A DNA stretch of 64,000 nt, taken from contig OU744447.1 of NCBI GenBank assembly GCA_916610825.1, positions 37,981,171 to 38,045,170 of the forward strand, read 5' to 3'. Positions within the stretch are counted from its first letter, which is position 1. Each line of letters starts with the position of its first letter. Positions 1-64,000 of this stretch are shown here, one piece after another. The notes under the pieces were generated by a model. The model saw only the letters and a list, made by a program, of their open reading frames with translations. It was not told where the DNA came from and did not search any database. A program made the position numbers and the translations under genes. This DNA is from Haliclystus octoradiatus. Its lineage: Eukaryota > Cnidaria > Staurozoa > Stauromedusae > Haliclystidae.

Positions 1-207
1 AGCAGAATTCTCTTAAAGCAAGATTTTCACAGTACTTCAAGTAAACTAATCACATCTGCACAACATGTGTTGTGCTTGACGAGTTTCTGTTATTATTTAA
101 ATTGATAAAAATATAACAGAAAGCTAGAATTGATTAATAGTTCGTGTATAAACTGGAACATTTAAAATCTGCGTAGTATTAGAGTCTCATAGAAAAAACA
201 TTAATTC

Positions 208-325
208 CGTCCATCGTCAGAAGACGCACGGTACTCATCTATTGTCCCAAATAGAGGCAATGCTAAGTGGACCAGCACCATAGTTGATCAGATATGACCA
301 GAGCCAGGTTGCTCTGCTCTCGTAA
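208..325 (-). repeat. Degenerate tRNA-type SINE fragment (unit A)
   Basis: The stretch around 275-320 matches the tRNA-like head of the SINE at 32638-32995: shared words include catagttgatcagatatga and gttgctctgc. The B-box side has decayed. The same fragment lies at 12107-12224 in unit B. It is non-coding. Confidence 0.55.
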
Positions 326-352
326 TGATATATACATTAAGTCCAGCCATCG

Positions 353-633
353 CCATTCATTTCAAAATGCTGGTGCGCGCGCATAAGTGGAATGATCTCC
401 CGTCAACAATGAAGGATGGATTAAGAAGGACCAGTTTCAAGTGTCTACTTGAGACGCATTTACTTGAAGTTTAATTATCGACCCTGTTATTATATTATTG
501 GTAATTTTCTTTTTTATATGTATATCTTAGTTAGTCAGTCCTGTGAAATAAAGTGTCTTAATACTGTTATCAGTTTATGCACATTTATCAGGTACTTCTG
601 AATAAATGATGATGATGATGATGATGATGATGA
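353..633 (+). repeat. LINE 3' end with (ATG)n tail (unit A)
   Basis: A reading frame at about 360-471 resembles the extreme C-terminus of LINE-encoded proteins (AHKWNDLP followed by FKCLLETHLL and a stop). It is followed by an AT-rich 3' UTR, a tgaataa signal and a (atg)n tail at 606-633. This is a 5'-truncated insertion. The unit B copy is at 12251-12528 with a shorter ATG tail. Related copies are at 25360-25654 (+), 34208-34640 (-) and 31570-31760 (-). Confidence 0.65.
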
Positions 634-712
634 TCCTACCTGAGCTAATACCAGAAATCATATATCATCCGCACTGACTGAATGGAATTTGATATTTGAT
701 TTTTTTTTTCAG

Positions 713-1682
713 AATGATGAATGATTTGGATAAAGCAGAGATGTTTTATAAAAAAGCAGTTGATCTTGAACCTCAAGTAAGGTTTTCAAAAAACATTTAC
801 AATTACTATGTGCTTTTGTTTGTTTGTTTGTTACGTTTATTCAGAAACCGGTAAGCGTGATGATGCTTCTTTTCACGGCGCTGACATGCTAACTGCTAAT
901 GACTGATAATAATCCTCATCCATTTTTTGATAGTGATTTGAACACATCCAAATGCCAAATCATAGGTTGCAAAGCATGAAACAATGAAAAAATCATCTGT
1001 TAGCTCAGTTCATGAACGATAAATTGTTCATTTTTAATGAACTTTCCATGGGGACAGATCATGAAATTATATTGCAATTTAATAAATTTCCATCTGTTCA
1101 TTTGAACTGGTTTAATATTAAGTTAACCTATAATGATACATATTTTTAAACGATAGACTGTTTCCTAGAAATTTGATTGGCTGATTATTTTAAGTGTGCA
1201 TGGACGAAGGCAAACGTCAGAATCAAAGCAACCAAAACTATGATTTAGATCACTAGTGTTATTTCTTTGTAAGCCAACTGTGTTGAACATTCAATACCTC
1301 TCCAGGAAAACCATCTGGAATTTGGGAGTATCAGAGAAGCTATATTTCCGAAGTGATGTTGATGTTGTTCATTGAATAAAGTATCTGCTCGTTTGGAGGG
1401 TGGTAAATCTAAATTAATCTAATTATGTACCTTAACACGAGGCTGTATTGTTTGAACCTTTATTCATAACTGCTTTCTGTTTCAATTTCATGATTTTCAA
1501 ATCCGCAGGAAGCATCTCATCATTTGAATTATGGCGCCATTCTTCATCTACGAAAAAAATATAAAATGGCAGCGATAGCTTATAACAAAGCATTAGAATT
1601 AAATCCAAATGATGATACTGTAAAATTAAATATAAAGAAAGTTAATTCATTGATCGAAAGACAAGAAATAAAAGGATTGTAA
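713..1682 (+). CDS. TMTC2: TMTC2, last two exons (unit A)
   Basis: Two exons, 713-776 and 1509-1682, encode the final TPR repeats of a TMTC2-like protein. The first gives MMNDLDKAEMFYKKAVDLEP. The second starts EASHHLNYGAILHLRKKYKM and ends ELNPNDDTVKLNIKK...EIKGL then TAA. TMTC proteins are ER multi-pass membrane enzymes that transfer O-mannose to cadherin-type domains, with luminal TPRs at the C-terminus; this is family knowledge, and only the TPR end is seen here. Acceptors (cag) and donor (gtaagg) are intact and the frame is open. The upstream exons of this copy must lie left of base 1. The exons match 12605-12668 and 13401-13574 in unit B with identical lengths (64 and 174 bp). Confidence 0.88.
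777..1508 (+). other. TMTC2 terminal intron with dispersed-repeat remnants (unit A)
   Basis: This intron contains a remnant at 820-900 of the dispersed repeat that is fuller at 39160-39320 (attcagaaaccggtaagc). It also has a short block with gttcatgaac-like words at 1010-1090. I see no coding sequence. The unit B counterpart is 12669-13400. Confidence 0.5.
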
Positions 1683-1731
1683 CCATTGGTAACGACAGAA
1701 TGGATATGCTTAAGTATGCAAGGCTTCATTA

Positions 1732-1944
1732 TCATGAAAACATAATATTTAAACAAGTTACATCGATGTTTAATAACAATAATGAACTTAGCATAATTAA
1801 ATATCTTTCATTTACTTGCTTTTTAACAAATTTATGAAGTTCATTAAAATAATCTGATTCAATATTAATGTCGAATGGTCGAGGATGAGATAAACAACTG
1901 ACGTACACTGGTAAACAAAACATAAACAAGGAAACATAACCCAT
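1732..1944 (-). CDS. Small putative secreted-peptide ORF (unit A copy)
   Basis: A 70-codon frame lies between the convergent TMTC2 and TUBGCP2 3' ends. It opens with a signal-peptide-like start (MGYVSLFMFCLPVYVSC), then LSHPRPFDIN and SDYFNELHKFVKKQ. A gtaaat donor-like sequence follows the KKQ codons, so the frame might be one exon of a spliced peptide precursor. The spacing of aromatic, Leu and Val residues loosely recalls the NPY/NPF helix, but the amidation motif (RxRF/Y-G) is not seen. It may simply be a chance ORF in a 3' region; copy B differs by one residue (P to L in the leader). Confidence 0.2.
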   Translation of the reverse strand: MGYVSLFMFCLPVYVSCLSHPRPFDINIESDYFNELHKFVKKQVNERYLIMLSSLLLLNIDVTCLNIMFS

Positions 1945-3594
1945 TTAAACCAGCAATGGACGACAAGGAATATAGGAAATAAATATATATATATTCAACA
2001 TGGTTTAGAATGTTATTATAGTTAACATCATACGATTGTTATATGTACGCATACAGCACAACACATGTAATTAGTAGAATATTTTGAATACACAAAGACA
2101 CCATTTTTACATGAAATAAATCAAATTTTACAGTATCGAGTGTAATGTTTTTTGATAGACTTGCAGTCTGCATAAGATAAAAAGCAGAGTCAAACTGAGG
2201 TATTATGAACATTAATTCCTTACTAACAATCCACAATATTTTACTTGCGATATCATTAAATGTTTTCGTTGCATCTTAGCCTCTATGAGTTTTGTTACTC
2301 TTGTCAAGATATGAATTGTATAGCAAAGGCGGAAGCAAAGGCTTGATATGATTATTAGACGTCATTAGATACAATTATATATATAAAGCCAGTATCGTTC
2401 TATTTTCAAGTTCCTGGGACTGTTACAGATAGAAATGATCCATCTAATTGATCTTGTTGGTTGTCCTTTTTATTATCTGTGAAACTGAAATTCATCAAAT
2501 CAGGATTGTCCTCGTCTAAAAGTGAATAAAAAATAGAATAGAATGTTTGTATTTTACGAGTTTTGCTTTAATCATGCTGAAGCCTGGTTTCCATATAGCA
2601 AATTTACATGAGTCGTGTTGCCTGTAACATTTTCCTCGGTAACTGCCGTAGTCTTGCCTGCGTCATTTCAAAGCTGAATTCACTCCAACTTTGAAATCAC
2701 CAAGGCAAGACGAACGATATCAGGTCTAAACAATAGAAAAAAGATCATTAAATGTCTACGGCTGTGACCCAGGTAAATGTTGCAGGCAGATTTGCTACAT
2801 GGGAACCAGGCTTAACAACAATTACAATAAAAAAGTTACTGGTCATTCTAGACTTTATAACTTATTGTTAAGTAAGGTTAAGGAAGATTATTTCAACATT
2901 ATTTCAACATATGAAGATAAGTAAATTTGAGAAGACTTTTCAAATGTTTGATATTCGATCAGAGGAGTAGCTTCTCTATTGTGAGAAGTGATTAGTTACA
3001 GTTAAGCCCTGAGCAAACGATGGAAACTTTTGAGCAACAAAACTGTTTTTGTCTGACGTGTGTTTTTCGTGTTCTGAAGCAGTCTTTTCAAGAGCGGCTA
3101 TGGCTAAACGGACCCGACTTTCACAAGAGTTTTCTAGAAAATCTCAGACTGGATTATTGAAAAATTTAAAGGGGCAAAATTGACCGGCAAAAGCTGCGAG
3201 CTTGAATTGAATTTATGCTTAGCATAATCACGTGATCCTAAGTGAGTAGCGCCCGCAGGTCATTTTTTCTCTTTTAAAAGCGCAAATGTTGCCGTCGTTT
3301 GCCCAGGGCTTCAGAATCAACGTTGATTTAATTAAATCCTGGATATAGTCACATCTTGTTTGTGATTGGTTATTTCGATGATCCAGAGTAAGTTTTCTAT
3401 TACAGAGAATAAACCTTTTTACAGGCATTTAAATTGAGAAATGGTTTAAACTTCAGTCTCTGGATAAGTTCCTATGCTCTTGTTTCAAGAGAAGATTTTT
3501 ATTGTAAAAACAATTTCTTGTTGTAAAGACTTCAGCAGCATTCTTGACTTGAGTCATGATGATTCAATTACGGAAGTCGAACAATGACAAAATA
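1945..3594. other. Intergenic space between convergent TMTC2 and TUBGCP2 3' ends (unit A)
   Basis: AT-rich DNA that should hold both 3' UTRs. At 2585-2815 an imperfect inverted repeat pairs a stretch containing agcctggtttccatatagca with its reverse near 2795-2815 (gctacatgggaaccaggctt); it is a MITE-like remnant. A TTAA-flanked MITE follows at 3170-3273. Short ORFs here look fortuitous. The equivalent in unit B is 13837-15495. Confidence 0.5.
3170..3273. mobile_element. TTAA-flanked MITE (unit A)
   Basis: The element starts aggggcaaaattgaccggc after TTAA (3166-3169) and ends with the imperfect inverse just before TTAA (3274-3277). The interior holds the words atgcttagc and cacgtgatcctaagtg, shared with the longer copy at 40405-40603. 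The TTAA target is typical of piggyBac- or Kolobok-type elements; that assignment is an inference. Unit B has it at 15060-15163. Half-sites occur near 5522 and 29330. Confidence 0.6.
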
Positions 3595-6418
3595 TTAAAC
3601 AATTCGGTTTCTTTGATTACCTTGCAAGTTTATATTTGAATTCTTCAGATTGTCAGAGTAAAAGCCATTATAATCTAGTCTCGATACCATATTCATCATT
3701 TGATGTTCACAATCAGTCGTTGAAAAGAGACTTAACTTATCAACAAAATCCAGCATTAGTTTCGAGAAGTTACTATCAAATGTTGCAATTGTTCGTTCAA
3801 AACTTTCACCATTCATCGTGTTCGTTACATGTTCAGTTATAACCTAAAAGAGGTATAGAGAATAAAATAATGTTATAGATGGGCTATGAAATACGGAGGA
3901 AATGCTTAAACAAATGCCGTTTTATTTCGAAAACATCAGTGAAACTGTGAAGTTTGGTAAATTTTACCAATGTTAGCGAAAATGAAAAGTAATTCGGGCA
4001 ATCTCTTTATGTTGGCTTCTGTTGTCTTCCATTTAATTTCACTTTGAAGACATTAAAAATTCTGCTAAGTACTAACATCATGCATATTCTATTGTTGTCG
4101 ACGTAGTTGGTTAAGTGGTCAAATGACTTTCTATCTTCGCCAACATCAAGTAGTGTTGATCAACAATGATGTGACGCAACTGATGATTGAAGTCTTCGAT
4201 TGACTAGTTACTAACCATCAACATATCACCGATGTTGGTGAAAATGAAAAACAATCAATTTCACCAATGTTGGCGTAAAAAGAAGTTTCATCCCCCCCCC
4301 CCCTAATGGTGGTGATAATCAAACGTCATTTGGCACGAGCTTAAAATGCTAACTAGCGTATTTTGATTCTAAGCAGATTCCTTTATCAGGCTGCAATCAT
4401 ACCATCATATTTAAATACTCACCTGGTCAGACGGACGAGATTGACTTGACCCAGCACGCATTGATTTACCACCGAACGTCTGCAGTGACGTTGGTTGATC
4501 ATCCCAACTAACATCGACACTGCGATTGAAACGCTACATCAAAAATATTTGAGCCAGAATCAATGTTTCATTATGTTGATCAGCGATAAGAACAAGACAC
4601 AATATTTTGTTATTCTTATCGTTGATCAATATAATGAAGTTAAATTCAAGTATATCCTATCCAACAGAATTAGTACTGGAAATGTTAATAATAGATAAGA
4701 AAATGGCTCTAAAAAAAGTTAACGACAGATAGCATGTGATAAAACAATTACAGTATGCGAGTTATGATTGAATATCAATGATAGTTACCTGGATGCAGTT
4801 GCAGAATGTGACACAAACCATCATCAACTTACTCACAACCTAAAGCAAATAATTATAATTATGAAGTTGTCAAATGTTTTCCTCAACTTTGATTAATGAA
4901 GAACCTTTTCAGATAGATCTATACATATTAGTTATGTGCTATACAGATTAGCGTCCATGGCAACGCTGGTCAAATAATTAGACGTATTCAATTTCATCAA
5001 AAAGATACGAAACTTCAACATTGGCAAGATTTCAATTCGCCTTCGATTTGAACTGCCCGTTATAAATTGTCGAACCTATAAAAACTAGTGAAAATCACTA
5101 AATTTGTCAATAAAATCATATTAAATAAATTATTGAATAAAGTTTATTATTTAAAACAACGTCAGAAAATCATAACTTCCCTACCACAAATTTGTTACTG
5201 TGTTAAGGTTATCTCGAGACAAATGTATGCATAATTTCTCGACAATGTATTATCTGTATTATTTCGCCAGTCAGACGTACATAAGTCGCGGACAACCACA
5301 AATATAGAAATAATTTATTTACAAACAGACACTACTATTAATATAAAGATAGCATTGTAGGAATCTCAAGGCACTTAAAGGCATAAAATTGACCATCAAA
5401 GTTGAAAAATGAATGCCATTTCTTAATCAGTGAATCACACGCCATTTCAAAGACCTTTCAAAGAATTTTATGCCTTCAAAAACAATATTTTATTAGCTTT
5501 TTCCTTGATATCGTTTTAAAGGGGCAAAAATGACAGGTGGGCTCTACACACTTAGAGTCGCGTGCGTGTTTGTCGTTCGTATTATTTCTATGATTGAAAC
5601 CATCCTGAAACTTGAAATTTAAAGCCATGCCAAAGCTTGATCGTTGAGCTTACGTTAAGCTTGATTCAAATTGAGCTCGTAGTGACCGCCGGTTAATGTT
5701 AATAATTAACTTTAGAGAAGAGAAACTTCATGACTGCATATCCTGCGGGGGGTGACACCCACTCCCAATAACAATTTGACACATTGCATTGTCATGTTGT
5801 CAATATGGAATGACAACATTCAGATGTCATATAGCAGTATTTACCTTGAGTAAAACAACATTTGTCAGCATACAATCTTTCAAACATCGATCAAGAAAAT
5901 CATTATGATGTTCAAGTACACCATCGATATTGGCAACCTAGCGAACAAATACAATCAACAACATGGCTGACAAAAATAGAAAGGTATGCAGCCTATTAAT
6001 TGCCCCTCTGGTAGAAATGGAAAATGGGTGATAGAAATGTGAGCGTTTGCATGATCAAATGAAAATTAGAAATCTCAATTCCATGTGAGAAAAATTCACA
6101 AGTTCATGAACCTTTCCTAAATTTCCAAAATTTTCCAGAATACTTAATTACTATTTCATGGACTGTTCACGGAAAGTTCATAAACAAGTTCATGAATTGT
6201 TCATGAACTTTTTATCAGCAGAAATAGCGAATAACTATATGAAGCAAGTTTAACAGCACAAAAATAAAGACTTCAGACAAAGGTAGAATTAACTTACCTT
6301 TTTTAAATTACTTTCCAATATTTGCCAATTGGGTTCAATAACTTCATACATCATGTAATGTTCCAGGTTTTGAACAAGATTAATCATTCTTTGACGTAAC
6401 ATAAACGCTGATTTATAC
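3595..6418 (-). pseudogene. TUBGCP2: TUBGCP2 orphan 3' exons (unit A)
   Basis: Five exons read on the minus strand: 6298-6418, 5845-5937, 4789-4839, 4423-4533 and 3595-3843. They encode the C-terminal part of GCP2 (YKSAFMLRQRM..., VANIDGVLEHHNDFL..., VVSKLMMVCVTFCNC..., then VITEHVTNT through SRLDYNGFY to the stop). Frames and splice sites are intact, but the duplication junction at 7377 removes everything 5' of the first of these exons, so no complete GCP2 can be made from this copy. Its C-terminus reads QGNQRNRIV, whereas unit B stops at QGNQGN, a difference produced by a few base changes. If the assembly is a collapsed diploid, this would instead be the other allele. Confidence 0.85.
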
Positions 6419-7377
6419 CTAGCGGAAAGGCGACAAAAATATCATAGGACAAAAGTTCCCACAGCTGTTTAAAAAGTATGTGCTACGGAACATTTAGATT
6501 TTTTGTTGAGTTTTTGATTTATCATTTAGTCACAAAAAAAGGTAGTAGCTATTTTCACGGGAATAGTTGGTTAGTTGGTAAGTATTTTTGTAGAATGTGA
6601 GTTTAATTGGCAGGATTAACCTTTTGATGCCAACCAAGAGTGCTTTGAAACGGAACAAAAGACCCTGTGCTCCAATGCCTTTTCTACTACACTGAGGCCA
6701 CTTACAATGATTAATTCCAGCATAGTTTAGTTAAATCTTTTACCCAAAAGGCGACCATTTTCAACTGGTATATCATGGGTCAGAAAATGATCCTGTATCT
6801 AAGTCAAGTGTGTGCAAATATCCCATGTATAATAGTAAATAGTAAAGTCAAGTATCCCATGCCAAAAGTTATGAATAGATGCAAACTGAATTAGTTCCAG
6901 TCCAGGCCTTTTTGTCAAGATTCAGTAGACCCTCTTGATATACAAACGGATTGAATTCTGTTGAAATGTATTCTGCTTCAATGAAGTTTCAAATTATATT
7001 TGGAACTGACACCCGGCACTGACACCCTGATAAATTGCTACTATCAACTTCACGTTTTTAGATATAATGAGAAACAACAAATTTATTCAACGTTGAAGCT
7101 GCACTTGATGGTAACTGTTTTTGTCGGAATAACATTTCTGTCAATAAATTTTTTGACGCTTTATTTTATGAAACACAAACCATGCTGATGTGTTCTTTAA
7201 TCTGTGATGAATTTTATTACTGTTCAACCATATCCTAAATCAGAAAAAAAAAGAAAATAGTTACATTTGAAACAGGTTATGATTTGAGAGTTAGAAAGTG
7301 AACCAAGATAGTTAGCCCTTGCGAAATAGGTTCATGAACTTTGATGGACTGTGCTGAATAGTTTAGGAGCTGTGCTG
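6419..7377. other. TUBGCP2 intron fragment with dispersed repeat and truncated MITE (unit A)
   Basis: 6510-6730 matches the dispersed repeat family at 39160-39320 and 40945-41110 (atttatcattta...cacaaa, then a gatgccaacc-type motif). 7312-7377 is the left part of a cccttgcgaaatag/gttcatgaac MITE cut by the duplication junction; its longer version is at 19205-19331. The ORF at 7000-7188 is not convincing. Confidence 0.5.
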
Positions 7378-7404
7378 AATAAAATTTTGTTTTTTATTCA
7401 ACAG

Positions 7405-10400
7405 ATCTGGTATTCCAATTAGTCCAGCGAAAGGTTTGTATCAATCTTAACACTAATTAATATATAAAAAAGTATTTTGTTCCTATTTTGAGGACTTATG
7501 TTAAGCTTGTCTGCATTTCAGACGGATTTGTATTTTTTTTTGTATAGCTGTTGACTAATTATAATATAAAATTTATAATATAAATAATATGGTATAGTCT
7601 ATAACTAATAGACAGTATCAGGAGACTTGTTGAAGAAATAAATTCTAAGAAAATTGTACAAGAAACAGAGCCAATAAGTCGGATACTATTTGAAAAAAAG
7701 TCTGTTTGCGTCGCAGGCAATTCTAAATCGTGTTTATCACGAGTTTGCAATCATGCGAATGAACCAAACAAATCGCAAGAATCTGTCGTAATATTTGATA
7801 ATCAATTTTTGCGAATGATTACATGAATTAAAAACATTATGATATCATTATATTTTTTTTTTGTATATCGTATCCTTATGTTCCTGTTTATCTATAGCTT
7901 TGAGTAACTTGGCAAATATTCTTGGATCACAAGGGAAATTAACAGAAGCTGAGTCTGCATATAGATCTGCTATCAAGCATCGTCCAAATATGGCTGACGC
8001 TCATTATAATCTGTAAGTTAATTAAACATTTGCAAGGACGCATCGCGGTCCCAGGGAAGGGGAGGGGTAACTCAAGAAATTTCAGGGACATGGGGGTGCC
8101 AATTTGAATTCAGAATTTTTCCCTCTGAAATTTAGTTTTTCCAAAATTGATACCTCAAATATTTTATTCAGGCCAAAATGTATACCCCAAATATCTTTTT
8201 AATGAAGCATATTTGAAAGTTGATTACAATTTCGTGAGGGCTTACATCAATATTTTTTGCTCATTGAAAACAATACCTCGAATATTTTATAAATTCTGAA
8301 ATAGATGCCTCAAAAATTTCGAAGACCGTGAAAAGGTACCCTCAATAATTGGCACGTACCCGTATACCAACCATTTGAAGTTACCCCCCCCCCCGGGGAT
8401 CGCATAAAACGGAATAGTGATTTTTATTACTATATATTTTATTTTTGAAGGGGCATTCTTCTTCACAATCAAGATCGTTTAGAAGAAGCAATTGAATCAT
8501 ATCAGAATGCTATTACATACCGTCCAAAATTAGCAGGTTGTTATTATTTATTTTATAATATGAATGACAGTGATGTACAGATTCAAAATCTGATGACTCC
8601 AAATCCAAAGAAAGTTTTAATAGAAGCACTTAACTGCAATTAACTATGCCACATACCAGTCCTGAGTTTTTTTCTGAAACCATAGGCGGGATTATGGAAA
8701 CATATACGTCCAACTCAGAGGGTTTTAATTATCAACTTTTGTTGAGTTTTCAAATGAGAATTCTATTTAATATTATTAAATATTTTTTTCTCGAATTAAA
8801 TCGTCTTTTTGTTGAATAGCTGCGTATTTGAATCTTGGAATAACACTGTACGACAATGATCAAAAAGAAGAAGCAATCGAGGTATGTATGTAGCTTTGTT
8901 ATAACCATTGCAGCATTTTACAGTCTTGACCGTGTTATAGTATATTTATGTAATGTTACGTTTGTTCAATTCTTGGTTCCTTGTTATGAATCACGTTACC
9001 CATTGACGTAACATGCCTCAGTTTGTTCCTTGTATCTGTTCCGTGATTGATTCAATCTAGTTTTACTTACGTTGTTTGTTATTGTAAGTAGGCCTAATGC
9101 TGAGTAGTAATTCCATGCATGTTTCATTATTGTGTTATTGACGTAATGCTAACTTGTAGCTCCTCTTTGCTAATTATAAAGTCCTAGTAAATTGTAAACT
9201 TAGTCTGTTGTTCAGTGTACAAAAGCTAAATAAAGCTATCAGTAACCAACTACCGTGTCTTCCTTGCGCTGTACAATACGTGGTATTACAACTGTTAGGC
9301 ATAGCTACTTGGGTAATATACAAAGATGACTCAATTATTACTTACCTTCGTCTAATCTATAGGTTCTTCTAAATGCAAGACATATCAGTGATGTTGGTTT
9401 GAAAGACCCTCGGGCTCATGCTATGTCATGTAAGTGAGAATATCAGAAATACCACATCATCAAAACTATAACATATTATTGTTATCAAAATTAATATTCA
9501 ATTGCTTTGCTTGTAGTGACTTCCATCCGATATAACCTTGGCAAATACTATTTTGAAATGGGAAATCCTAGGGTGAGAAGAGAGTTTGATATTTTTCGGG
9601 ACAAAATTCAGAATGTTCATTCAAACTTATACAGAGATTTCTACAATTCCCATAGCAGTCATGCATGTACCGTTATTGTTGCCTAAAACTGTGCCATTAT
9701 AGTTACCTAAACTGTGGACAGTGGTAACTTTTCTTAGATTTTTAAGATTGTCAATATTATAATTTCAGTCAGTTATATACTAAAAACCCTTACAGCATGT
9801 ATATATTAAATAGACATAGCATTAGTAAATTGACAAGAATCAACCACACAACTATTGAAATATAGAATGTATTACAATTGAATTAGCCTAATAGCCTCTT
9901 TCTTAATGTCACAATATTTCACCAAGCGCTGCTACTGTTCTCCCTACATGGAATGTGAGATCACATCTTGAAGCAGACTGTAAGGCTTCGATATTTATTT
10001 GCGGTCAAACTCTTCTTACTTAAAAACCATATTATAAATCGGAGAAGAATATAATTTACATTCTTAAAATTATGTGATGCTAAAAAAATTAGGAATCTAA
10101 ATATAATAAAATATTTCAAGAATCGACTGAGATGAGGACTTGAACGTCATAACAGTATATCAGAAATAGCAAGTGTTTCTGTGGAACGGATTGAGAGCTT
10201 GCCACTTGCGTCAAGCTGTGCTTGACATTTGGATCGCGTGACCGCGCTTGGTGAATAGCCCACTTCCATCCGTACCACAGAAGGGGTTACTAAGCAACGT
10301 CGATTGTATATCTGTGGGGCTATCTGTAGCAGCATATGTATGTATTGTTTACGTGACAAATGATTTCGATTTTAGAAATCTCTTGAATCGTTAAAAGATG

Positions 10401-13400
10401 CAATTGCGGGGATGCCAGCTGCCTTTGAAGCTCACAGCATATATAACATGAAAGGTATTTATAACTTTTAAAAGTAAACGTTTGAAATAATAAGAATATA
10501 TGATTGTGTGTCATATTTTTGTTTATATTTATAGGTCAAGGACATTCCTTTCTTGGTGAAAATGATTTAGCTGAAAAATGTTATCAGGAAGCCTTGAAAC
10601 GCAAATCAAATCATATCCCAGCTCAAATCGCATACGCTAAACATCTATCGAAAACGGTAAAAACATTAACAGAGCAAAATAATTAACTTGATTAGCTTGA
10701 GTTCTTGCTACAAATGTATGTATGTATGTATGTATGTATGTATGTATGTATGTATGTATGTATGTATGTATGTATGTATGTATGTATGTATGTATGTATG
10801 TATGTATGTATGTATGTATGTATGTATGTATGTATGTATGTATGTATGTATGTATGTATGTATGTATGTATGTATGTATGTATGTATGTATGTATGTATG
10901 TATGTATGTATGTATGTATGCATGTATGTATGTGTGTATGTATGTATGTATGTCCAGAGCAGCTGATTGAATTTCTGTTGTGGTTTAGGGTCAGAATGAA
11001 AAAGCAGAAAAGTGGTTTAAAAGAGCCAAAGAATTAGATCCAAATAATCGAGATACCATCGTCCATTTTGGTAAGATCATTAATTAAATGAGTAAGCTGC
11101 TTTTAATATAGAAGATATATACACACTCCAAGTAAGTTCGTACTCTGATCAAGCAGATAAATTACAAATATGAACGTCTGTAGTAGTAGTCATGGTTTGT
11201 AGGAACGTCTTTGATAGCAAAGATTCTTTGGCAAAAGGTAATTTCAATGCAGAAACATCAATACCTGTTGTGTTTGAGAATATTCACATATATCATTTGC
11301 AATGCATCAATTACAAGCACTGTATGAATTACTCAAGTCGAACGCAGTCATGAGATCCTTCCGAATCAATCCGTAACATGGAACATTTCCGTTCACAATA
11401 ATTCTTCGTTTGATTGATACTGATTCTGCTCCTTAAAAATTTTTAGGTCTATACTTGAAGTCAATTAAGCGCATCGAAGAGGCATCGACATACCTGGAAC
11501 ATGCATTGGAGTTACAACAGTCGGCAGGATTATATGTGCAAGCAGCAGAAGTGCGAAGGTAAGAGAAGAAGTACATGTTAGGTATGCAGACAGCATCATT
11601 TATATTAAAAAGAATAAAGAATCTCATGTAAATTATTTTCTAAACCATGCAAATAATGCCTCCATATAAGTTATTTCCTAACGTGAGTAAATAATCCTTT
11701 GGTAGAAGTATAACATTTCATGAAACAAAAAAACATTCTTCAAATTGTAACCTCAACATGTTTCTCAAAACGAGCCTGATCATTGCCTTGACATTTTATT
11801 ATTTCTCGAAATAGGAAAATATGTTCTCAAATATAAAGCATCTAACGCTTTGAAATAAGTTAATCGTTTCTTAGAATAAGCAACCAATCTCTTAACCCAA
11901 GCAGAATTCTCTTAAAGCAAGATTTTCACAGTACTTCAAGTAAACTAATCACATCTGCACAACATGTGTTGTGCTTGACGAGTTTCTGTTATTATTTAAA
12001 TTGATAAAAATATAACAGAAAGCTAGAATTGATTAATAGTTCGTGTATAAACTGGCACATTTAAAATCTGCGTAGTATTAGAGTCCCATAGAAAAAACAT
12101 TAATTCCGTCCATCGTCAGAAGACGCATGGTACTCATTTATTGTCCCAAATAGAGGCAATGCTAAGTGGACCAGCACCATAGTTGATCAGATATGACCAG
12201 AGCCAGGTTGCTCTGCTCTCGTAATGATATATACATTAAGTCCAGCCATCGCCATTCATTTCAAAATGCTGGTGCGCGCGCATAAGTGGAATGATCTCCC
12301 GTCAACAATGAAGGATGGATTAAGAAGGACCAGTTTCAAGTGTCTACTTGAGACGCATTTACTTGAAGTTTAATTATCGACCCTGTTATTATATTATTGG
12401 TAATTTTCTCTTTTATATGTATATCTTAGTTAGTCAGTCCTGTGAAATAAAGTGTCTTAATACTGTTATCAGTTTATGCACATTTATGAGGTATTTCTGA
12501 ATAAATGATGATGATGATGATGATGATCCTACCTGAGTTAATACCAGAAATCATATATCATACGCACTGACTGAATGGAATTTGAAATTTGATTTTTTTT
12601 TCAGAATGATGAATGATTTGGATAAAGCAGAGATGTTTTATAAAAAAGCAGTTGATCTTGAACCTCAAGTAAGGTTTTCAAAAAACATTTACAATTACTA
12701 TGTGCTTTTGTTTGTTTGTTTGTTACGTTTATTCAGAAACCGGTAAGCGTGATGATGCTTCTTTTCACGGCGCTGACATGCTAACTGCTAATGACTGATA
12801 ATAATCCTCATCCATTTTTTGATAGTGATCTGAACACATCCAAATGCCAAATCATAGGTTGCAAAGCATGAAACAATGAAAAAATCATCTGTTAGCTCAG
12901 TTCATGAACGATAAATTGTTCATTTTTAATGAACTTTCCATGGGGACAGATCATGAAATTATATTGCAATTTAATAAATTTCCATCTGTTCATTTGAACT
13001 GGTTTAATATTAAGTTAACCTATAATGATACATATTTTTAAACGATAGACTGTTTCCTAGAAATTTGATTGGCTGATTATTTTAAGTGTGCATGGACGAA
13101 GGCAAACGTCAGAATCAAAGCAACCAAAACTATGATTTAGATCACTACTGTTATTTCTTTGTAAGCCAACTGTGTTAAACATTCAATATCTCTCCAGGAA
13201 AACCATCTGGAATTTGGGAGTATCAGAGAAGCTATATTTCCGAAGTGATGTTGATGTTGTTCATTGAATAAAGTATCTGCTCGTTTGGAGGGTGGTAAAT
13301 CGAAATTAATCTAATTATGTACCTTAACACGAGGCTGTATCGTTTGAACATTTATTCATAACTGCTTTCTGTTTCAATTTCATGATTTTCAAATCCGCAG

Positions 13401-13574
13401 GAAGCATCTCATCATTTGAATTATGGCGCCATTCTTCATCTACGAAAAAAATATAAAATGGCAGCGATAGCTTATAACAAAGCATTAGAATTAAATCCAA
13501 ATGATGATACTGTAAAATTAAATATAAAGAAAGTTAATTCATTGATCGAAAGACAAGAAATAAAAGGATTGTAA
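7405..13574 (+). CDS. TMTC2: TMTC2, C-terminal TPR exons (unit B, 12 exons)
   Basis: Exons: 7405-7433, 7898-8012, 8451-8536, 8820-8881, 9363-9429, 9517-9572, 10376-10454, 10535-10656, 10989-11070, 11447-11558, 12605-12668 and 13401-13574. All phases agree and give 348 codons plus TAA. The product is an unbroken TPR array: SGIPISPAKALSNLANILGS, AESAYRSAIKHRPNMADAHY, GLKDPRAHAMSLTS, IRYNLGKYYFEMGNP, YNMKGQGHSFLGENDLAEK, NHIPAQIAYAKHL, ELDPNNRDTIVHFG and the MMNDLDKAE end. The order and motifs follow vertebrate TMTC2 (its YRSGI-x-x-x-PAKA-x-x-NLGN start, LKDP-x-AH and HIPA-x-x-x-YGKLL segments). TMTC2 is an ER O-mannosyltransferase-family protein. The membrane-embedded N-terminal half is absent because the unit starts 27 bp before the first of these exons, so this copy alone cannot encode the enzyme. 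Exons from the upstream copy could splice into it. Confidence 0.92.
8040..8404. mobile_element. TIR MITE in TMTC2 intron
   Basis: Between the exons at 7898-8012 and 8451-8536, the ends are inverted copies: cgcatcgcggtcccaggg...ggggtaactcaag on the left and tttgaagttacccc...ggggatcgcat on the right. The right end includes an 11-base C run. The interior is AT-rich with repeated cctcaaatattt-type words and has no coding potential. Confidence 0.5.
8949..9290 (+). repeat. Possible solo LTR in TMTC2 intron
   Basis: A 342-bp block begins TGTAAT and ends ATTACA. It contains ctaaataaagctatc, like a polyadenylation signal, near its 3' side, and matches no neighbouring sequence. The termini and signal suit a solo LTR, but I find no convincing target duplication, so the limits are tentative. 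Confidence 0.3.
10714..10953. repeat. (ATGT)n microsatellite
   Basis: About 60 nearly perfect tetranucleotide repeats, with only a few interruptions near 10921-10935. They lie in the TMTC2 intron between exons 10535-10656 and 10989-11070, ending about 35 bp before the acceptor. All ORFs translated from it are artefacts. Confidence 0.97.
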
Positions 13575-13623
13575 CCATTGGTAACGACAGAATGGATATG
13601 CTTAAGTATGCAAGGCTTCATTA

Positions 13624-13836
13624 TCATGAAAACATAATATTTAAACAAGTTACATCGATGTTTAATAACAATAATGAACTTAGCATAATTAAATATCTTT
13701 CATTTACTTGCTTTTTAACAAATTTATGAAGTTCATTAAAATAATCTGATTCAATATTAATGTCGAATGGTCGAGGATGAGATAAACAACTGACGTACAC
13801 TAGTAAACAAAACATAAACAAGGAAACATAACCCAT
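13624..13836 (-). CDS. Small putative secreted-peptide ORF (unit B copy)
   Basis: Same frame as 1732-1944 with the leader reading MGYVSLFMFCLLVYVSC. Preservation within such a recent duplication says nothing about selection. See the unit A entry for the motif description and doubts; function unknown. Confidence 0.2.
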   Translation of the reverse strand: MGYVSLFMFCLLVYVSCLSHPRPFDINIESDYFNELHKFVKKQVNERYLIMLSSLLLLNIDVTCLNIMFS

Positions 13837-15059
13837 TTAAACCAGCAATGGACGACAAGGAATATAGGAAATAAATATATATATATTCAACATGGTTTAG
13901 AATGTTATTATAGTTAACATCATACGATTGTTATATGTACGCATACAGCACAACACATGTAATTAGTAGAATATTTTGAATACACAAAGACACCATTTTT
14001 ACATGAAATAAATCAAATTTTACAGTATCGAGTGTAATGTTTTTTGATAGACTTGCAGTCTGCATAAGATAAAAAGCAGAGTCAAACTGAGGTAATATGA
14101 ACATTAATTCCTTACTAAAAATCCACAATATTTTACTTGCGATATCATTAAATGTTTTCGTTGCATGTTAGCCTCTATGAGTTTTGTTACTCTTGTCAAG
14201 ATATGAATTGTATAGCAAAGGCGGAAGCAAAGGCTTGATATGATTATTAGACGTCATTAGATACAATTATATATATAAAGCCAGTAACGTTCTATTTTCA
14301 AGTTCCTGTGACTGTTACAGATAGAAATGATCCATCTAATTGATCTTGTTGGTTGTCCTTTTTATTATCTGTGAAACTGAAATTCATCAAATCAGGATTG
14401 TCCTCGTCTAAAAGTGAATAAAAAATAGAATAGAATGTTTGTATTTTACGAGTTTTGCTTTAAACATGCTGAAGCCTGGTTCCCATATAGCAAATTTACA
14501 TGAGCCGTTGCCTGTAACATTTTCCTCGGTCACAGCCGTAGTCTTGCCTGCGTCATTTCAAAGCTGAATTCACTCCAATTTTGAAATCACCAAGGCAAGA
14601 CGAACGATATCAGATCTAAACAATAGAAACAAGATCATTAAATGTCTACGGCTGTGACCCAGGTAAATGTTGCAGGCAGATTTGCTACATGGGAACCAGG
14701 CTTAACAACAATTACAATAAAAAAGTTACTGGTCATTCTAGATTTTATAACTTATTGTTAAGTAAGGTTAAGGAAGACTATTTCAACATTATTTCAACAT
14801 AAGAAGATAAGTAAATTTGAGAAGACTTTTCAAATGTTTGATATTCGATCAGAGGAGTAGCTTCTCTATTGTGAGAAGTGATTAGTTACAGTTAAGCCCT
14901 GAGCAAACGATGGCAACTTTTGAGCAACAGAACTGTTTTTGTCTGACGTGTGTTTTTCGTGTTCTGAAGCAGTCTTTTCAAGAGCGGCTATGGCTAAACG
15001 GACCCGACTTTCACAAGGGTTTTCTAGAAAATCTCAGACTGGATTATTGAAAAATTTAA

Positions 15060-15163
15060 AGGGGCAAAATTGACCGGCGAAAGCTGCGAGCTTGAATTGA
15101 ATTTATGCTTAGCGTAATCACGTGATCCTAAGTGAGTAGCGCCCGCAGGTCATTTTTTCTCTT
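15060..15163. mobile_element. TTAA-flanked MITE (unit B)
   Basis: Duplicate of 3170-3273, flanked by TTAA at 15056-15059 and 15164-15167, in the TMTC2/TUBGCP2 intergenic space (13837-15495), which otherwise mirrors 1945-3594. Confidence 0.6.
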
Positions 15164-15495
15164 TTAAAAGTCGCGCAAATGTTGCCGTCGTTTGCCCAGG
15201 GCTTCAGAATCAACGTTGATTTAATTAAATCCTGGATATAGTCACATCTTGTTTGTGATTGGTCATTTCGATGATCCAGAGTAAGTTTTCTATTACAGAG
15301 AATAAACCTTTTTACAGGCATTTAAATCGAGAAATGGTTTAAACTTCAGTCTCTGGATAAGTTCCTATGCTCTTGTTTCAAGAGAAGATTTTTATTGTAA
15401 AAACAATTTCTTGTTGTAAATACTTCAGCAGCATTCTTGACTTGAGTCATGATGATTCAATTACGGAAGTCGAACAATGACAAATATTAAACAAT

Positions 15496-18400
15496 TCAAT
15501 TTCCTTGATTACCTTGCAAGTTTATATTTGAATTCTTCAGATTGTCAGAGTAAAAGCCATTATAATCTAGTCTCGATACCATATTCATCATTTGATGTTC
15601 ACAATCAGTCGTTGAAAAGAGACTTAACTTATCAAGAAAATCCAGCATTAGTTTCGAGAAGTTACTATCAAATGTTGCAATTGTTCGTTCAAAACTTTCA
15701 CCATTCATCGTGTTCGTTACATGTTCAGTTATAACCTAATAGAGGTATATAGAATAAAATAATGTTATAGATGGGCTATGAAATACGGAGGAAATGCTTA
15801 AACAAATGCCGTTTTATTTCGAAAACATCAGTGAAACTGTGAAGTTTGGTAAATTTTACCAATGTTAGCGAAAATGAAAAGTAATTCGGGCAATCTCTTT
15901 ATGTTGGCTTCTGTTGGCTTCCGTTTAATTTCACTTTGAAGACATTAAAAATTCTGCTAAGTACTAACATCATGCATATTCTATTGTTGTCGACGTAGTT
16001 GGTTAAGTGGTCAAATGACTTTCTATCTTCGCCAACATCAAGTAGTGTTGATCAACAATGATGTGACGCAACTGATGATTGAAGTCTTCGATTGACTAGT
16101 TACTAACCATCAACACATCACCGATGTTGGCGAAATTGAAAAACAATCAATTTCACCAATGTTGGCGTAAAAAGAAGTTTCATTCCCCCCCCTCATGGTG
16201 GTGATAATCAAACGTCATTTGGCACGAGCTTAAAATGCTAACTACCGTATTTTGATTCTAAGCAGATTCCTTTATCAGGCTGCAATCATACCATCATATT
16301 TAAATACTCACCTGGCCAGACGGACGAGATTGACTTGACCCAGCACGCATTGATTTACCACCGAACGTCTGCAGTGACGTTGGTTGATCATCCCAACTAA
16401 CATCGACACTGCGATTGAAACGCTACATCAAAAATATTTGAGCCAGAATCAATGTTTCATTATGTTGATCAGCGATAAGAACAAGACACAATATTTTGTT
16501 ATTCTTATCGTTGATCAATATAATGAAGTTAAATTCAAGTATATCCTATCCAACAGAATTAGTACTGGAAATGTTAATAATAGATAAGAAAATGGCTCTA
16601 AAAAAAGTTAACGACAGATAGCATGCGATAAAACAATTACAGTATGCGAGTTATGATTGAATATCAATGATAGTTACCTGGATGCAGTTGCAGAATGTGA
16701 CACAAACCATCATCAACTTACTCACAACCTAAAGCAAATAATTATAATTATGAAAGTTGTCAAATGTTTTCCTCAACTTTGATTAATTAATGAAGAACCC
16801 TTTCAGATAGATCTATACATATTAATTGTGTGCTATACAGATTAGCGTCCATGGCAACGCTGGTCAAATAATTAGACGTATTCAATTTCATCAAAAAGAT
16901 ACGAAACTTCAACATTGGCAAGATTTCAATTCGCCTTCGATTTGAGCTGCCCGTTATAAATTGTCAACCTATAAAAACTAGTGAAAATCACTAAATTTGT
17001 CAATAAAATCATATTAAATAAATTATTGAATAAAGTTAATTATTTAAAACAACGTCAGAAAATCATAACTTCCCTACCACAAATTTGTTACTGTGTTTAA
17101 GGTTATCTCGAGACAAATGTATGCATAATTTCCCGACAATGCATTATCTGTATTATTTCGCCAGTCAGACGTACATAAGTCGCGGACAACCACAAATATA
17201 GAAATAATTTATTTACAAACAGACACTACTATTAATATAAAGATAGCATTGTAGGAATCTCAAGGCACTTAAAGGCATAAAATTGACTATCAAAGTTGAA
17301 AAATGAATGCCATTTCTTAATCAGTGAATCACACGCCATTTCAAAGACCTTTCAAAGAATTTTATGCCTTCAAAAACAATATTTTATTAGCTTTTTCCTT
17401 GATATCGTTTTAAAGGGGCAAAAATGACAGGTGGGCTCTACACACTTAGAGTCGCGTGCGTGTTTGTCGTTCGTATTATTTCTATGATTGAAACCACCCT
17501 GAAACTTGAAATTTAAAGCCATGCCAAAGCTTGATCGTTGAGCTTACGTTAAGCTTGATTCAAATTGAGCTCGTAGTGACCGCCGGTTAATGTTAATAAT
17601 TAACTTTAGAGAAGAGAAACTTCATGACTGCACATCCTGCGGGGGGGGGGGGTGACACCCACTCCCAATAACAATTTGACACATTGCATTGTCATGGTGT
17701 CAATATGGAATGACAACATTCAGATGTCATATAGCAGTATTTACCTTGAGTAAAACAACATTTGTCAGCATACAATCTTTCAAACATCGATCAAGAAAAT
17801 CATTATGATGTTCAAGTACACCATCGATATTGGCAACCTAGCGAACAAATACAATCAACAACATGGCTGACAAAAATAGAAAGGTATGCAGCCTATTAAT
17901 TGCCCCTCTGGTAGAAATGGAAAATGGGTAATAGAAATGTGAGCGTTTGCATGATCAAATGAAAATTAGAAATCTCAATTCCATGTGAGAAAAATTCACA
18001 AGTTCATGAACCTTTCCTAAATTTCCAAAATTTTCCAGAATACTTAATTACTATTTCATGGATTGTTCACGGAAAGTTCATAAACAAGTTCATGAATTGT
18101 TTATGAACTTTTTATCAGCAGAAATAGCGAAAACTATATGAAGCAAGTTTAACAGTACAAAAATAAAGACTTCAGACAAAGGTAGAATAAACTTACCTTT
18201 TTTAAATTACTTTCCAATATTTGCCAATTGGGTTCAATAACTTCATACATCATGTAATGTTCCAGGTTTTGAACAAGATTAATCATTCTTTGACGTAACA
18301 TAAACGCTGATTTATACCTAGCGGAAAGGAAACAAAAATATCATAGGACAAAAGTTCCCACAGCTGTTTAAAAAGTATGTGCTACGGAACATTTTGATTT

Positions 18401-19515
18401 TTTGTTGAGTTTTTTGATTTATCATTTAGTCACAAAACAGGTAGTAGCTATTTTCACTGGAATAGTTGGTTAGTTGGTAAGCATTTTATGTAGAATGTGA
18501 GTTTAATTGACAGGATTCCCCTTTTGACGCCAACCAAGAGTGCTTTGCAACGGAACAAAAGACCCTGTGCTCCAATGCCTTTTCTACTACACTGAGGCCA
18601 CTTACAATGATTAATTCCAGCATAGTTTAGTTAAATCTTTTACCCAAAAGGCGACCATTTTCAACTGGTATATCATGGGTCTATAAAACGATCATGTATC
18701 TAAGTCAAGTGTGTGCCAAATATCCCATGTATAATAGTAAATATCATAGTCAAGTATCCCATGCCAAAAGTTATGAATAGATGCAAACTGAATTAGTTCC
18801 AGTCCAGGCCTTTTTGTCAAGATTCAGTAGACCCTCTTGATATACAAACGGATTGAATTCTGTTAGAATGTATTCTGTTTCAATGAAGTTTCAAAATTAT
18901 ATTTGGAAGTAATACCCGGACCTGACACCATGATAAATTGCTACTATCAACTTCAAGTTTTTAGATATAACGAGAAACAACAAATTTGAAGCTGCACTTG
19001 ATGGTAACTGTTTTTGTCGGAATAACATTTATGTCAATAACTTTTTTGACGCTTTATTTTATGAAACACAAACCATGCTGATGTGTTCTTTAATCTGTGA
19101 TGAATTTTATTACTGTTCAACCATATCCTAAATCAGAAAAAAAAAGAAAATAGTTACATTTGAAACAGGTTATGATTTGAGAGTTAGAAAGTGAACCCAG
19201 ATAGTTAGCCCTTGCGAAATAGGTTCATGAACTTTGATGGACTGTGCTGAATAGTTTAGGAGCTGTGCTGTAGTACAGTTCATACAAAATTAGTCCATTA
19301 ATTTGCACAGTTCCGGTTCATGAACATTGATAAGCTCAAAGTCAACAATCATGAACCATGGATTGAAAACATTCTGAGTTACAGAAATATCATGAATGAT
19401 ATGATCATAAAAACATGATGATATGAATCAAATGATATGAAATTCTCACCTGTTTCGTTCAATATTTTGAGAAAAGCTTGAATCTTCGAACCATGATTCG
19501 AAACAATGTTATTGT
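15496..19515 (-). CDS. TUBGCP2: TUBGCP2 exons 26-31 (C-terminal GRIP2 domain and tail)
   Basis: Exons: 19450-19515 (candidate), 18197-18317, 17745-17837, 16678-16728, 16312-16422 and 15496-15735. They encode SWFEDSSFSQNIER (exon 26), YKSAFMLRQRMINLVQNLEH and YMMYEVIEPNWQILESNLKK, GVLEHHNDFLDRCLKDCMLT, KLMMVCVTFCNCIQ, a Ser/Gln-rich linker, then TFDSNFSKLMLDFLDKLSLF and DCEHQMMNMVSRLDYNGFY. These match the gamma-tubulin-contacting half of GCP2. Exon 26 is placed by its gtgaga donor, a tag acceptor and correct phase at both ends, but it has TAA as its second full codon, where GCP2 normally carries the conserved VW pair. It may be misplaced, damaged or misread. The last five exons recur in unit A. 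Confidence 0.85.
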
Positions 19516-22500
19516 CTACCCCGTTTACTGTTTGTCATAGCCGAATCATAACATTCAAATTCATTTTGAATCAGAAATTGAATAATGTTTGTGTGGCGTT
19601 TTGTTGACAGTGTTTCGATATTAGAGTTCTAATGAAAGCTTCACTCAACCCTTCTAGGTGGGATTGGATACTTACGTGCATAATTGCCTTTCAACGTGTT
19701 TTGCATAAAACAAATGACGAAACAGCATCTGATATTTTGTGAGAGCCTGCGGGTAATCAAACATTTAGACATTAGAATTCATGAAAGTGATACCTCAAAT
19801 AGTGGGTGCTGCAGAGAAGACCTTTACAACGTTCGGATTTTATCATACTATCTTGTCGCATAACCAAAGAAGCAGGGTCCGACAAAAGTGGGGATCCTAG
19901 GGTCCTACATCCTGGAAGGCCATTGCAAAGTTGGAAGAAAATTGATAAAAGCGAAACCTGTACATAACGGCAGTTATGAAAGGTAAATATATTGACCACT
20001 ATAGACAGGTGGCCTTCATATACAGATTTGATTCAATAGAAAATACTCTTTCAGACATTGCAAGAGTGACCACTATAGACAGGTGGCCGCTGTATAGAGG
20101 TGGCCGTGATAACAGGTTTGACTGTAAAGGTTAAACCTCAACAAACAATTCAAAGAAAATGTTTCAAATTGTTTCAAAATTCAGGAAGGCCAAACTTTTG
20201 GTCAGACACTGCAAGGAAGCAGAGAGTATTTTTGGCCCAGGAAATTTTTGCAAATGTGAAAGTTAATTTTTTTATTTCCTTTGAGAATCTACTTCACATT
20301 ATAAATCTGCAATCAAACTGCAGTTCACAATCAAAATGAAGCCCATTAATGAATCATTCATACTTTGTCGTTTTCAGTTGGATCGACATGTCATGGAAAA
20401 TTCAAAAGAAATCATCTTCATAAAAACGTATTTACATTTATCCACTAACATTAGTAATAATTTAATAGGTTGACAGTATAAAATAAAAACTACAATCTAA
20501 CCTTTTTGCTTAAGATTAATGCTAAAGGCCATTTAACGGAATAGTCCAATGTGAATGCCTCTAGACCTGAAAATGAAAAGATGTTATGAAAAGATGAAAA
20601 TAATGGCTAAATACTGTATACAACACCAGAGCACTAGCTTTATAGGCTAGTACGAATTGACATTTGATCTGAGATTTTCAAAGATGCGTCTATTAGACAA
20701 TTAGCTGTGGAAATGATCTCATTCATAAACTCTATAGCGTCTCTCAATAGACAAGCAAATTTTGCTTACGAGATGACGTCAACCACTGTATATCATATTT
20801 CATAAATCAATGTCTTTAGTCTGTAAATATTTTTTTTATCATGTGGTTGAAATAAAATTCTATTCTATTCTATTCTATTTAGCTGCGGCAAAATGACTTT
20901 TTAGCTGCGATTTTTGAAAGATGTGGCTATCAGTCAATTAGCTGCAACAATGATCTATTTACCTGCGTAGTTAATTCCATGCCTTACAAAAATGATACAA
21001 TCAGTCAATCCTTGTTATACAAACATCTGATTGGCAATATATAATTTGAGCAATAATTAATTTCAGTCAACACAGCAAAACTTGACAAAGTGACGAAGAA
21101 AATTCTAAGGAATATTTATTTGAACTTTAAAACTTTGTCTTTGCTAATTATGCCTATTATGCCTGTGGTACTGGTTCAATAAAGGATTTAAAAAAATGTC
21201 TAATTGAATTGAAGACTGATAACACTTACCTGATATGTGTGATTCTGTTGGTTCTTGGAATGGCAGTTGAACCCCTGATCATAAACATACAATTAAATGC
21301 AACATATACTGATACAGTGAAACCAGTATATAATGGTCAGCTACGAGAGGTAGATAAATTGACCATTATACACAGGTGGCCGCTGTATAGAGGTGACCGC
21401 TATAACAGGTTTGACTGTACTATTGTATTTTCTACCAGGTTGTTCAAAGAGCCGGGATCCATGAACAATGATGCATGGGATGATGGACGGTCAGCAGTAT
21501 CAATCTACTAGATTTGCAATTATCAACTGTGCTTTCAATTACTAAAATTAACTGTTCTGATTTGAATAAGCCAGCTTTGAAATATTTGATAAAATTTTTG
21601 AAATTTGGAAAACAATTTTGAAAATCGATTTTGTAAGGTTTTTGCGTATCCCAGCTTAGTTTGTGGAAGACTGATTTCTACTACAAGACATGATGTTCAT
21701 TAAACCAGAGTGAGACTCAGCCATCTATCTATGCATAGAGTCATCCATTGGGTTATTGTAATTTATCACACCTGTGATGAAAATTAGGATATATATGCTC
21801 CCCCGTATACAGCTGTTCATCCTAGCCCCCTTCTTTACAGGCTGTTGCATTACCATTGCGGAACCAGGCACTGTTGCTACGCATTAAACAATGGAAGTTG
21901 ATGACCTATCAATATTACTTTGTAATACTTCTGATCTCATGATACAGTCAAGCTTCATTAATATTCCCATCTGGTACGAATGAAAAATGGGACATTAAGC
22001 AAGGTGAGATATTAAGTGAGGTAGAATTATGAGAGTTTGTATGGAGAATGGAAAATAGAAATCAATTTATGTGGGGATAATAAGCAATGTGGGACATTAT
22101 AAGAGGGAATATTAACCAAGTTTGACTGTATATTCAAAATAATTTGACAGGGTCAGTGGTAAAGCTGACAAGTTACAATATCCAATCTATGATAAAACTT
22201 TTGCTGGATAAAATGTCTTCTTTTCCTTGATGAATTGCATTGAATTCCATTTTGACATATACTCACCAGGCTTTTCATGCGTGACAGATAGAATCCTCAG
22301 TAATTGAGTTATCAGGTCATAAGATACAAGCTCACATCTGAAATGAATAAATATTCAAATTGAAAATGTATGGATAATAATAACAATAATTTAGTCTCAT
22401 TCTTACAGGAATACTGTAAAATGTTTGCAATATGCCCAATAAACCATCATGCAATATCTAAACTGAACATTGTGAGTCATTGTCATTTGTCGTCAATGAA

Positions 22501-25500
22501 TTTAACAAGACTTCAGAGCATATCTGATTGACTGTGATGCAAATCCCCTGAAAATCAATTCAGCCTTGGCATTACCTAATGCATCAAATGAGTATCCTCC
22601 TATGATAGGGAATGAAATGGTCCAAAGGCAATTGCATTGTCAGTACCTGCGCACTGACAATCAAGGCCTACCTGCCATAAAATCTATTGAAATCGATCTG
22701 CTGTGTTGTGGAAAACATCAATAAAGAGAAGTCATGATCTATGTTCTTAGAGAAACAAGCCACTCATTTAGATACAGAAGAGTTGAACCTTCAGTAGGGG
22801 GATACCGTATCAATAAATACTATGTAAATTAGAGGCATTTAACGTTCATGAACTGTTCATTAACTGTATATACATGTTACGATAGGGCATTTGCAGGGTT
22901 ATAGCCATGTTATGATAGGGCAATATCAGTCAAACCACGAACTCAATTAAAACAGCAGATTCGTAAGTTTGAAGTGTGGACAATCTTATACAAATCCTAC
23001 CGATAGAGGTGCCTTGCCAAACTTATTATCTTACCTAAGATCATCCTTGTAAGGATCTGAAACTGCAGCACTTGTTCGTAATGCCAACTCAAGTAATGCT
23101 TCAAGACGCGCTGGCATGATATCTATTAAAGATTAAAAAAGTATTTAAGAAGGTATACTCAAAGAATACAACAATTGGATTTAATAGTATTTGGACTGAG
23201 GCAATAGGAATCTATAAACAGTCCAGCCAATCCTTCTGGATACCTGTACTAGGCTATTAGCTGTTTACTCTAAAGTCTGGTTGAACGTAGTTTTGCTATG
23301 GTGATTTGTCTTGAAACTCTAAGCCAATCACATTGATTGAATCAATTTCGTTATAATACATTGTTTAATATTATCCCTCTTAAATATAATAACAACTCTA
23401 GCTTTAAATGAACAATAAAGTGAAATAGAGCGAATGTTTGTATAGTTTTAGTGCAGAATTGGCTTATAATAACAGACAATTTAATTTGAAACAGACTACT
23501 GATAGCCTATGTCAGCTGATTGCTGTCAAGTGTTTAAGCAAAGAAAGAAAATTATGCTTACAAAAGTAGTTTACAGATTGACAACAAAACATTTCACTAG
23601 ATACAGTATATAAGCTATAACTGGTGCTTCTGTAGTAGTTTGTTTGTTGTCTTATATATACATGTAAATAATCAATCTCTCTCTTTCCTTGTAACCGTAG
23701 TAGGGTCAACACCCTAAATACATCACACATAATAACTATGTAGTTTTATCTATGTCTGAACTCTACACTTTCATAAAGATCAACAACAGCAACAACAACA
23801 ACATCTCACAGACCGACACACACTTACCATCCACTCCTTTTTTCATTTCATCTTCAGCTAAATCCATGAAACAGACAAAGAAGTCTCCTTGGTCAAGTAA
23901 AAAGTAATGTTTCAGCGATCTAAAAGTCAATAAAATGTTTATTCGTCATTTAAAAAACATGATGATGATGATTATGATGGGTACCATTATTCCACAATAT
24001 GTATAGGGTCATTCTTTTCGGCTCAGCAGAAATAGGCCTCAATTAAGTGACTTTGTAAAATGACATTTTGTGAAGTTAATTTTAAGAAGCAAATTCGGAA
24101 TGGGGGCTTGATCAAGGGCCTTCAATTTAAGGGGGTTTGGGGACATGCTTCCCAAAAAATGTTTCAAATATTACATCCAGGTAAAGTATCTATCCTGCAT
24201 TCTGGAGTCCAAAGGAAAAAATATTTTTGGAAGTAGAAACAATCAATCCGTCATTTTGGAAAATATTTTTTTTGCGTTACACTCTAAAACATTCGCATCT
24301 ATTTATTCGTAAACACGCAAAGGCAATAATGTATAGCTTGAACTTGTGAACTTGAACAATTATAACCTGTTAGTATATTTTGCTTATTAAGTACAGTCCC
24401 GTGAAAAAAAAGCTTCAAGCTTATCGAGTGCTGAACAACTGATGCTGATTATGATGATAGTTGAGTGACTGCTCGCTATGCACAAGTGTCATTATCTAAT
24501 AATTTACTATCAGTACAGAAAATCCAGGATTCTAAGATTTTAACAAATTAGTGGGGGCAGAAGCCCCAGTTCCGACGAGCCTGCTGACTTTTGCGATAGA
24601 ATTATATTAAACATGATGCATCGTTTACCTTAGATGACCCATAAGTTGTTTTTCTCCCATCAAAAGATCTAATAATTTCTTGCTTCCGTATTCATATGCT
24701 TTCTCAACATAATCCATATATCTAAAATAAAATCCAGATCATTCTACAATAGTACAATAGAGATTTGGAATTAAATAAAAAGGAAATACCGCATGCCGAA
24801 CAATATCAATAGACGAGAAAGAAGTTTTATTTATTGAATTCATATAAACACTATTCAAAACATTAATACCATTTGAAAAGCCTTCACCGTACCCTGCTGA
24901 CTTATGTTCAAACTGCTCAAAATTATTGTTTGCCGCTACCTGTGAAAAAACCCATGAGTTCATGAACAGTTCATGAACATTCATTTTACGGTTTCATGAA
25001 CTTCATGAACAGTTCATGAACAGTCACAAACAGTTCATGAACAGTTCATGAACTTTCACTTAAGGGTTCATCAACTTCATGAATAGTTCATGAACAGTCA
25101 CAAAGAGTAGATGATCATATCATGAACCGGTTAAAGAAATTTCATGAACTGTTCATGAACTTTTGGGCAATTTCACCTTCATGAACTCATGAACTTTATT
25201 CGCAGGGGTAAAAGTCTAAATACACTGTAAGCCATCATAAGTGGAATTCGTTGAAACTGACAAAAGTCTTGTAGACTCCAAATATTAAAAACTGATCATA
25301 AACTATTGGAGAGCATATTATTCCATTGGATCACATTACAACAGTATATGACTATGATCCATACCTAGCTTTGTCATCCCATCGAATTATGATTCCCATC
25401 AATTAAGGAAGTCCAAAGCAGGCCTACTTTCAAACGTCTCCTTGAGAAGCACTTACGTTCTAAATATACTTTATACTTACCACTTTTTCCTGTTATTTAT

Positions 25501-25595
25501 ACCTTTATTTTACTTAATGTCTGTTTTCCTGTTAACATAGCTATGTATCAGTCCTTTGAAATAAAGTTATGTATAACTTAAAGGTTTCTGAATAA

Positions 25596-25646
<51 letters not shown>

Positions 25647-28600
25647 ATACTCAGGTTAAATAAACCAAATGCTTTAATGACACAGCTTTTGTAATAATCT
25701 AACTGCAAATAGTATATATGTTTTAATCTATCTTCTAATATTATTTTTTAATTTAAATTTTATACACGTGATGGAGAGAAGTTATGCCAAAACATTGTGA
25801 AACTTTGCGCATTTCTTGATTTCATTTATTAGAGCTAAACATCGATCAATAATACAATTAAACATCATACTAACTCTCTTTCATGTGACGTATAAACAAT
25901 CATTCTTGCATGCGGACAATCCACTTCAAGGCCTGTAAAATAAGAAAAGTTGAGATAAAGTGTGTGGCCCGCAGTACGCAAAAGCATGAGAAAGAGTGTG
26001 AAATTTCATGGCATTTCATGGCATTTTTATATTTAATATTGTGAATATGGATGTTTTTATGGCTTTTAAACACCTAAAATATGTGTGGTTTTCATTTTTT
26101 TACATTTTCATGAAGTTTTCACCGCACTTTCATGGCATTAACATCCGACCATCTGTCTGTTTTCACAGGATTGAAGTCAGTATCTTGTTTGAATGAACAT
26201 CGGTAGCATTAACACACTGTGGGATGCAGATAACAGATACATACGGTATGTTATTTTAAAGATTTACCTGACTGTCGAATGACATTTAGGTATTTTCCAG
26301 TTCTAAGGATTTTCTCAGCAACCTATGAAATGTATAAAATATTATTATTGAGCAATTGGAGTAATTTATTGTTTATTATTAGAGTAGACGTAGTATAGTT
26401 TATAGCATATTTTTGGACATGATAGCATCCTAAAGTCAGGCAAATACTAACTTTCTAACCTTTGACAAATATTCATACTTTTTTTTGAGCTACTTTAAAC
26501 TTGAAGCTTTCTTGGTGTAGTGCATGTCTCAATTAATAGTGTACAGGAGCGACCTTGTGATCCGGACGAAGTATCCAATCAGATAAGACAAATTTCAAAT
26601 TAGCCGGCCTCTATTTGTAGCGTGAAAGGCAAAAGCTAAAAATCACTCCCTGTAAAGACTTGCTTTTTTGCACCTCACTTCGCATGATTTGTGCTGAACA
26701 GAACTCCATAAAGCCGTTTCCCGTGTTGCACATCGCCTAATGAATTGCATTTGTACTTTTGGCAATGAAAATACATTATATATATAAATTCATAAATGCA
26801 ATTTTTTCTTTTACCTTTTCCAAAAACACCGGAATCCTTTTTCTTACGATTGTATAATGCTGATCCCAATATCTTGTAAAATGTCAAAGAAAACATATAC
26901 ACAACATCAAAAGCTTCTTTACAACAGTGTGTGTGTGAGTGTATGTATAACTAAAAAATGTCCAATTAGGATTTCATGTTTCCAATTGTGACAGGATGCA
27001 TCCATCCTGAACGGGAGGATGTGATTCGATTCCTCCTCTATGCAGACATGTTATTTTTCTATAAATGTGTTTTTAATGTCCACAATCATCTTTAATTCCA
27101 TAACACCAAGTACCTGTGCATATGGGGGTGCCCATCAGTTACAGCTTGTGACTTACTGAAAATGTGATCTTGTAGCACAATGATAATAAGGTTACATATT
27201 CAATCATCTTTAATTGTGATTGATAGTCACCTGGTAGACACAAGTGCCTGTTTATTTGAGGGACATAACAATTTACATACAGATACAGAGGACATAGATG
27301 TGTCGTGTGTAGTGAGTAATTTAGATGGTATCGCCGTATCGAAGGCACCCGTACCACTACTCAATTTCTAGAGGAGTGGTTCTCTCTCCTGAGAGCAAAG
27401 ATGTGAACTGCTCTTTATTGTTGTGTGCACCGATGAGGAATCCAACCCCGGTCTCCTGTACATCTCGTACTGTGTACAGTGGGTATCGTCATTATTGACT
27501 AGAGAATAATACCAAACTATACAACTATAGTGTAACCCGCTTAAGTGCAAGTCAAAATTGCCAACGGTTTCATTGCATGTATCCAAATTTGCACTTATCC
27601 GAAATAGTTTACCAAGGACTTGACCAAGAAATTGTTTAGAGGGTTTTAAAGCCAGGTTGCAGATAAGGGGGAATTTCACTTATCCGAATTGCACATAAGC
27701 AGGTTGCACTGTAATACAAACGTCAGTTAAAATATGAATCTCCTGTTTCTAAAAAGGATACGCATCATTGTAATTCTCTGTGACACTCTCTTTGACAAAT
27801 GATTCATGCTCAGCAACAAGGAACTTCAAATAAAACAAACATTGATTAATACATCTAATATATATATAGCACCAAGCTTGATAGTGAGTTTCATTTCCAG
27901 GAGGGTCCAACTTCAGGGTTCAACAAAATGTTTTACCTTCCGCAAACACCAACTTTCTAGATAGAAGTTTGAGTAGCTTTACTGATATAAAACTAAAACG
28001 TTAAATTGAGATTTGAGTTTTCATATTTTTCTAGTCATTATAGCTTTATATCCAGCATTTTGCCTTTTCTTCTGGATTCTGCTAGCTTTCGCAAACCAGG
28101 TTTCAATTACGTGTTACCATGGTCCGCATTTTTCAAACACTGTCTTTGTTGGTTAGTTTCTAGTTTGACTATTCAATCAAAAAATCATTTTTTAAATTCT
28201 GCTTCTTGCATTGAGTGCGAGTTTAGAAACAAATTGCACTTCTATTAGCCAATCAGAATCAACAAATTAGTGTAGGTATGTGGTTACTATCAATACTTAA
28301 TCATTCGTCAAAATCATTTTGTGCATTTTGAAACAATAACCATCAGAAAGTGTTGATACCTTAGATAAATTTCTATTCCACGGAATTATGAAAATAGAAT
28401 AAGCAAACCTCTCCATATGAATCTTCGATTTCCCCTTGGAATATCCAAGCATGCAACATTTCAAAGTAGGGAACGCAAGCCTGTTTAATAAATACATAAA
28501 TATGATGTAACTAGATTACTGTAGGCATTGTAGGTATGATATTTTTAAAAAGATTGTAACAAAAGGGAAGATTCAACCTTTTCAAATTATCATTTTCAAG

Positions 28601-29063
28601 AGGAAAAGTATAAAATATGGTACAGGACCTTCTTGTCTGAAGGAATTATTATCCCCACAAGCAACAACAAGAACACTCCGTTCTACAAATAAACATTTTC
28701 TCTATCAACCTATATATATAAACTGAAGTCATACCGAGAAAGAACATTTTCATTTCTAGCACCAAAACTGTGGAACCAACTGCCGTAAGAAATTAGAAAC
28801 TTGCAGCTCATTGGACTAATTCAAATGAAGAATTAAAACTAATCCGTTCATACAACAATATGAACTATAAATACATCAGTAAACAATATTTTTATCTCTA
28901 ACATTTAGAACTAAATAATTTTTAATCAATAGTACTTTTTACATTATTTTTTAAACTTTTTCAACTGTTTAACTTTTTTAACATCATTTTTATCAAGTAT
29001 TTATTTAATTTACAAATGTAAAACGCATTGGATTGTTACTAGATAAAGCGCTATATAAATAGA

Positions 29064-29101
<38 letters not shown>

Positions 29102-32100
29102 AATATAACGATGAAGTGAGCTGTATAGTAAACATCTGAATTGGATCAAGTAATGTATGTAATTTACAGTTGTTCTGCTTTGACAGTTGGTTGCGACAGT
29201 TGGTTGCGACAAAGTTCACAACTTTTTTATTGTGATGAAACACTATTGATTAATTGAAACTTTAGAAGTACTTTTCAAAACCTTATACAAAATTTCGGTT
29301 GCATGGCAGCAGGCTTCACAATTAAAGGGGCATTATTGACCGGCAAAAAAAAAACATTTTTTTCAAAACTTCATTTTCAAACATCAGTTGTGACATCATC
29401 AAATCAGTTTTGAGTTTTCATAGCGATGAAATCTGGTAACTGGAATATATCACAAGAAGTGATTCGATGGCAGTAAAACTACAAATAAGTGTTTTGTGAT
29501 TTGCTAAGATCGTTTACCAAAGATGGAATCTGGAATAAAGCATTTTGTTGATAATTGTGCACATTTGATATGGTTTTTCTCCTTACAAATCTATGAATGT
29601 GATATTTCTTGCAAAGAAGACACATATCGAATCTAACTTCATTGAGAATAAATATATTTATAGTTCTGTATTTCAGTTACACTGAAATTACTGAACCTCG
29701 ATCGAAATAAAACAAACATCATAGGTGATTTCTACGTGTTTAGATATTATGGTTTACTACAAAATTGATTCCAACTGAATTTTATTATTGTCTGCGTTTC
29801 AAACCGCGATGTTTTTGGTAGGAAATATTCTGATAAAATTTCAGACTTGTTTGCATGGAATGATGATTTTAAGGACATACACATATGTCGTATTTGAAAC
29901 CCTGATTGTCATCATTTTTATATTCAATTCGTATTGCTTTGCTTGTGTATTTTAAAAAATGTTACAATATTAGAAATTGTGTTTCAGAATCCACGGCTCA
30001 AATACCACGGCGGCCTTTCCGGTTGGTCTTCAAATATGCACTGATTCACACCACTATTTGTAGCTTGGAAAATTGCATTCTCTTTTTATCTTTGAGCCTG
30101 CAAGGCACTTTGGTCTGTTTAATGCCTTTAATATGCCGTTCTCTATACAGTTCAATCGACTCAATTGATGTTAAATGAATTAATTTTTTATGAATGAAAT
30201 GATTAAGATGTCTTGATTAATTGTACATCGTTTCAATGCGTAGGCCTATTGTGTCTCATGTTCTCCAGACCAAAGTTCATGAAGTAACATGACGTAAATA
30301 AAAAAGCTACGAGATCAGATTTCAAAAAATTCCATACAAACGCTTCTGGTTTTGTTTGACCCTTTAAGATCCATACTAATGTATTCCAATTAGTCATTTC
30401 AAATTAACATAATGCAACCCTCACATTATGATATTGTCTTTATCATTTAATGAAATAAAAAAGTGTTGAGCATTCGATACAAGTATAAACTCACAGCTTT
30501 TGTCAGGAACAAGCAAATATCTCTACCACTTTCCTCTCTACAATACAAGAAGATGACACATAATTATCAATTTTAAATCAGATAATTATTCATACAAATT
30601 TAATTTGTTGAATGTTTCCTAGCAATATGATTGGATATTTAATCTTTGTTCGAAAAAGCAATCAATCTGAGAATTCTAACTTGACATTATGATTGAAAAT
30701 TTCCAATTTGACCAGGAATTTTTAAAACCGTATATAAATGTCGTACAAGATACAATACAAAGCAATTGGCACACAGATTCCTATGAGCTATTGACATTTG
30801 GCGCATGAGAGGGCATGTAAGGAGAAAACTTGAAGGCGTAAAACACTTGCCGCCGTGGCTTGTGATTTTCTGAAGCCCTCTCGTTTTATCTTTACATGCC
30901 CTCTTATGCGCCAAATGTCAATAGCTCATAGGAAACTGTGCGCCAATTGCTTAATAGTAACTGTGACTTACCCTACATATGCTTCTGTTTTCTCGTGCAG
31001 TAATGTTAATACTGAACCACCTCGACAGTTTCCCTAGAAATAATGAAAAATAGAGATAAGCATCAATAAAGTCAAACCTCTGTTGAATTACAAAATCATT
31101 TGTTATCAGAAATTTGAACTTCTCCATCAACACATAATAACAACAGAAATTACGCCCAACTTACTTTTTCAGCTAATGTTGCTAAGGTTGCAAGCAGTTC
31201 CATGACAACAAGACGAGGTTGAAGGTAGTACCAAAGTTTTTGTAACGTTAACAACCCCTAAGAAAGAAATTAATTCAACATTGTTTACAAAGTCCATTTT
31301 CCAAACTTTCATTACAAATAAATTCCAGTTTATTATGTCTAGAAAATGAAACTAATACTATCTAGTAGAGATTAAAAGAAAAGGAAATAATTGGATGGTA
31401 CCGCTCTGATAGCCTACTAATCCGATCAGAAAAGGGGAGGCAGTGTGTCTGCTAAAGACCAAGTTATAATAGTCATCGATCAAACAGGTCAATATGGTAA
31501 TGGAGGAGCGAATTCCAGAAATTCGATTGGTCGAATTACGGTCCAATCCTGGTCCAATTCTAAACATTTATGACCGCTCCGTGTTTTCTAAGGAAACATT
31601 TGAAACCGGTTACCAGATATCAATAGCGATAGCTCGACTTGATGCAGATCTCATTATGGGAATGGGATGAAATGCTGGTGGTGTTTGGACATTGTAAAAT
31701 ATTGGAGAGCCATGTTAAATTTTATTTTATGGGTACGTATCAGTTGATGTGATGTTATTCTGTCTCTGGTGGAAGGGAACCAGTCAAGTCGATATAACAT
31801 CTCAGCGACATAAGTCAATGTTTTTATCATTTAACTACAACTTCAGACTACTTCAGTGAGTAACTTTTGCAAATCACAATAAAATATATCTGAAACATAC
31901 CTGTCTGTGTTCAGTTTCAAGTTGCACAACAAATATGAAATGATCCTGAAATATAGAACTGGAATTTATACAAATGACTAAAGCTTTCTCCGTTACTCAG
32001 AGTTTCAAACGTCTATTTTGCGATCATCAGAAGGTCACTTGAAGTTTGGTTAAATACAGTATAAGGTATTAGGGGAGGGGGTCCACATTGTGAATTTTGT

Positions 32101-35100
32101 GATGAACTCCGCTTTCCCCATTGTGTTTCCTTATAATGGGAAAATACTTATCAAATGATAAGTTACTGTGATATAACTTACTTTTATCAAAACATTCATA
32201 GCTGCTGATAATGCATGATTTACAAGTCCATATTTAAACTTTGCTCGCTCTGAAACAAAATAATAAAGACAGTTCCAAAATTGCATAGGTAATACTACTC
32301 GACATACACTGCAGAGGTGACTTGAATCAAGATCCATGGGATTCGACCAGAACTTGACTTTCTGGCTGGACCCGCGTCTGAATCTGGACCATCAAAATTT
32401 CAACAGAATCCTATATCAATCATTAGTTTACAGCGCCGGATTAACCCGTAAGCTAAATAAGCTTCAGCTTAGGGCCCACCCATTTTAGGGCCCTTTGGAG
32501 AGAGAGTGCTTAGGGGCCCTGAAATGTTGATCCGGCGCTGTTAGTTTAGCAAGCTGTTTCTTGAAATAAAAATATGATGAATTTATTCAGGAAGACTTGA
32601 CACTATAACACAAATCCGTAAAAAAAGTAAGTAATGTAGACGGTGTCGCCCTACCGAAGGCACCCGTACCACTCCTCTATTTCTAGAAGAGTGGCTGTTT
32701 TCGCTGAGAGCAATGATTTTAAACGCTCTTTGTTGATCTCAGCCGCGACACTGCAGATCAATTTCAACAGATTTCATGGCAGATAAGTCTTGATTGTCAA
32801 TGCGCAACGATGCGCCGCAGCTACTCACAATGAAATTCCCTCTGGACCAATCCATCCGCCATCCTCAGATGGTACTCATTTGATGTTTCAGATAAAGTCA
32901 AGGCTGAGTTGACCTTATGGGGATTTGAACCATAGTCGATCAGATATGATCCGATCTGAAGTTCGGTTGCTCTGCCATCTGAGCTAATCCTCCCTATCCG
33001 ACATATCCGTCAACGAATAAATAAACAATGTAAATAATGAATCAGCAATTTATTCCACTAACCTTCTATAAAGCGTATAGCAAGTGAATAATTGCGACAA
33101 AACGGTAAAATCCGCCCAACCATTTCTTGAAAACTCATATCTGAATAAATAAAAAAATTTACAAATGTAGTGAAACCTGTGTCACGAGGCCAATGTAAGA
33201 AATTAAACAGTATTGGCCACAAAAGATAGGTGGCGTTTTTCCATAGAGGCTAGTTGGAATCAATTGAAATGACCATTTGTAACATTATTATGAAGCGACC
33301 ATCATAGACAGGCGGGTGCCTTACAGGGTGACCTTTATATACAGGTTTCCTTGTATAAAAATTGAAAAATAATGCGTGAAACGTTCCACAATGCAATTAG
33401 GCCTAACCCTCACGAACGTGAAACTGCTCAATTTTTAATGAACTCTTCAAACATTTTTCATCAGGGTAACAGTATGGTTCAATGTTCCCTAAAACCCTGT
33501 GACTCTTACTAAACTTAAAAGAGTTTACAATAGTTGTGACCAATATTGTTCTGATATTAGGGGTTTAATGAAAGTCTCGTATTCTAAAATATTGGTATTT
33601 TTGGCAATTGCTAATTCATCATATCATCATTACAAACACTATTATAGTGGGTGTTTACAGGTAAAGCTATATACTAACCGAGTGATTTTTCAACAGAAAA
33701 TTTGACATTAGAGCCATCAGCTGCTTGACTAACAAGGATATATTTTCCTTCGATACCCTAAAAAATATATATATATATATTTGTGAGATTTATTTTTTTG
33801 TCTATTACTGCAGTATATTTGTTTGTTTATTTGTTCGCGTCCTAATTAATGACATACAGGTAAATAATTCAAATAAACACGCATTCTGAGATACCTTGTT
33901 TATACATCGATAGTGATATATATAGTTATCAAAAAACGAATTGTAGGCATGATAATTGATGATGATGCTTGACTTTGTTTAATAATAAATTATCAAATTT
34001 CAATACGGTATCGGCGATGTTATAGTTACCACCATGTATAGCATGTTTTACAGAAGAACAAGATAAGTTAGTAAACAGAAGAACTAATAAATTGATAAAA
34101 TATTAGATTTATTAATTGAAATAAAATAATGTAGCACAGTACGCGGCGTAGTGAGTATTAGTATAATTTTGAAATATTTTCGTCCCTAAATATGCGGATC
34201 GACTAATCTAATCATCATCATCATTTATTCAGAAACCTTTAAGTTATACAAAACTTTTTTTCAAAGGACTGATACATAGCTAAGTTAACAGGAAAACAAA
34301 CATTCAGTAAAAAAGGGTTTAAATAACAGGAAAGAGTGGGAACTATAAAGTATATTAAGAACGTAAGTGCTTCTTAAGGACACATTTGAAAGTAGGCCTG
34401 CTTTGGACTTCCTTCGTTGCAGACAGTAGATCGTTCCACTTATGCGCACCAGCATCTTGAAATGAATGATGATGGCTCGACTTGATGTAAATGTCATTGT
34501 GGGCGTGAGATCTTGTTCTGATGGAATACGGCAGTTCGAAAAAGATGGAAAGCAAAGGAGGAGCTAATTTGAATTTAATTTTATGAGTGAACATTAGCTG
34601 ATGCTGAGTGAACATTAGTTGATGCATTTGAATCGATATTTTGAACTATAATTCATAGCTACGATTGCCTATTTGTTCAACTGTATTGTTCCATTGCTTG
34701 TTATTTTGATTGTTTCTAAGAAATATATCAAGAAGTTATAGCTTGGATAGCTCTATAATAACTAGCTAGGGTCCGACAAAGTCCGGAAACTTGGAAACCT
34801 GGTTTGCGGAAGGCCAGCAAAATTCAGAACGAAAAAGCAAAATGCTGAATACATTGATTAAAATTATTAGAAATAAATAAAACATAAATTTCGTTCTACG
34901 ATTTTACGTCAGTATAGTTACTCAAACGTTTATCTAAAAGGTTTCAGTTTGCGGAAGGAAAAACATTTGTCAGACCCTGTAACTAGCCAATAAAAATTAA
35001 GAAAATATTGGCGCAACAACACATTATGGCTCTTCAGACAGTTAAAGCAGCTATGGATGTGTCAAAAATAAAATAGGGTTGTGTCTCCAACCTTTAAAAC

Positions 35101-38100
35101 AAATAAATATATATGAGTTTTATCATAAAAGGTCCATTATGGACCACACTCATTGCTAGTAAATATATATGAACAGACATATAAACTTACCATCATAAGA
35201 AACAATAAATCTTCAATAATCGAAAGTTCTTGCATTTGTACAGGCATCGTACCAATAGAAACTGACTGTGTTTTAAACATATACAAATTAATAGATATAA
35301 TAGTACTTATGTTGTCTGTACTGTTTTCATAGTGCTCAATGACATTTGTAAATGCAGAGCTATATATAATTAAATTAATTGGAAACACACAAAAAATCAA
35401 ACATTCATTTTTGCTACTTCAAGTTTCACGCCTAAGCGATCATCAGGCAATATAATCTATCTTTATCTATCTAAGATTAGATTGCCTGATGATCGCTTAG
35501 GCGTGAAACTTGAAGTAGCAAAAATGAATGTTTGATTTTTTGTGTTTTTCCAATTAATCAAATTAATAGATATGAAACGTACCAATAGGAACTGACTGTG
35601 TTTTAAACATATACAATAAATTAATAAATATGCGCATGCAAGATACTTTATATGGACTTTCATGTAAAAACAATCATAAAGAAAATCCATCTACAGTTAA
35701 ACCTGTTATAACGGTCACCTCTATACAGCGGCCACCTATCTATAGTGGTCACTCTTGAAATGTCTAAAATAGTATTTTCTATTGAATGAAACCTGTATAT
35801 AAAGGTCAATTTATCTACCTCTTGTAGCTGGCTCTTATATACAGGTTTAACTGTATGTATGATAACTGCACAGTCAAACTAGCTTAAATTCTATCTTCCA
35901 TTCAGGGTCTGACTAAAGGTGTAACCTTCTGGAATCGTACAAGCACTTTACAATATTCTTCTTGAATATTTTGTTGAAGTTGGCCTATAGATCATACAAA
36001 GTTCAATTTCCTTTTGAATTTCCTATAGCCATCTGGATTCTAAATCTCGCTATGATAATGAGCAAGGGAGAGAAATTACTTAAAACGGGGACATCAAATT
36101 TCATATGTCGATATCCTTTGATAGCAAATATATGACATTTACTTTAAAACAGGAACGTTAAATTCATAAGAATAGGCAGGGTATGTTTTGTCTCGAAGAG
36201 GTTACAGTCCTAATCTATACCTATAAGTGGTCTAGTTTCTCAGCTGGTTAGTTCCAAGTCAGATATTTGACTGTTTTATCATTAGAATCACTGTATTCTA
36301 GTCTCTCTATATCTCTATTTCGCATAACAAAAAATATACTGTTTCAATTGTAGAGCTAATAATTGTATAACTTCCGTCTGATATAAAATTTCGCTCCAGT
36401 TGTTTAATTCCAAGGACACTTTAAATTTGATAAAACTTTTATTATTGTTTACCCCTGTCTTGAACATGCAACGCAAGTGACTCAATATTGCCACTCCTTT
36501 CAACTTGGTTAATGATCAGCCGAAGAAAAAAAAGGTTGACTGGATTTGCACATTTCTAAATTACAGGCAGGGGAGTTATATCTCACCGGCGCCATTTGAC
36601 CACCATCTCGTGAGACACTAACAAAATTATTACTGAGGTATGGACGCTCTTTCATCCATTCAGGAGTAATCGGAACATTATCCAATTCTAGAAATGAAAA
36701 CAAAATGAAACGGTTGACAAGACACACATCATTATTGCTGTATGTATTACTATGCATTATTGCACAAAGCACACATAGTAACAATGGTATAATAGTAATA
36801 ATAGTAATAATGGTGATCGACTTGACAATTTGTAAACAAACCATGTCAAGGGTAGCAACACCATCGAAACTTCAAGTAACAGTAAAAATGTGTGTTCTTC
36901 AAGTCAATCACCATTATTTGTTGTTATTAAAAACAATATCCGACAACGATAATTTGTCCGGTAAAAACTTCCATATGTCCGGTCAAAATGAGATTCTGTC
37001 AGTCAACGTGTCCGGCAACCTTACAAACGTTATTTCAAGCCCTGTATGTATTGCTATTCATGATTGCTTCACGAAGCACACATAATAACATTACCTTTTT
37101 TCTTTGAGTGTTTCTGTCTTAATGCTTTAATCAAATCATCAGTTGAACCCTGGGTAGCACTGCTCGTTATTGTTGCTAATTTGCTGCGTAACTAAAACAA
37201 CATAAAAACTGTTGTAATTATAAAACTGATTTATTCGTAGAAAACGATAAACTGCAAAAAATATTGACAACAGGCGAGCAAACGCACATTACCTATGTTA
37301 TATTACAAATAAATTAAAAACTACCATTTGGTCCTCAAAATATTGTAATCAATAATGCCTAGTAGTAGGATCAATAGGATATTTAACGGGTTATCCGTGA
37401 TACCTAATGACTGACACATGCGATAAGTAAAAATGTCCAAGATGTTACTAAACAGTTATTGACTAAAGACGAGGTGAATTTCAGCTGATAATGATCGAGG
37501 TCTGCCAATAATTGTTTCTTTTATGAGATAAATCTGGTCAAGAATTTCCTTGATTTAATTTAACACCTTTCAAGCAACAATTCAAGTAAAAAAATTTTGA
37601 TTTGAAAAGGTCAGGTTTCTGGAAGGAGAAAACACCAAATCTACAATATGTACAGATCGTATTAATAGTACCTATTTCATTTCTATCTTCCCCTGCGAAA
37701 AATAGTTCAGGAGTTCATGAACAGTTCATTAACAGTGCATGAACGTTAAATGGCTCCAACTTTCTTTAACACAAAACACGGTCAGACATAGCTGACAAAG
37801 AAACTTTTAAATAACACAATTCAAAATACAAAACATTATGAAAAGATATTACTACCACATTCATGAACTGTTCCTGAACTCCTGAACTGTTTTCGCAGGG
37901 GTTGTTCTAGCGATAAGAGCCTGGAACTAGTTCCGGTGCCCATTTAATAATAATTTTGACTCTAATCTGTAAGAGTATCATGGTGAATAATTCTAGACTA
38001 GCGTCTATATGATTGGACTATAATATTACACCTAGATAGTCGATAAATTCCAGAGAAAACGTAATGGTGGGCCCTGACATCAATCTTAGAATCCATTATC

Positions 38101-38515
38101 TTGCTATATCTTGTGCCCATACTGCTCATCGTAGAATCGACGTGTTTGAGATGGCTGATGATATAGATTGTATTAGATTAAAAACCTACATCTTGGACTT
38201 CTTGTTGTGTCATTGGAGACTTTGTATTTGCATCAGCCAATTCTTTCAACTCTGCAGGTAAATCATGTTCTAGACTTTCTTTAAGTTTGATTCGCTCCTT
38301 CATATTTCGTTCGAGAAACATTGATAACTAAAACAATAAACAAAAATAAGCAGGAAGACTTAATTTGAGGTCATGTAACCTATCATTGTGATTTAGGTTA
38401 ACAAAGTTTGGCCTACAACTTGAAGTTGGAATCTAATATTATCTCGTTTCTGAAACTTAATTATTACTAGTTGTGGGGTAGATATTAGAGGAAAGTTTTA
38501 AAATCTATGTGTGTA

Positions 38516-38553
<38 letters not shown>

Positions 38554-40867
38554 ATTTATATAGCGCCATTTCTTAGAATAATCCAATGGCGCTTTACAAT
38601 ATAGTTAATTAGTATCGAGAAATTATAATAGAACCCCCATAATAGGTATGAAGGGTATATATCAGTTAGGTATATTATAACAATATAATATCTTGGTGAA
38701 ATCTTAAATCTTAATTTATACAATCTTTGAACACTAGATTACTTTAATGAATAATTTTTACTGAGTTTGTACGAAATTATCAAATAATTAACTGAGCTTC
38801 ATAAATTGTAAGCCTCCTTAAACAGGAAGGTTTTAATGTTCGTTTTAAACTCAGAAGGAGATGTACAACTACGGATGTCAATAGTTAAACTGTTCCATAA
38901 CTCGGGGGCCATGTAACAGAATGCCCGGTTTCCGTACGTTTTTAAATTGCATTTTGGCTGGACAAGGAGCTTCTTGTCTGCTGATCGTAACGCTCGAGTA
39001 GGCTTGTATAAATGTAACAATTCCTGGATATAAATTGGTGCCATATCATTCAATGCTTTGTAGGTTGTAATTAATACTTTAAATATAATTAAACGTAAAT
39101 GTAATTAAACGTTAGAGGAAGTAGTTTTTCAATTGAACAACATCTTCTTTTCTTTTTGATTAATCATTTATCCACAAACCGGGTAAGCTTGCAGCTTTTT
39201 TTCACCGGGGTGGTTGGTTAATTTGTTAGTATTTTGAAGCTTGTGTGCGTTTAATAGCTGGATGCCCTTCCTGACGCCAACCTATAGTGATCCTAGCCAC
39301 TACATCAAGGCCACTGTCTACAGATATATATAAACATATCCAAAATAAGAGCATGTAAACACAATGCTGTATTTAAAACAAACAAACCTCGTCATCTTCT
39401 GTTATACATGACAACAAGTAAACAAACGAATCCAATTCTCTAACATTCTTCGATTTCAATTCATCATATTTACGTAAGAACTCTCTAGGACTTGGACTGT
39501 TCTCTGCAATTGTTTTCTTTGCAGCATGAGTCGATACCTGGTTTAAATAATTAAATATATTCAACTTCATTATAATTGAGTAGGCTAACTGTCTACAGTC
39601 GGAATAAAAACTATTATGACATGACCTGTTGTAGTTTAAATATGTTCCTAGTTAGCCTATAGATGATAGGATAGTTAATAGAACTCTTAAGCTATAATTT
39701 CATGGATTGGTTTCTTGGAAACCATTTAAACAACAAACAACAAACAACAACATAAAATAGGCCTAATGAATTATCGATTTGAACGTTTGAGCATCTCCAG
39801 AAAAAAACATTTTGGTTTATAAATAGGGAGCCATGATTTACAACCGGATAATTGCACTCTCGCGACTGTGCCCATGCGAAAACATTACTTTAGTTCATGA
39901 ACTGTTGAGGCCATTCAAGATAAAAACATTTGACTTGTGATGGTCTATCACTGTTTCAAGGTCATCTTGTCAATAGTGAAATGTTTTAGATTAGGCCTAC
40001 CTGCGTTGTGACATATGGCGTGAGACTCTTGGTCAAAACTTCAGCATAAACTTCTGGTCCGTCACCTTCAGTGATTCTGTACAGTAAAAATCAAATTGAA
40101 AATCTTATTGGTTATCGCATTTCAAGCAAATCTCAACAGATAGTTGAAACGTTTATTATTATGAGTTTTTCAAACTTTGTAAATACTTTTTTCTTATTTT
40201 GGTTTCGTAAAATGGGACACAGAAATCTTCAAAATGCCATGTTCAAGGTCAATTTTGACGGGGAAAGAGTCGTGCTATACAAAAACGCAATGGGGAAACG
40301 AACGGGGAAAAAAGACAAATTGTTTTAGCCAAATCCGTTGTGTCTCATAAGGCGATATATACACTTTATCCGCATACGGCTTTACGCACCTCAGCATTGT
40401 TTAAAGGGGCAAAATTGACCGGCGACCGCTGCGAGCACAAGTTGAATTTATGCTTAGCGTAATTCAACCGTCTCGCTTTGAAACAATTGTTATACGCAGG
40501 CCTAACTTGTAATAAAATTCATGTCAACAATGAACATTGTGTTATAACAATAAGCGTGCACGTGATCCTAAGTGCGTAGCGCCTGCCGGTCATTTTTGCT
40601 CCTTTAATAATTGTTTACCTTCGTTATATTATGAATTCAGATTTATCAACTTTTGCAGTTTTGAGCTACGACAAATTATTTTGCTATGCCGGTAACATGT
40701 TACTTATATGTCTATTTATAGTATAAAATGTCATTGGAAACAATAGGCCTAAGTCTGAATGATACATATAACTGAGAACGATCATTGGTTTTAAGAGGTT
40801 ACCTGAGTAGCTTCATAAGTTCAGATGCATGATGATGAATAGTGAATTCACTCATGGTGAAGAAAAT
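15496..40867 (-). CDS. TUBGCP2: TUBGCP2, gamma-tubulin complex component 2 (whole gene, 31 coding exons)
   Basis: GCP2 pairs with GCP3 in the gamma-tubulin small complex that nucleates microtubules at centrosomes and spindles. Exons joined on the minus strand give 2625 bp (874 codons plus stop), close to the roughly 900 residues of vertebrate GCP2. The start is ATG at 40855-40853 (MSEFTIHHHASELMKLLR, matching the GCP2 N-terminus). The end is 15498-15496 after SRLDYNGFYSDNLK. Every junction is GT-AG and phase-consistent. Block entries below list the exons. Exon 26 (19450-19515) is the only one with an in-frame TAA. The gene converges on TMTC2. Its last five exons are duplicated in unit A. No clear promoter was recognised upstream of 40867. 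Confidence 0.93.
19271..20501. other. TUBGCP2 introns 24-26 with a pogo-like MITE
   Basis: Besides exons 25 and 26, this stretch holds a truncated gttcatgaac MITE (19205-19331). It also holds a copy at about 19951-20124 of the CAGTNAAACC-ended element, whose right end is aacaggtttgactg before TA. The ORFs 19772-19999 and 20100-20339 are inside repeats or introns and are not genes. Confidence 0.5.
19676..26322 (-). CDS. TUBGCP2: TUBGCP2 exons 18-25 (end of GRIP1 and start of GRIP2)
   Basis: Exons: 26268-26322, 25875-25932, 24629-24721, 23828-23919, 23035-23122, 22267-22337, 20502-20566 and 19676-19746; residues about 451-648. Motifs are VAEKILRTGKYLNVIRQS, VEKAYEYGSKKLLDLLM, SLKHYFLLDQGDFFVCFMDL, MPARLEALLELALRTS, YDLITQLLRIL, GLEAFTLDYSVKWPLALIL and KYQMLFRHLFYAKHVERQLC. 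The LDQGDFF helix and the YQMLFRHLF segment are hallmarks of the gamma-tubulin-binding C-terminal GCP domain. Exon 19 needs the donor ga/gttagt at 25874 to keep phase. Confidence 0.92.
21315..21417. mobile_element. TA-flanked CAGT-type MITE (pogo/Tc1-mariner-like)
   Basis: The ends are CAGTGAAACC and GGTTTGACTG, flanked by TA on both sides, the usual target of Tc1/mariner and pogo elements. Internal words ggtggccgctgtatagaggt and attgaccattatacacaggt are shared with copies at 19951-20124, 33171-33358, 35694-35853, 54625-54805 and 56909-57011. There is no coding capacity; the ORF at 21209-21511 runs through it. Confidence 0.7.
21945..22128. mobile_element. TA-flanked MITE, second CAGT family
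   Basis: The inverted ends are CAGTCAAGCTTCATTAATAT and ATATTAACCAAGTTTGACTG, each next to TA. The interior repeats gggacatta-type words. It is a non-autonomous mariner-like element in TUBGCP2 intron 23. Confidence 0.6.
24931..25208. mobile_element. MITE made largely of gttcatgaac repeats
   Basis: The left end is acctgtgaaaaaacc and the right end ttcgcagggg. Between them are about a dozen copies of the palindromic decamer gttcatgaac or close variants. The same family is at 37690-37901, and fragments lie at 1010-1090, 6090-6220, 12900-12980, 18000-18120 and 19205-19331. Confidence 0.55.
25360..25654 (+). repeat. LINE 3' end with (ATG)n tail
   Basis: The segment includes gtccaaagcaggcctacttt, the 3' UTR words ctgttttcctgttaacatag and ctatgtatcagtcctttgaaa, and a long (atg)n tail. 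The inverted relative is at 34208-34640. It is a 5'-truncated retrocopy in TUBGCP2 intron 19. Confidence 0.7.
26815..35265 (-). CDS. TUBGCP2: TUBGCP2 exons 7-17 (GRIP1 / N-terminal GCP domain)
   Basis: Exons: 35191-35265, 33679-33757, 33063-33140, 32182-32249, 31901-31945, 31165-31257, 30972-31033, 30495-30537, 28409-28480, 27762-27823 and 26815-26872; residues about 206-450. Motifs follow the GRIP1 domain in order: MQELSIIEDLLFLMMGIEGKY, EMVGRILPFCRNYSLAIRFI, KYGLVNHALSAAMNVLIK, TLQKLWYYLQPRLVVMELLA, GGSVLTLLHEKT, CLFLTKAACVPYFEMLHAWI, DSYGEFLVAEHE and NYNDAYWDQHYTIV. This domain makes side-to-side contacts between GCPs in the nucleating ring. Exon 14 is only 43 bp. A partial duplicate of the exon 7 acceptor region lies at 35577-35620. 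Confidence 0.92.
27321..27480 (-). repeat. SINE fragment, same family as 32638-32995
   Basis: Shares gaaggcacccgtaccact, the atttctagagga block and ctgagagcaaagat with 32640-32735. Only the non-tRNA body is clear. It lies in TUBGCP2 intron 16; the ORFs 27180-27371 and 27368-27679 overlap it and are rejected. Confidence 0.6.
27528..27711. mobile_element. MITE with GTGTAACC/GGTTGCACTG ends
   Basis: The inverted ends agtgtaacccgcttaagtgc and gcacataagcaggttgcact bracket 180 bp in TUBGCP2 intron 16. They resemble the CAGT-type families nearby but have different interiors. Confidence 0.5.
28716..29101 (+). repeat. LINE 3' end with (TTA)n tail
   Basis: A short frame reads SYRERTFSFLAPKLWNQLP, the C-terminal signature of CR1/L2-type LINE proteins. 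An AT-rich 3' UTR follows, ending aaagcgctatataaata and (att)n. The inverted relative is at 38514-39053. It lies inside TUBGCP2 intron 14. Confidence 0.7.
30759..30952. repeat. Foldback repeat in TUBGCP2 intron 13
   Basis: The arms 30759-30838 and about 30885-30952 are inverted near-copies (agcaattggcacacagattc against its complement; centre words ctattgacatttggcgcat and gagggcatgtaa), with a loop of about 45 bp. It ends only 20 bp from the donor of exon 13 (30972). Confidence 0.75.
31570..31760 (-). repeat. LINE fragment, (ATG)n family
   Basis: Words such as agctcgacttgatg and tttattttatggg parallel 34480-34600 (gctcgacttgatg, tttaattttatg). It is a diverged internal fragment without a tail, in TUBGCP2 intron 11. 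Confidence 0.4.
32638..32995 (-). repeat. tRNA-derived SINE
   Basis: On the minus strand the head has an A-box-like TTAGCTCAGATGGCAGAGC (about 32965-32985) and a B-box-like GGTTCAAATCCCC (32919-32931), in tRNA spacing. A 280-bp unrelated body follows. Body fragments recur at 27321-27480 and head remnants at 208-325. It is a SINE, not a functional tRNA gene. Confidence 0.75.
33171..33358. mobile_element. Degenerate CAGT-type MITE
   Basis: gtgaaacctgtgtcacgagg on the left and tatatacaggtttccttgta on the right match the ends of 35694-35853. The middle shares gaccatcatagacaggcggg. A decayed copy in TUBGCP2 intron 8. Confidence 0.45.
34208..34640 (-). repeat. LINE 3' end, (ATG)n family, inverted
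   Basis: Starts with (atc)n at 34208, the reverse of the ATG tail, followed by the same 3' UTR words as 25360-25654. A frame at 34627-34355 reads GAHKWNDLLSAT and FKCVLKKHL, as at 353-471. In TUBGCP2 intron 7. Confidence 0.7.
35370..35566. repeat. Near-perfect long hairpin in TUBGCP2 intron 6
   Basis: Arm 35370-35451 is the reverse complement of 35481-35566 with very few mismatches (centre words cacgcctaagcgatcatcag and ctgatgatcgcttaggcgtg). The loop is about 29 bp (35452-35480). Immediately to the right, 35577-35630 is a direct copy of the exon 7 acceptor region 35250-35300 (accaatag...actgactgtgttttaa). Confidence 0.92.
35694..35853. mobile_element. TA-flanked CAGT-type MITE (best-preserved ends)
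   Basis: Perfect 13-bp inverted ends CAGTTAAACCTGT / ACAGGTTTAACTG with TA at 35692-35693 and 35854-35855. Internal words ctctatacagcggccacct and tctatagtggtcact are shared with the other copies. In TUBGCP2 intron 6. Confidence 0.75.
36587..40867 (-). CDS. TUBGCP2: TUBGCP2 exons 1-6 (N-terminal region)
   Basis: Exons: 40803-40867 (ATG at 40855), 40001-40076, 39388-39537, 38190-38327, 37095-37191 and 36587-36687; residues about 1-205. Visible GCP2 landmarks are MSEF...HH at the start, EVYAEVLTK...TPYVTTQVS, and FLRKYDELKSKNVRELDSFV followed by YLLSCITEDDE. After these come a charged, probably helical stretch (FLERNMKERIKLKESLEHDL), a Lys-rich linker and the segment VPITPEWMKERPYLSNNF. This region in GCP2 helps lateral GCP2-GCP3 assembly. 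Exon 4 uses the donor gat/gtaggt, because the alternative four bases downstream breaks the frame. Confidence 0.9.
37690..37901. mobile_element. MITE with CCCCTGCGAAAA termini
   Basis: The inverted ends CCCCTGCGAAAA...AGTTCAGGAGTTCATGAA and its complement (ending TTTTCGCAGGGG) enclose 212 bp in TUBGCP2 intron 4. The same family as 24931-25208. I see no clear target duplication. Confidence 0.65.
38514..39053 (-). repeat. LINE C-terminal ORF and 3' end with (TTA)n tail
   Basis: The frame 39053-38799 reads MNDMAPIYIQELLHLYKP, RALRSADKKLLVQPK and AFCYMAPELWNSL, typical of the end of a CR1/L2-type LINE reverse transcriptase. A 3' UTR and a (aat)n block at 38514-38552 follow. 5'-truncated and not a host gene. 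In TUBGCP2 intron 3. Confidence 0.85.
39160..39320. repeat. Dispersed repeat with gatgcccttcctgacgccaa motif
   Basis: Begins atttatccacaaaccggg, then a gcttttttcaccggggtggt block and ggatgcccttcctgacgcc. Copies are at 40945-41110 and, diverged, at 6510-6730 and 18402-18620. The motif is common in repeats of many animals. Non-coding. Confidence 0.6.
40405..40603. mobile_element. TTAA-flanked MITE, long form
   Basis: Flanked by TTAA (40401-40404 and 40604-40607). The ends aggggcaaaattgaccggc and gccggtcatttttgctcct are inverted copies. About 100 bp longer inside than 3170-3273. In TUBGCP2 intron 1. Confidence 0.7.
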
Positions 40868-42602
40868 CTGAATCAAAACAACTGAAACAGAATAATAAAT
40901 TAGGCTTGGTTCGTAGAGACTGAACATTATCTTTTTTTAATTTTGTTTTATTTATCATTTATTCACAAACCAGTTAGGCTTGCAGGATTTTTCACTTCCA
41001 GGGTCGTTGGTTCTGGTTTAGTAGTATTATTTAGAGCGTGCGTGGGTGAGTGTAATGGCCGGATGCCCTTCCTGACACCAACTAATAATATTGCTCTGGC
41101 CAGGGATTGATCCAATAGACCCTGTGGGCCAAGCAACTACAAAGTCCCAGCAACTACAAATACAACACAATAGCCCTGCAAAGTTTTTCGTGTACGGCTT
41201 AAGATCTTAGCACCAGAGTAAGGATTTCAAATTGATCTGGCCACACATGTTTAGTGTTATTTTCACTATTTTCCTACATGTTTTCAACCAAATCCTGCCC
41301 GCAAAACAGCGTAAAAGTAGGGGAAATGCTACTTCCAGCAGCACAAAAATATGAATTAAAATAAAACTCAGTCATACAAATTGCAAACTCTGCAGTCTGG
41401 ACAATAACAAAAACAAGTAATATAATTAACAACAATAACACGATAATGTGGAAAGTATCAGTAATAGAGCACTATTTTCGCAAAGCAGTTTTCCCTTACT
41501 GCTGTGGTAGCATTCAAGTACCTTTTCAGTACTTTTCCTCACATTTTCCCAGTAGTGTTTCAGTATCTTGACAGTGGTTTTTCAGGACTATTTCAGTACT
41601 TTTAAGTCTCATAGTGGCAGGCCTATTAAACATTTGAATAGTTACAGTATTTTGAAGACATTCAAACGGAAGGAAAAACATTGAAGACGTTCAGATATCA
41701 GGATAGAATAAGTTTCAGTTGAGCATAACCAATGTAGATCATTATCAGGATAAATCAGTTCATCCTTCTAGTTTTAAATTCTACTTCGGATAAATTTAGT
41801 TCTAAATGAGAAATAATTCATCACGCTTAAAAATACCACCAAGAACTACACCTGCATATGCTGTATGGACACATTACTCACTCTTTCAGGTAATTTGTGA
41901 TAAGGTTAATGCAGCAAAGTGATAAGTCAATGATCCAATTTCAAAATAATAACTTCGGAACTACTCCTTCGTTGACCGCCATCTTTGTGTTCTTGTTCCA
42001 ATCCCCAAAAGACAAAGGCGGGAATTCAACAGAGTTCGGGTTTATCGAATTACACCGTGTAATTGGAAATTCAAGCTAAAACTAGGAGTCACATCCAAAA
42101 GGGCAAATTGAATATAGTCTTCAAAGCCTAGGTATTATTTATAAGTCTGTCCAATCATGAGAAGTAAATGAAGGAGAAAGAAGTTGACGGCAACAGTAAG
42201 CGACCAATAGCTTGGTAAATAGTACTCGCAAATCAGGAAAGACAAAGCAAGAAAATCATTGAGGTTTGAGACATGACAATAACATAATCTTCCTGGGGAG
42301 AATACCCCAACCCTTAAACCCCCTAGAAGGGACACTCTTTGGGGGTGCCTTGATATATGATCTCTTTATTTTATTAATTTCTAATTTGGGATATTTCTAA
42401 ATCAGATATAATAAATAATGATTCCCTTTGAAACATTAAAACAACATTGCTATTTACATCAATTCCAAATGAGCAGCTTAAATCAACAATTTGTCTTCGT
42501 AAACAAGAGAAACATTGAAGTGGAAGTCCAAGGTTAACATTTGCATGGAAATAATCTATTTAATTGTATTATATCTAATTGCCAAATGATATCGTAACAT
42601 TT
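40868..42602. other. Intergenic region upstream of TUBGCP2
   Basis: Between the TUBGCP2 start and the stop codon of the synaptotagmin-like exon. It should hold the TUBGCP2 promoter and 5' UTR and the other gene's 3' UTR, but I recognise no clear core promoter. 40945-41110 is the dispersed repeat with ggatgcccttcctgacacc. No convincing ORF. Confidence 0.5.
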
Positions 42603-42922
42603 TTATTGTGGTATCGTCGGTTCTCTTAAACGATGCCATCTTGCGATTGGTTTTCCCGGGTTACGCATCATTTCTCTCCATTGTTTTAATTGTTTACCAC
42701 TTGCTAACGCGCCAAGTAGTAATTCTCCGATTGGTTCGCCTTTTTCTCCTTTATCATAATCAGCAACCATAAATAATAATGATGTTGTTTCAATTTTTTC
42801 AAAATCTACTTTGAAAACAAAACGTTCATTATAAGCTGGGTTGAGAGTTCGCATTTTTACAGTAGTCTTTCTTTTACCAACTTTCTTTCCATCTTGCACA
42901 ACCCAAAATTTTACAAAAGGAT
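42603..42922 (-). CDS. Synaptotagmin-like C2B domain, terminal exon
   Basis: The exon opens at a tag acceptor (42923-42924) and ends at TAA 42605-42603. It encodes (D)PFVKFWVVQDGKKVGKRKTT, TLNPAYNERFVFKV, VADYDKGEKGEPIGELLLG and WREMMRNPGKPIARWHRL. This is the second half of a C2B domain: a Lys-rich beta-4 strand, the TLNP-x-YNE motif, the calcium-loop D-x-D (ADYDKG) and the C-terminal W-H-x-L end of synaptotagmins. Such proteins are membrane-tethered calcium or phospholipid sensors in vesicle traffic. The rest of the gene lies upstream (rightward), probably beyond the N gap; no further exon was found. The paralogue cannot be decided, so no symbol is given. Confidence 0.85.
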
Positions 42923-43090
42923 CTAAAAATTAAAGAGAAGACTTATTAAAACTTATGGAAAAGTCTCTGGCTAGGAGCACCTTGGCATGGACAAAATCTG
43001 TGTCAGACCAGCCGCTACGTCAATGGATTAATCAATCACATTGTTGTTCAACCGGGACTGGCACCATCTGCACTCGTTAGTGTTTTGCCA

Positions 43091-43290
43091 NNNNNNNNNN
43101 NNNNNNNNNNNNNNNNNNNNNNNNNNNNNNNNNNNNNNNNNNNNNNNNNNNNNNNNNNNNNNNNNNNNNNNNNNNNNNNNNNNNNNNNNNNNNNNNNNNN
43201 NNNNNNNNNNNNNNNNNNNNNNNNNNNNNNNNNNNNNNNNNNNNNNNNNNNNNNNNNNNNNNNNNNNNNNNNNNNNNNNNNNNNNNNNNN
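43091..43290. other. Assembly gap (200 N)
   Basis: A run of N of round length, at the left edge of the transposon nest. The foldback arm probably begins inside or just before it. ORFs spanning it are artefacts. Confidence 1.
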
Positions 43291-43717
43291 GTATCCACAC
43301 AAATTATATTATATGACGATGACTATTGTCGAAAGCTGTTATTTTGAAACTTTAATCTCATTACATTCGGACAAGACCGCCATTTTCTGGCCGCCATCAG
43401 AAATCTCAAAGTCAAGTTGAGTTGGTAAACGGAAAATTCAACTCGCGTCAGCTCTTTTTAGTATCCAGTCTACTTTTTTCAATAGTACGAGCGCGGTTAC
43501 GTTTCCACGTAATATTGCTTTTGCGTCTATCGTCAACTTAATCGCATTCAGTAATGGCGTTTGTCGTAGATAAGTAACTGCAATATTCAAGTCAGCAACA
43601 CAGATTAGCGTGCTGCAACATGTAAGCTTTCACGATTGCCTTTACTTCATTGCTCATCAAAATTATAAGGGGAATATGTAGGATAACATATTTTGCGAGG
43701 CAAGCGCAATAATGTAT

Positions 43718-44010
43718 GCATCCAGAGCGATGAAGTTAGCTGTTATTTTGATATGTTTTTATGAAGCTGATACAAGTTGAATTGAGGCTGACACGAGCTG
43801 ATAGTATAGAAATATAAAAAAGAACAGAAGTAGTTTGTTGTTTATGCTTATGATATACCAAGAAAACCCATCAAAGTCTTACAGCATCATTTTATATCAG
43901 TTTGGATCATTTATGCCCTATAAGAATGCATCCAGAGCGATGAAATTGTCTGTTATTTTGATATGTTTTTATGAAGCTGATACAAGTTGAATTAAGGCTG
44001 ACACGAGTTG
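43718..44010. repeat. Direct repeat inside the 4.56-kb transposon
   Basis: About 85 bp at 43718-43802 is repeated at 43926-44010 (gcatccagagcgatgaa, tgttattttgatatgttttt, gaagctgatacaagttgaat). Each copy ends in an inverted version of the TIR motif. It may be a subterminal binding region. Confidence 0.7.
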
Positions 44011-44324
44011 AATAAACATGCCGAAGAATTGCAGAACAAAAATCCCAAAAAAAATTCGCGAAAAGTTTAGATGATGTTCCTTTACTGTTCAGTAATAATA
44101 GCAACAGTATAATATCTTCATATATAACGTAAATTACGAAAAAATTGAATTGTTTCTCCCGTTCCCAACCAAAGTCGTAACTTTAAAATCAAACGTCCAA
44201 CGCATAGAAATTCATGTTTTTTGGCGGGAAATGTGATTCAAATCACACGTGTCGTCAGATCAAAGAGATCAATTCTTCTATTGTTCGTTTTAACATGGAT
44301 CATGGATTTTGATTAACAATTTGA

Positions 44325-46265
44325 AATGGATCAATCCAGTCCAGTAATCTAGCATCAGTTGAAAAATTGGAAGAAGATGAAGTCAGTACTCTGGAATTGG
44401 AACGTAATCCCATCATCATAGAATCTGGTCAAATAGAACAAACCAGTATTATACCTCAAGCAGCATGGGAATCTCTGTTTTCAAGACAAGATACCGAGTC
44501 AAGCGGGACAGCGAAAAATCAAGATGCAGCTGAAAACCTTATCAGGCATTTCAGCTTGGCAACAACAACAACGTTTGTAGTGTGGAATACTGCTAGAAGG
44601 GTTTTGGAAAACAGGTATGACAATTAAACAACTGTAAAAATGCAAACAAAACTACTTTGTGGGAATGTCTTGTTACTTGCGAGAAATCCTCTCAATTAAG
44701 GAATTTCTTACATCTCAGAACTATCTGATCTGAAAATTCATATTACGTTTAGAACAATGACGTACCGTACATAGCTTTGAATCAGAAGGTGTATGTCTAC
44801 CAGCATGGGAAATCACAGCCCAAACCAAAAGTTTGCAAAGTAAGTAAGCAGTCAGTTATATACAGATCCATCTCTGCAGAATACAGATTAAATATGAAAT
44901 ACAGTAGTAAGAAGACTACTTGAAGGGATGAATCTCAAAAAGTTTTGTGTATTTTCCCAATTTTTGCCACCTCAGTACAGTAGCCACCTGTCTATTGCAG
45001 CCATGACAATGTTGTAGAAATGTACCATGTGACTTGATGTACACATTGAATTATCCTTTGAAAGCGTGTTGTCTAAACAGGAAATGTCAAGGACCCTTCA
45101 TAAGAATTATTCTAATAACATACTTGTAATGGTAATTCCTGCTCCCATGAAATCCATAAACAGCTAGTTAACCAAAATATTGAGCTAAAGGAACACTTTC
45201 GTCATTCTTTTAAAAGTGGAAATAATGGAATGGCCTCTCTATTAACAGGACTTGAGGAATTTTTTATGAGAACGGCCCTTGAAAAAATCCTGAAATGGCC
45301 CCTGAAAAATATTGGGAAAACAAAACAACAACACAATCTAAAAATGATGTCAATTTTCTGAAGGGCAATAAAGAAGTGTAACTTTGAAAACTATGACCTC
45401 CAAACATTTATAACTGTAGGCTACCATATAATTTCATTTCAAATATTATATCTAGCTATTATTTCAAATACAAGTGAATATGAACAAAAAATATATATTA
45501 GTCGAATGCTAGTTTGTACCAAGTGATGCATTTGAAACATGACACCCTCCATTTAATAATGATCAAATATAACCAGCAAATATTATAAAGTCAATAATCT
45601 TATAATCAATAGTTGTATATCATAAACTTAGAACAAACCCAACTAATGACACACATAATAATCTAGAATACACCATAGCGACATCTGGAGGCTACGCAGT
45701 TGACCTCTCCTGAAAATCGAAAATTTGCAACATTATTCTATCCACACTAACCAAGAATAATTTACATAAAAAAATTGTCCCAACAAGGATGTTGAGAGTG
45801 GATAAATAGAATAAGTAGAAACAACATATAGCCTCCAGGGGTCATTTGAGTACTGCTGATTACAGGTAGGTCAAATTTTGCTAGAAAGCTTGAATATAAC
45901 ACTATGTTAACAATGAAACAATCAATTATCATTTGCAGATACGAAGACCTGAATCTGAAGCTTTCCAGCGAGGTGTAAATTTGCTCAAGTGCATTACAGA
46001 TATCAGAAATCCATTCAACATGAATCGCATACATGTATTATCGATGCATGAAAGGAAGGTACTACATTATCAAGTTGAATTTGTAACAATCTCTCACAGG
46101 ATTAACCATTTGGTCTGTTATGTTTCTTGTGGCATGTGTGACGCGTGATGTGTAGAAAGTACAGATCATTAACTTAGTTATGTCTTTTTTGATAGCTAAT
46201 TGAAATGGATGATGGTCGCCTCAATGACAACATTGTAAATGCATGGTAAAAGATGCTGCAAGATT
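44325..46265 (+). pseudogene. Decayed multi-exon gene inside the 4.56-kb transposon
   Basis: Piece 1 (44325-44613) has an ATG (MDQSS) followed by a tandem ccagtccagt that shifts the frame. The other frame continues ASVEKLEEDEVSTLELERNP to WNTARRVLENR and a gtatga donor. Piece 2 (44756-44840) reads NNDVPYIALNQKVYVYQHGK. Piece 3 (45940-46059) reads IRRPESEAFQRGVNLLKC, DIRNPFNMNRIHVL and SMHERK. Piece 4 (from 46197) reads LIEMDDGRLNDNIVNAW then TAA. Pieces 2-4 join in phase 0. The RLNDNIVNAW end faintly recalls the start of a Ulp1-type cysteine-protease domain, known as a passenger in some DNA transposons; this is weak. Probably the element's own gene, now broken. Confidence 0.45.
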
Positions 46266-47977
46266 GATACCAATCTGATAATGAAAAATCCAGCGCTCTC
46301 TCTCTATAAATTCCGTCAGAACTTTTGAAAGAACTTAAAGTAGCCTATGATTACAACCAAAATATGATGTTGTTCAATATCTAATGAAAAGTCTGATCTC
46401 ATCTTGCGGGAAACAATAGGTTGCAGGAGTCAAGTTTAAAACGTTTTGAGGGTATATTTAAAAGCATAAATGATGAATTAGGCCTACTTTTTCTTGCATT
46501 AGTTTATTGTGAAATATCATAGCCTTCCATTAATTGCTCTCATAAATAAGAAATGTGAATTTTCTGCTGGGGTTTGGCTTATGAATCATAAAATAATATC
46601 AATTTTTATCCGATTCTGGATGTAAATAGTGTAGGATATAAGTTTAATGTGAAATAATCAGGGGTCATCAATAAACAAGATTGCAGAGAAGGGTGATTGC
46701 ACCCCTGAGAAGAAAGAGCGTTCCCTGGAAATGTTTTGGGGCAACAGAATTACGTTTCAGTTCAGTAATAATTTGCAGACGATTGCTGGTGATGTTTCGT
46801 TATTGGAGATCTCGGAAATTACATAACAAGCGTACAGTTGCGGGTACAAGGTGGAGGGGTACCAATCATCACAGTAGGCCTACAGATGTATCTTTAAATC
46901 GTCCCTGAAAAGGTTTGGCACCGGAGGCACACTAATAGTAACAAAAGCTCTACAAACATCAATTTTGCGGGCATTTTAATCAGCAATTTAAAGAATCTGT
47001 TGCCTTGCTTGCTCAAACCACAACAACAAAAGCAGAGACTAGTGATCAAGAGGGGGAATCTTTGCAAGTAGCCTGGCGTACATAGAAGGTATGCGGGTTA
47101 TTTGAAAGTGTACTGCTGAATACAGGGAGGGTCCAGTCTGACTCTGACTCTCTGAGTACTTCATGGATGGCCCTTGAACGTGTGATACTGTGTTATATTA
47201 AATTGGTTTTACTATTATATTTACGTAGTTTCCGAGAGTATTTCAGCAAAGTCCGAGGCAGTTATGTCTGTTAATGACTTTTTAAGAAGCAAAATTGACT
47301 TGAGCTCAAATGTCTCTGCTCTTTGGAAAAATAATTAATTCAAACTTGAAGGCTCTGGATAAATGATGATGTATCATGTTCTTTCGATGACGTTTTCTTT
47401 ACAAAGCTTGTGAATTTCGTCCAACCCGCTGAAAATTATAATATGCTTGTTGTGTGATGTGGACAAACATCTTCGCAATATTACCCACATACAAATTAAC
47501 TAACTAACTGACTTGAAGGTATTGCTTATTCTGTTATTGAAGCAAAATGGGGAATTAGAATATGAAGAAATCAACGCCAATAACGAAGATAAGAATGTCA
47601 ACTCGCGCTAGGCTCATGTCAACTCGTGTCAGTTCGAATTCAGACAAACTCACTTGAATGAATATTTTCACTTATCCATCTCATCTCAGTTAAATATATC
47701 TTCTTCATAAAAATAAATACTTTGTTGCAGATGAGGCTGTACTGATTCCATCATTTCAAACAATTTTACATTGTGTTTCCAACAATTTCATTCTTACAAA
47801 GTCTGGAAACTGCAAAGTTTAAACCGCCATCGCCATGATTAAAACCTCAATATGAAGTTATGAACGTCAACTAAAACGTCAAGTAGCTTTACGCAGAAAA
47901 CGCAGCCGCGTCGATAGCATTGAAAAAGTAGACTGGATACTAAATAGAGCTGACGCGAGTTGAATTTTCCGTTTACC
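46266..47977. other. Right half of the 4.56-kb transposon, no clear gene
   Basis: The frame around 46690-46860 has some codon-like texture (EKKERSLEMFWGNRITFQ) but is soon stopped. The rest is AT-rich and ends with subterminal TIR-motif copies at 47597-47636 and the right TIR. Confidence 0.45.
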
Positions 47978-48631
47978 AGTTGAGTTTGAAATACAAATCA
48001 AACCGAAGTACAGTCAATCGTGCGAGATTCAAATTTAATTCAGATGTGGCCAAAATATCAGACGGGACAGGGTGCTACTGCGCATGACTCCATGCAGCCT
48101 GTTGAATATTCTGTTTACCTGTCAGGATAGACATACGAGAGAAATTTTGGGCCTGATTGGATCTCTTGAAAACAAGGCTTGGATATTTTTCTCGGTTCGC
48201 TCCGCAACTATTCCGATGATGAGTTTAGGTCAATGCAGGTAAGCAGCAGGCGCGGATCCAAGGGGGGGCATAAGGTGCTTGAGCACCAGTCAGATTTTCA
48301 AAGCTGTGATGTTGCCGCAATGACGTAATTTGATATTGCCATAGAAACGGAAGGATTTCAGTTATTTTTGCGTTTGCCATATTTTACTGCTGATAGCAGT
48401 CCCGAACTCTCTCAGTGAACCATTTCATTGGATCAATGATTCAAAGCAATCTTCCAATCAGCAACAAGGGCTGAGCACCCCTGGAAATCTAAAAGCCAAT
48501 CGTATGTCGTCTTTGAGCACCAGTCAGAACAATCAACATTCCATTCTCGCTTTCGCCCAATCGTTTCAACCAATCATATTCTCTAATTTAGGAATCTCAG
48601 GAATTTGAGCACCAGTGAGCACCAGTATAGT

Positions 48632-48847
48632 GGCCCATCGTTGCCATAGCGTTTTTTTTTGAAAAAATTTTTATGCCATGGCCCATTGTTGCCATAGTAG
48701 AAAAACTTTACCACGTGGCCCATTGTTGCCATAGTCTAATATTTTTAAATGATGGCCCATCGTTGCCATAGCAAAAAAAAATTTTACCACGTGGCCCATT
48801 GTTGCCATAGTATAATATTTTTAAATGATGGCCCATCGTTGCCATAG
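48632..48847. repeat. Left array of the 18-bp box ggcccatygttgccatag
   Basis: Six boxes start at 48632, 48680, 48717, 48754, 48792 and 48829 (spacings 48, 37, 37, 38, 37). The spacers alternate between two AT-rich types (an A/T run with cacgtgg, and taatatttttaaatgat). Confidence 0.93.
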
Positions 48848-50194
48848 TAAATTGTTTTACTTTTTCATAGAATTTCATTTTCCGAAATCTTATTTTATAG
48901 CCATTGGATATAGCAATATTTATATATATATTACAATATAGCCAATAATAATATATTCTACAATGTTACAAACAACTCTAAAAATGAGACAGAAACAGCA
49001 TAAAGGCCCAGAATTCCATTGAAAGTTGGGAGAATAGCTAATAGACAGTCAACATGTTTTGTTAGATTAGCATCAAATAGTCAATTAGCGTCTATAAATT
49101 TTTGATAGAATCTGCAGATATCCATACCTATTTAAATACTTGCAACTATTTCAACAGGTGGGATATTTAAATTATCAACAATATTATTAATAAAATTGAA
49201 ACCGATAGCCCAAGAGGTAGGCCAAGCGGAAAACACACATCTTTGAAATTGATATTTATGTCGACCATGTTACATTTTTAGTTGCGCTTCTATACTTTAG
49301 GGCAAACTAGCTGTGGGTGTAGAGGCCATACAGTTAATGGCTGTTAACTCGCTAAGCTCTCAATATTGTATAGGCTAGAATCCACATTGTTGCTCAGAAT
49401 ATTGGTTCTATTTTCTAGTTATGCTATAGCTGTATAGGCAATGCCACAATGCATGCTGGCATATGGCGGTTCTCGGTCAGCGTGCTTTTGAACAAATAAA
49501 TGAATCAAATAAATGAATGGAAAGTTTATGCTATGTCAGCGCTCAACGTAGCTAGCTACAACAATTTTTCTTTAACAACTCAACTTATTATCTTAAAATT
49601 GATATATTGACAACCTTTCGAGCCTGGAGTTCCACCCTACTGTTTTAACAGTCTGTCATAGTTAGACCTAGACCTGTTGAAAAGGCATAAGTATATGTGA
49701 ACTATTATTTCCTGTGAAACAATATAATTGATTAATTGTAACTAGACTATTGAAATATTTAGGAGGTTGGACATATCCAAATCCAAACGTGAATTTGCGA
49801 ATGTAAGATCATGATGATTGATGACGATGATTTCAGAACTCTCCCGAGAATTATAATTACATATTATTCTTTGACTCCCGATAATTAGTGATCGTAAGTG
49901 TATACAACATTTACATTGTATAGCCAAATAAACCATATCATAGCCATAGTCAAATGTAATAACTATACTTCTGTTTAACTTGTACTACACATTCCCATGT
50001 TTTTTAGTTATATTGTAACCATATTACATTACATTAAAGATATGAAATAGTGCTCAATCTCAATGTCAGCATTTGACAGAGCTAAATACAACAGAAGGAA
50101 TCAAAGACAAAACATGCACAACATGGCACAGCGTTTTAAATACAAAAATAACTTAATAATAAACATTGAGTTTATGAAAAAGTAAAACAATTTA

Positions 50195-50487
50195 CTATGG
50201 CAACGATGGGCCATCATTTAAAAATATTATACTATGGCAACAATGGGCCACGTGGTAAAATTTTTTTTGCTATGGCAACGATGGGCCATCATTTAAAAAT
50301 ATTAGACTATGGCAACGATGGGCCACGTGGTAAATTTTTTTTTGCTATGGCAACGATGGGCCATCATTTAAAAATATTAGACTATGGCAACAATGGGCCA
50401 CGTGGTAAAATTTTTTCTACTATGGCAACAATGGGCCATGGCATAATAATTTTTTCAAAAAAAAAACGCTATGGCAACGATGGGCCA
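50195..50487. repeat. Right array, inverted copies of the same 18-bp box
   Basis: Eight boxes ctatggcaacratgggcc start at 50195, 50232, 50270, 50307, 50345, 50382, 50420 and 50469 (spacings 37-38, last 49). They mirror the left array including the wide outer spacing. The ORF 50197-50523 is only the translated repeat. Confidence 0.93.
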
Positions 50488-52049
50488 CCATACACCAGTG
50501 AGCACCTTTATTACTTTTTTTAGTGCTAGAATTAGAATGACGTCAAGTAATCAAGTACAATACAAAGTCCGACTGTGTTGTTCTCAACTTCGTGTTAACT
50601 TATCAAGTCTAATCAAGTCAAGTTGTTTATGCCTTCAACCTTTGCAGGAATGGCGTCTAGGAAAGCTTAACATTATCTTGCTGCGCTATTACAGAATCTG
50701 CTCTATATTGACAATTTAACATGTAATTTAAAGAAGAAAGTTCCAGTCGACAAAAGCTAGCTGATTCAAGAATTATTATCAACCTTTCAATGTAAAAAAT
50801 CAGCACAAGGAAACAAGAAGTTTGAGAAACGTAAATAAAATTCGCAGAATTGCAAGAAGAACTCATTTTCCTATCAGAAATTGGAAGCGCTATTGCATGC
50901 ATTATCACAAGAGGCTAGTAGATTAAAAGTTAGTAGTCTTTATTTTGGCTTTAAATTCACTGGTTTCAATATTTTATTGTAGCCGAGTACCGTATGTTTG
51001 AGATCTGTATTTACATATTTTGGTTGTGGATCCTCTTCTCGTTTCCAACAAAGGTCCTGAAGGCCTGATAAATAGGCCTACTTTTACAGGCCTAATAAAT
51101 TATTGTATCATTATGTCCATTTAGTTTCAGCACACATATTCAGATGATCTTACGATAACACATTGACATAATTCCAGCCTGAATGAATAATTAATTGGCT
51201 GCAAACCCTTCCATTTGCGTCGCTGTCGCCTGTTGGTAGACCCAGCCCAGGGTAGGCTTGCTGTTTTGCTGATGTCTAGTGACAAGGAAAATACATCTGT
51301 TTTCCATTCCTTTTTTGTGGAACGTCTATTCAGATGTTGATGGATTGCCCCTATAATTCATTTGTGTTCATGCATTCAAAGCCTTTTACAACTGGATGTA
51401 ATAATTACAATTTTAAACATCAGAAGATTTATATAACTTTTTGTTTTACAATTATTACTACTGATTATGATGTCTAAATAGCTTATTTGAATTTAAGTAG
51501 TTGTTAATTATTTCGCATTTGAAACGTTTTATTCATAATGTATGCTGTATAGCCTGTCTGAGTGCATGCAGATCTAATTAAGCACGAGATGTTTTTATTT
51601 TCAATAAAATACATTTTTAATTTTGTCTGTGATTTTATTGTGTTTATTTATTTGATGGTGTAAAATTTGATCATCTAAGCTTTATAATTACGTTGAAATA
51701 TTGCTGATGGAGTTACGAAAGTGGTGTCACAGCCCTTCAATAGCTTTTGAATACCAAATTTTTTCCGGGGGGCATGCCCCCGGACCCCCCCTAGATGACG
51801 GGGCTTCGCCCCTTTATTGTCCCCTTTCAGCACCAGTCAGATTTTCAGCTGGATCCGCCCCTGGTAAGCAGAATATATTCAACAGGTTGCAGGGCGTCAT
51901 GCGCAGTAGAACCCTGTCCCGTCTGATAATTTTGGCCACATCTGAAAACATCTCGCACTTTACTTCGTTTTGATTTGAATTTCAAATTTTGACTTGACTT
52001 TGAGATTTCTTATGGCCAGAAAAAATGGCGGTCTTGTCGGAAATTGATG

Positions 52050-53520
52050 AGATTGAAGATTCAACATAAAGACTTTCGACAATCGTCATATAATATATTT
52101 TGTGTAGAAATGAAGTTCTTATCCTGCTCATCGTAGAATCCCAGTATAATTGATGTTTTCTTTGCTCGTCAACGCTGTTGATATATAGATCTATAGCCCA
52201 ATAATGAGCTGAAAATGTAGACTAACTTAATCATTATCAAGAGACGTTGGCTCCTTTTTATGTAGCCTGAAATTCGGACAGGGTAAGAGAAGATGTTTGA
52301 AGAATTAACATACAATAAGGTGTAACCTAACTCAGCTTTTAATAGTTAGATTTCAATATCACAAGGTTTTGATTCAAAACACGATTAGACAAATAGTCTG
52401 ACATTAAAAAGTAAGTTCTAAGGAATTCTCAATCAACTAGGCCCAATAATGATAGCTCGCCTAGTGAGTCACTGTCTATATTATAATGTGATATATTTTG
52501 TCAACTCAAGTTAACATTCAAAGGTGAATAAAATAAATTTCCTGGCCTCCACTTACATATAGCTTTGTACTAAGTGTATAGATAGTGTAGTGCATGATTA
52601 ACTAACCTGTAGAGCCATATAGATCTATGTGCCTAGTCTGGTTGCCTAGTGTGTGTAGACTGTTAAAGAGCTAAATCAAATCAAATGTCTTCTGATAAAG
52701 TGTTCCACCATAGTATAGCTTAACATGTTTAACAGCTATTGCGAACGTGGTAACTGCGAATTTCTGATTTATGGTCCACCGTGGTTTTATGATAGAATAG
52801 TAGCATGATAGTTTCAAACAGAAAAACGAGGGAGCAGTAATATTAACCCCATTCCATAACGGCCCTCAACTCCACGCAGTAATATCAGACCACCAGAAGT
52901 CATTGTTCAAAGTATGACCCTCTATATTAACATTTTCCAGGTAGATGTCTAATGTTTGTGTATATCCGTTGATGAGCCCTGACATAGATGCTTGGTTGGT
53001 TGGATATCTATCTCTATAGGGTAGTAGCCTACATTATGCTTTTGTAAATTTTATTCTTGTAACATGAACTAATTGACCTTACTTATTGACATTGATTGAG
53101 GGATTCAACATAAAGATTGATGGTCAACCATTTGGTGCATTTAGGTAAAATTTAAGTTGCGGGAGGCAAGGAAGAAACTACTTAAGCGAGACAAAGAGTC
53201 GAAATGAAGCATAGAATAATAAACAATGCATAAAATTACGAACTTTGAATTTTAGCAGAAATGTTAATAACAACGCCACAAGAAAGTGATTTAGCAAGAT
53301 CCTCAAAGACTTTGGACAATCATCATATAATATAATTTGTGTGTGTGTGACTGTGTTAAGTTCTTATCCTGATATTTGTAGAATTTTAGTATAGTTGATC
53401 AATGTTATATCTTCTCAATTCGAGAAGAGACGATTGGACGATTGCTCCTTTTCATATAACCTAAATACGGATTAGAGTAAAGGGAATCTTCGACAAACTA
53501 GAATACAGTCAATTACATGC
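52050..53520. repeat. Diverged direct repeat pair (about 52050-52330 and 53230-53520)
   Basis: Both contain aagactttsgacaatcrtca, then aatataatttgtgtg-like sequence, gttcttatcctg, agtataattgatg-like sequence and gctcctttt-atgtarcct. Spacing is about 1.2 kb and identity is moderate. The left copy overlaps the end of the foldback, so part of the shared sequence flanks or belongs to that repeat family. No gene is seen in 52108-54250. Confidence 0.55.
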
Positions 53521-54251
53521 GATGCATGTTGTAGAGCCGTCATGCCTATTCATTATCATCAATTGGTAGTCTTGCATGGGGAAAACGTGTCAACCAATAC
53601 AATATTTAATTAATGATTACGTTGTTAACCCTATATACAAACACACTAATGAGGCTACAGCATTCTCCATAAGTAACACAAATATCAAAATTCTAATTCA
53701 TCAAAGATAATATAAGATACTTACACATTTAGATATGATTTACATATTTAATTAAGTACAGTAGCTAAATTATTTCCTTGTACACAATAGTTCAGTTATT
53801 GAGAGTCGATGATGGCATCATTTAGATGTGTAGAAACAGAATATCACAATATCTTTGACAGGTTATGCTTTCAATTTCTTCTTTTCATTATCATCGCTAA
53901 ATAATTTCATAGTCCGAATCCAAAATTGAGCACAGATCGAGCCTAGTACATTTTTTCTGAGTTCATGATCACTGGATAGGATTCAGCAAACATGGATCAG
54001 ATAATGATATTCGCATCGGATTCAGCCAATCACATTCTGTGCAGGTATTTAATTTATAATAACATCAAATTTGTAGAATCATCATCGTCAATAATCATCA
54101 TTTATTCAGAGCATTAAGTTTTTACAGTAGCACAGGTTTTTTCTAATTTGTAGAAGAAGAAACATACCTTTCCTAAATATGATTACATGCACTGTATAAT
54201 TATTCTGGATTTAAAAAAGGCGAAAGAAGGAAGGTTTTTAATTTTATAGCC

Positions 54252-54374
54252 CTACTCTTTCACAAATTTAATCAGATCAGATTTATCAGAAACAGTCAAG
54301 AGTAAAGGTGTGCATCCGATCGGAGTTTCTACATATTGACGACGGGAACTAACAGTCTGTAATCTGCATCCAAT
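54252..54374 (-). CDS. Candidate terminal exon of an unrecognised gene
   Basis: A tag acceptor opens a 40-codon frame with TAG at 54254-54252. It reads IGCRLQTVSSRRQYVETP then IGCTPLLLTVSDKSDLIKFV and KE. Balanced composition, a clean acceptor with upstream pyrimidines and an immediate stop suit a real last exon. The TPLLLTVSDKSDLIKF part has an ankyrin-like flavour but is too short to assign. No partner exon was found to its right. Confidence 0.35.
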   Translation of the reverse strand: MGCRLQTVSSRRQYVETPIGCTPLLLTVSDKSDLIKFVKE

Positions 54375-54624
54375 CTAAAGATATATTTAGTTGAAACTTG
54401 AATGATAAAGTATATCATGATTTCATTCTGGGTTTTACTTTACAGTTTCTCACTTTGTTCCAGCTATACCTATAAATTCTAGCAATTCGTAATTCTAAAG
54501 GCAAGTAAGTACACTGGGAATTCTCATTTATTTCTGTTTACTACAACTCTCGTGAGTTGACGAAACTCGATAAATTTCAAAATGAACTAAGAACTAAATA
54601 CTATCTCAGGAATGTTTGACTACA

Positions 54625-54805
54625 CAGTGAAACCTGTATATGACAGCCATCTATGATAGGTAGATAAATTGACAAAGCGATATGCAGGTGGCCTTTATAG
54701 GCAGGGTTGTTTCAATAGAAAATTCTCCTTAGACAAACCAAGAATGACCACTGTGGACAGGTGGCTGCTTTATAGTGATAACCATTAACCTTTATAGCAG
54801 GTTAT
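54625..54805. mobile_element. Degenerate CAGT-type MITE
   Basis: cagtgaaacctgtatatgac on the left and a decayed tttatagcaggttatcgg on the right; internal gaccactgtggacaggtggc. Same family as 35694-35853. Confidence 0.5.
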
Positions 54806-55479
54806 CGGACTTGATATCTTTGTCAAGCTGTGATTCATGTTTCGATCAGCGCAACATGTTACTGTCTCCTTACGAGTTACTAAGTTAGCATGAACAATTA
54901 AATCCAATCACGCAACTCAAACTAGCAACTGATTGACCTTTCGCTATTTGGGAATATGGGACACTTTTTTGTAAGAAGTTTCTCTTGCCTGTGTACCGCA
55001 ACTCTCAGTTCCATGGAGTAGACTCAGTAGAGGCTACTACCTCTAAGTCTTCTTATTAAACAACACTGATTAAAATAGCTGTCTATGGACCTCATGGGAG
55101 CAGGGATTGCCATTACCGCTCCTCACAATATTACAATGCTGATGCGTCGCCAAAGCAGTTTCCCACTCATAAACTCTAATGTTATCTCTCCACAACAAAA
55201 CGTGAGAATGACGTTGGTTTGATTTTCAGCACAAGAAATTTCTTAGATCGTAGACTCAATTAATGTCTATATTCATTCATTGAGGTATTCATCTCACCAG
55301 CGGTCCCACATTATATACTGTGCAGTGTCATGTAGTTGTCACAATGTCCCTTTACTTTTGAAGTCTGGTGTATAGGATACTTAAACCCTAGATATGTTAT
55401 ACAGCTATCTCATAATGGTTGCTTTGTTATCATTTGGCTACGGATACCTAGTTGATAATTAAATGTTTATCTCAGACGG

Positions 55480-55830
55480 CCACTTTGCTCAGGTAATCTA
55501 TAGAAATGTCGATATGTAAAGTCAGATATACCTGGCGCCTTATTAGGAATAGTTACTTGATATTTCATCTGGTGTATGTATGGCTTACCAGTAAATGTAG
55601 AAGTAACACATTGATCCAATATTGTTGTCTCGCTGATATTGATTATAGGTGGTCGCTTTCCTGAGGTAACTAATATTAGTGTTACGTAAGACTGAGCCTG
55701 TCCTGCCTGTACATCTGAACCTGTAGGCACAGGTTATAGAAATAAGTGCTACAATTTGAAGGTATATTGGTACTTCATTTCCGATGGTCACAACGCTCAG
55801 GCAACCTGTAGTTCACATTATGCCAGTACG
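55480..55830. repeat. Imperfect short repeats with a cctgagcaaagtggcc-like box
   Basis: Three related boxes occur near 55485 (ggccactttgctcaggtaat), 55652 (ggtcgctttcctgaggtaac) and 55786 (ggtcacaacgctcaggcaac), 135-170 bp apart. The ORFs 55467-55730 and 55585-55791 cross them and are unlikely to be genes. Confidence 0.4.
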
Positions 55831-56212
55831 GTCGGGTTTACATTGACAACCTAGTCCTTATGGTTTAAATTCTCCCTATTATTGATTTTCTAAGGATTCT
55901 CAGCAAATTAAAAATATTTTTTCGAAATAATGATTTGACATCCATTTGCATTGTATGAAAATGTCATATTTTGGTATTTTGGACTCATTTTGAATAATTA
56001 TCCTTATTTTATAGAAGTTAAATACGTTGTGGGCAGTCCAGGGAGAGCGAAACACCATCAAATCACCTTACATATTCCACCCCAATTAGCCCTGTGGTAC
56101 CCCATATTAATAATCACTTGAAAAAAACTTGTATCATGATTAGTGGATTTGTACCACGTGTTTAGCAGTTATGTCAAGACAACCCACAAAATTCCATGGC
56201 AACCCCTAAAAG

Positions 56213-56272
56213 CGTGCAGGTATAGGTCTATACCCGCACGTGTGCAGTTATATATAGACCTATACCTGCACG
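56213..56272. repeat. Perfect 20-bp hairpin
   Basis: cgtgcaggtataggtctata at 56213-56232 is perfectly complementary to 56253-56272. The 20-bp loop repeats part of the motif (gcacgtgtgca). Function unknown. Confidence 0.9.
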
Positions 56273-56908
56273 GTTTTAGCCAAAAAACTAGAACATATGT
56301 TTTGAAAATGGCGATGAGCTGCGACAGATTGAATATTTTTCATAAAATCATCTTGAATGTATACTCTGTAATTGAAACTTCAATTGAGAAATTAAAAAAA
56401 GTAACAGCTTGGGATTTGCTATAATTAGATGTAACTTTTACTATATATTTCTAATATTGCAAACATGTTGAATTCTTAGCGTTATATTTTTAAATGATAT
56501 TCGTAACAAATTTCATTAAAATTCTATTTAATGAAAAAGCAATGACCCATTGAATTAGAAAACAAATCATTGTTTTAGTGAAATTGATGAGAGATAATTG
56601 ATGTTCCAGACAAAGGTTATGTTACATGATTATTAAAATGATTACATCACTCTTTGTTTGTGGGCCATCGAAATTTAGACCCACTCGTTCTCTAACAACA
56701 AACTCGAAATCCATATCGTAAACGAACTTGTGGATCTAAATTCCGATAACCCACTCACAAGAGAGATCCCTTAATAAACCATGGTGCTGCTTCAGATGCT
56801 ACATTACGTAAAATTGCTCAATTTTGCCAAATAGGCAAATTGCTCTTTATCTGTCACATAGATTAATGTTAATATTTAGGCAAAATTTGTTTTTCCAAAT
56901 TTATTGTA

Positions 56909-57011
56909 CAGTCAAACCTGTTATAACAGTCACCTCTATATAGCGGCCACCTGTCTATAGTGGTCAATTTATCTACCTCTATTAGCTGGCCGTTATATAC
57001 AGGTTTCACTG
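56909..57011. mobile_element. TA-flanked CAGT-type MITE
   Basis: CAGTCAAACCTGT at the left and ACAGGTTTCACTG at the right, TA on both sides; internal ctctatatagcggccacct. Near-identical family member to 21315-21417. Nothing else is recognised in 55831-57038. Confidence 0.75.
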
Positions 57012-57038
57012 TATAGCCTATATTCGGTGTCTGTAACT

Positions 57039-57722
57039 TGCGTGCGTTTACAGGAAATACGCCATAATCTGTAACCTTTTTGACTACGACCTTCGCTTAC
57101 AAATTTTAGCGTCTCGATGTTATGAAAAAGTTCTGGCTTGGCTAAATTTGGTAGTTGCTGTCATGTCTTAATTGACAAGGACTTTATTCGATACCAAGTT
57201 CCAGACTTGAATAATTTATCAACAGATTAAAAAGTAGAGCCGTATAGCTAAGAATTTTCCATAAATTGTTGAACTTGATTTGGCAGGAAATCAATCACAC
57301 GAAAACGCAATTATTTGCAGGGGTTAGAAAGTCCTGAAATATTTATGTAAGTCTGTATCAATATCATCAATGTGACACATACATTGCTTTGGAATTAGTA
57401 AAAATACAGTAAAATAAGTTTTAAATTTTTAATTTGAAACTGGTATATATGTTTAATACTGTATATAACACAGTAATGTCATAAAACGTCATAGTTGTCA
57501 TTAATATCATTATTTAGCGGTCAAATGATGAATGTTTTATAATCAAAATATTAGTATATTTATCAAATATTATATTAAGCCCTGAGTATTAAGTCCCCAA
57601 CAATCTGCCAAGTTTAGCCAAGCAAGAACTTTTTTCATAACATCGAGACGCTAAATTTCGTAAGCGAAGGTCGTAGTCAAAAAGGTGATAGATTATGAAG
57701 TACTTCCTGTAAACGCACGCAG
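57039..57722. mobile_element. Foldback/TIR element of about 0.68 kb
   Basis: The arms 57039-57165 and about 57605-57722 are inverted near-copies (gcgtgcgtttacaggaa, cctttttgactacgacctt, agcgtctcgatgttatgaaa). The interior is AT-rich and non-coding. Non-autonomous. Confidence 0.8.
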
Positions 57723-58024
57723 CACTCAGATTGGAAAGAATGCATTGTGCACGGGTTGCGATGGATCAAGTGCTGTTCCTTCCTTACGTCATTTTACTAT
57801 TTTTAAAATATGACGTCATCGTCCATATCTCTTTCCTGATTGGTCTAAAACATATGACCAGTTTTTGGGAATATCAGGACGCCAGCGTCAACCATATCTC
57901 TTATGACAAAAGACATTGGACGTCCTCTAGAAAGAAAGTATGTCCGTAGACGTTTGATTACAACGGCCTTTCTATCTTGCGTGCATCAAACTCGTGATCT
58001 TCCTCCTTCCGCCATTTTCGAGGG

Positions 58025-59400
58025 CGAAGCACACACGATGAAATTGACCTGCTAAAAAATGTATTTAGTCAGCTTATATCAACCCCAAAACGAAGATCAT
58101 CAACATCAACAGGTGAATTAAAATCATGCACATTGCCACTATTACTTTTTATGCAGTAAATACGAAACACGATTTTTATAGAATTTTGTATACTTCATTT
58201 TCCTTTATTTTAGATTTGCTACCGCGACCTGAGCAAGAGCAAGATACATCAGCTGCTTCAAATCAACTCCCATAATAACATATTCAAGATTAATAGGTAA
58301 ACTACAATCAGGCATATCGCTACGATATGATTTAATTTAAATTTTACTAATTTTATTTTTATTTTCTTCAGATTTCAACCGCTCGCGGCAGGCTCTACGG
58401 CATGTCATCTGAGAAAAATTCCCTCTGTTGCTTTGAAACAACTCTAAATTTCACAAAAATCACAATAAGAGGTAAATAATATTCATATCCATTACTAGGA
58501 TTAATTTTCAATGTAATATTTACGAAGTATGATTTATATTGAATTTTACTAATTTTATTTTCATTTTCTTCAGATTTTAACCGCTCGCGGCAGGCTCTAC
58601 GGCATGTCATCTGAGAAAAATTCCCTCTGTTCCTTTGAAACAACTCTAAATTGAACAAATTTCACAATAAGAGGTAAATAATATTCATATACATTACTTG
58701 GAGTGATTTTCAATGTAATATTTACGAAGTATGATTTATATTGAATTTTACTAATTTTATTATCATTGTCTTCAGATTTTAACCGCTCGCGGCAGGCTTT
58801 ACAGCATATGATCTGAGAGAAGTTCCCTCTGTTGCTTTGAATCAACTCTAAATTGAACAAATTTTACAATAAGAGGTAAATAATATTCATATACATTACT
58901 TGGATTGATTTTCAATGTAATATTTACGAAGTATGATTTCTATTGAATTTTACTAATTTTATTCTCATTTTCTTCAGATTTTAACCGCTCGCAGCAGGCT
59001 CTACGGCATGTCATCTGAGAAAATTCCCTCTGTTCCTTTGAATCATCTCTAAATTGAATAAATTTCACAATAAGAGGTAAATAATATTCATATACATTAC
59101 TTGGATTGATTTTGAATGTAATAATTACGAAATATGATATATATTGAATTTTACTAATTTTATTTTCATTTTCTTCAGATTTTAACCGCTCGCGGCAGGC
59201 TCTACGGCATGCAATCTGAGAAAACTTCACTCTGTTGCTTTGAATCAACTCTAAATTGAACAAATTTCACAATAAGAGGTAAATAATATTCATATACATT
59301 ACTAGGATTGATTTTCAATGTAATAATTATGAAGCATGTTTTATATTGAATTTTACTAATTTTATTTTCATTTTCTTCAGGTTTCAACCGCCCTCATGAT
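58025..59400 (+). repeat. Tandem array of splice-signal-bearing units (about 202 bp)
   Basis: Each unit has ttttactaattttatttt (branch-point-like), a pyrimidine run and ttcttcag, then a block of about 100 bp ending agag/gtaaat. Blocks: 58214-58296 (diverged), 58372-58471, 58574-58673, 58776-58875, 58978-59076, 59179-59278 and a last one from 59381 that diverges. An older copy may lie at 58025-58111. The blocks share aaccgctcgcggcaggctct and catgtcatctgag. Most have in-frame stops and 100 bp is not a multiple of 3, so they would be non-coding exons of a + strand transcript, or a satellite that happens to carry splice signals. Confidence 0.8.
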
Positions 59401-59649
59401 ACCAACAATAGGATGCGATGAAACATTTCACCTCGACACCACATAATATAATGAAAATGATATCAGGACATAATTTCACATTTAAACTAGGCTTCATTTT
59501 ATGTGTGTATTATCCGTAAAGACAAAACATTGATATGCACTTTCATAGTATTGCAAAGTCTTGATTTCTTGAAAAAAAACACTCTGACACCTTAAACTTA
59601 AACGTAAAATGTAAACTTGAAGGTTTCCTGAATAAATGATGATGATGAT

Positions 59650-61035
59650 GATGACACCGCAACTTGTAGATTTTATTTTGTACTAAATAGAGTTATATCT
59701 ATATAGAACCAAAAGTAAGAGGTGCACATGGATGATTTTCAGATATATTGCACACAAAGACATATACTATCATTAAATGGAACATTCATCTTCGTTTGTT
59801 TCAATTATATCCTAAAATTTATTGTGTTTTCATATCATACATGAAAAGTCTTGATTTTCACTTGCACCGCAGATGACAGATTTTGTACTATACTCAAAAT
59901 TTCTATCAATAGATCCAAAAGTAAGAGGTATGCGTGGATGATTTTCAGATATATTGCACAAAAAGACATATACTATCATTAAATGGAATATTCGTCTTCG
60001 TTTTTTTCAAATTATATCCAAAAATTTATTGTGTTTTCATATCATACATGAAAAGTCTTGATTTTCACTTACACCGCAAATGACAGATTTCGTACTATAC
60101 TCAAAATTTATAGCGATAGACCCAAAAGTAAGAGGTACACATGGATGATTTTCAGATATATTGCACGAAAAGACATATACTATCATTAAATGGAACATTC
60201 AACTTCATTTGTTTCAATTATATCCTAAAATATTTTGTGCTTCCATAATATACATGAAAAGTCTGATTTTCACAAACACCGTAGATGACAGATTTCGTAC
60301 TATACTCAAAATTTGTATCAATAGACTCCAAAAGTAAGAGGTACACGTGGATGATTTTCAGATATATTGCACTAAAAAGACATATACTATCATTAAATGG
60401 AACATTCCTCTTCGTTTATTTCAATTATATCCTAACCTTTATTGTGTTTTCATATCATACATGAAAAGTCTTGATTTTCACTTACACCGCAAATGACAGA
60501 TTTCGTACTATACTCAAAATTTGTATCAATAGATCCAAAAGTAAGAGGTACACGTGGATGATTTTCAGATATATTGCGCAAAAAGACATATACTATCATT
60601 AAATGGAACATTCCTCTTCGTTTGTTTCAATTATATCATAAAATTTTATGTGTTTTCATATCATACATGAAAAGTCTTGATTTTCACTTACACCGCAAAT
60701 GACAGATTTCGTACTGTACTCAAAATTTCTATCAATAGATCCAAAAGTAAGAGGTACACGTGGATGATTTTCAGATATATTGCGCAAAAAGACATATACT
60801 ATCATTAAATGGAACATTCCTCTTCGTTTGTTTCAATTATATCATAAAATTTATTGTGTTTTCATATCATACATGAAAAGTCTTGATTTTCACTTACACT
60901 GCAAATGACAGATTTTGTACTATACTCAAAATTTGTCTCAATAGATCCAAAAGTAAGAGGTACACGTGGATGATTTTCAGATATATTGCACAAAAAGACA
61001 TATACTATCATTAAATGGAACATTCAACTTCATTT
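59650..61035. repeat. Satellite, seven copies of a 206-bp unit
   Basis: The landmark caccgcaaatgacag (or variant) recurs near 59655, 59865, 60072, 60276, 60485, 60691 and 60897, followed each time by ccaaaagtaagaggtacac, atggatgattttcagata and agacatatactatcattaaa. It is preceded by a short LINE-like (atg)n tail at 59626-59654. No coding frame. Confidence 0.92.
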
Positions 61036-61766
61036 GCCAAGTTAGGGTATAAAAACACAAAAGAACAAACCAGCAGTAAGGAAAAACGGCTGCGAAAATG
61101 TTTAAAAAAGAAAGAAGAGTGATGAGAATTATGTAATATTTATTGCTTGTCCTGCCGATTTGACCAACCATCTGCTTAATCTATAAGAATAGTTAAAGAA
61201 ATTAACATGTTGTAGCTGGCAGAAATCTCCAATATTTGATCCTCGCGGACTATGATATAGAAAGGCTAGTTCATGGGAAGGAACGTACACATTGTATTCA
61301 CTCGTTGTTTTCCATCATCAAAATCGCTCGCACAGCCTAGCTTGTCCACTTTGTGATTGGTCACACTCGTGAATGAATTCCTTACAACCCGCTTCCCAAG
61401 AAGTAATCTTTATATGTATCTACTTAAAAATCACGAGTTTACTCCGTTACTCTGAGTTTCACGTAAACACTCCGAATACACTTTCTTGAGAGCCTATTTA
61501 CGTGAAACTCAGAGAGATGAATCTTTGATGTACTATATATATTTCTGATTAAAATTGTAAACTTTGTGTAATTAAAATGTGCTCCGTCTATACAATCACT
61601 CAATACCAAAAAGCTATGGTACATGATAAAAATCTAAAACCTCAAAATGTTATTATGAAACAAAGAGAATATACGTTAAATAAATCAGTGAATAGTTAAA
61701 AAATGAATTTAATAATGATGATTTACTTGAGAGAAGATAATTGTTTTTATTAAATCAATGGCTGCA
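61036..61766. other. Intergenic, with one hairpin
   Basis: An 18-bp perfect hairpin (ctctgagtttcacgtaaa at 61450-61467, complement at 61497-61514) is the only structure seen. The rest is AT-rich and the short ORFs are unconvincing. Confidence 0.6.
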
Positions 61767-62952
61767 TTAGATGCAGTTGTTGTTTTGTTCACACAATTTC
61801 ACAAACATTTCAAAGGATGTTTTACCAAAGTTGGTCCATTCAGTTGTATTCTCGAGGTCTGTTTTGTACCAGAATGAGTAAATCGAACCTTGAACCAAAT
61901 AAAAGCATCTAGAAGTGGCTAAATAAGACGTTTTCACACCATCACCTTCAAATTGATTAAAATCATTATGCTTTACGATAACATCGCCACGGAAATCTTT
62001 CACAAGAATCATCTGACTTGGATGTTTGCCACCACTCCAGTAACATCCGAATGGCATAAAAATTGGGAGACTGCACCCTAATCCACCGTTCAGATGAATT
62101 AATTTGATATTGTATAACCCAGTTGGTAGTTGAAAAGTAAACATTCCTGGTTTCTCGTATCTTGATTCAACGTTGATAGGAGATGGAGTTGCCTTCACGA
62201 AGTCTGAAACAAGATACATACACTTGTCTGATTAACACAGCTTTTCACACACTACATTTTTGAATTATTGTATAGATATTGCGCAAGATATTATAACATA
62301 AAATAACATTTGTAATAATTGCCAATACTAAAGAGAACAAAATTAATCATACATTTGTGAATTTAAATTAAATGGAAACACCGAAGCACTGCTTGTGATA
62401 TGAAAATCCGCTTAGTGAGGATTGTTAAGAGGATATATTTCCAACTCTTTCTATGGGTTTCTAGTTTCAGCATAACCACAGTAACCAGATGAATCACAAA
62501 TACAGAACCGCAAAAGCATAGCTACTCACTTTCGACTTTTTCATAATAAATGGAATCTTCTTTCTTGATCAAAACTCCTTCTCCTACAAGATCTTTATTA
62601 ACTTTCTTATCAAATACTTGACATGCTACATTTCTGTGATTAACACCAACAACATTCATTGACTTAGCTTTCGCTTCTGCAGTAAATTTCATTGAACAAT
62701 GTCCAATCGACGTGTTTAAATAATGTTGAAAAGGCTTTCCAGTGAAGAACTTTCCTTCCTTCGCTCCAAGATATTCACCATCTGTCTTCTGGTAGGGAAA
62801 CCTTTACATGATTCCAGATAAACCAGAACTGAAAAAAACATCACTTTCAGCATCAAATCCGTTTTGTGTCCTTTCATGTTGCTTGATGGATAGAAGTAAA
62901 ATAATGCCATTTTCCAAACACACAATCTGCTATAGAAATAGATCAGCAACAT
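61767..62952 (-). CDS. Putative secreted cysteine-containing protein (minus copy)
   Basis: Exon 2 is 62203-61767: NFVKATPSPINVESRYEKPG, then GLYNIKLIHLNGGLGC, MPFGCYWSGG, DFRGDVIVKHND, TSYLATSRCFYLVQGSIYSF and KLCEQNNNCI, stop. Exon 1 (about 62800-62530) gives KTDGEYLGAKEGKFFTGKPF, SIGHCSMKFTAEAKAKSMNV and EGVLIKKEDSIYYEKVE, joining exon 2 in phase. A good signal peptide (MLKVMFFSVLVYLESCKG) lies just upstream at about 62850 but in another frame, so there is either a missed junction or a one-base error. Five cysteines in exon 2 are shared with the plus copy. The alternation of beta-like strands might suit a C1q/TNF-type jelly roll, but this is not established. AATAAA follows the stop closely. 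Confidence 0.6.
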
Positions 62953-63464
62953 AAAGCGGTTATTTCAGAATAATTGCCTATTCATAATAGTACAGTATAA
63001 TTGAAACCCATTACAGTCGGAATTTTCATCAAAATTCAATCATTGACTGTCACGTGTTTTCAAACAAGAATGTTCGATTATTTTCTCATTAATTCATGTT
63101 AACATTACACTTTGCAAATATATCTCTTTTACTCAATACATATATGTTATCTTTCTTTTGAGATTTGACAGTTTGAAGTTGTCCAATATGTCCTTTTACA
63201 ACAATCCAATAGCTCAAAAGACACCAGCACATATAGTTTCCAACAGCCATTCAAGCTGCTATTTCTATGACATAAAATTAGAGCCCCAACTAAACAATCA
63301 CTAAACAATAACTAAAACATCATCGGCATTATTTAAACTCCGTATATATCTACTTTGCCTTTGATATTGAACGTAGCTTTTGACGTTCATTCTATACATA
63401 AATCATAAAGGGGATGCAAAAAAGATGTAATGTTAATCAGACAAGTGTATGTATTTTGTTTTAG
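62953..63464. other. Spacer between the head-to-head pair
   Basis: AT-rich. No relative of the minus-copy exon 1 is seen here. Homology to the minus copy starts only near 63432 (ttaatcagacaagtgtatgt), about 30 bp before the plus exon. Confidence 0.6.
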
Positions 63465-63904
63465 ACTTTTTGAAGGGAACTCCATCTCCTATCACCGTTG
63501 AATCGAGAGATGAGAAACCAGGAACTTTTATTTTCTATTTACAAACTGGATTATACAAAATCGAATTAAATCATTTGAGCGGTGGATTAAGGTGCAGTGA
63601 GCCAATTGATATGATGCCATTTGGATGTTACTGGGCTGGTGGAATAAGTGCAAGTCAAATGATTCTTGTGAAAGGCTTTCGTGGTGATGTTTTCGTAAAA
63701 AAAAATGATTTTGATGAATTTGAAGGAGATGGTATGAAAACGTCTTATTTAGCCACTTCTAGATGCTTTTATTTGGTTCAGGGTTCGATTTACTCATTCT
63801 GGTACCGACAAGACTTCCATAATCTTACCGAATTTGACAACATTGGTGAAACATCATTTGAAATGTTTGTGAAATTGTGCGAACAAAACAATAACTGCAT
63901 CTAA
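63465..63904 (+). CDS. Putative secreted cysteine-containing protein, terminal exon (plus copy)
   Basis: Starts after ttttag, in the same phase as exon 2 of the minus copy. It reads NFLKGTPSPITVESRDEKPG, GLYKIELNHLSGGLRC, MMPFGCYWAGG, GFRGDVFVKKNDFDEFEGDG, TSYLATSRCFYLVQGSIYSF and KLCEQNNNCI, stop. It is one codon longer than the inverted copy. Despite many base differences the frame, the five cysteines and the C-terminal block are unchanged, which suggests constraint. The 3' flank is also homologous (taatgcagcc, tttaataaaaacaat). No first exon is recognisable upstream, so it may be an orphan exon or use a dissimilar first exon. Confidence 0.6.
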
Positions 63905-64000
63905 TGCAGCCCTTTTAATTTAATAAAAACAATGATCTTCTCACAAGTAAACCATTATTATTTAATTCATTTTTTAACTCTTCTCTGACATATCTAACAT

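Follow-up and report, generated by a model that had tools for sequence, protein, structure and literature searches.

A probable two-step tandem triplication across the 3′ parts of two convergent genes in the stalked jellyfish Haliclystus octoradiatus

Results

Two convergent genes at the locus

The locus lies on chromosome 2 (C2) of Haliclystus octoradiatus, a stalked jellyfish, and was analysed in a 64-kb stretch (the window) together with 30 kb fetched upstream, with negative coordinates denoting bases upstream of window position 1. It holds a TMTC-family gene on the plus strand and TUBGCP2 on the minus strand, the convergent pair named in the original prediction. The sample represents one individual and one pseudo-haplotype. 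The only N run between −29999 and 64000 is found at 43091–43290, distant from the repeat described below. The assembly was built from 68x HiFi data with a 12–20 kb shear, reaches QV 56.6, and is only partly phased, 33 haplotypic duplications having been taken out at curation (PMC9975415).

The TMTC exon model, predicted by eye and frame, comprises twelve exons in each of three repeat units (U1, U2 and U3), and is given here for U3, all on the plus strand. Exon 1 (7405–7433) starts 27 bp after the unit edge and is preceded by CAG; likewise, the array's left edge lies 27 bp before the TMTC splice acceptor. The remaining 11 exons, spanning 7898–13574, are exons 2–5 (7898–8012, 8451–8536, 8820–8881, 9363–9429), 6–9 (9517–9572, 10376–10454, 10535–10656, 10989–11070) and 10–12 (11447–11558, 12605–12668, 13401–13574), and encode the TPR half of the protein (TPR_1, E 5.2e-46). 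This half is 349 aa long and identical in U1, U2 and U3. An ATGT microsatellite in one TMTC intron (10714–10953) differs in length in each unit.

Upstream of the TPR half, the left flank contains a TMTC_DUF1736 domain (E 2.3e-30), and the last TMTC exon left of the array agrees in phase with exon 1 of the unit. Two single exons that may encode an N-terminal mannosyltransferase-like membrane part had no Pfam match; when their frames were roughly joined, PMT was matched at E 0.004 and 17.2 bits, below the cut-off of 22.7. The place of these exons in TMTC, as well as the choice of TMTC2 over TMTC1, 3 or 4, we take from the human sequence.

The five C-terminal exons of TUBGCP2 lie on the minus strand of U3 at 19127–19074, 18317–18197, 17837–17745, 16728–16678 and 15735–15496 (span 15496–19127), and match the GCP2 chain of 6tf9 (E 1.7e-109) and GCP_C_terminal (E 6.8e-88). 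They are nearer to GCP2 than to other GCPs, with 364–369 bits for GCP2 chains versus at most 68.5 bits for GCP3 chains. About 18 residues were absent from the first model, and the loss of an exon as rearrangement damage was considered and then rejected when the exon was found at 19127–19074. Its score of 32, against maxima of 17–31 in 20 shuffles, is a narrow margin if taken alone, but the exon keeps the frame and is bordered by AG and GT. Its phase is fitted by the donor of the nearest exon right of the array, in an open frame at 19675–19764 (minus strand). Right of the array, TUBGCP2 exons could be followed from the position of residue 502 in the 6tf9 chain onward, and a GCP_N_terminal match at 28406–28489 (minus strand) scored 26.5 bits, short of the 29.4-bit cut-off.

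From exon order and phase, TMTC is predicted to be continued by U1, no part of which falls inside the window, and TUBGCP2 by U3, with U2 headless for both genes. More 5′ TMTC exons left and more 5′ TUBGCP2 exons right of the array had been anticipated and were found, except that TMTC runs into a unit beyond the window. The TPR-only TMTC2 and headless TUBGCP2 copies proposed earlier both have counterparts here, although one and the same unit, U2, lacks the 5′ part of both genes.

Three head-to-tail units with one recurring junction

Window-versus-itself blastn reproduced to the base the predicted repeat of 1–7377 at 11900–19270 in the same order and on the same strand, with 97.96% identity over 7397 columns including gaps. 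Inclusion of the upstream sequence extended this match considerably: −16393..7377 aligns to −4495..19270 (98.96%, 23822 columns), and −16393..−4496 aligns to 7378..19270 (98.36%, 11923 columns). The predicted 11.9-kb tandem duplication is thus tandem and of about that unit length, but it has three copies and not two, and the left edge of the window hides most of the structure. The array is a gapless head-to-tail tandem triplication without any N, consisting of U1 (−16393..−4496, 11898 bp), U2 (−4495..7377, 11873 bp, of which 1–7377 is the right part seen in the window) and U3 (7378..19270, 11893 bp). The TUBGCP2 3′ exons of U3 are the ones that lie next to the gene's more 5′ exons on the right.

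The U2/U3 junction (7377/7378), an edge already placed there by the original prediction, recurs at the U1/U2 junction (−4496/−4495), the 120 bases before and the 81 bases after it being the same at both. The U2/U3 join is blunt, with no base common to either flank at the join, and the two edge regions share no exact match longer than 10 bases. The 100 bases immediately beyond each end of the array show only 21% and 28% ungapped agreement with the matching positions beside an inner unit; the sequences outside the array ends are therefore unrelated to them. With its copies arranged head to tail on a single sequence free of gaps, and with a defined junction between them, the array looks as a tandem segmental duplication should.

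In whole-genome searches, where place counts are lower bounds, the junction was found in at least two places at up to 3 mismatches, both in the array, and each of two tested exons in at least three places, all in the array. The terminal TMTC exon, whose U2 copy is at 1509–1682 (plus strand), occurs in at least three places with 100% identity, the U1 copy being C2:37970807-37970980. A TMTC match on C11, an array on C1 and a mitochondrial contig were also encountered. The whole-unit DNA search, which scored 39 of 7177 candidates, listed only dispersed repeats inside the unit, without the array itself, and gives no copy count. That a dispersed repeat accounts for everything is ruled out by the three 11.9-kb units and by the two tested exons, which were matched only in the array; chance as the origin of the repeat is ruled out by the unit alignments.

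The middle unit is a mosaic

The low divergence noted in the original prediction is not uniform. With U1 as type A and U3 as type B, U2 combines the two: the left third resembles U3 and the right two-thirds resemble U1, to which U2 is near-identical from about 157. A single switch accounts for 137 of the 142 variable sites: 33 of the 34 U1-only sites fall no further right than unit position 3804, and 104 of the 107 U3-only sites no further left than unit position 4684. Eight runs were observed, compared with a mean of 54 after shuffling, and none of 10000 shuffles gave as few. The switch in U2 falls between −723 and 157, which corresponds in U3 to 11176–12056, from the last U1-only to the first U3-only site of the main blocks; the units are identical in between.

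Relative to its donor blocks, U2 shows 5 substitutions and 6 indels. Some of these differences lie in low-complexity tracts (a C run, the ATGT array and a pair of A runs), while the others form two patches carrying the other type, at 9649–9682 (3 substitutions and 3 indels) and 16163, which could reflect gene conversion or mis-polishing. Noncoding divergence between A and B is about 1.3%, part of which may be an older allelic difference. We consider the A/B duplication to be the older event and the third copy to be very recent.

Coding differences among the units are few. In the TPR half, all four A/B coding changes are synonymous, and splice dinucleotides do not differ among units; if one copy had been free of selection since the split, the probability of such exclusively synonymous change would be 0.005–0.019 by three ways of counting, with only 4 changes to count. 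The terminal TUBGCP2 exon of U2 (3595–3843, minus strand) is 98% identical to that of U3 and has an altered stop codon that lengthens the frame by three residues. For TUBGCP2, four differences were counted (one synonymous change, two amino-acid changes and one stop), and as evidence of selection on the spare copies they are indistinguishable from one free copy.

Discussion

Taken together, we believe that this part of chromosome 2 truly carries a tandem segmental duplication in three copies, with a two-step origin (probability about 0.8). In the first step, an end-joining or replication-type event, with no homology at the join, would have produced a tandem copy of the 11.9-kb segment, giving A-B, with one edge in a TMTC intron and the other in a TUBGCP2 intron. 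As the two genes run towards each other, one unbroken copy of each is retained, that of TMTC through the leftmost unit and that of TUBGCP2 through the rightmost. In a recent second step, misaligned A-B chromatids would have undergone unequal crossing-over within the 880-bp tract that does not differ between A and B, giving A-(B-left/A-right)-B. Identical junctions are expected if one founding junction was copied, and a middle unit whose left part is B and whose right part is A has the order given by unequal crossing-over of A-B arrays.

That order, in which an extra middle unit switches once from the type of the last unit to the type of the first, is also predicted if the true array is a two-copy A-B and the assembler walked the repeat loop twice. 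We regard such an artefact as unlikely, even though the 11.9-kb unit is near the read length (12–20 kb shear) and U2 departs so little from its donors. HiCanu is an overlap assembler with a minimum overlap of 500 bases, which the 880-bp identical tract exceeds; it places each read once, and if so, re-use of a path would be unusual. Moreover, a re-used path should be identical before polishing, whereas U2 differs from its donors, including the 9649–9682 patch. It is very improbable that A was duplicated a second time to give A-A-B and that gene conversion by U3 then overwrote the left third of U2: the other-type patches in each block of U2 suggest that short conversion may occur, but two events are needed where one suffices, and the tract must reach the unit edge and, by coincidence, fall in the order of a crossing-over.

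The alternative raised originally, an uncollapsed haplotype with two alleles of one locus placed side by side, is disfavoured to the point of being scarcely credible. Divergence of about 1% is within the allelic range, and the partial phasing and the 33 removed haplotypic duplications (PMC9975415) also speak for it. PMC9516828 describes heterotype false duplications whose adjacent near-identical segments dissect genes and leave partial copies, as here, and which are sometimes joined gap-free by sequence without read support. According to the same paper, a gap on one scaffold usually, not invariably, separates such pairs; the Haliclystus array is gapless and has three copies, identical blunt junctions and a hybrid middle unit. 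Two alleles cannot yield a third copy, the same blunt junction twice, or a hybrid unit.

Compatible with any of these readings, the spare TPR exons may be used, U1 exons being spliced to U2 or U3 exons to give a TMTC protein with extra TPRs. The identical TPR protein in the three units, the exclusively synonymous changes with their low probability under relaxed selection, the shared splice dinucleotides and exon 11447–11558, which ends in the phase required by exon 1 of the next unit, speak for such use. Nevertheless, it is improbable: a matching end phase is found in just 2 of the 11 non-terminal exons, no more than chance, on which account in-frame exon repetition was dropped as evidence of function; there are only 4 changes; and A/B differences that were mostly allelic and predated the duplication would give the same pattern. 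A still longer shot is modular expansion of TMTC at both ends around a single-copy catalytic core, in which the 5′ block of N-terminal exons would be doubled in tandem and the TPR block tripled in tandem, with in-frame splicing from U1 to U2 or U3, repeated TPR superhelices, and purifying selection on the TPR protein while introns drift.

Unequal crossing-over at tandem duplications is known from Bar in Drosophila and from globin and opsin arrays. As in the classical cases, one copy would have been gained with a hybrid middle unit; unlike them, the Haliclystus array has no known selected phenotype or dosage role. Maize q-gamma-27 (27-kDa gamma-zein) likewise has a duplication with A and B copies, from which single-copy alleles arise by rearrangement and three-copy alleles may arise as well (PMC6904753). 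The maize unit contains a whole gene whose dosage matters, whereas the Haliclystus unit holds only 3′ portions of its two genes, and the sequence shows the middle copy of the array to be an internal hybrid. A literature search on the species, TMTC2 duplication, false duplications and triplications found no earlier account of this locus; on TMTC2 duplication it gave one paper, on cattle. The process is ordinary and no new kind of system, but the example is unusually legible.

The headless copies are predicted, from sequence, to be spare exon blocks, and the locus can mislead annotation into two false 'TPR-only TMTC' and two false 'C-terminal TUBGCP2' genes. The origin and multiplication of partial gene copies can be read from it in two steps, a blunt tandem duplication and then a crossing-over placed within 880 bp. 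Should splicing include the spare TPR exons, the locus would provide a natural test of exon-block expansion; failing that, it shows ordinary copy-number change.

Three head-to-tail units at the TMTC–TUBGCP2 locus

The original prediction, made from the window, was an 11.9-kb tandem duplication in which bases 1-7377 recur at 11900-19270. That repeat is present as described, but the window edge had cut the structure short: with 30 kb of upstream DNA added, three units are seen, U1 at -16393..-4496, U2 at -4495..7377 and U3 at 7378..19270 (positions are C2 coordinates minus 37981170, C2 being contig OU744447.1; negative numbers lie left of the window). From -29999 to 64000 there are no N runs besides 43091-43290. 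Pairwise substitutions amount to 35/11869 for U1-U2, 141/11868 for U1-U3 and 108/11846 for U2-U3. In whole-genome searches, where first looks gave 3 candidates each, all scored, and place counts are lower bounds, the junction word occurred at at least two places (≤3 mismatches), both in the array, and the reversed word, as a control, at none. The terminal TMTC and TUBGCP2 exons each occurred at at least three places, all in the array, with identities of 100% and 98–100%, respectively.

The unit join is blunt: the end of the unit has no base in common with the end of the left flank, nor has its start with the start of the right flank; the longest exact match within 300 bases of both edges is 10 bases. 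Judged by this join, the founding duplication would have arisen by end joining or replication-type copying.

U2 is a mosaic of two sequence types

U1 and U3 represent two sequence types, A and B. Among the 142 ungapped variable sites, 34 are specific to U1, 107 to U3 and 1 to U2; 33 of the 34 U1-only sites have unit positions up to and including 3804, and 104 of the 107 U3-only sites have positions from 4684 onward. A single switch fits 137/142 sites, and the sites form 8 runs, where 10,000 shuffles averaged 54.2 and never fell below 38. Three of the five misfits share one patch (9673-9682); the other two are at 16163 and 18438. From this one-switch pattern, the left part of U2 is therefore B and its right part A, the change falling between -723 and 157.

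Unequal crossing-over of A-B chromatids gives a B-left/A-right middle unit, never the reverse order. An assembly loop walked twice predicts the identical order, so the mosaic alone is no proof of a third copy, and a loop artefact is a possible reading of it. The published assembly combined HiCanu, 68x HiFi reads sheared to 12-20 kb, purge_dups, one 10X polishing round and SALSA2 (PMC9975415), and is not fully phased (PMC9975415). An uncollapsed haplotype, the alternative attached to the original prediction, is disfavoured.

Noncoding divergence between A and B is 32/3424 left of the switch and 101/6837 right of it, or 133/10261 (1.3%) combined, part of which could be allelic and predate the duplication. 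Compared with its donor blocks, U2 shows 5 substitutions and 6 indels over the whole unit; set against the A/B divergence, the third copy is therefore far younger than the A/B split, these ages being relative only.

Fate of the two genes

All exon models for both genes are predictions from reading frame and splice edges. The unit holds 12 TMTC exons (1048 bases including the stop), whose inner edges are all AG and GT, and the last TMTC exon left of the array ends in the phase needed by unit exon 1. TMTC is thus predicted to continue into U1, and U2 would have no TMTC head. The left flank contains the DUF1736 exon (E 2.3e-30). A genome search placed the TMTC_DUF1736 domain at two places, the present locus and contig C11; the latter match (C11:1656584-1656745) is partial (21-74 of 75), with one TAG in frame. 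Two exons further 5′ had no Pfam match when searched singly, and a rough join of the more-5′ frames gave PMT at E 0.004, under the cut-off; we presume from the human sequence that they belong to TMTC.

The 349-residue TMTC part is identical across the three units, and its 4 A/B coding differences are all synonymous. Had one copy evolved freely after the split, the number of nonsynonymous changes expected would be about 4.0 at the gene's own noncoding rate (P(none) 0.019) or 5.4 at the unit-wide rate (P(none) 0.005), and the probability of 4/4 synonymous is 0.015, the counts being small for both genes. Splice dinucleotides compared among the units showed no difference.

Five TUBGCP2 exons (559 bases including the stop) lie in the unit. 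GCP2 scored 364-369 bits versus at most 68.5 for GCP3, with the model as it stood before exon 19127-19074 was added, and the joined model spans the C-terminal domain from 1 to 309 of 309. Right of the array, exons were followed as far as the one matching residue 502 of the 6tf9 chain, at about 24.7 kb; a single sub-cut-off GCP_N_terminal match lies at 28406-28489. TUBGCP2 is thus predicted to continue into U3, and U2 would carry no TUBGCP2 head. Its 4 A/B differences (1 synonymous, 2 amino-acid, 1 stop change) are not distinguishable from the expectation for one free copy. In both U1 and U2 the stop is displaced by three residues, and at the leucine/valine site U3 has leucine, the residue of the 6tf9 GCP2 chain.

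Neighbouring repeats

A second tandem duplication of 8.75 kb (-38568..-29766 and -29765..-21017) lies just left of the array, its copies differing by 42/8739 substitutions, 22 of them within the last 750 bases, and 13 indels. It carries frames that we take to be the first two TMTC exons (the N-terminal exon and the next), and at E 1e-5 it has no match to the array. Single-copy DNA between the two duplications is confined to -21016..-16394, with the DUF1736 exon, and the middle of TMTC would be the sole part of the gene copied by neither. Inside the duplicated 5′ block, frames at L011:4778-6482 resemble, by eye, a non-LTR reverse transcriptase.

For comparison we have used 200 kb of contig C1 (C1:10000001-10200000), whose first 38.3 kb contained no direct repeats of ≥1 kb at 90%. 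Compared with that 38.3-kb stretch, the present locus, with its second duplication beside the array, is duplication-rich. From 10038382 to 10200000, C1 is largely a satellite-like tandem array of a 2.52-kb unit (about 98.5-98.9% identical; 63 copies longer than 2 kb in the stretch; one 200-N gap at 10089132). This unit has no open frame above 92 aa, and an Rfam search of one 10-kb piece (L045) gave no match. Self-alignment of the window also revealed minisatellite-like repeats at 58321-59391 and 59675-61036, repeating about every 200 and 206 bases, respectively.

Genome context and overall reading

The genome analysed has 261.86 Mb in 33 contigs. The published genome note gives 33 scaffolds, nine chromosomes, a total of 261,898,343 (36,537 above that of the genome analysed) and an 18.3-kb mitochondrial genome (PMC9975415), with a longest scaffold of 39,977,743 and an N50 of 28,991,210 (PMC9975415); the lengths of C1 and C5 equal the last two values to the base. 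A CCCTAA telomere is present. The first 5 kb of an 18,316-base contig has frames that we take, by eye, to be cox1, cox2 and a family B DNA polymerase.

Taken together, the array is most likely a real triplication bearing the footprint of unequal crossing-over. An ATGT microsatellite in a TMTC intron (window 10714-10953), whose length and interruptions vary among the three units, is a ready marker to distinguish them in reads. This kind of event is already known, and the present instance is a clean one.
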